This document shows, one piece after another, positions 1 to 43,623 of a stretch of 43,623 nt of DNA. The position numbers and the translations under genes were made by a program. This stretch comes from a virus. Positions within the stretch are counted from its first letter, which is position 1. Each line of letters starts with the position of its first letter. Location: the IMG/VR virus record IMGVR_UViG_3300042309_000819, positions 1 through 43,623 of that record; one strand, written 5' to 3'. The notes beneath the pieces are model-generated. The model searched no databases. It was not told where the DNA came from and worked only from the letters and a program-made list of their open reading frames with translations.

Positions 1-333
1 TGTTAATGTTGGGGTATTAGTTGGTGTTGTTGTTAAAGTTGGTGTATTAGTTACTGTTGGTGTAGGTGTGTTAGTTGGAGTGTTAGTTGGAGTTTCAGTT
101 ATTGTGGGGGTGGGTGTATTAGTTGGAGTATTTGTTGATGTTATAGTTGGCGTATTTGTTGGAGTATTTGTTGATGTTATAGTTGGCGTATTTGTTGGAG
201 TAATTGTGCTTGTGTTTGTTGGTGTATTAGTTGGAGTTGTTGTTGGAGTATTGGTGGAAGTTATTGTTGGGGTTGGTGTAATAGTTGAAGTTACTGTTGG
301 GGTGTTGGTTGGTGTTGGTGTTACAATTGGAGG
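1..333 (-). repeat. Thr-Pro-coding low-complexity repeats, with a 36-base tandem duplication
   Basis: On the coding strand this stretch encodes TPTNTPT-like repeats. Inside it a 36-base unit is present twice in direct tandem at 125-160 and 161-196, with a third copy starting to diverge after 197. Such near-identical in-frame units can expand or contract by slippage or recombination, changing linker length without breaking the frame. Confidence 0.8.
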
Positions 334-2343
334 ATTAAAAACATAAGAAGTGTCAATTGAGAATGACATTTCACCATCGTAAATAATACTAAAATCGTCA
401 AATACTGATTCACCATTCAGTAGAGAATAATCAGTATCGGTTATTTGAATAATAGACCCATTAGTTTCTCCTGCCAATATGGATATTGACGTATCAATTT
501 GAATTGGGTCTCCCGATGTTAAATATATATAATTTCTTAAAATTAAAATAATATCTTTTTCAAGAGGTTGATCCATGTATAATTCATAGAGAGAGGATAC
601 CGAACCAGATGAATATGTTGCAAATAAAACAAAAGACACAGAATTAACAGGGAATGAATCTGTACATATTGATAATAAAGAACCGCTACTAACACCACTA
701 CCTGTTATTGTAAGTGATGTAAAGTTGACAGAATTTTGTATTAAGAATTTACCCCCACCTCCGGTAATAGGAGCTCCCGCACCGGAAAGAATTTGATTTC
801 CTGATATTGTCGTAAAACAACTTGATGGTGATGAAATTGTTGGTATTCCCGTACCTGTATTAGTAGTGAAAACAAAATTTTCATTGTTAAGTTGTCCTGT
901 TGCCGTTAAAAATATTGTAATATTATTTACAGGAGAACTAAAATTCATTGTATAACTAAATGGACCATTTTGACCTAACCATCTTGAATTTGCGGGAGTT
1001 GTAACATTACCACAACTAGTAAATGGATTTGCGTGTAATCCAACTGAACCGGTAAACGAATCGGTTATTGTTATTCCATTTATTGTTGTTGGAGGTACAA
1101 CACTTGAATTACATGACAATACAGGTATTGATGGTTGAATTGAATCTGTACATATATCCATATAAGTACCACCAAGTCCTCCGGGACCCACAACGGTTAA
1201 TGTTGTGAAAGAGGTTGAATTAGATATTTTAAAAATACCATTTCCGGCGGTACCTAAAGGGGTAAAAGGAGAGCAAGTTGGTGAAGTATATGCTGCCGTT
1301 ATTGTATTACCGCTAATAATTGCGCAACAATAGTTACAAGATGATATTGAGGGAATCCCACTACCGGTATTTGTTGTAAATGTAAATGATTCTACAATTG
1401 TTGTACCAGAATCGTATCCATATAATCTTATTACAATATCATTTACAGGTACACTGAACGATAATGTATATGTAAATGGACCGACAGGACCGGGGGTGCA
1501 ATTTCCTAACCAAATAGTGTTAATACTTGAAATAGGGGGAGGGAGTGGACACCCCATCCCAAGACCAGAATTTGGGTACGATCTAACACAACCGGTACTT
1601 GAGGCGTAAATTGTTACACCATTATATGTTACGGAATTACCCGATTGTGGTAACAATCCGGCGGTTGTACAAGACGGACAAATAGGTGTTGATGTTGGTG
1701 TTGGCGATGGCGGTGTATTTGTTGGTGTTAAAGTCGCGGTTTTAGTTGGAGTGTTTGTATTTGTTGGTGTATTTGTTGGAGTTGCAAAAGGGAATGATAA
1801 GGTCGGTGTAGGTGTTTGAGTGGATGTTGGTGTTGGATAACATAATCCAGATGTTGGTGTAGGACTTATTTTCGGTGTTTTGGTTGGAGTTGGAGTTTTA
1901 CTTGGTTGAGGACATCCACATGGGTTTGTACAAGTTTCACTTGGTGTCGGAGTATTAGTTGGAGTTATTGTTGGTGTTGATGTAGTTGTTGGAGTTGGGG
2001 TTGGTATTTTACATGGATCAACGGTTAAAGTAGGTGTCACAGTTGGAGTAACTGATGGTGTTTGTGTTCTTGTAATTGTAGGAGTCGGTGTTGGTGTAGG
2101 TGTAGGTCTAACAACTTGCATTATATTCGGACAATCCGTATTACAACTTCCATCAGTACCTAAAACTAAAATTGTGTACGTACCATATATTTCTCTTGGT
2201 GGATTTAATAATGATGAATCAAACAAATATGGTAAAAGATGATTACCCAAATTAATAACAACATTGTCATTATCAGGTTTGAATAAAATGGTTGCAATTT
2301 GACCATTGAATGTAATACTACTTATTAATATGGTTTGACTCAT
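1..2343 (-). CDS. Large Thr-Pro-linker adhesin / tail-fibre-like protein (C-terminus beyond window)
   Basis: The frame is open from an ATG at 2343 to the left edge, 781 codons with no in-frame stop, so the C-terminus lies outside the window. I read about 85 N-terminal residues with no recognised fold, then a long Thr-Pro-rich stretch with short Cys-containing islands (CGCPQP). Two consecutive copies of a domain of about 125 residues follow; both contain an NGVTIYAS/NGITITDS-type strand, the signature FTTNTGSGIP or FTTNTGTGIP, and end in ICTDS. A short Calx-beta-like segment and another Thr-Pro tail come last. Thr-Pro linkers separating beta domains suggest an extracellular fibre or adhesin on the virion. 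The gene follows another adhesin on the same strand and has its own upstream TATTTATA octamer. The class is fairly sure; the receptor is unknown. Confidence 0.8.
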   Translation of the reverse strand, partial: MSQTILISSITFNGQIATILFKPDNDNVVINLGNHLLPYLFDSSLLNPPREIYGTYTILVLGTDGSCNTDCPNIMQVVRPTPTPTPTPTITRTQTPSVTPTVTPTLTVDPCKIPTPTPTTTSTPTITPTNTPTPSETCTNPCGCPQPSKTPTPTKTPKISPTPTSGLCYPTPTSTQTPTPTLSFPFATPTNTPTNTNTPTKTATLTPTNTPPSPTPTSTPICPSCTTAGLLPQSGNSVTYNGVTIYASSTGCVRSYPNSGLGMGCPLPPPISSINTIWLGNCTPGPVGPFTYTLSFSVPVNDIVIRLYGYDSGTTIVESFTFTTNTGSGIPSISSCNYCCAIISGNTITAAYTSPTCSPFTPLGTAGNGIFKISNSTSFTTLTVVGPGGLGGTYMDICTDSIQPSIPVLSCNSSVVPPTTINGITITDSFTGSVGLHANPFTSCGNVTTPANSRWLGQNGPFSYTMNFSSPVNNITIFLTATGQLNNENFVFTTNTGTGIPTISSPSSCFTTISGNQILSGAGAPITGGGGKFLIQNSVNFTSLTITGSGVSSGSLLSICTDSFPVNSVSFVLFATYSSGSVSSLYELYMDQPLEKDIILILRNYIYLTSGDPIQIDTSISILAGETNGSIIQITDTDYSLLNGESVFDDFSIIYDGEMSFSIDTSYVFNPPIVTPTPTNTPTVTSTITPTPTITSTNTPTTTPTNTPTNTSTITPTNTPTITSTNTPTNTPTITSTNTPTNTPTPTITETPTNTPTNTPTPTVTNTPTLTTTPTNTPTLT

Positions 2344-2354
2344 CTTCGTTTACA

Positions 2355-2362
2355 TATAAATA
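2355..2362 (-). promoter_or_regulatory. Candidate phage late promoter octamer TATTTATA
   Basis: Read on the minus strand this is TATTTATA, with its first base 19 bases before the ATG at 2343. The same octamer or TATTTATT precedes nine other gene starts here in the same sense orientation. Its reverse complement, TATAAATA, is the T4 late promoter consensus. Promoter function is inferred from position and recurrence. Confidence 0.55.
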
Positions 2363-2377
2363 CATTCCTGAATTATT

Positions 2378-5300
2378 TTATATGAAATAATTCGGATCAA
2401 CAATATTTCCATTAGGGAAAGATGCGTTAACCTCATATATTAAAGTACCACTTGGCCATGAGTCCCATAAGTTAAAATATGTTGGGTTATTAGGGTCGGT
2501 AGGTTGTATCCAATATGACCCAAAACTTTTAGTGAAATATTGTACCTCTTTTAACCCATTTGGATTTATAAAATTCACAAAATCCATCCAACCAAAATCA
2601 CAAGTAGTTGCCGATAAACTTGGTATAACCGTAAGAGGGTTTCCTGAATATGGTATTGTTTGTGTTGAATAATATGGTATGCTTAAACCCGCCCCACCAA
2701 AATAACCCAAAGGTTGTGATGGGGTATAACTATTAATTTTTACGTAATTAGCAAATGGATTGTCAAACCTTAACCCATTGTTTGTGGTGGTATTTATATT
2801 TGGTGAAGAAACAGAATTGTTTATTATTTGGGTGTAAGAATCAGTAATTGCATAACAATTATTACAATTGTTTAATGGATATTGATTTGTTATATTTGCC
2901 AAATTAATTGTCATTGTGTATGCTCCCGGACCACCTCCTGTGGTTACAACTGAGGTTGGGTGTATATTATAATTGGTAACAGTATATTGATTATCACCAC
3001 AAGTACTTATTGATGATAAAGGAATAATATGTCGGAATACAATGTATGTATAATATTGAATTGTTGTTGGTAAAGGTGGGGTAGGTGACCAACCTGTTGA
3101 ATTATACGTTGATATATAACTGTTATAATAAACGTCACGATCACTTATAGATGAACAAGTTATTGTTATTATTGATCCTACTTTTGTGACATTAATGGTA
3201 TTACCTGTTGCCTGACAATTTGATGGTGGACCATAACCAACACCACTACAGTTCGGGTTAAATGAGGTAAAATTATTACCATTAAAACCTCCAAGAGCGT
3301 AGTAAGTTGAGTATGGATAATATGCGGTACCGTCTGAACTATTAAATGTTGGTAAGTATTGATTTGTTACGGAATGCATGAATTTGAAAATGTCTTCGTT
3401 ATCGTATGAAGGACAACCAATAACCGTACCTTTTACATTTAAAATATTACAAATTGGATCCGCAGAAAAAGTAAGTGTTGATGCCGATATTTTGAAAGGT
3501 GTATTAGTTGATAAACAAGTATCACAGTCAAAACTTTCTAAACAAGTAAAATATAAATCCCAACTAGTTTGTGTTATACCTGAATTTGGTATTACTTCTA
3601 ATATTAAATAATCACCATTATTAATAACGAAATTACTCAAATTGATTGGTTTTGCATAATAGGATGGGGCTTGACCCGTTTCTAAACGTTTAGGTATTGT
3701 ATTAACAGATAAGTCACTGTCTCCCGGAACAGATTGACCGGTTGTTAAATATTCAACAACAATAGGACTATTATAGTTAGTTCCGTCTTGGTTTACAAAT
3801 GTTATTTTTAATGTGTCAGGAATTGACTCACCTTTGAATGCATATGCAAAATAAGGTTGTGTAGGATCCAAAGCAAATGTTGTGGATAAAGTACCAGCGG
3901 GAACTAAAGAACCTGGAGAGGTAATATATGATTTTCTACACTTATAATGACCAACTTCTGTACAATTTTCACAACTAAAAGATTGTACTGTTATATCAAG
4001 ATTAGTAAAACAATCCAAATTGGCCTCTGTTGTACCACTTGCCCCTGTTGAAGTATATGTTATACCATTAATTATAATTGCTTGAAGAACTGGGGTATAT
4101 TGTCCGGCCGGTAAAGGTGGCGATCCTGCACCTGTTAATGGGTGTGTAACAGTGTATGGTGTGAAACCAGCAATCAAAGGTCCAAATCCACTTACAAGTT
4201 GGATATTACCTAAAGAATCGTACCAATAAATAACATATGATGTAATAGAACCACAACCACCTGTTATACTACCCACAACTAATTGACCAACCGTATTTGA
4301 ACTATATGTGTCAAACCCTAACCCACATGGTGGTCCACATAAATTATTTGTGTTGTTTGGTGATAGTGTAATTGTTGGAGTTGGAGTATTAGTTGGTGTT
4401 TTTGTTGGGGTTGGGCTAACAATTTGAGTATTTGTTGGGGTTGGTGTTGGTGTTATAATAATATCTGAAATAAAATTATCCACAGGACAAATGTAAGTAT
4501 TACAATCAGGGCAGTCAGGGTCGAACATATTGAATCTGTCTTTTAATATTTTGAAATTGTGTTTTACTTCAGACGCATCTAATGGATCAATATACATTCT
4601 GAATTGTGAAATGCCACCTTCAAAAGTACCACCAAAATTTTGTTCTAATAATATATTAGTTCTCATTCCTGCCAATGTTGTCCCACTAAGAACATTCGGT
4701 GGGAATAATTCGGGGTCTTGAATATAATCAGTGTAAGGTAAAGTACAAGATGAGAAAACTAAATTTTCTCGTAACCCTTGAGTTCCCCCACCCCAAGATA
4801 TATTAAAAGGTACACCAATTTGTCTTTCTTTATCAGTATCTAATGGTCTTGGTATAATTTCCTCAAAGTTTTCAATCGTAAAGAAAGGTTTTCCATTTAC
4901 GTAGATTTTTAATCTACCCATTCTAAACTCTAAATCATTTAACCATTTTTGGTTAAGCTTTACTAATTCTATTTGTTCAGGATCAATACTACAATTTTCG
5001 TGAGTGTACGGAGGTTTTATTAATTTTGTGGTATCATTTACTAATGAATCCAAATATTTTATTTCTGTTATATCTCCTAACCCTCCTCTCCATTGTAGAT
5101 CACAAGTATCTAACCAAGTATAACGTCTCCAAACGACATCAACCATCAACCATTTTTCAACATCAAAAAATTCATTACATTTTGTTAAACAATAATCATA
5201 TATCCCATTTGGAGAGCAATATGTGTCGATTGTGTATCCTGTCATATGTGTTATACCTGTTGTAGCACAACTTCCTGTTGTAACACAGTCACCGGTAAAT

Positions 5301-6667
5301 CTTAATGCTTTTACACATATTCTTGGGTTTCTTGGATCCCCTGAAAATTTAACAGAAAATGCGTTAGACAATGAATCCCATAAAGGATCTTTTTCACAAG
5401 TATCTTCTATTGAGGTATACCCTGTGGTTGCACAAGTAATACAATCGATACATTCATCACACGTATCACAATCAGGACATTCATGTTCACATACCGGTGT
5501 GGTTTCACAATAAATAGGTGTAGGTGTTGGGGTAGGTGTTGGGGTAGGACTTGGTTCACATGGTTTACACAATAATGGTACAATTGGCATTGGTGTTGGT
5601 GTAACACCTGTTATTAATGCACATGGGTGAGTTTTACATTCCCATCCACAAGTACCGCAAGGTTCCTCACCACAATCACAACCACAATAACGTTTTTGTT
5701 CTTTACAAACGTCACATCCATAATTAAGGTGGTAATCATGAATTCCATCAACAGATCTTGGTGGATATACAAATATACATCTACTATTTGTTACTCCTGT
5801 ATTACAACAAGCACAAGTTACTAAACAATCTGCTAAATCAGAAGTAACTCTTGTATATCCCGTGAAACATTTTGGGTGACCATCAGCGTGATGATAAAAT
5901 TTATTTTCCGCTCTCGTACCTAAATAGAAAAAAGTATTTTTATTATCGGGATAAATTTCATTAAGTGTTGTTTCTCCCGTTGAAATAATTTTGTCGTTTA
6001 AAATTCTCGGTTTCAATAACATTTCAACTGACCAACCCTTGTTGGTTCTTTCAGGTAAAACTTCATAATCATAACCAAATAATTTGTAAAACCCTTGATA
6101 AAACCCACCATATAACTTATGAAACTTTCCAACATTTGGTTCTGTTGCACTTTCTATTTCATATAATGTAGTTTTAGAGATACCTGAAAATCTATTATAT
6201 TGCGAAGTATATCCCGTAACTTGGAACATCTTCATTCTTCTATCAAAATAAGTTCTTTGGAATTTTTCAGTTTGATTAAATAATCCATTAGTAAATGTGA
6301 TTGTTTGACCAACTAAAGATGTTACCAAACCATTGTCCATTCCGACTAAACCTATATCACAAGCACTTTGAGCACTAAAACAAGTAAGATCTAAATTATC
6401 GGGGTTATAATAGTTTTCAGAAACAACTAAATTTCTAAAATCATATTGACCATAAGTGAGTGTTAAATTTTGTCTGGTGTTTGAACTATTTAAATCATAA
6501 TAAACAGGTAATCTATTACCATATGTTTGTGCAATAAGATACGGGGAAAACACAACCTCTTGGTTGTAGTCCACCTCATCAGACGCTAAAGACATATCTG
6601 ACGAATCCAACGCAAAACTTATTTTTAGTTTCGAGTACACATATTGATTAATGTTCTGTTGTGCCAT
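2378..6667 (-). CDS. Giant Cys-rich adhesin / virion-surface protein with LamG-like fold
   Basis: This 1429-residue protein starts at ATG 6667, with TATTTATT 17 bases upstream. Residues from about 1 to 260 look like a virion attachment region followed by the start of a jelly-roll domain (WSVEMLLKPR, FFYLGTRAENKFYHH). A strongly Cys-rich block with many CxxC pairs and a short Thr-Pro linker follows, at about 280-440. The jelly roll then seems to resume (WLMVDVVWRR, GRLKIYVNGKPFF, GGISQFRMYIDPLD), as in LamG/concanavalin-like lectins. A second Thr-Pro linker near 770-800 leads to several further Thr/Ser/Asn-rich beta domains up to residue 1429. I see no signal peptide or enzyme motif. A host-recognition fibre or head decoration is likely, by analogy with Thr-Pro adhesins in uncultured T4-like phages. 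The unusual feature is a Cys cluster inserted in a lectin-like fold. Confidence 0.8.
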   Translation of the reverse strand: MAQQNINQYVYSKLKISFALDSSDMSLASDEVDYNQEVVFSPYLIAQTYGNRLPVYYDLNSSNTRQNLTLTYGQYDFRNLVVSENYYNPDNLDLTCFSAQSACDIGLVGMDNGLVTSLVGQTITFTNGLFNQTEKFQRTYFDRRMKMFQVTGYTSQYNRFSGISKTTLYEIESATEPNVGKFHKLYGGFYQGFYKLFGYDYEVLPERTNKGWSVEMLLKPRILNDKIISTGETTLNEIYPDNKNTFFYLGTRAENKFYHHADGHPKCFTGYTRVTSDLADCLVTCACCNTGVTNSRCIFVYPPRSVDGIHDYHLNYGCDVCKEQKRYCGCDCGEEPCGTCGWECKTHPCALITGVTPTPMPIVPLLCKPCEPSPTPTPTPTPTPIYCETTPVCEHECPDCDTCDECIDCITCATTGYTSIEDTCEKDPLWDSLSNAFSVKFSGDPRNPRICVKALRFTGDCVTTGSCATTGITHMTGYTIDTYCSPNGIYDYCLTKCNEFFDVEKWLMVDVVWRRYTWLDTCDLQWRGGLGDITEIKYLDSLVNDTTKLIKPPYTHENCSIDPEQIELVKLNQKWLNDLEFRMGRLKIYVNGKPFFTIENFEEIIPRPLDTDKERQIGVPFNISWGGGTQGLRENLVFSSCTLPYTDYIQDPELFPPNVLSGTTLAGMRTNILLEQNFGGTFEGGISQFRMYIDPLDASEVKHNFKILKDRFNMFDPDCPDCNTYICPVDNFISDIIITPTPTPTNTQIVSPTPTKTPTNTPTPTITLSPNNTNNLCGPPCGLGFDTYSSNTVGQLVVGSITGGCGSITSYVIYWYDSLGNIQLVSGFGPLIAGFTPYTVTHPLTGAGSPPLPAGQYTPVLQAIIINGITYTSTGASGTTEANLDCFTNLDITVQSFSCENCTEVGHYKCRKSYITSPGSLVPAGTLSTTFALDPTQPYFAYAFKGESIPDTLKITFVNQDGTNYNSPIVVEYLTTGQSVPGDSDLSVNTIPKRLETGQAPSYYAKPINLSNFVINNGDYLILEVIPNSGITQTSWDLYFTCLESFDCDTCLSTNTPFKISASTLTFSADPICNILNVKGTVIGCPSYDNEDIFKFMHSVTNQYLPTFNSSDGTAYYPYSTYYALGGFNGNNFTSFNPNCSGVGYGPPSNCQATGNTINVTKVGSIITITCSSISDRDVYYNSYISTYNSTGWSPTPPLPTTIQYYTYIVFRHIIPLSSISTCGDNQYTVTNYNIHPTSVVTTGGGPGAYTMTINLANITNQYPLNNCNNCYAITDSYTQIINNSVSSPNINTTTNNGLRFDNPFANYVKINSYTPSQPLGYFGGAGLSIPYYSTQTIPYSGNPLTVIPSLSATTCDFGWMDFVNFINPNGLKEVQYFTKSFGSYWIQPTDPNNPTYFNLWDSWPSGTLIYEVNASFPNGNIVDPNYFI

Positions 6668-6676
6668 CTTTTTTTT

Positions 6677-6684
6677 AATAAATA
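6677..6684 (-). promoter_or_regulatory. Candidate late promoter octamer TATTTATT for the giant adhesin gene
   Basis: On the minus strand the sequence is TATTTATT, 17 bases before the ATG at 6667. It forms a perfect 9-base inverted repeat with the plus-strand copy at 6696-6704, so the two divergent genes each have one. Confidence 0.55.
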
Positions 6685-6696
6685 CAGCAAACGAAG

Positions 6697-6704
6697 TATT
6701 TATT
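6697..6704 (+). promoter_or_regulatory. Candidate late promoter octamer TATTTATT for the 6718 operon
   Basis: This plus-strand TATTTATT lies 21 bases before the ATG at 6718. It is the mirror copy of the minus-strand element at 6677-6684, giving a compact divergent promoter pair in a 50-base intergenic gap. Confidence 0.55.
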
Positions 6705-6717
6705 GTAAAAAATACTT

Positions 6718-7677
6718 ATGATGAGTAAAATTACTGACGAACTTAAAAAATACAAAAACGCGGCAACTAGTGAGGCGAAAGAAACTAGATTGTTGGTTAA
6801 GATATTGATGTCAGCGGCGAAAGAGTATAAAAAGGATAAAAAGTTTAAATTAGATAATGAGGATGTACAATTTATAAAAGATCAATCACAAGACCTTTTA
6901 AAATTAATTCCTTTAATTGTTATTCAAATTTTACCCGGTGCTACCATCGCCACTCCATTTATTGTTGAACTAAGTAAAAAATTAGGAATTAAATTAAATA
7001 GTAAAATTCCTGAAAAACACAAAGAAAAAAAATCGGGAGGTGAGATTGATGAATTAGTAAATTCTGATGGGTCTATGATTGGAAAATCAACACCAATGTT
7101 AGATTTAGGCATGCATCCAAGAAAAACAATGGACCAAACGGTTATTGCCACAAGACAAACAAATAACCCTGCCGTTAGAGGTTATAGAGTTTACTATGGT
7201 GAATCTGAAGAAAAAGATGATGAAAAAATGTTAGATGAATATAATTTGAAACCTACGTTTGCTTATGATGAAACAGAAGATGTTTCAACATATGAGAAAG
7301 CGGATGAAGTATTAATTGATTTAGGGATAGAAGATGATTGTGAAAGACATGAAAGATTGGAAGTTTTAGGTTTTGATCCTGAGTTAGACGATCAACTAGA
7401 AGATGAAAAGGAACACGGTGAATGTGAAGATTGTTTCACTAAAAGAAGATTGGCCGAATTAGAAAAACAAAAGATGACCAAAATGATTGATGAAATAATA
7501 GTTGGTAAAAAAAGTAACGATAATGATTTCGTAAAAAAAACAAAAGAAGAAGAGGATGAGGATAAATCTCCAATTAGTAAAATATTAATGAGAAACATTG
7601 AATCAATTAAAAAAATTGCAGAAAAAGAAGGTATATCATTGAATAAACTATTTAAACATTTTAGACAAAGTGAATAA
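6718..7677 (+). CDS. LETM1-like domain protein, phage
   Basis: This 319-residue protein has a basic N-terminal helix region, then a segment at about residues 58-100 (QDLLKLIPLIVIQILPG, followed by TPFIVELSKKLGIKL). That segment resembles the hydrophobic core of the LETM1 ribosome-binding-like domain, known from a mitochondrial inner-membrane protein and also found as short free-standing copies in phages. The rest is strongly acidic and ends in a Lys-rich tail. The hydrophobic part could be one membrane-associated helix, but no clear transmembrane topology is visible. Two adjacent ATG codons, 6718 and 6721, both fit; no Shine-Dalgarno is seen. It heads a five-gene plus-strand cluster ending at the 9701 terminator. 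The family resemblance is moderate and the function in phages is unknown. Confidence 0.75.
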   Translation: MMSKITDELKKYKNAATSEAKETRLLVKILMSAAKEYKKDKKFKLDNEDVQFIKDQSQDLLKLIPLIVIQILPGATIATPFIVELSKKLGIKLNSKIPEKHKEKKSGGEIDELVNSDGSMIGKSTPMLDLGMHPRKTMDQTVIATRQTNNPAVRGYRVYYGESEEKDDEKMLDEYNLKPTFAYDETEDVSTYEKADEVLIDLGIEDDCERHERLEVLGFDPELDDQLEDEKEHGECEDCFTKRRLAELEKQKMTKMIDEIIVGKKSNDNDFVKKTKEEEDEDKSPISKILMRNIESIKKIAEKEGISLNKLFKHFRQSE

Positions 7678-7693
7678 GGAATTATACGGTAAA

Positions 7694-8137
7694 ATGATAC
7701 CACTACCTAAAGAACTTTTAGAATATCTAGGACAATGTTTTGATCAGGTACCTAATTCTGACGCTTCAGTAGAAGGTCATAAAAGAAATGAATTTTTAAG
7801 AGATAGAGGACAAGCGTCTTTCCAACAATTAGAAAGAATTGAAAATTGGTTTAACTATTATGACGGAGAAAAAGAATCCGCACCATATATTTTAAATGGT
7901 GGTGATTATATGAGAAGTTGGGTAACTCAAACAATAGATGGTTTAAGAAGAGGAACAACAACTCCCGAAATAACAAATGATGTTATGCCTGACGATGTTA
8001 ATGACGATCTTATTGATGACATGGGATGGTTGTCAAATATGAATAGAGATGTGAAATCACATAAAGATGTGAATGATGATATAAAAATCACAGAAGCCTT
8101 AAGAAGGATAAACGACATAATGAAAAAAATAATTTAA
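7694..8137 (+). CDS. Hypothetical phage protein
   Basis: This 147-residue protein is not assigned to a family. It begins MIPLPKELLEYLGQCF and contains FQQLERIENWFNYYDG and a GGDYMRSWVTQTIDGLRRG segment, which look like a small helical domain, followed by an acidic Asp/Asn-rich stretch and a short basic C-terminal helix (EALRRINDIMKKI). I chose the ATG at 7694 over a GTG at 7670, because the GTG would overlap the previous gene and the ATG follows an A-rich leader. Its neighbours in the 6718-9676 cluster are also mostly unassigned small proteins, so a virion or assembly role is only a guess. Confidence 0.7.
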   Translation: MIPLPKELLEYLGQCFDQVPNSDASVEGHKRNEFLRDRGQASFQQLERIENWFNYYDGEKESAPYILNGGDYMRSWVTQTIDGLRRGTTTPEITNDVMPDDVNDDLIDDMGWLSNMNRDVKSHKDVNDDIKITEALRRINDIMKKII

Positions 8138-8138
8138 T

Positions 8139-8426
8139 ATGCCAGTTACAGAACCACTTAATTTTAGTCAACCGGATAATGAGTTGTCTCAAATTGCCGT
8201 ACAACAAAGATCAAAATTATTCCCAAAGAATGATTATAAAGATACGAATAAATACTCTTCAACTAACCCTGATGCAATTGCCGATGGTGATGAATTAGGA
8301 AAAGGTACTGGTGTATTTTTAGATACCGTTAATGGAGGATCTTCAATAGATGCCCTTGAGAGAAAAAATGGTATTAAAGTAAATGAATATCAAGCTAACA
8401 AACCATATACAACTCCTTCGGCGTAA
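8139..8426 (+). CDS. Small hypothetical phage protein
   Basis: This 95-residue hydrophilic protein starts MPVTEPLNFSQPDNEL one base after the previous stop. It has no membrane segment, Cys motif or recognisable domain. It is rich in Asn, Asp, Lys and Thr and looks poorly structured (for example GDELGKGTGVFLDTVNGG). Its stop overlaps the ATG of the WYL-like gene (TAATG), indicating co-translation. A minor structural or scaffold-like accessory is possible; nothing in the sequence proves it. Confidence 0.65.
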   Translation: MPVTEPLNFSQPDNELSQIAVQQRSKLFPKNDYKDTNKYSSTNPDAIADGDELGKGTGVFLDTVNGGSSIDALERKNGIKVNEYQANKPYTTPSA

Positions 8427-9079
8427 TGAAACTTTACAATACTTTAAAAGATATTATTCTTGAGGTAGTTGCCGTTAATTCAGTTACAGACACAATTAAA
8501 AAGAAACAAAAAATTGTGGTGTACTATGATGGTGATGAACCAGGAGGTAAAGGTTTGCGTTTAATTGAACCTGTATGTTTTGGGTATAGTAAAGCCGATA
8601 ACCCTGTTTTAAGGGCTTGGGATTTAGAAGGAGCGTCTCACACCGCATATAAAGGAGAACAACCTTTACCGGGATGGAGATTATTTAGGTTAGATAAGAT
8701 ATTAACTTACAAACCATCAGGTGAAAATTTTGATTCACCAAGACCCGGATATAACCCAAGAGGTGACAGAAGTATGAACAGAGTTATTATTAACGCTGTT
8801 TTTGATGAAGGAGTGGAACCAACAATAGAAAGCTCAATAAATGATATTGTTGCTACTGTTGTTAATTCAATGATAAACAATATTATTCAAAAAGAAGGAG
8901 AAGAATATTTGGTAAATGTTGATCTATCTAAGGCGGCAGAATCTTATAGACAAATTTATCAAGAATTAGAAAGAAGATTAAATAGAAAATTAACACCCGA
9001 AGATAGAGATAACTTCAGAAGTCAAATACAAGATTTAATTCGTCAGTCACAAGATTTAGTAATAAATAATATAAAATAA
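8426..9079 (+). CDS. WYL-like domain protein without a DNA-binding domain
   Basis: The protein has 217 residues. At about residues 24-95 it matches the WYL pattern: a beta strand with YYDG, then LIEPVCFGY, then LRAWDLEG, then WRLFRLDKI, which is the conserved R-FRLDRI-type end strand. WYL domains bind nucleic acid or ligand and usually sit behind a helix-turn-helix in bacterial regulators of defence and DNA-damage genes. No helix-turn-helix is present here. The C-terminal half (about 125-217) is helical, with a coiled-coil-like RQIYQELERRLNRKL segment. The start overlaps the upstream stop (TAATG). The match is by motif only; the protein could be a virion component that has borrowed this fold. 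Confidence 0.7.
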   Translation: MKLYNTLKDIILEVVAVNSVTDTIKKKQKIVVYYDGDEPGGKGLRLIEPVCFGYSKADNPVLRAWDLEGASHTAYKGEQPLPGWRLFRLDKILTYKPSGENFDSPRPGYNPRGDRSMNRVIINAVFDEGVEPTIESSINDIVATVVNSMINNIIQKEGEEYLVNVDLSKAAESYRQIYQELERRLNRKLTPEDRDNFRSQIQDLIRQSQDLVINNIK

Positions 9080-9082
9080 AAA

Positions 9083-9676
9083 ATGGGAGCAGAACAAGAT
9101 TTAATACAAAAATTAATGATTTCTAAACAAATTATGGATAAACATAATGGTATGAGCAGAAATCAAACTCAAGGTAATGTATTGTCTTCACCTATGGTAG
9201 AAGAATTTTCACCAGTACAAGCCAATTATAATTTACCACCCGATTTGTTATCAGAAACAAATACGGCACCAACTAAAATTAATACAGAATTACCAACATC
9301 AGATAGAATTCTTAATTCAAGATTACCCGATGAAATTAAAAAATTAATGATGGAACATCCAATACAACAACCAAATATGGGTGTTTCCACGGGTTCTGTT
9401 TTATCTAATGAACTAGTTGAAAAGGCATCAAGATTAATGAATACAAATGCGAAGGGAGACACCATTCAACAACGTAAACCACAACAACAAATTAACGAAA
9501 GTATCCCAACCAACAATAATTTAAAAAATATTATTAGAGAAACAATGGAAGAAGTTTTAAAAGAGAACGGTCTACTTGTTGAATCAGAATCAAAAAGTAA
9601 TGATCTTTTTAAATTCAGAGTTGGTGACCATATCTTTGAGGGTAAGATTGTTAGAGTTAAAAAAGTTTCCAAATAA
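9083..9676 (+). CDS. Hypothetical phage structural-type protein
   Basis: This 197-residue protein has a Gln/Asn/Pro-rich, probably extended N-terminal half containing FSPVQANYNLPPDLL and ILNSRLPDEIKKLMMEHP. It ends with an amphipathic helix (LKNIIRETMEEVLKENGLL) and a small beta-rich tail, KFRVGDHIFEGKIVRVKKV. Proteins of this layout recur in T4-like phages from aquatic metagenomes, to my recollection without known function. It is the last gene of the 6718-9676 cluster and is followed 24 bases later by a hairpin terminator. The I-R-E and L-K-E triplets resemble prohead protease sites but lie near the C-terminus. Confidence 0.7.
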   Translation: MGAEQDLIQKLMISKQIMDKHNGMSRNQTQGNVLSSPMVEEFSPVQANYNLPPDLLSETNTAPTKINTELPTSDRILNSRLPDEIKKLMMEHPIQQPNMGVSTGSVLSNELVEKASRLMNTNAKGDTIQQRKPQQQINESIPTNNNLKNIIRETMEEVLKENGLLVESESKSNDLFKFRVGDHIFEGKIVRVKKVSK

Positions 9677-9700
9677 AACAATTCATAATTTAATTTATTT

Positions 9701-9735
9701 CCCCATTCTCTTTGAGTTTGGGGTTTTTTATTTTT
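9701..9735 (+). terminator. Rho-independent terminator after the small-gene cluster
   Basis: CCCCA at 9701-9705 pairs with TGGGG at 9719-9723, and an inner CTC/GAG pair closes a TTT loop. A T-rich run (TTTTTTATTTTT) follows. It separates the 6718 cluster from the downstream glycosyltransferase and DNA-metabolism genes. Confidence 0.8.
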
Positions 9736-9739
9736 GGGG

Positions 9740-9770
9740 TTGATATTAATCTATTAATTGATTATATTTC
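9740..9770 (+). promoter_or_regulatory. Candidate Bacteroidetes-type housekeeping promoter
   Basis: TTG at 9740-9742 is followed after 20 bases by TATATTTC at 9763-9770, close to the Bacteroidetes pattern TTG-N19-21-TAnnTTTG. It lies just after a terminator and ends 20 bases before the ATG at 9791, where transcription has to restart. The last base differs from consensus. Confidence 0.4.
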
Positions 9771-9790
9771 TAATAAATTTATATTTTATT

Positions 9791-11005
9791 ATGACAAAAA
9801 TTAATGTATTAGTTCTCCCAAGTGACAAATCTGGTGTAGGAAAGTTTAGGTCAGTTGACCCCCATGTTATGTTACAAAATATGTATCCTGAAGATTTTCA
9901 TATAGACATTGACTACGAACCAAAAGTTATGGATCAAAACTATTGGAAAAAATATCAAATTGTACACGTACATAGAAATATTGGGCAGACGTATGAAGAG
10001 ACACCAAAATTGATTGAGTGGTTAAAATCAAATGGTATTATAGTAATTGTTGATATTGATGATTATTGGTTACCGACAAAAGAACACCCAATACACCAAT
10101 TAATTATACAAAATAAAATTCATCAAAAAATTATGGATAATTTAAAGGTTGCATCTTATGTTACAACTACAACTAAATTATTTGCAGATGAGATTAGAAA
10201 ATATAATAAAAATGTTGAGGTATTTGCTAACGCCATTAACCCGAAAGATCCACAGTTCAATGAACAAACATTATCATCTGACAAAATAAGAGTTGGTTGG
10301 TTAGGTGGGTCATCTCACCTTCACGATTTAAAATTGATGAGTGGGTTTGTTTCAAAATTATCTCCACTACAAGATAAATTACAATATTATGTTTGTGGTT
10401 TTGATACAAGAGGTACGGTTACGGAAATTAATAAGGAAACAGGTCAACAGACACAAAGAGCAATTAAACCTGAGGAAACTGTTTGGGCAAGATATGAAGA
10501 AATTTTCACCGACAATTATAAAATTGTAACACCAAAATATAAGGAATTCTTAAGTAAGTTTGAAGAAAAAGAATTTTTTGGGTGGGAAAATGAAAACTAT
10601 GTAAGAGTATGGACAAGACCTGTTACAACTTACGCAAAAAACTACGCTAAATTTGATATCTCATTGGCCCCAATCCAAAACCACATATTCAATAGAATGA
10701 AATCTCAATTAAAAGTTATTGAGGCAGGATTCTATAAGAAAGCATTAATTGCTTCTAATGTGGGTCCATATACGATTGATTTGAAACACGCATTACACCA
10801 AGGTCAATTTACGGATGGAAATGCATTATTAGTAAATGAATCAAACAACCATAGTGATTGGGCAAAAAATATAAAAAAATTAGTAGAAAACCCAAGTATG
10901 ATAGTTGATTTGGGTGAACGATTATATGAAACAGTTAAAGATAGATACGATCTTAATAACGTAACAAAAGAAAGAGCAGAATTTTACAAATCCTTAATTA
11001 AATAA
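9791..11005 (+). CDS. GT-B-type glycosyltransferase (GT4-like)
   Basis: This 404-residue protein probably transfers a sugar from a nucleotide donor. The N-terminal Rossmann-like half carries KINVLVLPSDKSGVGKF and VIVDIDDYWLP. The C-terminal half carries FDISLAPIQNHIFNRMKSQ and LKVIEAGFYKKALIAS, resembling the donor-binding ExxxxG region of GT4 enzymes. I chose the ATG at 9791 rather than an ATG 33 bases upstream, because MTKINVLVLPS is the natural start of the first beta strand and the longer form adds only a hydrophobic stub encoded by leader-like AT sequence. It is the first gene after the terminator and reads into the exonuclease gene three bases later. The acceptor is unknown. Confidence 0.8.
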   Translation: MTKINVLVLPSDKSGVGKFRSVDPHVMLQNMYPEDFHIDIDYEPKVMDQNYWKKYQIVHVHRNIGQTYEETPKLIEWLKSNGIIVIVDIDDYWLPTKEHPIHQLIIQNKIHQKIMDNLKVASYVTTTTKLFADEIRKYNKNVEVFANAINPKDPQFNEQTLSSDKIRVGWLGGSSHLHDLKLMSGFVSKLSPLQDKLQYYVCGFDTRGTVTEINKETGQQTQRAIKPEETVWARYEEIFTDNYKIVTPKYKEFLSKFEEKEFFGWENENYVRVWTRPVTTYAKNYAKFDISLAPIQNHIFNRMKSQLKVIEAGFYKKALIASNVGPYTIDLKHALHQGQFTDGNALLVNESNNHSDWAKNIKKLVENPSMIVDLGERLYETVKDRYDLNNVTKERAEFYKSLIK

Positions 11006-11008
11006 AAA

Positions 11009-11728
11009 ATGATTAACGTACCAATTACAAAAATTTTATTCCTTGATATTGAAACAGTTGGAATATCAAAAGATTATGACACTTGTGTAAAAGAATATCC
11101 AAGATTAGGTGAACAATTTGACAAATACTTTGATTGGTTCTTAAAAAGATTTCCGGAAGACCAATTGATTGGTAAGAATGAAAACGAAAGAAAGAATTTA
11201 ATCTTCTCAACAAGAACCGCATTGGTCCCTGAATTTGCTAAAATTGTTTGTGTGAGTGTTGCTTTCGTAACAGATAAGAATGAAGTTAAAAAACAAACAT
11301 TCTCAAACGATAATGAAGAAACACTTTTAAGTGAACTTCAAACATTGTTAAATCGTTGTGGTAAATTAGATTTCCATTTATGTGGTCATAACTTAAAGAA
11401 TTTTGATATTCCAATGATTGCTAAACGTATGATTATTAATGGATTAAAACCATCATCAATTTTACCATCATATGATACTAAACCTTGGGAGATCAAAGCA
11501 ATTGATACTAAAGATGTTTGGCAATATGGTGCATATACCGCAATCGGATCATTGGACTTAATGTGTTCGGCGTTAGATATTCCAACACCAAAAGGTGGGG
11601 AAGTAACGGGAGATAAAGTTCATGATTGTTATTGGAACAAAGGTATGTTAAAAGAAATTGGGGAATACTGTGAACGAGATGTTGAGGTTCTGATTGATGC
11701 AATCATAAAATTAAAACAATTAAAATAA
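11009..11728 (+). CDS. DEDDy-family 3'-5' exonuclease (PolB-exonuclease-like)
   Basis: This 239-residue protein is a probable single-stranded DNA or RNA 3'-5' exonuclease. The DEDDy motifs are visible: ExoI as LDIETVG with Asp13 and Glu15, ExoII as GHNLKNFDIPMIAKR with the central Asp, and ExoIII as YCERDVEVL with Tyr and Asp spaced by three residues. An RTALVPEFAKIVCVSVAF segment between ExoI and ExoII matches the predicted PolB-related exonuclease group. No polymerase domain is attached, so it may proofread, degrade host DNA or trim ends. It sits directly before dUTPase, with a TAATG junction, in a nucleotide/DNA metabolism pair. Confidence 0.88.
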   Translation: MINVPITKILFLDIETVGISKDYDTCVKEYPRLGEQFDKYFDWFLKRFPEDQLIGKNENERKNLIFSTRTALVPEFAKIVCVSVAFVTDKNEVKKQTFSNDNEETLLSELQTLLNRCGKLDFHLCGHNLKNFDIPMIAKRMIINGLKPSSILPSYDTKPWEIKAIDTKDVWQYGAYTAIGSLDLMCSALDIPTPKGGEVTGDKVHDCYWNKGMLKEIGEYCERDVEVLIDAIIKLKQLK

Positions 11729-12336
11729 TGAACGATAATAAAGTTGATGAGTTTGAGGAAATGCTCAAACGAGTTAGTACTCTTGAGGCAGCGTTAGATG
11801 ATGATGGTGAAATAGAAATTGATTATGATTCCATAATCCAAGAATTTGGTTTAGATGTTGAGGAATTGGAAAGAGCAATGGAATCCATGCAACCCACAAT
11901 TAAATTACATTATAGTAAATCTAATTCAGGATCAACATCCCCATCATACGCATACCAAACAGATTCGGGAATGGATTTATTTTCTACCGAATCAATCACA
12001 TTAAAACCTTTTGGTAGAGGTTTGATCCCAACGGGAATACATTTTGATATACCTGAAAATTATGAAATACAAGTTAGATCAAAAAGTGGTTTGGCATTAA
12101 ATCAAGGATTGATGGTTTTAAATTCTCCCGGCACTGTAGATCAAGGATATACTGGTGAAATAAAAGTTATAATGTTTAACACGACTAGTAATCCCGTAGA
12201 AATTAAACAAGGTCAGAAAATTGCTCAAGCAGTTATGACACCTGTAGTTTGTGGTAAATGGATTGAATTAACTGAAGTGGATAATGTTACCTCGAAAGAT
12301 AGAGAGGATAAAGGGTTTGGAAGTACAGGAATATGA
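11728..12336 (+). CDS. dut: dUTP diphosphatase with N-terminal extension
   Basis: It hydrolyses dUTP to dUMP and diphosphate, keeping uracil out of phage DNA and supplying dTMP synthesis. All five trimeric dUTPase motifs are visible: I DSGMDLFS (about 79-86), II RSKSG (117-121), III GTVDQGYTGEI (about 135-145) with the uracil-gating Tyr, IV GQKIAQAVMTPV, and V DKGFGSTGI at the C-terminus. At 202 residues it is about 50 longer than usual because of an acidic helical N-terminal extension (about 1-55) that may mediate an interaction. Its start overlaps the exonuclease stop (TAATG) and its stop overlaps the next ATG (ATGA). Confidence 0.93.
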   Translation: MNDNKVDEFEEMLKRVSTLEAALDDDGEIEIDYDSIIQEFGLDVEELERAMESMQPTIKLHYSKSNSGSTSPSYAYQTDSGMDLFSTESITLKPFGRGLIPTGIHFDIPENYEIQVRSKSGLALNQGLMVLNSPGTVDQGYTGEIKVIMFNTTSNPVEIKQGQKIAQAVMTPVVCGKWIELTEVDNVTSKDREDKGFGSTGI

Positions 12337-13724
12337 TTACGATTGGATATAGTACAAAATCAACAAAACCAAATTTTATAAGTCACATAAAAGAAACTTG
12401 TGGTTTAGACAATGTCCAAATCATTGAGAAAATTAATAATGGTGATAAATGTTTATCTGCAACTTATAATGAAATTTTGTCCGAAAGTTTAAATGATATT
12501 GTTGTTTTATGTCATGACGATATAATATTTGAAAAACCATATTGGGCAAAAAGAGTTATTGAACATTTCACAAAGAGACCTGAATTTGGGGTTCTTGGAG
12601 TTGCGGGAACAAGATACTATCCTTCTACTGGTATGTGGTGGGAAATTACTTCTGAAATGGTTGGTCAGGTTTACCACAAACATAATGGTAAAAAATGGTT
12701 ATCATCATATAACGATCCTTTTGGAAACAAAGTTATTGACACCGTTATTATTGATGGTGTTTTTATGATGATAAATAAGAAAAAAATATTTACAACATTC
12801 AATGAAGAAGTTGAGGGGTTTCACTTTTATGATACCACATTTTCATTTGAAAATCATATTAACGGAGTTAAGGTTGGTGTAGTTTCAAATATCCCAATTA
12901 CTCACCTATCAATAGGTATGACGAACGATCAATGGAATAAAAATAGAGAAAAGTTTATTGAAAATTATAAGGATCACTTACCTAATATTTTAGAGAATAA
13001 CCTACCGGTTAATCCCCAAAACAAAAAACTTCCTTTGGTCTCTGTAATTATGCCAGTTTATAATTATGGAAAAATGTTTCAAAAATCTATTGAGTCGGTA
13101 TTCAACTCAACTTATAAAAACTTTGAACTAATCATTGTTAATGATGGGTCTACAGATGAATATATTATAAATAAATTAAATTCTCTATCTAACCACCCTA
13201 ATATAAAAATTATTAATCAAGAAAATGGTGGTCCGGCAAACGCAAGAAATAACGGAATAAAAAATTCAAATGGAGAATATATTTTACCATTAGATTCTGA
13301 TGACATGATCTCCGCAGAATATATTCAAACTTGTGTTAATATTATTAGAAAAGATAAAAAAATTAGTCCTGTATATTGTGATACAAATCATGTTGGTCAA
13401 ATAAGTGGGGTTGAGAATAGACCTGAATGGTCAAAAGAAAGATTAATACAAGGTCCATTTATTGTTAATTGTTCAATGTTTACAAGAGAATCTTTTGAAA
13501 TGTGTGGAGGATATGATGAGGAAATGAAAGGATGGGAAGATTATGATTTATGGGTTAGAATGATGAATAATGGTTTTGTTGGTAAAAGAATACCAAAACC
13601 ATTGTTTACCTACTATCACCACGAAAAAGATGGGACCGTGTCAACAGAAGCAAATAAAAATACGAAAGAATTATATGAATATATAATGTCTAAAAATAAT
13701 ATATTTAAAAATGAAAATAACTGA
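12333..13724 (+). CDS. Two-domain glycosyltransferase (GT2-like fusion)
   Basis: This 463-residue protein joins two GT-A-like domains. Residues 1 to about 215 resemble the short GT2-like family with NNGDKCLSATYNEIL, VVLCHDDIIFEKPYW and GVLGVAGTRYY. Residues about 230-450 are a classical GT2 domain with VSVIMPVYNYGKMF, LIIVNDGSTD, the acidic donor-binding motif LPLDSDDMIS, and GWEDYDLWVRM near the end. It begins the glycan island, with its ATG overlapping the dUTPase stop. A two-domain enzyme could add two sugars in sequence. Donor and acceptor cannot be read from sequence. Confidence 0.88.
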   Translation: MITIGYSTKSTKPNFISHIKETCGLDNVQIIEKINNGDKCLSATYNEILSESLNDIVVLCHDDIIFEKPYWAKRVIEHFTKRPEFGVLGVAGTRYYPSTGMWWEITSEMVGQVYHKHNGKKWLSSYNDPFGNKVIDTVIIDGVFMMINKKKIFTTFNEEVEGFHFYDTTFSFENHINGVKVGVVSNIPITHLSIGMTNDQWNKNREKFIENYKDHLPNILENNLPVNPQNKKLPLVSVIMPVYNYGKMFQKSIESVFNSTYKNFELIIVNDGSTDEYIINKLNSLSNHPNIKIINQENGGPANARNNGIKNSNGEYILPLDSDDMISAEYIQTCVNIIRKDKKISPVYCDTNHVGQISGVENRPEWSKERLIQGPFIVNCSMFTRESFEMCGGYDEEMKGWEDYDLWVRMMNNGFVGKRIPKPLFTYYHHEKDGTVSTEANKNTKELYEYIMSKNNIFKNENN

Positions 13725-14340
13725 TTTTTTTGATAAAACATTTTGCATTAATTTAGAAAGAAGATCTGATAGATGGGAAGAATGTCTTATAGAGTTTAAT
13801 AAATACGGATTAACAAATATTAATCAATTTAATGCTGTTGACGGTAAAGAATTACCACAGGTCATATCAGGGTTTGTTACACCATCAAGATTGGCATTAG
13901 TTTTAACTAATATGAAAATACTAGAAGAAGCGTTAGAAAATAATTATAAATCAATATTAATTTTAGAAGATGATGTTGAATTTAACCATCAAGTTATTGA
14001 TATGGAAGATTATTTTAAAATGTTACCCGATGATTGGGATATGTTATATTTTGGGGGCAACCATAATACTCACATGAATGTAAAACCCCCAATTATAGTT
14101 AATGAAAAAGTTTGTAAATTACATAAAACATATAGTACTCATTGTGTTGCAATTAATGGTAAATCAATTAGTAAAGTGTATGATAGAATAAAAAAACGTG
14201 ATAATGCTCTTGATGTTATTTATGTTGAGTTACAAAATACGTTAAACGTCTATTCATTTTATCCTATGATTGCAACTCAGAGAGTTAGTTTTAGTGATAT
14301 TGAAAATAGAGTAACTGATTATAAATGGTTAATAAAATAA
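13711..14340 (+). CDS. GT25-family glycosyltransferase (LPS-type)
   Basis: This 209-residue protein matches family 25 enzymes, which add galactose or related sugars to lipooligosaccharide. Evidence is the N-terminal FCINLERRSDRW motif, ILILEDDVEF in the middle (acidic metal-binding residues), LPDDWDMLYFGG, and a THCVAING strand. The length suits a compact GT25. The start ATG lies inside the last 14 bases of the previous gene, so the two are probably co-translated. Confidence 0.88.
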   Translation: MKITDFFDKTFCINLERRSDRWEECLIEFNKYGLTNINQFNAVDGKELPQVISGFVTPSRLALVLTNMKILEEALENNYKSILILEDDVEFNHQVIDMEDYFKMLPDDWDMLYFGGNHNTHMNVKPPIIVNEKVCKLHKTYSTHCVAINGKSISKVYDRIKKRDNALDVIYVELQNTLNVYSFYPMIATQRVSFSDIENRVTDYKWLIK

Positions 14341-14342
14341 TT

Positions 14343-15038
14343 ATGAAAGTTTCAATTTGTATACCATCATATGATAGTGATGGCAGTAACCTACATTTAT
14401 TAAGTAAAAATATACAATCTTGTATATCTCAAGATTATAATGACTATGAAATTATTGTATCAGATCATTCACCTGGTGACAATGTAAAAAATTTAATTTA
14501 TAATTTTAAAAGTGATAAAATAAAATACATTAAAAACTCAAACAATATTGGATATCCCGCACACAATACAAATAATGCAATTTTAAATTCAAGTGGGGAA
14601 TTTATTAAAATAATGAATCAAGATGATTATTTTAATAATAATTCTGTTTTAAGAAATATGATGTTGTTAACTAAAACCCATAAGTGGGTCCTTAATGGTT
14701 TTACACATTTAAAATCGGGAACTGATATTTTTTATAACCCAAAAATACCAAGAATAAATGGAAATGGAATTCATTTATTGGACGGTATAAATACAATAGG
14801 ATGTCCTAGCGTTGGATTGATTCCAAAGGGAGAGCTAATTGATGTGGATGTTACATATATGATTGATTGTGAGTTATGGTATCGGTTATTTATTAAATAT
14901 GGATATCCGGGAGTTGTTAATGATCATAATATTATTATTGTTATGGGGGACCATAATTTGAGCACTAAACTAATAAATGATAGTAAATCTATGATTTTAA
15001 AAGATAAAGATTATTGTTATAAAAAATATAAACTATGA
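14343..15038 (+). CDS. GT2-family glycosyltransferase
   Basis: This 231-residue protein begins MKVSICIPSYDSDGSNL, the usual first strand of GT2 enzymes, and has YEIIVSDHSPGD, INNAILNSSGEFIKIMNQDDYF-like sequence around the nucleotide/metal site, and a typical ISLIDCELW-type end (IDCELWYRLF). I prefer the ATG at 14343; an in-frame ATG 18 bases upstream overlaps the previous gene and adds only MVNKII. The stop overlaps the next gene's ATG (ATGA). Acceptor and donor are unknown. Confidence 0.85.
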   Translation: MKVSICIPSYDSDGSNLHLLSKNIQSCISQDYNDYEIIVSDHSPGDNVKNLIYNFKSDKIKYIKNSNNIGYPAHNTNNAILNSSGEFIKIMNQDDYFNNNSVLRNMMLLTKTHKWVLNGFTHLKSGTDIFYNPKIPRINGNGIHLLDGINTIGCPSVGLIPKGELIDVDVTYMIDCELWYRLFIKYGYPGVVNDHNIIIVMGDHNLSTKLINDSKSMILKDKDYCYKKYKL

Positions 15039-16186
15039 AAAATTTAAATTTATTTGTACCTAAATTCAGAAATGATGAAATTATTGAACATATAACAGAA
15101 TGTTTAGATAAAGGATGGACAGGTCTTGGATTCAAAACCGTTGAGATTGAATCCAAATGGAAAGAATATACTGAACTACCTCACGCCCATTTTATAAACT
15201 CAAACACATCTGGGCTTCACTTGGCAATTAAAATACTTAAAGATTCAAATAAATGGAATGATGGTGATGAAATCATCACAACACCTATGACATTTGTTTC
15301 CACAAATCACGCAATAAATTATGAAAATCTAAATCCTATTTTTGCGGATGTTGATGATAACTTATGTTTAGATCCAAAATCGGTTGAAAGTTTAATAACT
15401 AAGAAAACAAAGGCGGTTATTTTTGTCGGTATAGGAGGTAATACCGGTCAATTAAATGAAATTATTAATTTATGTAAAAGAAAAAAACTTAAATTAATAC
15501 TTGATGGAGCTCATATGGCTGGGACATTTATGAATATAGATGGAGAAGTAAAACACGTAGGTCATAATGTTGACGTGTCAGTTTTTAGTTTCCAATCAGT
15601 AAAAAATTTACCTACGGCGGATTCAGGAATGATCTGTTTTAAAAATGAGGATTACGATACATTAGTACGAAAATTATCTTGGCTTGGTATAGATAAGGAT
15701 ACATATCAAAGATCTAATGATAAAGGAACATATAAATGGGAATATGATTTAGTTGATGTTGGATTTAAATATCACGGTAATTCTATTATGGCATCAATGG
15801 CCTTAGTAGGTTTAAAATATTTAGAAGAAGATAATTCACGTAGACGAGAAATTTGTAAAATGTATGAAGAAGGATTTAAAAACACAGATATTAAATTTAT
15901 TTCTACCCACAAAGATTGCATTAAACCTTCAAGACATTTATTTCAAATTGTTGTTAACAATAGAAATAAAATGATGGAACTCTTAAATGGATATGGTATT
16001 TACCCTGGAGTACATTATAGAGACAATATGTTATATAAAATGTATAAAAGTAATTACGGTTCTTGCCCAAACTCACATAAATTATCCGAACAAGTAATAT
16101 CATTACCATTACATATGTTTTTAACAAATGATGATATTAAATATATTATTGAGATGGTAATATTATCAAATAAAAATTTAAATTAA
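15035..16186 (+). CDS. DegT/DnrJ/EryC1/StrS sugar aminotransferase
   Basis: This 383-residue PLP enzyme probably transaminates a nucleotide-linked keto sugar. The PLP lysine is Lys190 in FSFQSVKNLPTADSG, and Asp157 in LDGAHMAGT is the pyridine-nitrogen contact. The N-terminal NSNTSGLHLAIK segment gives the phosphate-binding Thr/Ser residues. The enzyme therefore keeps the catalytic lysine that its paralogue at 19288 has lost. The next gene is a PglD/NeuD-like acyltransferase, the usual pairing for making an N-acylated amino sugar. Because gmd is in the same island, GDP-4-keto-6-deoxymannose (a perosamine-type route) is one possible substrate, but this is inference. Confidence 0.9.
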   Translation: MKNLNLFVPKFRNDEIIEHITECLDKGWTGLGFKTVEIESKWKEYTELPHAHFINSNTSGLHLAIKILKDSNKWNDGDEIITTPMTFVSTNHAINYENLNPIFADVDDNLCLDPKSVESLITKKTKAVIFVGIGGNTGQLNEIINLCKRKKLKLILDGAHMAGTFMNIDGEVKHVGHNVDVSVFSFQSVKNLPTADSGMICFKNEDYDTLVRKLSWLGIDKDTYQRSNDKGTYKWEYDLVDVGFKYHGNSIMASMALVGLKYLEEDNSRRREICKMYEEGFKNTDIKFISTHKDCIKPSRHLFQIVVNNRNKMMELLNGYGIYPGVHYRDNMLYKMYKSNYGSCPNSHKLSEQVISLPLHMFLTNDDIKYIIEMVILSNKNLN

Positions 16187-16187
16187 T

Positions 16188-16829
16188 ATGGAAACTTTAG
16201 TTATTTTAGGATCGGCCGGTTTAGCAAAAGAGTTTTTTTTATATATAAAAAGATCTCAACCTCAGATTAAAAATTTTATTTTTGTTAATGATCTTAATGA
16301 TGGTCAAAATGAAATTGTAATATCCGGAATTTCATATCCTGTTGTTAAAGATTGGAAATTTGATTCAAATTACTTTTTTACGGTTGCGGTGGGAAGTCCT
16401 AAAATAAAAAATCTTTTAGTTCAAAAAGCATTAGATAGTGGGTTAATTCCCGCACCAACTTTTGTTGATATAGACGCCAAAATATTAGATAACACTATTA
16501 AGCTGGGTGTTGGGGGAATTATCTCACCCGGATGTATTTTAACTACAAATATAAGTATCGGAAATTATACGACATTAAATTTAAATACAACAGTAGGTCA
16601 TGACACAGTTATTGGTGATTTTGTGACAACTAACCCCGGTGTTCATATTTCAGGACATTGTAATATTGGAGATATGAATGAATTTGGTACAGGATCAATA
16701 GTAAGAGATAGGTTAACAATTGGTAGTAATAAAATGTTTGGGGCTCAAAGTGCAGTTGTAAAATCTTTATTAGATGATAACCCTGAAATTTTTGTAGGTG
16801 TCCCAATTAAACTTTTAAATAAAAAATAA
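16188..16829 (+). CDS. PglD/NeuD-family sugar O/N-acyltransferase
   Basis: This 213-residue protein has an N-terminal Rossmann-like subdomain (TLVILGSAGLAKEF) that binds the sugar nucleotide, then a left-handed beta-helix of hexapeptide repeats (ISPGCILTTNISIGNYTTL, GHDTVIGDFVT, GVHISGHCNIGD), and ends with VGVPIKLL. The His in TVGHDT is the expected catalytic base of PglD-type enzymes. It would acetylate an amino sugar made by the aminotransferase one base upstream. The start of the fucosyltransferase gene overlaps its stop (TAATG). Confidence 0.9.
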   Translation: METLVILGSAGLAKEFFLYIKRSQPQIKNFIFVNDLNDGQNEIVISGISYPVVKDWKFDSNYFFTVAVGSPKIKNLLVQKALDSGLIPAPTFVDIDAKILDNTIKLGVGGIISPGCILTTNISIGNYTTLNLNTTVGHDTVIGDFVTTNPGVHISGHCNIGDMNEFGTGSIVRDRLTIGSNKMFGAQSAVVKSLLDDNPEIFVGVPIKLLNKK

Positions 16830-17611
16830 TGGGATTTGTAAGTGTTAAACTTATGGGTGGATTGGGAAATTATTTATTTCAAATTGCATCTTCATATTCT
16901 AAATCAATTGACGATAATTTAAATTTTATACTAGATATAAATGACATTACAATTGTACATTCAAATCCAAACAACTATAAAAATAATATTTTTAGGAAAT
17001 TAAATTTCCAACCATTAAATGAATCTTATTCACATTATAAAGAACCATCTTTTAATTATAATGCCATACCAAAATTTAATAATAACACAAAAATGGTTGG
17101 GTATTTTCAAAGTGAGAAATATTTTTTAAATAACCAAGAAAAAATACTTAACATTTTTTCTATTGATGATTTAACCAATAATTTACTCGAAACAAAATAT
17201 GGTGATATATTAAATCACAATACTTGTTCTATACACGTAAGAAGAGGTGATTATGTTAGATTAAATCAATATCATCCACCACAATCAATTGAATATTATA
17301 AAGAATCGATTAAAATTATTGGTGAGGATTCTCATTACTTAATTTTTTCGGATGATATAAATTGGTGTAAAGAAAATTTATCATTTATAAAAAATAAAAC
17401 TTTTATTGAGGGTAATGATGATTATCAGGATTTATATTTAATGTCCATGTGTAAAAACAATATTATTGCAAATTCTTCATTTTCTTGGTGGGGGGCATGG
17501 TTAAATAAAAATGAAGATAAAAAAATCATATCACCAAAATTATGGTTTGGTGAAAAAAATAAACATTTAAACAGTAATGATATATACTGTAAAAACTGGA
17601 TTGTGATATGA
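16829..17611 (+). CDS. Alpha-1,2-fucosyltransferase-like enzyme (GT11)
   Basis: This 260-residue protein matches GT11, which transfers L-fucose from GDP-fucose. It has GGLGNYLFQIA near the N-terminus (10-20), VGYFQSEKYF, the GDP-binding HVRRGDY at 136-142, IFSDDINWCKENL, and NSSFSWWGAWLN near the C-terminus. The order and spacing are those of bacterial GT11 enzymes such as WbsJ/FutC. It sits in an island that also carries gmd and an Fcl-like gene, which could supply GDP-fucose. A related 6-deoxy or 3,6-dideoxy sugar donor is also possible. Confidence 0.92.
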   Translation: MGFVSVKLMGGLGNYLFQIASSYSKSIDDNLNFILDINDITIVHSNPNNYKNNIFRKLNFQPLNESYSHYKEPSFNYNAIPKFNNNTKMVGYFQSEKYFLNNQEKILNIFSIDDLTNNLLETKYGDILNHNTCSIHVRRGDYVRLNQYHPPQSIEYYKESIKIIGEDSHYLIFSDDINWCKENLSFIKNKTFIEGNDDYQDLYLMSMCKNNIIANSSFSWWGAWLNKNEDKKIISPKLWFGEKNKHLNSNDIYCKNWIVI

Positions 17612-18396
17612 AAGAAATTAAACCAACTCTAATAGGAGGTATTCCAAATAAATTAGGAGATTTAGAAAAAAAAGTTATTGTATACGTAGACCAATATGGT
17701 ATTAATTTAGACCATTATAATCATAATGATTACGATTATAAAATTTATTGGCAAATTGAGGGTCAAGGAGTAATACCTAGAAGAGAAAATAATATAAGTT
17801 TCCCAATACAACATAAAAATAAATTTGATCTTATTATTGCAAGTGACCCGACAATATTAAATGAGTGTTCAAACTCAGTTGTTTTCCCATTTGGGGATTG
17901 TTGGATTCCATTAGATGATCAAAAAATACATGATAAAAATAAATTACTTTCAATTATCGCATCTTCAAAAAATGAATTGCCAGGTCATAAATTAAGACAT
18001 TTAACAATAAATAATATTGGTAATAAAATGGACATTTATGGTAGATGTTGTAATTATGTGGAAAATAAGACGGACGCTTTAAAAGATTATATGTTTTCAA
18101 TATGTACAGAAAATTTACAAATTGAAAATTGGTTCACCGAAAAATTAATTGATTGCCTTAGAACGGGAACAATTCCTATATATTGGGGATGTCCAAATAT
18201 TGGAAAGTATTTTAACCTTAATGGTTTTATAATTGTTAATTCAATAGAAGAAATTATTGATGTTGTTAACAATTTATCCGAAGATCAATATTTTTCTAAC
18301 TTAAAATATGTGGAGGAAAATTTTATTAAATCCGCTCAATATGGTAGTAATTTATTTGAAAGAGTTGATAACGAAATAAAAAAAATAGTGAAATGA
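17608..18396 (+). CDS. Alpha-1,3-fucosyltransferase-like enzyme (GT10)
   Basis: This 262-residue protein carries the GT10 signature near residues 165-195: MFSICTENLQIENWFTEKL followed by IDCLRTGTIPIYWGCPNI, equivalent to the GDP-fucose-binding ENS-YTEK-G-P-YWG motif. The N-terminal half is divergent (KIYWQIEGQGVIPRR, then LIIASDPTIL) and shorter than in Helicobacter FutA. There is no membrane anchor. ATGA overlaps join it to both neighbours. It is likely a fucosyl (or colitosyl) transferase acting with the GT11 gene. Confidence 0.85.
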   Translation: MKEIKPTLIGGIPNKLGDLEKKVIVYVDQYGINLDHYNHNDYDYKIYWQIEGQGVIPRRENNISFPIQHKNKFDLIIASDPTILNECSNSVVFPFGDCWIPLDDQKIHDKNKLLSIIASSKNELPGHKLRHLTINNIGNKMDIYGRCCNYVENKTDALKDYMFSICTENLQIENWFTEKLIDCLRTGTIPIYWGCPNIGKYFNLNGFIIVNSIEEIIDVVNNLSEDQYFSNLKYVEENFIKSAQYGSNLFERVDNEIKKIVK

Positions 18397-19304
18397 ATAA
18401 AATAGTAGTAACAGGAGGATCTGGATTAGTTGGTAAATATTTAAAAAAATATCTACCTGAGGCAATTTATTTATCATCAAAGGATTTTGATTTAACTACT
18501 GAAGTGGGAGTTAGAAATATGTACCTAAAGTATAAACCGGATGTCGTTATTCACTTGGCGGCAAAAGTTGGTGGAATTATAGATAACATTAATAAACCCG
18601 CGGAGTATTATACTGAAAATGTAATGATGAATACATTATTAGTTGATTACGCATATAAAATGGATGTAAAAAGATTTATCGGTATTTTAAGTACTTGTAT
18701 TTTTCCTGATGTAATGGAGACATATCCAATGAAAGAGGAAGATTTACATTTAGGTCCGCCAACGTTAACTAATTTTTCATACGGATATGCGAAAAGAAGT
18801 TTAGCGGTTCAAATAGATGCGTACAACAAACAGTATAATACTAAATACCAATACTTAACTCCATGTAATTTATATGGTGTTGGGGATAAAGATCATGAAT
18901 CTAATAGTCATTTCATAACGGCATTGGTAAAGAAAATATTTGACGCCAAACAAAATGGTGAAAAATCAATAACTTTATTTGGAGATGGATCTCCATTAAG
19001 ACAATTTATGTTTGCCGATGATTTCGCCAAAATAATTTATCATGTTATCTCTGATGAAATTTATGATAGTTTTAATGTTGCAGGAAATGAAAATTTAACA
19101 ATTAAAGATATGGCTAATATTGCATTAAATTCATGTGATTCAGAATTTTTAGAAATTAATTGGGATTTATCTAAACCAAATGGACAACATAGAAAAGACG
19201 TATCCATAGAAAAATTAAAATCTTTACTACCTAATTTCAATCCCTTATCATTAACGGAAGGAATAAAAATAGTATATAATAATTATTATGATAAAATTAG
19301 TTAA
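18393..19304 (+). CDS. fcl: GDP-L-fucose synthase / GDP-colitose synthase-like epimerase-reductase
   Basis: This 303-residue short-chain dehydrogenase has the NADP-binding GGSGLVG (about 8-14) and Tyr130-x3-Lys134 (YGYAK). It also has the epimerase residues of GDP-fucose synthase: Ser100 and Cys102 in LSTCIFP, and His173 in ESNSHFI. Fcl converts GDP-4-keto-6-deoxymannose to GDP-L-fucose. The homologous ColC does the same epimerisation/reduction on the 3-deoxy product of ColD to give GDP-L-colitose. Since a ColD-like gene begins inside the 3' end of this gene, both activities are plausible and sequence alone does not separate them. The symbol denotes the family. Confidence 0.88.
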   Translation: MNKIVVTGGSGLVGKYLKKYLPEAIYLSSKDFDLTTEVGVRNMYLKYKPDVVIHLAAKVGGIIDNINKPAEYYTENVMMNTLLVDYAYKMDVKRFIGILSTCIFPDVMETYPMKEEDLHLGPPTLTNFSYGYAKRSLAVQIDAYNKQYNTKYQYLTPCNLYGVGDKDHESNSHFITALVKKIFDAKQNGEKSITLFGDGSPLRQFMFADDFAKIIYHVISDEIYDSFNVAGNENLTIKDMANIALNSCDSEFLEINWDLSKPNGQHRKDVSIEKLKSLLPNFNPLSLTEGIKIVYNNYYDKIS

Positions 19305-20448
19305 TGACACAATAAATAAAGATGATGTAAAATCCCTATGTGAATGGTTATTACAAGATGAAATACCTCGTTTAACTAAAGGTGATTTAACATTGAATCT
19401 AGAATCAAAATGGGCCGAAAAAATTGGTACAAAATATTCTGTTTATGTTAACTCAGGGTCTTCGGCAATACTTTTAACTTTAGCGGCATTACAACACACC
19501 AATCGTCTAAAAAATAATAAAATTATTGTCCCTGGTTTAAGTTGGGCAACCGATGTGAGCTCACCAATGTTATTGGGTATGGAACCAATATTATGTGATT
19601 GTAATTTAGAGGATCTATCTTGTGACTTAACTCATTTAGAAAATTTATTTATTGATTACTCCCCATCATCATTTATTTTGGTTTCACCATTAGGTTTAGT
19701 GCCCGATATGGAAAGAATAATAAATCTTTGTGAGAAGTACGATGTTATATTGTTAGAAGATGTATGTGAGAGCATGGGATCTAAATATGAAAATAAATAT
19801 TTAGGGTCTTTTGGATTTGCATCATTTTTCTCTATGTATTTTGGTCATCATTTAAGTACTATTGAAGGTGGTTTTATAAACACTAACGACACAGATTTTT
19901 ATCATGCATTATTGATGATGAGAAGTCACGGTTGGGATAGAGATTTACCAAAAAGAATCCAAAATAAATTACGAAACGAAAATGGAATTAGTGAATTTGA
20001 TTCACTATATACATTCTATTTACCGGGATTTAATCTAAGATCAACGGATCTACAAGCATTTATTGGGTTAAGAGCGATTGACAAGTTAGATAATTATACT
20101 GAAAAAAGAAATAAAAATTTTCGATTATATAGGTCAACTATAAATGATAACCAATTAAACATTACAGATACCGAGAATAATTTCATTTCAAATTTTGCAT
20201 ATCCAATTGTAAACAAAAATAGGGAAATCATTATAAAGAAATTAATTGATAATGATATTGAAGTTAGACCTTTAATTGCTGGTGATATGTCTAAAAAACC
20301 TATGTGGATTAAAAATTATGGAGAAGTATCATTACCTAATTGTCAATTAATTAATGAGTATGGATTTTACATACCTAACCATCAGGATTTAACTTCTAAA
20401 GATATAAATATTATTTGTGATATTATTAATAATGTACAGATTGTATAA
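19288..20448 (+). CDS. colD: ColD-like GDP-4-keto-6-deoxymannose 3-dehydratase
   Basis: This 386-residue member of the PLP aminotransferase fold has the PLP lysine replaced by histidine: MYFGHHLSTIEGG places His188 where aminotransferases have Lys. That is the hallmark of ColD (catalytic His188, about 388 residues), which removes the C3 hydroxyl of GDP-4-keto-6-deoxymannose using PLP and glutamate. Other PLP contacts are present: NSGSSAILLTLAAL (phosphate site) and LLEDVCESMGS (Asp158, pyridine). The product is the precursor of colitose, a 3,6-dideoxyhexose of O-antigens. Its start overlaps the fcl-like gene by 17 bases. Confusion with the RfbH-type 3-dehydratase is possible, but the GDP-mannose context favours ColD. 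Confidence 0.87.
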   Translation: MIKLVNDTINKDDVKSLCEWLLQDEIPRLTKGDLTLNLESKWAEKIGTKYSVYVNSGSSAILLTLAALQHTNRLKNNKIIVPGLSWATDVSSPMLLGMEPILCDCNLEDLSCDLTHLENLFIDYSPSSFILVSPLGLVPDMERIINLCEKYDVILLEDVCESMGSKYENKYLGSFGFASFFSMYFGHHLSTIEGGFINTNDTDFYHALLMMRSHGWDRDLPKRIQNKLRNENGISEFDSLYTFYLPGFNLRSTDLQAFIGLRAIDKLDNYTEKRNKNFRLYRSTINDNQLNITDTENNFISNFAYPIVNKNREIIIKKLIDNDIEVRPLIAGDMSKKPMWIKNYGEVSLPNCQLINEYGFYIPNHQDLTSKDINIICDIINNVQIV

Positions 20449-21211
20449 ACCCGCCAGATCTAAAGAGGCGTATAGAGGTTTATTTTCTTATTTAACAGAA
20501 TCTGTTTTAAACATGGTAAACTTCATAAAATTAAATGGGGATGATGATATAAAATATTATCATGATTTATTTAACATACCGGGATATGGTAATCAAAATT
20601 TATATGATATCTATTTAACACAAGATGAAAATGATTATAAAATAAATAACCATCTTTATAAAAATATAGAATCATTTGAAAATATTTTAAATATTGATTG
20701 TTATGGTTTTGAAAAATATAATCAGGATCTTAGGTTAATTAGTGAAAAAGTTATTAATAAGTTTTTTATACCTAATAAAACTTTAAATGAATTAATTAGT
20801 AAAAGACACCATGAAATTAATTTTAATACAACAATTGGGGTTCATAGAAGATCAACCGATATAGGTACCCACCATAATATTATAAAAATGCATGATATTT
20901 TTAATGAAATTGAATTTAATGATTTTGATAATATTTTTTTAATGTGCGATAACATATATGATACAAATAAATTTAAACAAAGATATGGAAACAAACTTAT
21001 AACATATGATGAGTTTACTTCCAAAGATATGAATTTACCTTTTTTTAAAATTAATAATTCAGTTGAAGATATAGATAACCATATTAAAGAATTACTATTC
21101 GGTGTTTTTACATTATCAAAAACAAAAAATTTTATATGTACAAAATCTAATATATCTTCTTTCTGTGTTTTGTCCAATTCTAAATTAAACTATAAATTAC
21201 TTAACAAATAA
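20432..21211 (+). CDS. NodZ/FUT8-like fucosyltransferase candidate
   Basis: This 259-residue protein has one informative motif, NTTIGVHRRSTDIGTHHNI, at about 135-153. It resembles the GDP-fucose-binding HxRRTD region of alpha-1,6-fucosyltransferases such as NodZ and FUT8. The downstream strands IFLMCDNIYDTNKFKQRYG and FTLSKTKNFICTKSNIS fit the same GT-B-like layout. I use the ATG at 20432, since the GTG five codons upstream only extends the overlap with colD. It lies between colD and gmd, so a donor made in the island is likely. Family placement is moderate; the acceptor is unknown. Confidence 0.7.
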   Translation: MYRLYKPARSKEAYRGLFSYLTESVLNMVNFIKLNGDDDIKYYHDLFNIPGYGNQNLYDIYLTQDENDYKINNHLYKNIESFENILNIDCYGFEKYNQDLRLISEKVINKFFIPNKTLNELISKRHHEINFNTTIGVHRRSTDIGTHHNIIKMHDIFNEIEFNDFDNIFLMCDNIYDTNKFKQRYGNKLITYDEFTSKDMNLPFFKINNSVEDIDNHIKELLFGVFTLSKTKNFICTKSNISSFCVLSNSKLNYKLLNK

Positions 21212-21212
21212 A

Positions 21213-22184
21213 ATGAAAAAAGCATTAATTACCGGCATAAATGGTCAAGATGGTTCATATTTAGCCGAATTTCTTTTAGATAAAGGTTATGAGGTTCACG
21301 GAACTTTAAAAAGAAATTCAGTGTCTGAAAATCAAACATCTAGATTAGATAATGTATTTGAAAAAATAAAATTTCACTATGCCGACCTAACCGATCTTTC
21401 ATCGTTAATTAGGATTATAAGTGAAATAAACCCAGACGAAATATATAATTTAGCGGCACAATCTCACGTTAGAATATCTTTTGATCAACCAATATATACC
21501 GCAAACGTAACTGGCTTAGGAACATTAAATGTTTTAGAGGCGGTTAAATTAATTAACCCAAAAATAAAAATTTATCAGGCATCATCTTCAGAAATGTTTG
21601 GTAATAATATTGATGAAGACGGTTACCAAAGAGAGTCAACACCAATGAGCCCTGTTTCACCTTACGGATGTGCTAAAGTTTTTAGTTATAATATATCCCG
21701 TAATTATAGAAATTCATATGGGATGTTTATCTCTAACGGAATATTATTCAACCATGAATCACCAAGACGAGGTACAAATTTTGTTACTAACAAAGTTTGC
21801 AAAGAAGCCGTTAAAATTAAATTAGGGTTAAGTAACGAACTTAAGTTGGGTAATTTAGACGCAACAAGAGATTGGGGTCATGCTAAGGATTATGTTGAAG
21901 CAATGTGGATGATTTTACAATTAGATAAGTCGGATGATTTTGTGTGTTCTACAGGTATATCCCACTCGGTTAAAGATCTAGTTGAATACGTTTTTAATAA
22001 ATTAGAATTGGATTGGACAAAATATATTAAACAAGATGAGAAATTTTATAGACCTGAAGAACTTAACGATCTTAAAGGCGACTCAAAAAAATTAAGAGAA
22101 TTCACTAATTGGTCACCAAGATATACATTTGAAACTATGTTGGACGAAATGATAGAATATTGGTTAAATATCTTAAATAAATAA
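21213..22184 (+). CDS. gmd: GDP-mannose 4,6-dehydratase
   Basis: This 323-residue SDR enzyme converts GDP-D-mannose to GDP-4-keto-6-deoxy-D-mannose, the shared precursor of fucose, colitose, rhamnose and perosamine. It has TGINGQDGSYLAEFLL (NADP-binding), LKRNSVSENQTSRLDNV, YNLAAQSHVRISFDQP, the catalytic QASSSEMFG region, YGCAKVF with the Tyr-x3-Lys pair, and NHESPRRGTNFVT for substrate binding. It is slightly shorter than typical Gmd but keeps all signature blocks. It is the last gene of the island, one base after the preceding gene. GDP-mannose would have to come from the host, as no manB/manC is in the window. Confidence 0.95.
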   Translation: MKKALITGINGQDGSYLAEFLLDKGYEVHGTLKRNSVSENQTSRLDNVFEKIKFHYADLTDLSSLIRIISEINPDEIYNLAAQSHVRISFDQPIYTANVTGLGTLNVLEAVKLINPKIKIYQASSSEMFGNNIDEDGYQRESTPMSPVSPYGCAKVFSYNISRNYRNSYGMFISNGILFNHESPRRGTNFVTNKVCKEAVKIKLGLSNELKLGNLDATRDWGHAKDYVEAMWMILQLDKSDDFVCSTGISHSVKDLVEYVFNKLELDWTKYIKQDEKFYRPEELNDLKGDSKKLREFTNWSPRYTFETMLDEMIEYWLNILNK

Positions 22185-22197
22185 TAAATAAAAATTA

Positions 22198-22935
22198 ATG
22201 GCAACAAGAAGAAAAACACCTCAGACAACTGAAGAAACAACAAATCCTTTGATATCAAGAAAGGACTTTATTAATTCAGTTATTAAGAAAAAACAAAAAA
22301 ACAAATTTTTATCTGATCATCAAGAAGAGTATTATAACATATTAAAAAATAATCAGATAACTGTTGCGTCAGGACCTGCGGGTGTTGGAAAAAGTTACAT
22401 TGCAATGAAAGCTGCGGTTGATTTACTTATGGACCCAAATAACTCATATGAGAAGATTATCATTGTAAGACCTGCGGTTGAGGCCGAAGAAAAGTTAGGT
22501 TCTTTACCGGGTAACCTTGAGGAAAAATTAGACCCATACATTTTTCCATCATACTATCTATTAAATAAAATTATTGGTAAAGATGCTAGAGAAAAATTAA
22601 AAGAGGCTGAGGTTATTGAGGTATTTGCGTTAGCATTTATGAGAGGGATGAATATTGATAATTCAATACTAGTATTTGAAGAAGCTCAGAATTCAACACC
22701 AAATCAAATGAAACTTTTGTTAACAAGAATTGGTTTCAACAGTAAATTCTTTATCTCAGGTGACCTTGAACAAACTGATAGATATAAAGACAAAAAACAA
22801 TCAGGTCTTTACGATGCAATCCAAAGATTTAAAGATGTTAGAGATATTGGAGTATATGATTTTAGAGACGCTAAAAACGTAAGAAATCCATTAATTAGTA
22901 AAATCCTTAGTAAGTATGATGAGAATAGGGATTGA
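22198..22935 (+). CDS. phoH: PhoH-like ATPase
   Basis: This 245-residue P-loop protein has Walker A GPAGVGKS at 59-66, IIIVRPAVEAEEKLGSLPG (the PhoH-specific block), Walker B SILVFEEAQN, LLTRIGFNSKFFISGD and the QTDR element. This order is that of PhoH, a predicted RNA-related ATPase very common in marine and freshwater T4-like phages, where its role is unproven. A basic N-terminal leader of about 35 residues precedes the domain. The stop overlaps the next gene. No TATTTAT element or terminator is visible in the 13-base gap before it. Confidence 0.92.
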   Translation: MATRRKTPQTTEETTNPLISRKDFINSVIKKKQKNKFLSDHQEEYYNILKNNQITVASGPAGVGKSYIAMKAAVDLLMDPNNSYEKIIIVRPAVEAEEKLGSLPGNLEEKLDPYIFPSYYLLNKIIGKDAREKLKEAEVIEVFALAFMRGMNIDNSILVFEEAQNSTPNQMKLLLTRIGFNSKFFISGDLEQTDRYKDKKQSGLYDAIQRFKDVRDIGVYDFRDAKNVRNPLISKILSKYDENRD

Positions 22936-23569
22936 GATTAATGGGGTGTTAAGAGACACCATTGGTAAGTTCACGCAACTTTACGAAAAACATTTAATTG
23001 ATGAAATTGAATCTAATAACCCAACGTATTTAATGGATCTTTCAGGTAATACTGAGGTTACACTATTAGACGATCCATTTAAATATGAAAAATTAAGTGA
23101 TGTTACATCGTTAAATTTGTTAGATCATTTTTCCTTCCCATCTAAAGATGAATTATATAGTTTTATGTATGAAGAATATACAATGGAACTTTTTGGCCAC
23201 GCACCATCTACAGAAATGATGACTTTTAATATTTTAAATGATATTTATCACAACCTAAGAGATAAATACGATTTAATGATTGTGTCGGACGAAATAGGTA
23301 GATCAAAACCATCTTCATTATTTTTCTTATCTAAATTTGGTTGTTTACTTGAAAAAGTATTTTTTTATAGTGAAGTAACAAAAAATGATATGTGGAATGG
23401 TGTAGACATTTTACTTACCGCTAATCCTGACCTATTATTAAATAAACCTTCTAATAAGATAGTGATAAAATACGAAACAGAATTTAATAAAAATGTTGAA
23501 TCCGAACACACAATTAAATCATTATCAGAATTTGAAGATAAATTAACAAAAATTATTGAAAATGTTTAA
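22919..23569 (+). CDS. HAD-like protein with degenerate catalytic motif
   Basis: The 216-residue protein begins MRIGIEINGVLRDTIGKF. The usual HAD motif I of deoxyribonucleotidase-like phosphatases is DxDGVLxDT; here the two catalytic Asp positions read Glu and Asn. Later, LMIVSDEIGRSKPSSLFFLSKFG fits motifs II/III (Ser and Lys present), and DMWNGVDILLTANPDLL fits the motif IV region, where the usual Asp pair is also weak. It is thus probably a catalytically weak or inactive relative that binds a nucleotide or a protein. The ATG at 22916 is an alternative start one codon earlier. It overlaps the phoH 3' end. Confidence 0.75.
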   Translation: MRIGIEINGVLRDTIGKFTQLYEKHLIDEIESNNPTYLMDLSGNTEVTLLDDPFKYEKLSDVTSLNLLDHFSFPSKDELYSFMYEEYTMELFGHAPSTEMMTFNILNDIYHNLRDKYDLMIVSDEIGRSKPSSLFFLSKFGCLLEKVFFYSEVTKNDMWNGVDILLTANPDLLLNKPSNKIVIKYETEFNKNVESEHTIKSLSEFEDKLTKIIENV

Positions 23570-23831
23570 AGTATTTGGAGATCACTATTACCTTGATTTA
23601 GATGTAATAGAAGAGTATACTAAAATTGTCCCTGATATGACGACAACGGGAGAAACCGAAAATCATATCCATATTGTTAAGTATGAAACAATTAAATATT
23701 TAATTGAAACCATAATGACAGAAAATGAAACGATAGACGAAAAATTAGGGATGAATTCATCAGAAGCATCTCTACCATTTAAAATTGCGTTTAATACACT
23801 ATTATTCAAAAAAATAATAAATAAATTATAA
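23562..23831 (+). CDS. Small hypothetical phage protein
   Basis: This 89-residue protein begins MFKVFGDHYYLDLDVIEEY and is helical and acidic, with ENHIHIVKYETIKYLIETI and a C-terminal FKIAFNTLLFKKIINKL helix. No family is recognised. The ATG at 23562 overlaps the HAD-like gene's end by eight bases; a TTG two codons upstream is less likely. The overlap suggests co-translation with the HAD-like protein. Confidence 0.7.
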   Translation: MFKVFGDHYYLDLDVIEEYTKIVPDMTTTGETENHIHIVKYETIKYLIETIMTENETIDEKLGMNSSEASLPFKIAFNTLLFKKIINKL

Positions 23832-23835
23832 ATAT

Positions 23836-24897
23836 ATGAATCAAGAACAAATATCAAAGTTAGAGAGGTCAATCCAAAATATGAAGGATAAAACCTCAAG
23901 AATTTATTTTGTGGTACAAGATACCAAAGGTAATGCAAGAGCATCCATTAGATACATTTATCAAATGGCAATGGCTCTTAAAACAGACGGATACAACCCG
24001 ATCATCTTACATGAAAAACCTGAATACTTTGGTGTGTCAGATTGGTTAGGAGATACCTATATGACAGAATTACCACATAAAGCAATTGAGGGAAGTAACT
24101 TAGAAATTTCACCTGACGATCTAATTGTCATTCCTGAAATTTTTGGTTTTGTTATGGACCAAATTACTAAATTACCTTGTGGTAAAGTTGTGTTGTGTCA
24201 AGCTTATGATCACATATTTGAAACATTACAACCTGGTCAAACATGGTCTCAATTAGGTTTCTTTAAATGTATTACAACTTCTGAAAAACAAAAAGAATAT
24301 GTTGGGTCAGTTATGAGAAACATCTCATCTAGTGTAATTACACCTGTTATTTCAGATGTGTTTAAAAAACAAGAATTCCCACCAAAAACAATTATTTCAA
24401 TTCACACTAGAGAACATAGAGATACTGTTAATTTAATTAAAACATTTTATTCAAAATTCCCACAATATAGATGGATTACATTCCGTGATATGAGAGGTTT
24501 ATCTGAAAGTGAATTTGCAAACGCAATGAATGAAAGTTTTGTATCAGTTTGGGTAGATCAAACAAGTGGATTTGGAACATATCCATTGGAATCAATGAAA
24601 ATGGGAATTCCTGTAATTGGTTTGGTCCCTAATTTAGTACCAGAATGGATGAACGAAGATAATGGTATTTGGATTAATAACCCTAATATGTTGACTGATG
24701 TTATTGCGGACGTTGTTCAAAATTGGTTAGAGGATAATTTAAATCCAGCATTATATACCGAAATGGAAAAAACAATTTCTAATTACACTGATTTAACAAA
24801 ATTCAATGAAGAAGTTATTAAAACATTTAGTGACATGATAAACACTCGTCTTGAAAATTTTGAAGACCAATTATCTAAATTTATAACAATAGAATAA
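23836..24897 (+). CDS. GT-B-type glycosyltransferase
   Basis: This 353-residue protein has an N-terminal Rossmann half (RIYFVVQDTKGNARASIRYI, MAMALKTDGYNPIIL) and a C-terminal half with WVDQTSGFGTYPLESMKMGIPVIG, which matches the donor-binding E-x7-E region of GT-B retaining enzymes, followed by PEWMNEDNGIWI. The start ATG is four bases after the previous stop. It lies outside the main island but next to another glycosyltransferase and the late sigma factor gene. Such pairs recur in T4-like metagenomic phages. Possible targets are phage DNA bases or virion proteins; sequence does not decide. Confidence 0.82.
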   Translation: MNQEQISKLERSIQNMKDKTSRIYFVVQDTKGNARASIRYIYQMAMALKTDGYNPIILHEKPEYFGVSDWLGDTYMTELPHKAIEGSNLEISPDDLIVIPEIFGFVMDQITKLPCGKVVLCQAYDHIFETLQPGQTWSQLGFFKCITTSEKQKEYVGSVMRNISSSVITPVISDVFKKQEFPPKTIISIHTREHRDTVNLIKTFYSKFPQYRWITFRDMRGLSESEFANAMNESFVSVWVDQTSGFGTYPLESMKMGIPVIGLVPNLVPEWMNEDNGIWINNPNMLTDVIADVVQNWLEDNLNPALYTEMEKTISNYTDLTKFNEEVIKTFSDMINTRLENFEDQLSKFITIE

Positions 24898-24898
24898 T

Positions 24899-25705
24899 AT
24901 GAAAAATAAAAACACAATCTCAGTAATTTTACCAATTAAATCAGCGGTGTCTGGTTTCTTTGAGGAATATTTAAATAAAGCAATTGAATCTATTAAAGTA
25001 CAAAAAGAACAATTTGATGAATTAATTATCGTACACACAGATGAAAATTTATTAACTAAAGTTTTAAAAGATTTTGACTTTGGTGACTTAAATGTTAAAT
25101 TAGAATCTTGGACAAAAGAAGCAAATTTTGCAGATCAGATTAATCATGGTGTTAGTTTGGCAACATCTAATTGGATTACTATTTTTGAATTTGATGATGA
25201 ATATGCAAACATTTGGGTTAAAAATGTTAAAAACTATATGGACATCTATCCAAATGTTGGGGCATTTTTACCTATTGTTGTTGATGTTGACGACAAAGGT
25301 GTATTTGTTGGATTCACAAATGAAGCCACTTTTGCGGCTAATATTTCTGAAGAAATGGGGGTATTAACAAACGAAACATTACACACATATCAAAATTTCC
25401 AAATTGCGGGAATGGTAATTAGAAAAGATCTTTTTGTGGAATATGGAATGATTAAAAGTAATTTTAAATTAACATTTGGTTATGAATTTTTATTAAGAAT
25501 GACTCAAAATTCAGTTAAATTTATGACAGTACCAAAAATTGGTTATAAACACAGTAACTTACGTGAAGGATCTATTTTTTGGAATTATAAAAATGGGGAA
25601 GATCGTCTTTCCGAAGATGAAGTTAAGTTTTGGATAGATTCGGCCAAAAAGGAGTATTTCTTTAATACTCAAAGAGAAATAAATTACGAACCCCAAGAAA
25701 TTTAA
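24899..25705 (+). CDS. GT2-like glycosyltransferase
   Basis: This 268-residue protein starts with NTISVILPIKSAVSGFF and has DELIIVHTDENLL, then a GT2-type acceptor half with TSNWITIFEFDDEYAN (the acidic pair at the DxD position), FQIAGMVIRKDLF and LTFGYEFLLRMTQNSV. It is shorter and more divergent than those of the main island. It starts one base after the GT-B gene and ends overlapping the sigma factor start (TAATG). It probably acts with the upstream GT-B enzyme on a shared acceptor. Confidence 0.8.
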   Translation: MKNKNTISVILPIKSAVSGFFEEYLNKAIESIKVQKEQFDELIIVHTDENLLTKVLKDFDFGDLNVKLESWTKEANFADQINHGVSLATSNWITIFEFDDEYANIWVKNVKNYMDIYPNVGAFLPIVVDVDDKGVFVGFTNEATFAANISEEMGVLTNETLHTYQNFQIAGMVIRKDLFVEYGMIKSNFKLTFGYEFLLRMTQNSVKFMTVPKIGYKHSNLREGSIFWNYKNGEDRLSEDEVKFWIDSAKKEYFFNTQREINYEPQEI

Positions 25706-26451
25706 TGTCTGAAAATGAAAATGTATTAGATAATATTGATGGATCGAAAAAGAAGGGTAGAAAACCAAAATCAAATAATTATTTTGATGAAGTTGAGGAA
25801 AATGCGGTTAGAGAATATCTAACCGCAACCACAATGGATGAGAAAAATAGAATATATAACAATTATTTAAGAATACCCTTAGACAAAATGATATCGTCAA
25901 TTATAAGACGATATAAGTTATATAGGAAAGATATGAATTTTGAGGAAATTCATATAGACACACATTCATTTTTAATGACAAAAATCGATAAGTTTAAACC
26001 GGCAAAAGAAAAAAAGGCCTATTCTTATTTTGGTACTATTTGTAAAAATTATTTGATGGGTCAAATAATGAAAGATCAAAAAGAAACCAATAGAAAAATA
26101 TCCTATGAAGATATATCTGCCGATTTACAACATAGTCCTGATATGATATATCATATTGATGACGACACTCTTACAACAGAAGAAATAATTAAAAAGTTTT
26201 TAATAAAACTAAAAGATTCAATGGGCGAGAAAGCAATCACAGAACAGGAAGTTAAATTAGGACAAGCGTTATATGATATATTTGAAAATTATAATGATAT
26301 ATTTTTAGATACAAGTAATAATAAATTTAACAAAAATGTCATCTTGTTTGAATTAAGGGAAATGACAAATTTAAGTACGAAAGAAATAAGAACTTCGATT
26401 AAAAGATATAAGAAAGTTTACTTTCAAATGGTTCAGGAATTGTTAAAATAA
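25705..26451 (+). CDS. Late-transcription sigma factor (T4 gp55-like)
   Basis: This 248-residue protein has a basic leader (SKKKGRKPKSN) and then a sigma-region-2-like core: FEEIHIDTHSFLMTKIDKF, followed by PAKEKKAYSYFGTICKNYL, the segment corresponding to core-polymerase and -10 recognition in gp55. The C-terminal part has LREMTNLSTKEIRTSIKRYKK, which looks like a helix-turn-helix or region-4-like helix pair. gp55 directs host RNA polymerase to late promoters together with the sliding clamp. Its partner site in this genome may be the repeated TATTTATA/T octamer. The next operon has that octamer 10 bases after this gene's stop. Confidence 0.83.
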   Translation: MSENENVLDNIDGSKKKGRKPKSNNYFDEVEENAVREYLTATTMDEKNRIYNNYLRIPLDKMISSIIRRYKLYRKDMNFEEIHIDTHSFLMTKIDKFKPAKEKKAYSYFGTICKNYLMGQIMKDQKETNRKISYEDISADLQHSPDMIYHIDDDTLTTEEIIKKFLIKLKDSMGEKAITEQEVKLGQALYDIFENYNDIFLDTSNNKFNKNVILFELREMTNLSTKEIRTSIKRYKKVYFQMVQELLK

Positions 26452-26460
26452 AAAAACAAA

Positions 26461-26468
26461 TATTTATA
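26461..26468 (+). promoter_or_regulatory. Candidate late promoter octamer TATTTATA for the virion operon
   Basis: TATTTATA lies 11 bases (first base to ATG) before the start at 26472. This is the shortest spacing of the set, so the transcript would be nearly leaderless. It marks the change from sigma factor gene to virion genes. Confidence 0.5.
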
Positions 26469-26471
26469 AGT

Positions 26472-26840
26472 ATGCCAAGACCAAGTAAAAAAACAATTAA
26501 TTTAACTAAGGACTCAATGTTATCCTTAATGCAGGAAATCTACAATGAATTAGTAGAACAAAGAAATACTGCAATTAGAATACAAAACAAGATGTTGACA
26601 ATGATGAAAGAACCGGAAGACATGACTCTTATTGGACCTGTTATTGAAAAACAACAAAAAATTATTAATGATTGTGTTGAGAAAAAATTATCACTATCAA
26701 AATTACAGGCTCAAATTTGGCAAAAATCAACGGAAAAAGAAGATGATTTTACTTTATCCGATATGGATCTTGATGACGAAACAATCCAAAATTTAATACA
26801 TAAAGATATTTCTGATGATAAAAATTATAAAATGAAATAA
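26472..26840 (+). CDS. Small helical phage protein
   Basis: This 122-residue protein has a basic N-terminus (MPRPSKKTINLTKDSM), a long helical or coiled-coil centre (QEIYNELVEQRNTAIRIQNK, then IEKQQKIINDCVEKKLSLSK) and an acidic C-terminus (DFTLSDMDLDDETIQ). The family is not recognised. Size and position after the sigma factor gene allow a guess at a gp33-like co-activator, but no motif supports it. A virion or assembly role is equally likely, because the downstream genes are baseplate proteins. Confidence 0.7.
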   Translation: MPRPSKKTINLTKDSMLSLMQEIYNELVEQRNTAIRIQNKMLTMMKEPEDMTLIGPVIEKQQKIINDCVEKKLSLSKLQAQIWQKSTEKEDDFTLSDMDLDDETIQNLIHKDISDDKNYKMK

Positions 26841-26842
26841 TT

Positions 26843-28774
26843 ATGCCATTAGATATAGATGACGGATATAAAAAAATTAAGAAAGAAGTAACCACAAAAC
26901 AAAAGTATAATCAAGTAAAAAAAGATATTAAAAAACTTGAAAAGAAAGCTGGTGATTCATTTGAAGATTGGGGTGGTGGTTTAGAAAGTAAATTTGGTAA
27001 ATTCGCCAATAAACAATTATCATCCGCAGAAAAGGCAAAACAAAAATTCCAAAAAGATTTTAAAACTCAATTTGATCAAATGTTAGAAATTAAATTTCTA
27101 ACTCAAAAAAGTGGAGACACAAAAACAACAAAATATTTAAAAAAAACATTTGTTACCGCAATTGAACAAATAAAACCTCAAATATTTGATATTGTTTCAG
27201 AATTAGGTGTAAAGGCGGTTGGGTGTGAATCAGAACAAGAGTTTCCCGCAAATAGCACATTTTATATAAAAGTGGGAGCCGTTGATTTTGTTGGTCTTTT
27301 AAAAGAAGATCCATCTAATATGGTTGGTAAAGTATCTTATGAAAAAGATCCAATAACATATAATACAACTCCATTTTCAATGAACAAAGAGTTGTATAAT
27401 AGAATACAAAATATTAACGTACCGTATTCTTCACCGTCATTTGCCGGAGTTGATTATAAAGGCCCATCTACTCAGGACTTATTTGATATAACTTATGTGG
27501 AAAATTATAATGATATTAATGGTAACTTGGTTGTGGGTAACTTTTTTAAAATAGATTTAAAACCAAGATCAAATAATACTAATAAAGTATCGGAGTTCTT
27601 CAAAGATTATTATTCCTCAATAGATATAATTGATTATAAGTATTTATTCACAAATTTAATAAATCAATTAACAGGTGCGATCTCAATAGAGAAAAAAGAT
27701 GGTGATAAAAAACTGATTGACTTTACGAAATTTTTAATGGTTATGAAACGTATATTTGGGATGTGTTTTGATGAAACCAAAGAAATTGATGTCTCCGGTG
27801 TTGCAAAAATATCTCAAACAGATGTGGTTGACGATGCATTTTTTGAATTTACTGAAGTTGATTTAAGATATATTGATTCTGTAGTTTCTGACATTAAATT
27901 AGGTGTTGTTGAATTTGAGGAATGTGGGTCTGTTAAATTACCTGTTGAGGTGAATTCGGTGTTAGACACATTGGATAGTTTAATATTTAACCCTGGTACA
28001 AATAATAATAATGAAATTAATAATGCGGCAGAAAATATTACAAAAACATTTGAAAGGAAGGGTCTTAATTTAGATCTTAGTTTCCTAAAAGAATACCCAA
28101 GAGCTTTATTAATGACAATATTATCCCCAAAAACAATTCTACCAATAATGATTATGGCTAAATCATTAGGTCAGGACACTGTAGATTCGGTTAATTCTTT
28201 AATGGAATTTGCGAAAAAATTTAAAACATACATAGTCCAATTAGCATCTAAAGTAATGGCACTTTTTGTAAAGATACTTTTTGACATAATAAAGGCCGAT
28301 ATTATTGCTTTAACTCAATCAATATTGGCGGATATAAAAGATGAATCGATTGTAAAAAAATCATTGTTGGTTTTATCTTTAGTTGCATTAATAACAAAAA
28401 TGGTAACAGATTTTAGACAATGTAAAAGTGTAATAGATGATTTACTATCTGTTTTAAGTTTAGTTGAAAAGTCACTAAAATCACAAAAAAAACCTTTACC
28501 ATATGCTTTGTTGGTTGCAAGTAGGGTTTTAACGGGGTTTTCAAAAACAAGAGCAATGTTAAAAGTTATAGAGAAATTTGATGAGTTAGGATTACCCACA
28601 GGACCTATGCCAGATGGAAGTCCAAATTTATTTTTAGCTGCGGCAGATGCAATAATTGGGGCAATTGATGAAGAAGAAACAAAAAATGGTCAGGTACAAA
28701 TTGCGGTGGATCCATTAAGTGTTTTACCTATTGGTATAACAATACCCCAAGTAGTTTACGGAAAAAAATTATAA
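26843..28774 (+). CDS. Large virion-associated protein, probably baseplate or tail
   Basis: This 643-residue protein starts with a charged coiled-coil-like region (about 1-90, rich in Lys/Glu). A mixed alpha/beta middle follows (FPANSTFYIKVGAVDFVG, GNFFKIDLKPRS), and the C-terminal half has long hydrophobic helices at about 435-560, including FVKILFDIIKADIIALTQSI and SLLVLSLVALITKMV. These could be buried helices of a tail protein or membrane-interacting segments used on entry. It ends GITIPQVVYGKKL. It lies directly before the gp5-like hub gene, in a position where T4-like metagenomic phages often carry an unnamed baseplate protein. No enzyme motif is seen. Confidence 0.72.
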   Translation: MPLDIDDGYKKIKKEVTTKQKYNQVKKDIKKLEKKAGDSFEDWGGGLESKFGKFANKQLSSAEKAKQKFQKDFKTQFDQMLEIKFLTQKSGDTKTTKYLKKTFVTAIEQIKPQIFDIVSELGVKAVGCESEQEFPANSTFYIKVGAVDFVGLLKEDPSNMVGKVSYEKDPITYNTTPFSMNKELYNRIQNINVPYSSPSFAGVDYKGPSTQDLFDITYVENYNDINGNLVVGNFFKIDLKPRSNNTNKVSEFFKDYYSSIDIIDYKYLFTNLINQLTGAISIEKKDGDKKLIDFTKFLMVMKRIFGMCFDETKEIDVSGVAKISQTDVVDDAFFEFTEVDLRYIDSVVSDIKLGVVEFEECGSVKLPVEVNSVLDTLDSLIFNPGTNNNNEINNAAENITKTFERKGLNLDLSFLKEYPRALLMTILSPKTILPIMIMAKSLGQDTVDSVNSLMEFAKKFKTYIVQLASKVMALFVKILFDIIKADIIALTQSILADIKDESIVKKSLLVLSLVALITKMVTDFRQCKSVIDDLLSVLSLVEKSLKSQKKPLPYALLVASRVLTGFSKTRAMLKVIEKFDELGLPTGPMPDGSPNLFLAAADAIIGAIDEEETKNGQVQIAVDPLSVLPIGITIPQVVYGKKL

Positions 28775-28777
28775 ATT

Positions 28778-29005
28778 ATGGAATACAATAGTGAAAATAT
28801 TAAAGTTACCGCTAGTGAGATTGCGGAAATAATTAAAGAACATAAAACAAGATCTAATAAAGATTTGGTGGTTGCCTTGGAATTTGTTAAAAAAGATTTT
28901 GAATTAACTAAAGAAAGTTTAATAAAAATGACCGAACATTTAGATAAATTAGAATTTGCGTATAATAAAATATTAAAAGAGTATAAATCAAGAAATGGAA
29001 AATAA
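28778..29005 (+). CDS. Small coiled-coil protein
   Basis: This 75-residue protein is almost entirely helical and charged, with heptad-like spacing in EFVKKDFELTKESLIKMTEH and LDKLEFAYNKILKEYKS. Its last 11 bases overlap the baseplate hub gene, implying coupled translation and perhaps a chaperone-like or stoichiometric role with it. No family is recognised. Confidence 0.7.
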   Translation: MEYNSENIKVTASEIAEIIKEHKTRSNKDLVVALEFVKKDFELTKESLIKMTEHLDKLEFAYNKILKEYKSRNGK

Positions 29006-30533
29006 TAAAATGATATTTTTTGGTAGGGTCAAAGATATTGATGACCCATTATTAATTGGTCGTATTAGGGTTGAACCTAAAGATGAGGTAGAGGCATTTA
29101 TATATCCTGAAAACTTTAACCCAAAAACCGATAAGTGGAAACAAAACGACCCGTTAATTTTTACCCCATTAATACCTTATTATTTTAATCAAATTCCCCA
29201 AGTTGGAGAATATGTTCATATATTCTATTCCAATAAGGCAGAACCTATTGATGCAAACAAATTTTATATTCAAGGACCAATAAGTCGTCCATGGAATAAT
29301 AAAAAAGAAGATTATAATAACGCCCAATCAGTATTAGCGAGTGGTGAAAAATTACAACAAGCATTTTCACCAATAGATCCAACAACAGGTAAAGTTAATG
29401 TTTCATTAACTGGTGTTTATCCATTACCGGGAGATAATGCTGTTTTAGGTAGGGGAACTGCTGATATTGTTGTAAAAGAAAATGAAGTTTTAATAAGAGC
29501 GGGTAAAACATTATCATCAGGTAATAATAATATACCTGTAGTTAGAAACGATTTAAGAAGTTTCTTACAGATATCAAGTTTTGAATTAGAGAATGTTAAT
29601 AATGGAACTGAAACGGTTACCTCAGAAACGTTTGAAGACATCTCAACAAAAACATATGTACAATGGTCGGTAACTAATTTAAATTCGGTATCCACAACAT
29701 ATGATGGTAAAGTAAGTGTGTATTCATTACCCGGTAATAATGATAATTACAAAGTATCTGTTATTAATCAAAGTATTGATTTACTTGCCGGTCAAACAAT
29801 AAGTCCCATTTACGAAATTACATTTATAGGTAAATCGTTAAGTGAGGCCTCCACTATTATTAATGAATTAATAAGAGGAGTGAATGAAGGTGAGATTTCT
29901 TGGGATCCATCTTTAGGGTATCCAAATCAAACGATTAGTAATCAGTTTCCGTTTTTTTATGGTCCTGATCAAACAACTTATGAATACATTGTCACAGGAT
30001 TTGCGTCATTAGCAAACGCATCATCCAATATATTACAATCAAGTAAAGTAATGTTACTAAACAACAAAGTATCTTTAAGTTACGCATATGATGAAAGAGG
30101 TTTTGGATTAGTGTGGAAAAGATCTCCCGAAAAATTAGGAATATTACCTGAACTTAAAAGTATTGATATTGAAAAACGTGACTATTTAGTACAACCCGTC
30201 ACTTACTCAGTATTAGGTGGTGACAAATTATATTTATTAACAAATAAATCCAAAGGTAAATTTGAGATAGATTTAAAAGACACTCTTTATGGCATCCCCC
30301 AACCTAAATTAGCAATAGAAATATATAAGAAAACAAACTCAATGGTAAGGGGGGAAGAACTTATGGATCTATTAAATCAGATAGTTGACTTCATGTTAAC
30401 ACACGTACATCCATTCCCTGGCTTACCACCAATTAAAGAATACCCAAATGCGGGAGTTTCGGGTAGAAAAATTCAAGAAACAATTAATAACGCTGAAAAT
30501 AACATTCTAAATCAAAATATCCGAATTAATTGA
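28995..30533 (+). CDS. Baseplate hub / gp5-like OB-fold protein
   Basis: This 512-residue protein starts with an OB-fold signature, MIFFGRVKDIDDPLLIGRIR, equivalent to the N-terminal domain of T4 gp5 (baseplate central hub), followed by LIPYYFNQIPQVGEYVHIFY. There is no lysozyme domain, unlike T4 gp5. The middle (about 130-390) is beta-rich, with GDNAVLGRGTADIVVKENEV. Near the C-terminus the FMLTHVHPFPGLPP segment recalls the HxHP motif found around hub and spike proteins. Its stop is immediately followed by the TATTTATA of the next transcription unit. Confidence 0.8.
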   Translation: MENNKMIFFGRVKDIDDPLLIGRIRVEPKDEVEAFIYPENFNPKTDKWKQNDPLIFTPLIPYYFNQIPQVGEYVHIFYSNKAEPIDANKFYIQGPISRPWNNKKEDYNNAQSVLASGEKLQQAFSPIDPTTGKVNVSLTGVYPLPGDNAVLGRGTADIVVKENEVLIRAGKTLSSGNNNIPVVRNDLRSFLQISSFELENVNNGTETVTSETFEDISTKTYVQWSVTNLNSVSTTYDGKVSVYSLPGNNDNYKVSVINQSIDLLAGQTISPIYEITFIGKSLSEASTIINELIRGVNEGEISWDPSLGYPNQTISNQFPFFYGPDQTTYEYIVTGFASLANASSNILQSSKVMLLNNKVSLSYAYDERGFGLVWKRSPEKLGILPELKSIDIEKRDYLVQPVTYSVLGGDKLYLLTNKSKGKFEIDLKDTLYGIPQPKLAIEIYKKTNSMVRGEELMDLLNQIVDFMLTHVHPFPGLPPIKEYPNAGVSGRKIQETINNAENNILNQNIRIN

Positions 30534-30541
30534 TATTTATA
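30534..30541 (+). promoter_or_regulatory. Candidate late promoter octamer TATTTATA
   Basis: TATTTATA begins at the base right after the TGA of the hub gene and lies 20 bases before the ATG at 30554. The same stop-then-octamer arrangement occurs on the minus strand at 38808-38815 and 40289-40296. Confidence 0.55.
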
Positions 30542-30553
30542 TAAAAAAGTATA

Positions 30554-32017
30554 ATGTCAATTAATAATTCATATTTTAGTAGGAATAACACTATAATATA
30601 TAATAATCTAACAAATACAGGTAGAAACCCTGTAATGGAATTATATTATGGTGAGGATGGTATTGTTAACCCAAGAGGGTTTAGCAGATTTATTTTTGAT
30701 ATTGATCTAAGTTTACTAACTCAAAAAATTAATGATGGTACAGTATCAACAGGATGTACGTCAGCAATGACACATACCTTAAATATGACTAACACATCAT
30801 ATTTTGATAAGGACTTCTTAAATACGTCAACATCTCAAGGAAGATATAGGGCAACATCATTTGATTTATTCTTATTTAGAATACCACTTAATAATAGTAC
30901 AATACCTGGTACCCCACAAAATTGGGATGAGGGAGTTGGGTATGATTATATCCCAACAACAACTGTGGTATTTGAAGATAAAAATTATTCAGATAGACCA
31001 TCAAATTGGTCAGCAACCACAACAATAGATAGTTGGCAAGAACCTGGAATATATAGTAATACTAATACGGGATTATTTAATTATAATCAATTACAAATTA
31101 TAGATACCCAACACTTTGAGTTTGGGGATGAAAATATTGAGTTTGATATGACAAATGAAATCAACTCAATATTAAACGGTTCTATTAGTGATCCGGTTGG
31201 TTGGGGTATTGCTTATCTACCACAAGTAGAAAACATCTCAGGGACCACCGGAACGTATTCTGTGGGGTTCTTTACAAGACATACTCAAACATTCTACGAA
31301 CCTTTCTTACAAACAAACTATGATGACCTAATTGAGGATGATAGAAATTTATTTGTATTAGGTAAAGTTAACAAATTATATCTTTATGTTTATGAAGATG
31401 GTGACTTCCAAAATTTGGATTTTGATCCTGTTGTGGAAATTAGAGATACTTCTTGTACTGCTATACCAGGGTTAACAGGTTTAACAACTTGTCGTAGAGC
31501 AAAAGGTATATATGAAGTTGTTATTCCCCCACTGATTGGATATAAAACACCTTGTTTATTTAATGATGTTTGGAGTAACCTTTATTTGAATGGATTCCCG
31601 TTACCAAATGTTACCAATGAGTTTGCAATATACCCATTACAGAAATCTTTACAGATTGGTACATTGTCTCAGGAACCATCAATTTATGGTTTTGATTTTT
31701 ATGGTATTAAACAAGATGAAAAAATATTAAATACCGATGTTCGTAAAGTAGGTGTGGTCATTAAAAAGGCATACACAACTAATCAACTTTTACTTAAAGT
31801 AGATGCTTCTTATAGAGTTTATGTGAAAGAAGGTTCTACTGAAGTACAAGTACAAGATTGGACCAAAATTAATAGAACCCCTAATGAATATTACTTTATA
31901 TTTGATACAAGAGATAAAATACCTAACGAATATTTTATTGATATAAAAGTGTTAAGTAGTGGTGAGGTTAATACTTATAAGAAACAGATTAAGTTTCAAA
32001 TCGTAAATAAAAAATAA
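30554..32017 (+). CDS. Virion structural protein with DNRLRE/CBM-like N-terminus
   Basis: This 487-residue, beta-rich protein starts with SYFSRNNTIIYNNLTNTGRN, then VMELYYGED and GFSRFIFDIDLSLL. That layout resembles DNRLRE/CBM96 modules, in which an Asn-Gly strand is followed by S-R-F-x-FD(I/L)S, typically carbohydrate-binding. The C-terminal part (about 270-487) has several Ig-like or beta-sandwich strands (KLYLYVYEDGDF, YEVVIPPLIGYKTPC, YFIDIKVLSSGEV). There is no signal peptide. It may be a tail-tip or baseplate wedge protein that contacts host glycans. It is the first gene of its own transcription unit. Confidence 0.75.
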   Translation: MSINNSYFSRNNTIIYNNLTNTGRNPVMELYYGEDGIVNPRGFSRFIFDIDLSLLTQKINDGTVSTGCTSAMTHTLNMTNTSYFDKDFLNTSTSQGRYRATSFDLFLFRIPLNNSTIPGTPQNWDEGVGYDYIPTTTVVFEDKNYSDRPSNWSATTTIDSWQEPGIYSNTNTGLFNYNQLQIIDTQHFEFGDENIEFDMTNEINSILNGSISDPVGWGIAYLPQVENISGTTGTYSVGFFTRHTQTFYEPFLQTNYDDLIEDDRNLFVLGKVNKLYLYVYEDGDFQNLDFDPVVEIRDTSCTAIPGLTGLTTCRRAKGIYEVVIPPLIGYKTPCLFNDVWSNLYLNGFPLPNVTNEFAIYPLQKSLQIGTLSQEPSIYGFDFYGIKQDEKILNTDVRKVGVVIKKAYTTNQLLLKVDASYRVYVKEGSTEVQVQDWTKINRTPNEYYFIFDTRDKIPNEYFIDIKVLSSGEVNTYKKQIKFQIVNKK

Positions 32018-32032
32018 TAAAAAACAAAAGTC

Positions 32033-32227
32033 ATGGGAGACGGAGAATTAACAACAATAAGCGCTGGAACACTATCAACGATTTGTGTTCAAATATGTAC
32101 TACGGGAGCCACCGGTTCTACTGTAGTATCTGTAAACCCACCTCATCCAACTTGGAGTTCTCAAGATGGTGGTGATGTGGTACAATTAAACATGGTACTC
32201 CTTGGGGGTAACGGATTAAATGGATAA
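32033..32227 (+). CDS. Very small virion-type protein
   Basis: This 64-residue protein begins MGDGELTTISAGTLSTICVQ and has PPHPTW in the middle and an LNMVLLGGNGLNG end. Similar short proteins with a PHP-W core and LGG-NGL terminus recur, to my recollection, next to structural genes in uncultured T4-like phages. The function is not known. The hydrophobic, Gly/Thr-rich composition fits a small structural or capping element rather than an enzyme. It sits between a structural protein and a probable internal head protein. Confidence 0.65.
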   Translation: MGDGELTTISAGTLSTICVQICTTGATGSTVVSVNPPHPTWSSQDGGDVVQLNMVLLGGNGLNG

Positions 32228-32230
32228 ATT

Positions 32231-32797
32231 ATGAAAAAAATAATTAAACTAAAAGAATCTGATCTTAGTATGATCATTAAAAAAATCCTTAGAGAAAATG
32301 AGGATAGAGGAAATAGATATATGTTTTTTTCTAATTTAGAGCAAATGAGAAGACAATGTGATTTATTATTAGATTTAGATCCTGAAATGGTTGAATCTAT
32401 TTTAGAAAATGGTCACGATTGGGCTCAAGATCATATTGCAGAAGCAAAAAACAATATGGATCAAGTTTTTGATTTCATTATGAATGAATCAAAAAAAGAT
32501 GGTATGGAATTGTCTATGAATATTGATGATAAAGATATGATAATGTCAGAAGAAGATGATATTATTGATGATTTGGCGATGACAGAAAAAGATCCTGATA
32601 AAGCATTGGCTTTATATCAGATGAATGAAGGAAGAAAAAAAACAGGAACACCACTTTGTGCTAGAGGTAAAGCATCGGCCAAAGCAAAATATGACGTATA
32701 TCCAAGTGCTTATGCTAATGGACACGCAATACAAGTATGTAAAGGAGAAATTAAGGGTCTTGACGGTAAAAAACAATGTTCGGGGACTTATTGCTAA
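32231..32797 (+). CDS. Probable internal head protein with Cys-rich C-terminal domain (DUF5872-like)
   Basis: The 188-residue protein has three parts. The N-terminal peptide IKLKESDLSMIIKKILRE ends in L-R-E at residues 20-22, fitting the (I/L)-x-E site of T4-type prohead proteases. An acidic middle follows (about 60-140). The C-terminal domain, TGTPLCARGKASAKAKYDVY then PSAYANGHAIQVCKG, is basic with conserved Cys and looks like DUF5872. The N-terminal peptide resembles that of the protein at 33255. A head-targeted protein cleaved by the phage protease and injected with DNA is a reasonable inference. The molecular role of the domain is unknown. Confidence 0.75.
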   Translation: MKKIIKLKESDLSMIIKKILRENEDRGNRYMFFSNLEQMRRQCDLLLDLDPEMVESILENGHDWAQDHIAEAKNNMDQVFDFIMNESKKDGMELSMNIDDKDMIMSEEDDIIDDLAMTEKDPDKALALYQMNEGRKKTGTPLCARGKASAKAKYDVYPSAYANGHAIQVCKGEIKGLDGKKQCSGTYC

Positions 32798-32829
32798 TAA
32801 TTTAATAAAAAATTTTTTTATTTAATTTT

Positions 32830-32843
32830 TATAAATATCTTTG
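32830..32843 (+). promoter_or_regulatory. Candidate promoter: TATAAATA overlapping TATCTTTG
   Basis: TATAAATA (32830-32837) is followed with overlap by TATCTTTG (32836-32843), an exact match to the Bacteroidetes -7 pattern TAnnTTTG, 19 bases before the ATG at 32862. No clear TTG -33 element is seen upstream. Here TATAAATA is in the T4 orientation, opposite to the other octamers of this window. Confidence 0.4.
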
Positions 32844-32861
32844 TACCATAAATTAAAAAAT

Positions 32862-33281
32862 ATGTGGATAAAAAAATTAATAAAAAGAATAAAAGTTAGA
32901 TGGATTCTTTGGACAAAAAGATCATCTATGATGAAAACATATCAAGAAGAGATAGTTTCTTATGAGAAAACTTGTTTTAAGATATGTCTAAAGTTAATTT
33001 CAAATCCTAATTCAGAATTTATGATTGCACCAATGTCTCAAAAAAGATACATTGTAAATAATATATTTGGGATTTTTATTGTAATGGATTATGGTAGAGT
33101 TGAAATAACTAACCATGTTTTTAATTATAATGTAAAATTATCTGAAAGAGATTGGCAAAGATTAATTTACATATTTGATATTGAAACAGAAAAAAGACGT
33201 ACTCAAACAGAAAGTGATGTTAACTCAAGGATAACACATTCGTTAGATATGGTTTTAGAACGTATTTCTAATCTCAAATAA
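32862..33281 (+). CDS. Hypothetical basic phage protein
   Basis: This 139-residue protein starts MWIKKLIKRIKVRWILWTKR, a strongly basic amphipathic helix that could touch membrane or nucleic acid. A beta-rich middle follows (FMIAPMSQKRYIVNNIFGIF, VMDYGRVEITNHVFNYNVKL) and then a helical end (DWQRLIYIFDIETEKRR). No family is recognised. I use the ATG at 32862; a TTG seven codons upstream falls in the promoter-like region. Its 3' end overlaps, tail to tail, the minus-strand gene at 33255, and a terminator hairpin follows 14 bases after its stop. Confidence 0.7.
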   Translation: MWIKKLIKRIKVRWILWTKRSSMMKTYQEEIVSYEKTCFKICLKLISNPNSEFMIAPMSQKRYIVNNIFGIFIVMDYGRVEITNHVFNYNVKLSERDWQRLIYIFDIETEKRRTQTESDVNSRITHSLDMVLERISNLK

Positions 33282-34013
33282 AATTTTATCAACTAAGGAA
33301 TCTACGGATTCCTTTTTTGTTTTGTATGAAGTCATAACTGGTTTTTGACCCTTTCCTGTTTGTGTGTCATTTTTTTCAGCCTTTCTTTTTTGTTGACAAG
33401 CGGCCTTTTTTTGTGAATCACTCATTTTACCTGCAACACCTGCAGCTCTACATTTTGGGTACGAACCTTTAGATGTGTCTTGTCTTCCGCATGGTGGATG
33501 TTTACCATCAACTTTACGACAAATATCAACCCAAGGTCCTTTAGGTTGTTTAGATCCTTTTGGTTTCTTCTTTGTACCAAACCAAACAGCTAAATCTTCA
33601 GAAATAACATCATTGTTTAATTCATCCCATTCATCTAATTTAGTTACGGTTTTTTTTGTGTTAAAATTTTTAATTGGTTTTGCGTCAGTATTTTTTCCCG
33701 GTAATTCATTCATAACACCCGCATCGTCAGCCCACGCAAATGAATCGGGATTATTTTTCATATAAGCGGCAATTTTTTCCGCCATTTTTTCTTTCTTTTT
33801 AATTGTTTTTGGGTCTGTTGACATTTTACCATCTAAACTATCATGGTCTAAAGATGCGTCATCCCAATCAGTCACATATTCTGTAAATGGGGCCATTTGA
33901 TTTTTATCAAATTGTCTATATCCAGGTAATAAAGGAGAAACATATGATCCTCTAGTTGACTTTTCCGAAGTCGCCTCTCTTAATATTTTCTTTATAAAAT
34001 TATCGGTTATCAT
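33255..34013 (-). CDS. Probable internal head protein with DUF6321-like Cys/Lys-rich domain
   Basis: The 252-residue protein begins MITDNFIKKILREATSEKST. L-R-E at residues 11-13 followed by ATSE matches the (I/L)-x-E cleavage rule and even the residues after the predicted capsid cleavage site (INE then ATSEG). The C-terminal region has AVWFGTKKKPKGSKQPKGPW, then VDICRKVDGKHPPCGR and YPKCRAAGVAGKMSDSQKKA. This is a small basic, Cys-containing domain like DUF6321, perhaps metal- and nucleic-acid-binding. A packaged DNA-associated protein is the best guess. TATTTATT lies 14 bases upstream of the start. Its last 27 bases overlap the convergent gene ending at 33281. Confidence 0.78.
   Translation of the reverse strand: MITDNFIKKILREATSEKSTRGSYVSPLLPGYRQFDKNQMAPFTEYVTDWDDASLDHDSLDGKMSTDPKTIKKKEKMAEKIAAYMKNNPDSFAWADDAGVMNELPGKNTDAKPIKNFNTKKTVTKLDEWDELNNDVISEDLAVWFGTKKKPKGSKQPKGPWVDICRKVDGKHPPCGRQDTSKGSYPKCRAAGVAGKMSDSQKKAACQQKRKAEKNDTQTGKGQKPVMTSYKTKKESVDSLVDKILFEIRNTF
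33295..33318 (+). terminator. Rho-independent terminator embedded in the opposing coding region
   Basis: AAGGAATC (33295-33302), loop TACG, GATTCCTT (33307-33314) form an 8-bp stem followed by T residues to 33318. It ends the plus-strand gene 32862-33281 and at the same time encodes part of the C-terminus of the minus-strand gene 33255-34013. Confidence 0.8.
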
Positions 34014-34019
34014 TACTAT

Positions 34020-34027
34020 AATAAATA
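34020..34027 (-). promoter_or_regulatory. Candidate late promoter octamer TATTTATT
   Basis: On the minus strand TATTTATT lies 14 bases (first base to ATG) before the start at 34013. The 22-base divergent gap also serves the plus-strand gene at 34036, whose sense strand here reads TATAATAAATA. Confidence 0.5.
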
Positions 34028-34035
34028 TTAGGAAT

Positions 34036-34260
34036 ATGGAAAAAAATGAAGAAACTAATAAATTATTTGGAACATTATTTGGGTCAATAGATCTATTAAA
34101 TGAAAGCCATTTAGATGCGATATTATTGACTATGGATAAAGACCATGCAATACACTATTTGGTTGAATCTGTTAAATCTGCACATCAAAGAGGTGCTTTC
34201 ACCATAGGTGAATCCGAAGTTATTTCTAAAGCCATACGAACATTATCAAAAAATGAATAA
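34036..34260 (+). CDS. Small helical phage protein, isolated between head genes
   Basis: This 74-residue protein begins MEKNEETNKLFGTLFGSIDL and is mostly helical, with ESHLDAILLTMDKDHAIHYL and VKSAHQRGAFTIGESEVISK. It has no Cys and no membrane segment. No named family; I recall similar short proteins near capsid genes of aquatic T4-like phages. It is a one-gene plus-strand unit between two minus-strand genes and ends at a strong bidirectional terminator, which supports it being a real transcription unit. Confidence 0.72.
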   Translation: MEKNEETNKLFGTLFGSIDLLNESHLDAILLTMDKDHAIHYLVESVKSAHQRGAFTIGESEVISKAIRTLSKNE

Positions 34261-34262
34261 AT

Positions 34263-34292
34263 AAAAAAAGGTCAGATTTCTCTGACCTTTTT
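34263..34292. terminator. Bidirectional Rho-independent terminator
   Basis: GGTCAGA (34270-34276), loop TTTC, TCTGACC (34281-34287) form a perfect stem flanked by A7 on the left and T5 on the right, so it works on both strands. It ends the small plus-strand gene and the minus-strand major capsid gene, which converge here. Confidence 0.88.
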
Positions 34293-34312
34293 CGTATTCG
34301 GTTTTTAATTGA

Positions 34313-36193
34313 TTATCTCAATTCTCTCAAGTCGAATGTTCTAACTCCATCAACTGTGATACGTCCGTAGAAACGGTTGTTAACCATTTTCTTAGCGTAT
34401 CTTGTCATAATACCTTTGATAGGTGTGAAGTTGAATGGGTTGTACATTGTAGGTGTCAATTGTAGAGGTACATACGGTGCGTAGATGTAACCTGTGTCTA
34501 ACAATGATGTTCCTTTGTGTCCAATCAAAACTTGGTTTGGTGGGAAGTAAGGATCACGGTACACTTGGTAACGTCCTGCTAAAGTACCAACTCTTTCGAT
34601 ACCCATGTTATACTGATCTTGCTCAGGAGATGCGTTAGATACGTGGAAGTATTCTAAATCATCAAAGATTGCTGAAACCTCAGAAGATACAACGATCCAG
34701 TTAGCTCCACCTCTCAATGTAGATTTGTGGATTTGTGCTGACAATTGGTTGATTGCTGTAATCAAAGTTTGGTTCCAATCTTTTTGAGTGTAAGATGTAG
34801 TTTGAGAAATTCTTCTCCATCCGTTGTAGTCCCAACGTAAGTTCCAAGCCGCTCCTTTTCTCAAGTCACGTAAGATCTCACGGTCAATCTCTGCTGCTAC
34901 TTGCTCAGATAACAATGCTGTTAACTCAGCCTCAGCGTCGATGTTATGGAATGCTGCAACGTCTTGAGCTAACTCAGGAGACCATTGTGCTCTTAATTTT
35001 CTTTCGGTTACAGAAACAGTTACTGAATCTAAATCGAAAGAAACCTCTCCAATTTTATCTTCGAATTCCATTTCTTCATATCTTCTGAATACAGCTACGA
35101 AAGAAGTTGCAGAAGTCGCAGAGAAAATAGTAGTACCTGTGTAACCATCTAAAGATGTAGAATCACAATCAGCACATACTGGACAAGATAAATCAACTTC
35201 TAAGTAGATACATCCATCTGCAGAACAGATATTTTTGAATGAACCACCGTTACCATCAGTTGGCCAAGTTGTAGTCACAGTGTTACCGTATTGAACGATA
35301 CCTTTACCGTATTGTTGAGTAACAACTCTAAATAATAGAGGAACTGCAACACCAGCACCTGCACCTACAACATCACAAGGAGTAGTTGAAGAAGAGAATG
35401 TACTTAAATTAGTAAAGATTTTAAGATCAGAAAGGAAAGATTCTGAATCCATTTCGTTTCCATCAGGTCCGATTAATTTACCCGCTCCTGTATCAGCAAA
35501 ACCACACATTTTAATAATTAATTTTCTTTGGTTACCTGCCGCAATTTGAACTCCTCCTGCCGGTACACCACCAGCAACAGTTGCGTCAACTAATGATCCA
35601 CTTGACCATGCTTGAAGAGTTGTAGTTGCAGTAACTGCCGACCAACGACCTTTAGAGTAGTCAAATAATCCTGGAGGATCTAAACCTGCCTCACCACCTT
35701 CGTAGAATAAATCGTAAAGATTTTTTCCGAATGCTCCTGCATTGTCAGGATATCCTGCTCCTGGTCCTGAGTTACCTGTACCACCTGCTGTAGGTCCGTT
35801 AGGTGCTCCGATTGGTGCGTAGTGGTCACCTGATGCGTTTGCAGTACCACCATTATATCCTTGGATACGAGGTACAAAGTAGAATAATTTACCGATCGGT
35901 AAGTTCATTGCTTGTACAGAAACGATATCGTTAGCCAACAATTTAGAGAAAACTCTTCTTACGATAGGGAAAACAACTGTTTCGAACGCTCCGTTAGAAC
36001 CTTCAGATGTTGCTTCGTTAATCAAGAAAGAAGCTTGGTTTTCATACAACTGTGCTACGTTTTCTTTTAGGTGGCCTCTAAGACCTTCAAGGAATCCTAA
36101 TTTATCCCATTTGTTAATAGTATCTTCTTTGATAACTTTAAGGTGTTTTAAACCGATGTTACCAACAAGACCTGATTCTAATAATGCTCCCAT
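34313..36193 (-). CDS. Major capsid protein (T4 gp23-like)
   Basis: The 626-residue precursor forms the head shell. The N-terminal delta region (about 1-60) is helical and ends SFLINE; cleavage after Glu60 (I-N-E, then ATSEG) matches T4 gp23, which is cut after Glu65 in a similar context. The HK97-fold core follows: FETVVFPIVRRVFSKLLAND, then IVSVQAMNLPIGKLFYFVPR, and near the C-terminus QVLIGHKGTSLLDTGYIYAP and FTPIKGIMTRYAKKMV. It is about 100 residues longer than gp23, the extra being a Gly/Thr/Ala-rich insert at about 110-360 with a Cys pair region (CSADGCIYLEVDLSCPVC), perhaps a surface domain. It comes directly after the scaffold gene and ends at a bidirectional terminator. GC content is higher here than in its neighbours, fitting strong expression. 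Confidence 0.95.
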   Translation of the reverse strand: MGALLESGLVGNIGLKHLKVIKEDTINKWDKLGFLEGLRGHLKENVAQLYENQASFLINEATSEGSNGAFETVVFPIVRRVFSKLLANDIVSVQAMNLPIGKLFYFVPRIQGYNGGTANASGDHYAPIGAPNGPTAGGTGNSGPGAGYPDNAGAFGKNLYDLFYEGGEAGLDPPGLFDYSKGRWSAVTATTTLQAWSSGSLVDATVAGGVPAGGVQIAAGNQRKLIIKMCGFADTGAGKLIGPDGNEMDSESFLSDLKIFTNLSTFSSSTTPCDVVGAGAGVAVPLLFRVVTQQYGKGIVQYGNTVTTTWPTDGNGGSFKNICSADGCIYLEVDLSCPVCADCDSTSLDGYTGTTIFSATSATSFVAVFRRYEEMEFEDKIGEVSFDLDSVTVSVTERKLRAQWSPELAQDVAAFHNIDAEAELTALLSEQVAAEIDREILRDLRKGAAWNLRWDYNGWRRISQTTSYTQKDWNQTLITAINQLSAQIHKSTLRGGANWIVVSSEVSAIFDDLEYFHVSNASPEQDQYNMGIERVGTLAGRYQVYRDPYFPPNQVLIGHKGTSLLDTGYIYAPYVPLQLTPTMYNPFNFTPIKGIMTRYAKKMVNNRFYGRITVDGVRTFDLRELR

Positions 36194-36224
36194 TTTTTTG
36201 GTTTTTATTTTATTTGTTTATTTT

Positions 36225-37670
36225 TTATTTTATTTTTGACATTAAATCTTTCATTCTTAAGAATTGAGGATTTTCATAAGTTTTAGATTCAATTAAATTA
36301 ACTGCAGATCCAGATGATGGAGTTTTTTCAACAGTTCGTTCAAATGATTCACTAATTGTATTATTTTCCTTAGAACTTGAGTTTGAAAGTTCGTCTTTTA
36401 CAATTCTATACAAATTTTTAGATTCTTTAAGAGTTTCAACGCTATCAAATCTTTTTAAGATGTTGATTTTTTCTTGTTTTGTAGTTGAGTGTTCTGTAAA
36501 CAAACGTGTAGCGTAAGCCAAGTTTGAATTGAATACCGCAACCTCATTCAATTTGTCTCTAAATACATTTAATGCATTTCTATACTCTTCATTTTTTTCT
36601 CTAAGAACTTGTAATTCTCTATTGTCAACACTTTCTTTTTTAATTGCCGTGTTTGCTTTTGAATGTGCTCTTGGTTTAGGTAAACCACCTTTTCTAAAAT
36701 TAGAACCATTACCTAACGTACGAGACGCTTCTTTGGTTTCCATTTTTTTAACGGTTGTGTTTTTACCTTTCTCCATGTTTTCACCTTCCTTATATTCAAA
36801 TTTCGCTTTACCCATACCAACTCCTCTGGTTCCTTGTTTCATTTTTGTTTTGAAACCTTGTCCTTGATTTGGTTTTTTGTCGTATTTGAATTTTGATGCG
36901 TTACCCATACCAACTCCTTTTGCCTTGAAATTAGATTTTGATTCAATAACAAATTCCTCATCTAAATCTTCTTCTAATTGAGACCAATCTGTTTCAAAAT
37001 CAAGATCCTCATCCTCATCTTCAGGGTCATTACGGTGTCTGCGACCCATATGATAACGCTCTTCCATTTCACCACCTAAGTGTTTAGAGTATTCTTCACC
37101 ATCATCATCATCTTCTTCATCTAACATGATTTCATAGATTGTTTCGGTAGTACCATCCTCTTCTTCCATCCAAGATTCTCCAATCTCATCGTTTTTCATC
37201 ATTTCGATTTCATCTTGCTCTTGTTCGGACTCACTTAATTGGATAAAATAGTCAACATCGTTATTTTCATCAGATAAATGTATCATATCATCTTCTTTTT
37301 TAACAATGACACCATCTTCAGGTCCCATAGCCTTGAAAACTTTTAAAACGTCTTCTGAGGATGCTCCCGTTAGGTCAAGTGTGTCATCATCTTCGTCTTC
37401 GTCGTCGAAGTCAGCATCAATAGATAGCCCATCTTCGTCTCCGTCGTCGAAATTATCAACATCATCATCAGATACGTCAGTATCGTCAAACTCAGCATCT
37501 ACATCAATCTCCTCGTCGTCGTCTTGCTCGTTAAGGGACTCTTTTACTAATGATCTGATTTCTTCCTTCATTGTAGAAGCAAGTATTCCTTTTGCGTTTT
37601 CGTTAATAACTTCTTCCAAATTTCTCATTTGTAAGAAAGTATCTTCAACCAATGATTTTTCTTTGCTCAT
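36225..37670 (-). CDS. Prohead core scaffold protein (T4 gp22-like)
   Basis: This 481-residue protein is encoded between protease and capsid genes, the T4 gp21-gp22-gp23 order. It has an N-terminal helix (VEDTFLQMRNLEEVINENAK), a very acidic Asp/Glu stretch (about 50-250), a basic low-complexity middle with two related repeats (GVGMGNASKFKYDKK and GVGMGKAKFEYKEG), and a C-terminal coiled coil (LQVLREKNEEYRNALNVFRD, then KLNEVAVFNSNLAYATRLFT) typical of gp22. Several (I/L)-x-E triplets suit digestion by the prohead protease to empty the core. It is longer than T4 gp22 (269 residues). It has its own TATTTATA element and follows a terminator, so it can be made at a different level from the upstream genes. 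Confidence 0.87.
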   Translation of the reverse strand: MSKEKSLVEDTFLQMRNLEEVINENAKGILASTMKEEIRSLVKESLNEQDDDEEIDVDAEFDDTDVSDDDVDNFDDGDEDGLSIDADFDDEDEDDDTLDLTGASSEDVLKVFKAMGPEDGVIVKKEDDMIHLSDENNDVDYFIQLSESEQEQDEIEMMKNDEIGESWMEEEDGTTETIYEIMLDEEDDDDGEEYSKHLGGEMEERYHMGRRHRNDPEDEDEDLDFETDWSQLEEDLDEEFVIESKSNFKAKGVGMGNASKFKYDKKPNQGQGFKTKMKQGTRGVGMGKAKFEYKEGENMEKGKNTTVKKMETKEASRTLGNGSNFRKGGLPKPRAHSKANTAIKKESVDNRELQVLREKNEEYRNALNVFRDKLNEVAVFNSNLAYATRLFTEHSTTKQEKINILKRFDSVETLKESKNLYRIVKDELSNSSSKENNTISESFERTVEKTPSSGSAVNLIESKTYENPQFLRMKDLMSKIK

Positions 37671-37692
37671 TATAGTTTTGTTGTTTTTACAA

Positions 37693-37700
37693 TATAAATA
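37693..37700 (-). promoter_or_regulatory. Candidate late promoter octamer TATTTATA for scaffold-capsid unit
   Basis: On the minus strand TATTTATA lies 30 bases (first base to ATG) before the scaffold start at 37670 and just downstream of a terminator, as expected for a restart of transcription for the two most abundant head proteins. Confidence 0.6.
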
Positions 37701-37742
37701 GTATGTTAATTGAAAAAATTCACATTTTTATAACAATGAGGC

Positions 37743-37779
37743 AAAAAAAAATGGAGATATTAAAAAATACCCCCATTTT
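37743..37779 (-). terminator. Rho-independent terminator between protease/DUF4494 and scaffold genes
   Basis: On the minus strand an AAAATGG arm pairs with CCATTTT, extended by G-U/G-C/G-U pairs and TATT/AATA around a TTTT loop, and is followed by a T run (37743-37750 as A on the plus strand). It ends the unit containing 37804-38019. Confidence 0.8.
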
Positions 37780-37803
37780 AATAAAATGTAATTAAATTAA
37801 AAA

Positions 37804-38019
37804 TTAGTCGATAACCTCATCAATTTTACTTTCTGTAATTGAAGTAATTCTCCAATCCATTGTGTAATGTTCATATACTTTGGTTACTTTAGCCTCAACA
37901 TCAGTAGGGGTATAACCCATAACTAACTTCTCTTCTCTAACTTTTCTAACCTTTCCTGATTCGCTGTCTAACAAATCTGATGTGATTTTAGCCACAAAAT
38001 ACTTTTCTCCTTGTTCCAT
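37804..38019 (-). CDS. DUF4494-like small protein
   Basis: This 71-residue protein contains YFVAKITSDLLDSESGKVRK, then KLVMGYTPTDVEAKVTKVYE and WRITSITESKIDEVI. This fits DUF4494, a small domain common in Bacteroidetes genomes, in which a beta strand, a loop, a T-xx-EAE-type helix and a final strand recur. Its biochemical role is unknown. It lies between protease and scaffold genes, an extra gene compared with T4, and is followed by a strong terminator. Confidence 0.78.
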   Translation of the reverse strand: MEQGEKYFVAKITSDLLDSESGKVRKVREEKLVMGYTPTDVEAKVTKVYEHYTMDWRITSITESKIDEVID

Positions 38020-38056
38020 AATTTTTTAATTTTATTAAATCATAGAACTTATTTTT

Positions 38057-38794
38057 TTATTTGTCAAGAAATGAACTTAATTTATCCATTAAACTTTTTG
38101 TTTTCTCAATAGATGAGGATTCCATTCCAGTTGCTCTTTCTAAATTCATTTTTTTATCCTCATCTAAATTCTCCTCATATTTTAATCGGTCATTTTTATC
38201 TAAGAATAAATAAGCCCCCGGTGTAGACGGAGAAGATACAAGGTCAAAACAAATTAATTCAAAGTCATCTTGTACTTCATTTTGGTCCCCCACTTTTTTA
38301 AGTGATCCTACCCCACGAGAAGAAATACCTAAAGTAACTCCTTGTCGTAAATAGTTTGCTGCTAAATCCCCCTTTGTGGAAACAATACCACTTTCATGAA
38401 AACCAGGACTTGTAAGTAATTTTATTTTACCTAACAATACATTACCATCCCACCATACTTCTGTGATAATGTGAGAAACACGATCCAAATCAATCAATGA
38501 TGATTCAGGGTGATTTAATTCAGAGAGAGCGGTTCCCTTTTCAATCATCTTTTTGTAGTTTTCCGACTCTCTCTTTAATATTTTCTCAGGATAAACTCTA
38601 CCATTTCTATTAGGGGTATTGTACTTCTGTAATACCGCATAAAATTCAAATGGTTTAGAGTGGTCAAGCATATTTCTTGACTCTTTTAATATATCTAAAT
38701 TACGACCCTCATTAGGATTAATATATCCCGCATCATATTCAATAAGAATACCTTTACCCGAATCTTGGGGTCCTAAAATTTTATAACCGCTCAT
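38057..38794 (-). CDS. Prohead core protease (T4 gp21-like)
   Basis: The 245-residue serine protease matures the prohead. The catalytic His lies in ALSELNHPESS (about 90-100) and the catalytic Ser in TLGISSRGVGSLKK, the two signature motifs of the gp21 family. GRVYPEKILKRESENY at about 65-80 is also typical. Its targets would be (I/L)-x-E sites, seen in the capsid precursor, the scaffold and the proteins at 32231 and 33255. The C-terminal tail (about 205-245) is charged and probably removed by self-cleavage. TATTTATA lies 21 bases upstream, directly after the preceding gene's stop. Confidence 0.93.
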   Translation of the reverse strand: MSGYKILGPQDSGKGILIEYDAGYINPNEGRNLDILKESRNMLDHSKPFEFYAVLQKYNTPNRNGRVYPEKILKRESENYKKMIEKGTALSELNHPESSLIDLDRVSHIITEVWWDGNVLLGKIKLLTSPGFHESGIVSTKGDLAANYLRQGVTLGISSRGVGSLKKVGDQNEVQDDFELICFDLVSSPSTPGAYLFLDKNDRLKYEENLDEDKKMNLERATGMESSSIEKTKSLMDKLSSFLDK

Positions 38795-38807
38795 AGTATT
38801 TTTTTAT

Positions 38808-38815
38808 TATAAATA
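38808..38815 (-). promoter_or_regulatory. Candidate late promoter octamer TATTTATA for the protease gene
   Basis: On the minus strand TATTTATA follows the TAG stop (38816-38818) of the upstream gene without a gap and lies 21 bases before the protease ATG at 38794. Confidence 0.55.
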
Positions 38816-39283
38816 CTAAACTTTTTCGGTTTTTACTTTAATTGGTTTAACATTCCCATTTTTTGTTAGGTAAAATTTGAAATTATCATTCTTATGTAAT
38901 ACGTCATTATATAATCCCTTAACAATTTCCTTTAATTTACGTTTGAGTTTTAAATCTTTGAAATCCACCTCATCAATAAGATAGAGATTAATTTCTAAAT
39001 TCATAAATGATTTCTTTTTTAGTGATAATCCACTTGTTCTTAGATCCATATCCACAATAAACTTATCGTCAAACATTTGTTTATCTATGTGGTTGAATAC
39101 TGAGTGTTTAATTGATCGGTTCATATTTAATACGAGCCTTGTCCAGTTCTCTACTTCTATTTTTGGTTCCGCCCATGTTTGGAGGTTCAAATACAATGAC
39201 TTGAAATTTTTTGAATCTACTGTTCCGTAGGTAATTTTTGAGTTTCTAAATCCACTCAGTTTTGAGGTTTTCCCTTTTTTCAT
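38816..39283 (-). CDS. Hypothetical phage protein
   Basis: This 155-residue basic protein begins MKKGKTSKLSGFRNSKITYG and contains LNLQTWAEPKIEVENWTRLV, FIVDMDLRTSGLSLKKKSF and a mixed strand-helix end with FYLTKNGNVKPIKVKT. The pattern suggests a compact alpha/beta protein. No family is recognised. It lies between the bS21 gene (opposite strand) and the protease, in a position where T4 has small prohead core genes 67 and 68, but composition does not match those. No octamer is found upstream. Confidence 0.7.
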   Translation of the reverse strand: MKKGKTSKLSGFRNSKITYGTVDSKNFKSLYLNLQTWAEPKIEVENWTRLVLNMNRSIKHSVFNHIDKQMFDDKFIVDMDLRTSGLSLKKKSFMNLEINLYLIDEVDFKDLKLKRKLKEIVKGLYNDVLHKNDNFKFYLTKNGNVKPIKVKTEKV

Positions 39284-39326
39284 TTGATATTTCCATAATA
39301 CAATGTTTATTTTATGAAAAAATAGT

Positions 39327-39334
39327 TAATTTTG
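39327..39334 (+). promoter_or_regulatory. Candidate Bacteroidetes -7 element for the bS21 gene
   Basis: TAATTTTG matches TAnnTTTG and lies 48 bases (first base to ATG) before the bS21 start at 39375. No good TTG is seen at -33. The bS21 gene lacks the TATTTATA octamer of its head-gene neighbours, so it may be read by host polymerase early. Confidence 0.4.
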
Positions 39335-39374
39335 TGATATATATCAAATATAAAATAAAATCTTAAAATATATT

Positions 39375-39563
39375 ATGTTAATAGTACACGTAACCAAAAA
39401 TGGGGGGATTGAAAGAGCCCTTAAAGAGCTGAAAAGTAAGGTGATTAAAACAAGACAAAACTCTCACCTAAATGATAGGAAAGAGTTTACTAAAAGGTCT
39501 GTTAAAAATAGAGAAATCCTTAATAAGGCTATTTATCGTCAAAAAATTAAAAGTAACGATTAA
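39375..39563 (+). CDS. rpsU: Phage-encoded ribosomal protein bS21
   Basis: This 62-residue basic protein is a clear small-subunit protein bS21 of the Bacteroidetes kind: MLIVHVTKNGGIERALKELK, then NDRKEFTKRSVKNREILNKA and IYRQKI. Host bS21 sits near the 3' end of 16S rRNA. In Bacteroidetes, bS21 with bS18 and bS6 is reported to mask the anti-Shine-Dalgarno, with a conserved Tyr near position 54; this protein has Tyr54. A phage copy could replace host bS21 on ribosomes to favour phage mRNAs. It is the only plus-strand gene inside the minus-strand head module and its last four bases overlap the convergent gene. No Shine-Dalgarno is seen in its AT-rich leader. Confidence 0.93.
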   Translation: MLIVHVTKNGGIERALKELKSKVIKTRQNSHLNDRKEFTKRSVKNREILNKAIYRQKIKSND

Positions 39564-40276
39564 AGATTATTATTTAATTCTTGTAGTTTTAAATAAGTCA
39601 ACTTATCAAATGATTCAGAACTAACTTTTTCAATTGTTTCATTGATTGCATTTCCTACTTCTTTATCTTGCTCACTCTCTTGGATTTTCTCTAACTTGGA
39701 GATTACACTCTCTTTTAAAGAGTTATATTTTTCTTTTAATTCATCTTCATTAGAAGACAAAATAGTTTTTAATTTTTTCTGATCAGATTCACTTAGATTA
39801 CTTACGTAATTACTAATAGTTTTGTTTGCTATTCCCACCATAGTTTTTAAAGGTACATTAATAACTTCTTTATTCTCTTTCGGGGATTTTGTAATTGTTT
39901 CCAAAATTGTTTTTTTACTTGTAATTTTTTCTTCTAACTTTGTAATACCCGTTGAGAATAAATTATCAACGACATCATATTCATTACCATATTCTGATCC
40001 CTCAACCCAATCATTTAAAGGTTTTAAATCTTTTGGTGAAATTTTGTTTATTGAATTTTCATAAGCGGTAATACTTTGATTAATATATTCGTTTGCAATG
40101 GATTCATTTAGACCTTTATTCGTTGTTAATTCATCATATAGATAAAAAAGTTTAGAAACATTTTTATTCTTTAACACCAAAGAGTTAAATTTAGACATAT
40201 CAGTTTTAATTGTATCATTTTTGTATGATTCAACTAATTTGTTTTCTATTTTTGATTTTAATTTACCGAATTTCAT
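39560..40276 (-). CDS. Hypothetical helical protein of the head module
   Basis: This 238-residue Lys/Glu/Ser-rich protein starts MKFGKLKSKIENKLVESYKN and is predicted by eye to be mostly helical, with coiled-coil-like stretches (LKEKYNSLKESVISKLEKIQ) and a C-terminal SFDKLTYLKLQELNNNL. No family is recognised. It follows the portal gene and could be a core or neck assembly protein, given its position. I place the start at ATG 40276, because the longer TTG version would begin inside the upstream TATTTATA element. Confidence 0.72.
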   Translation of the reverse strand: MKFGKLKSKIENKLVESYKNDTIKTDMSKFNSLVLKNKNVSKLFYLYDELTTNKGLNESIANEYINQSITAYENSINKISPKDLKPLNDWVEGSEYGNEYDVVDNLFSTGITKLEEKITSKKTILETITKSPKENKEVINVPLKTMVGIANKTISNYVSNLSESDQKKLKTILSSNEDELKEKYNSLKESVISKLEKIQESEQDKEVGNAINETIEKVSSESFDKLTYLKLQELNNNL

Positions 40277-40288
40277 AATCTTTTTTAT

Positions 40289-40296
40289 TATAAATA
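40289..40296 (-). promoter_or_regulatory. Candidate late promoter octamer TATTTATA
   Basis: On the minus strand TATTTATA directly follows the TGA stop of the portal gene (40297-40299) and lies 20 bases before the ATG at 40276. Confidence 0.55.
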
Positions 40297-42198
40297 TCAA
40301 TCTCTTAATAATTTGCTCAGTTCATTTTCAATTGAACCTAAAGAATTTCTACCTTTAGATAAATCAATGTACTTATCACCATAAATATCATCACTTTCTA
40401 GTAAGATATTTAAGTTATCATTTTTCTTTCCTTCAGGTAAAGTTTCTTCTTCAGGTGGAGCCCCTGGTGCCGCTGGAGCTTCAGGTGCCCCACCAACTTC
40501 TTCACCCCCTAATGGTGGTAATGGAGGTTCAGGTGAAGTTTCTCCCCCACCTCCGAAGTCAGGTAATGATCCTCCACCTCCGAATGATCCTCCACCACCA
40601 CCTGATGGAGGTGCTCCTCCTGCTGGTGGATTTTCTGTCGAACCTGATTTAGATTTATATAATCTATCCACAACATCAAACATACCTGTATGTGTAATAA
40701 CAGTTGCGGTATTTGCTAATTCAGCGGCAACCGCTCTTTCTAATCTTTGTTGTTGTGTGTCTAATTTAATATCCTCATCTGAGAAACCAAAAATATGTTT
40801 CTTAGCCCAAGTTGCCGAAGTTGGGGCCAAACTATTAGGTATTTCTGACACTAAATCTTTATATAATAATACTTTTTCTTTCCAAACATCAATCATTAAT
40901 AAATCAGCTTGTTTCGAAGGATTGGTTAACCCTAATGTAAAGTTTTGTAGATCATCCTCAAAACCTAAAATAAATAAGTGAATGATTGCAATTTTATTCA
41001 TTTCTGCAATCATTGCTTTTTGTATTTTATTAATAGTTCTTGCAAAACGAATATCTTGTAATGATAAGTTCTTACCATCACCAACCACTTCCTCAAACCC
41101 TAAGTATGCTTTTGGTACACGTAATGCGGTCACTAATTTCTTTTGGATGTATTCAATATCCGCTATTTCAGATAAGTTCTGAGCTCCTGGTAATGTCTCA
41201 ATCGGCATTGTTTGTGTAACATCACGTACAGGAACAAAATAATCCTGATCCACAGCCATTTGGTTAAATCTCATATCCACGTTTCCTGTTTTATTATCAA
41301 CGATTTGATCACGCTTAAATTTGTTTGCAACACGTTGTACGTAAGGTTCAACATCTTTATCATCCATATTACCAACAAACACTTTAAACACTCTTCTTTC
41401 AGGTGCTCTTGATGTCCTATAGATTAACATCGCATCTTCCGATAATAATAATTGTTTCCAAATTCTTCTTGCTTTCTCCAACATGGAAGTTCCGTAAGGT
41501 AGTTTTCTATCATCACCAAGTAATCTAAAGTGAGCAACCTCCCAACTATTAAATTCCATGTCTTTTACTTTCCATTTGAATCTTAACCCTTTTTCTTTTG
41601 GGTCAACTTCGGCATTTACTGATTTTGCTGCCATTCCTCTTTCTAATCGTTCAATCTCAATGTTTGGTAATTGCATACAACCAACAATACCCTTTTCGGG
41701 GTCTAATTTTAGATACACAAAATTGTCACCATATTTACAGGTATTTCTTGTCCACATCTGTAAATTGGTATTAACATCCAATACATTATTAAATAAATCA
41801 GTTAAAATACCTTTTACCCTTTTTGATTCGGAATATATTTGTAAAATAAAACCATCTTGATTTGGAGTTGTTGATTCTTCAGCATATATATCTAATGCGG
41901 TTGATATCTCAGGTGTAAATTCCATTGATTCATAATCATAAAATGCCGCCAATCGTGTTGGTTCATAGTAAATTGCTTGAGTATAAAGATTGTTTTCAAT
42001 TTTTGCCCATTGACCCGATAAATACATGGATTGTTGAGCCTGTAATTTTTCCTTTTCATACTCTTGTTTATTTGTAGTTTTAAGTAACTCTTTTTTATCT
42101 AATGAGTATGTGGGTAAATCTTGACCCAATAAGGAGTTCGGTCCAAATGTTTTGGATAACCTTTGCCAAATTGTTAGATTTTGATTATTATTTTCCAT
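40297..42198 (-). CDS. Portal vertex protein (T4 gp20-like)
   Basis: The 633-residue portal forms the dodecameric DNA gate at the head vertex. Signature segments of gp20 are present: YDYESMEFTPEISTALDIYA, LLGDDRKLPYGTSMLEKARR, AMLIYRTSRAPERRVFKVFV, then YFVPVRDVTQTMPIETLPGA and LGFEEVVGDGKNLSLQDIRF. After about residue 530 there is a Gly/Pro-rich low-complexity tail (GGGGGSFGGGGSLPDFGGGG, then proline-rich acidic repeats) and a conserved-looking end (DIYGDKYIDLSKGRNSLGSI). The length exceeds T4 gp20 (524) mainly through this tail. TATTTATT lies 28 bases before the start. Confidence 0.95.
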   Translation of the reverse strand: MENNNQNLTIWQRLSKTFGPNSLLGQDLPTYSLDKKELLKTTNKQEYEKEKLQAQQSMYLSGQWAKIENNLYTQAIYYEPTRLAAFYDYESMEFTPEISTALDIYAEESTTPNQDGFILQIYSESKRVKGILTDLFNNVLDVNTNLQMWTRNTCKYGDNFVYLKLDPEKGIVGCMQLPNIEIERLERGMAAKSVNAEVDPKEKGLRFKWKVKDMEFNSWEVAHFRLLGDDRKLPYGTSMLEKARRIWKQLLLSEDAMLIYRTSRAPERRVFKVFVGNMDDKDVEPYVQRVANKFKRDQIVDNKTGNVDMRFNQMAVDQDYFVPVRDVTQTMPIETLPGAQNLSEIADIEYIQKKLVTALRVPKAYLGFEEVVGDGKNLSLQDIRFARTINKIQKAMIAEMNKIAIIHLFILGFEDDLQNFTLGLTNPSKQADLLMIDVWKEKVLLYKDLVSEIPNSLAPTSATWAKKHIFGFSDEDIKLDTQQQRLERAVAAELANTATVITHTGMFDVVDRLYKSKSGSTENPPAGGAPPSGGGGGSFGGGGSLPDFGGGGETSPEPPLPPLGGEEVGGAPEAPAAPGAPPEEETLPEGKKNDNLNILLESDDIYGDKYIDLSKGRNSLGSIENELSKLLRD

Positions 42199-42218
42199 AT
42201 TACAATTTTAAGTATAAC

Positions 42219-42226
42219 AATAAATA
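42219..42226 (-). promoter_or_regulatory. Candidate late promoter octamer TATTTATT for the portal gene
   Basis: On the minus strand TATTTATT lies 28 bases (first base to ATG) before the portal start at 42198, in the 39-base gap after the upstream adhesin gene. Confidence 0.5.
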
Positions 42227-42237
42227 TCTAAATAGTT

Positions 42238-43623
42238 CTATTTAGTATTCGTAGGGGTTACAGTTGGAGTAGGAGTTATTGTTGTTGTGTTAGTATTCGT
42301 TGGAGTATTTGTTGGTGTTTCAGTGTTAGTTGGTGTTGGGGTTGGAGTTATATTAGAAATCTCACAATCATTACATCCACCATATCCAAATGATGCGGTA
42401 AACGCATCGTCTATCGGAGCATTTATCTTACCAATGACTGAATAACATCCACTTGGTGTTGCTCCTGTGAATGTGTAATAGTTTACATCTCCAGGAACTA
42501 TAAATCCTGGTCCTAAATCAACAACTAAAACATTTAGATTAGTACATCCTGAAATACTGTATGTAGTTATTGAACTCAAATTAGTTGAAGTTGGTGTTTG
42601 AGTTAATGTTGGCGTAACTGATGGAGTTTGAGTATTAGTTGGTGTTACACTCGCAGTTGGAGTATTAGTTGGTGTTTCTGTCGGAGTCTCAGTCGGTGTT
42701 GGTGTTGGAGTCTCAGTTGGTGTTTCTGTCACCGATGGAGTTCCTGTTGGAGTTTCAGTTACTGTAGGTGTTGGAGTATTAGTAGGTGTTTCACTAATTG
42801 TCGGTGTAGGTGTTTCAGTTACCGATGGAGTTCCTGTTGGAGTTTCAGTTACTGTAGGTGTTGGAGTATTAGTAGGTGTTTCACTAATTGTCGGTGTAGG
42901 TGTTTCAGTTACCGATGGAGTTCCTGTTGGAGTTTCAGTTACTGTAGGTGTTGGAGTATTAGTAGGTGTTTCACTAATTGTTGGCGTTGGAGTATTAGTC
43001 GGAGTTTCAGTAACAGTAGGTGTAACCGTATTAGTTGGTGTTATTGTAGGTGTAACAGTATTTGTTGGTGTTACACTCGGTGTTGGTGGTGTGACACTAA
43101 ATCTTGTTAATAATGCGTTGTAATCATTGGTGATTTCTTGTTGTGATAATGCTCGGTTATATATAAATCCACACGCGATTTGACCATCCCAATAATAAAC
43201 ATCTTCACTGGCCTGTCCCATATAAAATAACGCATTTGTGTAAGTTATAAGTGACATGGATTGTGTAAGTATATCAACACCATTTCTATATAATTTAACT
43301 AAACCACCACCATCTGCCGCGTATGTCGCAACAATATTAACCCATTCGGTTGTACCAGTCTCAACAACATTTGAATAATAGGTTCTACCACCCACATTAC
43401 CATAAACACCCCAACCATTTCCACCTTGTGCACGATAAGCGATACTATCAAATATAGTTCCACCAGAATCTGATACACCGAAGACACCTTCTAATGTAGT
43501 TCCAGTATTACCTAATTTACACCACACACTTAAAGTTCTTAATTCAATGTTTGGTGATATAATTTGTGTTTGAATGTGTTGGTCAATACCATTAAATGTG
43601 AATTCACCACTATAATTGTTAGT
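42238..43623 (-). CDS. LamG-like adhesin with Thr-Pro repeats (N-terminus beyond window)
   Basis: The reading frame stays open to the right edge, so the true start lies outside; the 462 codons here are the C-terminal part. A LamG/concanavalin jelly roll comes first: [47 protein letters not shown] and [21 protein letters not shown] long Thr-Pro repeat stalk follows (about 140 residues), then a small globular domain with [19 protein letters not shown] and [16 protein letters not shown], ending with another Thr-Pro tail. A lectin head on a repeat stalk fits a glycan-binding virion fibre. It is encoded directly upstream of the portal gene. An internal GTG at 43527 could be mistaken for a start but would cut the LamG domain. 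Confidence 0.82.
42737..42981 (-). repeat. 90-base in-frame tandem repeat in adhesin stalk
   Basis: Units begin at 42737, 42827 and 42917; the first two are full length and look identical, the third is cut at about 42981. Each 90 bases encodes 30 residues of the form [19 protein letters not shown] and so on. Near-identity at DNA level means recent duplication or active homogenisation. Looser Thr-Pro repeats flank the block on both sides. Confidence 0.88.

Follow-up and report, generated by a model that had tools for sequence, protein, structure and literature searches.

A Shine-Dalgarno-free bS21 gene in the head module of a phage and its possible place in host bS21 control

Why phages carry a gene for the ribosomal protein bS21 is an open question. 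We analyzed one such gene in a virus record of 43,623 bases (IMG/VR record IMGVR_UViG_3300042309_000819; the window, which is the whole record), the virus probably infecting Bacteroidetes bacteria. Chen et al. (2022; PMC9723584) described bS21-carrying phages of clades a-e with predicted Bacteroidetes hosts, in which bS21 lies between two hypothetical families and opposite the portal, prohead protease and major capsid protein (MCP) genes. They reported an aromatic residue at position 54, Tyr in 54 of 61 cases, together with a diverged N-terminal helix, and proposed that phage bS21 replaces host bS21. The core finding (layout, Tyr54, hosts and the ribosome-hijack idea) is therefore already published, and with it the main points of the initial annotation of the window; the bS21 swap that the annotation suggested is a reasonable hypothesis and the same as the published one. 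What is new here is the Shine-Dalgarno (SD) contrast between phage and host genes, the conserved boxes without an octamer, the problem of antisense read-through and the fixed N-terminal changes. In the sections of Chen et al. examined, we found no mention of SD absence, conserved divergent boxes, octamer contrast or antisense read-through.

The bS21 protein and its locus

The bS21 gene (39375..39563, plus strand) begins with ATG and encodes 62 amino acids. Its product matched Pfam PF01165 (Ribosomal_S21) with 32.3 bits (E 8.3e-8), above the gathering score of 27, and the same family was matched at E<=0.01 by 40 of the 40 distinct group members scanned, the window included. The top PDB sequence matches were the bS21 chains 9i5v (residues 1-58) and 7jil (residues 1-60; the F. 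johnsoniae ribosome, according to a figure legend in PMC9723584), which cover nearly the whole protein; a third match, 7qv1, was weak (E 0.67). With NCBIfam TIGR00030, a strict naming model and not a family definition, the window protein scored 19.0 bits, below the cut-off of 28.95, and two other phage members scored 12.9 and 22.1, compared to 54.7 for F. johnsoniae bS21 and 61.8 for the 9i5v chain; the low score marks the window protein as diverged. Judged by these matches, the ORF is a real but diverged bS21. Residue 54 is a Tyr that aligns with F. johnsoniae Tyr54, which places the protein in the Bacteroidia type, and Tyr was present in 46 of 47 distinct phage bS21 proteins, with Phe in the remaining one. 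This is the residue that stacks on A1534 of the 16S tail in F. johnsoniae.

The genes around bS21 run on the minus strand. Pfam and PHROG matches identified a T4-type portal protein (gp20 type; 40297..42198; PF07230, phrog_213), prohead protease (gp21 type; 38057..38794; PF03420, phrog_207) and MCP (gp23 type; 34313..36193; PF07068, phrog_138), and a 481-aa gene occupies the scaffold position. On one side bS21 converges with hyp246 (39560..40276, read from an ATG taken as start at 40276 down to 39560), the 3' end of which overlaps that of bS21 by 4 nt; on the other it diverges from CN155 (38816..39283, minus strand). The window thus has the opposite-strand bS21 of the Chen phages, with their Tyr54 or aromatic residue and two flanking hypothetical genes, and the annotation's description of a 62-residue Bacteroidetes-type bS21 with Tyr54, placed on the opposite strand within the head module, holds.

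We compared this layout across relatives, leaving out one locus whose bS21 is cut by the contig end. A search of viral contigs with the bS21 protein, from which the best 80 of 239 relatives were kept, gave 79 relatives for comparison with the window. bS21 was on the plus strand, CN155 divergent and hyp246 convergent in 80 of 80 loci, and the protease (79 loci), portal (75) and MCP (52) genes were on the minus strand in all cases found. Retrieval by CN155 gave 80 loci with bS21 adjoining in 79, the exception being a contig that ends 68 bp away, and a further search found CN155 and a conserved box in 75 of the 75 loci examined (one locus at a contig edge left out). With the protease of a distant member as query, the best 80 matches included 2 loci already in the set and 78 new ones, 70 of which extended over 1500 nt beyond the protease on its upstream side; all 70 carried bS21 and CN155, and no relative with an empty site was found among the best 80 protease matches. 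Two outgroup phages without bS21 are reported by Chen et al. (PMC9723584). The searches share contigs, which makes them not independent, and they reach only the nearest relatives. The layout is the same in all related IMG/VR loci that have enough sequence.

All 47 distinct complete versions of CN155 are 155 aa long, and wherever a locus has enough sequence the gene is paired with bS21. A PDB profile search gave no match at E<=1, and Pfam and PHROG gave scattered weak matches, the most shared being phrog_21844 (10 of 37 members, best E 1.7e-4). The AlphaFold2 model (mean pLDDT 83.5) gave nothing at E<=0.001 with Foldseek against the PDB, and its best VIA-align Z score, 7.1, lies in the range the tool calls common. 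The one significant viral structural match was A0A8S5L9A5 (E 5e-10), which is uncharacterized. The CN155 profile matched none of 119 genomes of the order of a Flavobacterium, in a search run without a positive control. CN155 may be a head protein or a partner of bS21.

Among named phages, the head-module DNA had no megablast match and CN155 no tblastn match at E<=1, and the protease matched 2433 records, all below 60% identity (44% the best among the matches listed). The bS21 proteins of huge phages (LR745206, LR756504, LR756502 and LR756501) are 43.5-50% identical to that of the window and keep KAIY, but unlike the window their loci have no CN155 or conserved box within 4-kb flanks. Elsewhere in the window, judged from translation alone, a long gene run at 12333-22184 resembles sugar-transfer, aminotransferase and nucleotide-sugar enzymes; it is followed at 22198-22935 by a PhoH-like ATPase whose score lies under the naming cut-off. 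A repetitive threonine-proline-rich protein, also read from translation, adjoins the portal gene at 42238-43527.

We set the 47 distinct phage proteins against 49 host proteins of Flavobacterium type and 18 of the wider Tyr54 type. Phage-specific changes were found at positions 18 (R/K to E), 21 (R/K to S), 23 (F to V/I), 24 (to I), 28 (to Q), 29 (to N), 30 (to S/T/A), 33 (R to N) and 41 (P to K/R, with K also in 2 hosts), and in the loop at 8-11; by alignment, fixed changes mark the N-terminal half of the phage protein. Chen et al. (PMC9723584) single out Arg21, Phe23, Asp25 and Thr28. The initial annotation had made its ribosomal reading depend on the rRNA-contact residues being retained, and for the candidate residues alignment gives a mixed answer: Tyr54 is kept, as are K17, K20, K22, K40, S42 and R46 in all 47 proteins, whereas positions 18, 21, 30 and 33, basic or usually basic in hosts, have lost that character across the phage group. 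With these losses, binding could be altered. bS21 is under purifying selection, with a median dN/dS of 0.11 over 90 pairs (one pair at 1.18) drawn from 23 distinct 62-aa versions only; CN155 had a median of 0.13 over 446 pairs, with values up to 0.37. In one Bacteroidota genome we observed a cellular bS21 with a phage-like KKSV, no Gly at 27 and no SD, possibly a relative of the source of the phage gene.

Leaders and the divergent control region

We measured SD strength as the duplex energy of the leader and its contiguous pairing to the 16S tail. The host set comprised the best 80 of 547 rpsU loci, chosen by nearness to F. johnsoniae bS21 and encoding 49 distinct proteins at 88-100% identity; the mean was -17.0 kcal/mol, and all 80 had 6 or more contiguous matches. 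The phage bS21 leaders lacked an SD in 80 of 80 loci (28 distinct 35-nt leaders), with a mean of +1.7 kcal/mol and at most 3 contiguous matches. A wider host sample was drawn from 118 genomes as 70 loci (the 30 best-scoring and 40 chosen down the list), 4 of which had no usable start and were dropped; 42 of 66 leaders were at -8 or below, compared to 7.3% of shuffles, and 24 of 66 were weaker than -8. A strong rpsU SD is thus found in many Bacteroidota, not all. Among other genes of the window, 39 picked by hand had a mean of -0.37 kcal/mol, against -0.62 for shuffled leaders, in agreement with the annotation's remark that the genome is without SD leaders. SD absence is the default in the phage, and no special selection is needed to explain an SD-free bS21. 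The bS21 gene of a 735-kb huge phage (LR756501.1), which encodes a bS21 of another kind, has a strong SD, with an AGGAGG leader at -12.1.

In F. johnsoniae, rpsU has an extended SD and is autoregulated (McNutt et al. 2023, PMC9976891). According to the same paper, rpsU is translated better on ribosomes that lack bS21 or its C-terminal part, which gives rise to the autoregulation, and an effect of the Y54A substitution is described. The phage protein shares with F. johnsoniae bS21 its family, Tyr54 and the place at the 16S 3' tail; it differs in the N-terminal half at the fixed positions, and its gene in having no SD. Being without an SD, phage bS21 should escape the SD-based autoregulation of the host, an escape that would not matter in some hosts, given the weaker leaders of the wider sample.

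The region between CN155 and bS21, 91 bp in the window, was examined in 52 distinct intergenic sequences from 159 loci (157 complete CN155 and 156 complete bS21 ORFs; one locus left out of the motif counts). Three elements stand on the bS21 strand of the window: a conserved box GTTTATTTT (39305..39313), found as GTTTATTT in 52 of 52 regions; TAATTTTG (39327..39334), a match to the Bacteroidetes -7 element TAnnTTTG (Baez et al. 2019, PMC6847099); and a second conserved box TATATATCAA (39338..39347), exact in 48 of 52 and present as TATnTATCAA in 52 of 52. The two boxes are 33 bp apart in 45 of 52 regions. The bS21 strand carried TAnnTTTG in 38 of 52 regions (missing in 14) and the CN155 strand in 22; when only the 70 nt up to the bS21 start were counted, 37 of 51 had it, compared to 5.2% of shuffles. 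Pairwise identity was 99.2% in the two boxes, 77.5% in the -7 box, 60.4% in the rest of the intergenic region and 50.6% at bS21 fourfold sites. On the -7 numbering of PMC6847099, transcription is predicted to start at 39339, inside the second box, giving a 36-nt leader without an SD. At 39294-39296 we also observed a CAT, an ATG on the CN155 strand 13 nt before the start and in another frame, at the same position in 50 of 52 regions.

Searches for this arrangement found GTTTATTTT-N13-TAnnTTTG 14 times in 13 records, 11 times at bS21 sites and, in three records, at one other site that is related; it was absent from two records, and its sole match in a 304-kb record was the bS21 site. Among the matches listed, exact TTTGnnnTATATATCAA occurred once in 10 of 12 records and not in 2, and with 2 mismatches its counts approached those of the controls in several records. 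The exact form of the conserved region is not widespread as a promoter class in those records. The host-type TTTG-N17-21-TAnnTTTG was found 164 times in 13 records, against 86 in the reversed control, counts that are not independent as two record pairs share sites, and a sigma-70 scan found 19 where 15.3 were expected. bS21 and its divergent partner CN155 share the region with the two boxes, a putative control region that has a host-like -7 box in most versions.

Late octamer and antisense transcription

In the 70 nt upstream of each gene, the octamer TATTTATA/TATTTATT preceded hyp246 in all 43 distinct regions, the protease in 40 of 40, the 481-aa gene in 33 of 36 and hyp252 in 5 of 5. In the window, TATTTATA stands at 40289..40296 before hyp246 and at 38808..38815 before the protease, both on the minus strand. 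We infer that the octamer is a late promoter from its resemblance to T4 late promoters. A candidate reader is a possible late sigma factor (25705..26451, plus strand), which matched phrog_234 (late sigma transcription factor) weakly (E 0.0051) and had no Pfam match. As the annotation had noted, bS21 is without the octamer, which occurred within 70 nt of its start in 0 of 51 distinct upstream regions (shuffles 13.5%; 0.9-13.5% across genes). It was also absent before CN155 (0 of 44) and the 71-aa gene (0 of 40), and preceded MCP in 11 of 36 and portal in 11 of 38.

The annotation further suggested that bS21 is timed differently from its neighbors. In favor of this, bS21 has its own conserved region, often with a sigma-A-like -7 box, and the sequence points to a control separate from that of the late-octamer genes; against it, Chen et al. 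(PMC9723584) place bS21 among the late-expressed genes. In the proposal of Chen et al., bS21 is made late with the head proteins and directs ribosomes towards the late mRNAs of the phage, an explanation we consider somewhat unlikely. The constant position of bS21 in the head module agrees with it, as do metatranscriptomes with high bS21 and MCP reads (PMC9723584); the missing octamer speaks against it, with the qualification that MCP is also usually without one.

The published counts may also be read differently. The overlap of bS21 and hyp246 at their 3' ends is 4 nt in 151 of 156 loci and 6 nt in 5, and a scan of window positions 38683 to 40722 for terminator-like sites found none. Unless it ends earlier, transcription begun at the hyp246 octamer would be expected to cross bS21 in antisense and continue towards the octamer-less CN155. 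In the mapping method described by Chen et al. (PMC9723584), bases are counted per gene with no strand stated, and the bS21 reads are close to those of an opposite-strand neighbor; Chen et al. read the coverage as not one operon. Since bS21 lies antisense downstream of an octamer gene, read-through could mimic its expression in strandless counts; the published late expression may include such read-through, and the late-expression inference is not secure. This does not show that bS21 is expressed early.

Possible roles of phage bS21

The reading we favor, tentatively, is that an SD-free phage bS21 with Tyr54 retained takes the place of host bS21 on the 30S subunit and holds host rpsU down. The SD-free mRNA would be read by ordinary, bS21-replete host ribosomes, outside SD-based autoregulation. 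With Tyr54 kept, the anti-SD would stay hidden in ribosomes carrying the phage protein. The strong SD of host rpsU is read better by ribosomes without bS21, and its translation would therefore not be raised. Replacement would be one-way, phage bS21 accumulating while synthesis of host bS21 stays low, and the SD-less phage genes would remain translatable on the resulting ribosomes. The altered N-terminal half may add a preference for phage mRNA, and bS21 expression may begin before the late genes and later be opposed by antisense head transcripts. The full sequence of events, a takeover that both escapes and quiets autoregulation, driven from the divergent control region before the late phase and opposed by antisense transcripts afterwards, is doubtful as a whole. 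In the literature searched, we found no statement of this one-way model. McNutt et al. (PMC9976891) speculated that autoregulation would protect the host; under our model the opposite would hold in the presence of phage bS21.

Replacement is consistent with the bS21 identity of the protein, Tyr54, the SD contrast, the conserved boxes and the low median dN/dS, and a phage bS21 can enter ribosomes, as Mizuno et al. (2019, PMC6375957) reported for the bS21 of Pelagibacter phage HTVC008M in E. coli. That protein is likewise phage-encoded but, unlike the window's, close to the bS21 of Pelagibacter, an alphaproteobacterium. Against the model, by analogy and from our own data, stand the activity of only about 5% of the pelagiphage-bS21 ribosomes, the weak host SDs and the lost basic residues, as well as the late expression of Chen et al., SD absence as the phage default, the regions without TAnnTTTG, the strong SD of the 735-kb phage and the single dN/dS pair above 1.

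It is unlikely that the phage protein simply tops up limiting host bS21, the annotation's other suggestion, or host bS21 that has been destroyed, as supply or counter-defense with mRNA choice unchanged. Tyr54 and part of the basic core are conserved, bS21 is under purifying selection, and a gene without an SD would be expressed whatever the state of host bS21, all of which would suit a substitute; the fixed group-specific changes at 18, 21, 23, 24, 28-30 and 33 exceed what a plain substitute needs. Host shut-off, in which phage bS21 enters ribosomes and impairs host translation, is improbable: it would account for the low activity of the E. coli ribosomes and the usually basic residues lost from the N-terminal half, but the authors suggest a host mismatch for the E. 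coli result (PMC6375957), and a general block would hurt the phage, whose SD-less genes use the same ribosomes. A role outside the ribosome or in the virion, linked to head assembly and involving CN155, packaging being a possibility named by Chen et al. (PMC9723584) and suggested by the head-module position and the constant pairing, is still more improbable given the gene's own strand and upstream region and the conservation of Tyr54 and of bS21 family membership.

Through the SD contrast, phage bS21 is connected with a control circuit already known for bS21, and replacement with low host rpsU has a clear and cheap test in a laboratory Flavobacterium; the antisense position of bS21 relative to the head genes limits the reach of the published late-expression evidence. 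If the replacement model is true, the phage would have a simple route to take over the bS21 position on the ribosomes of its host.
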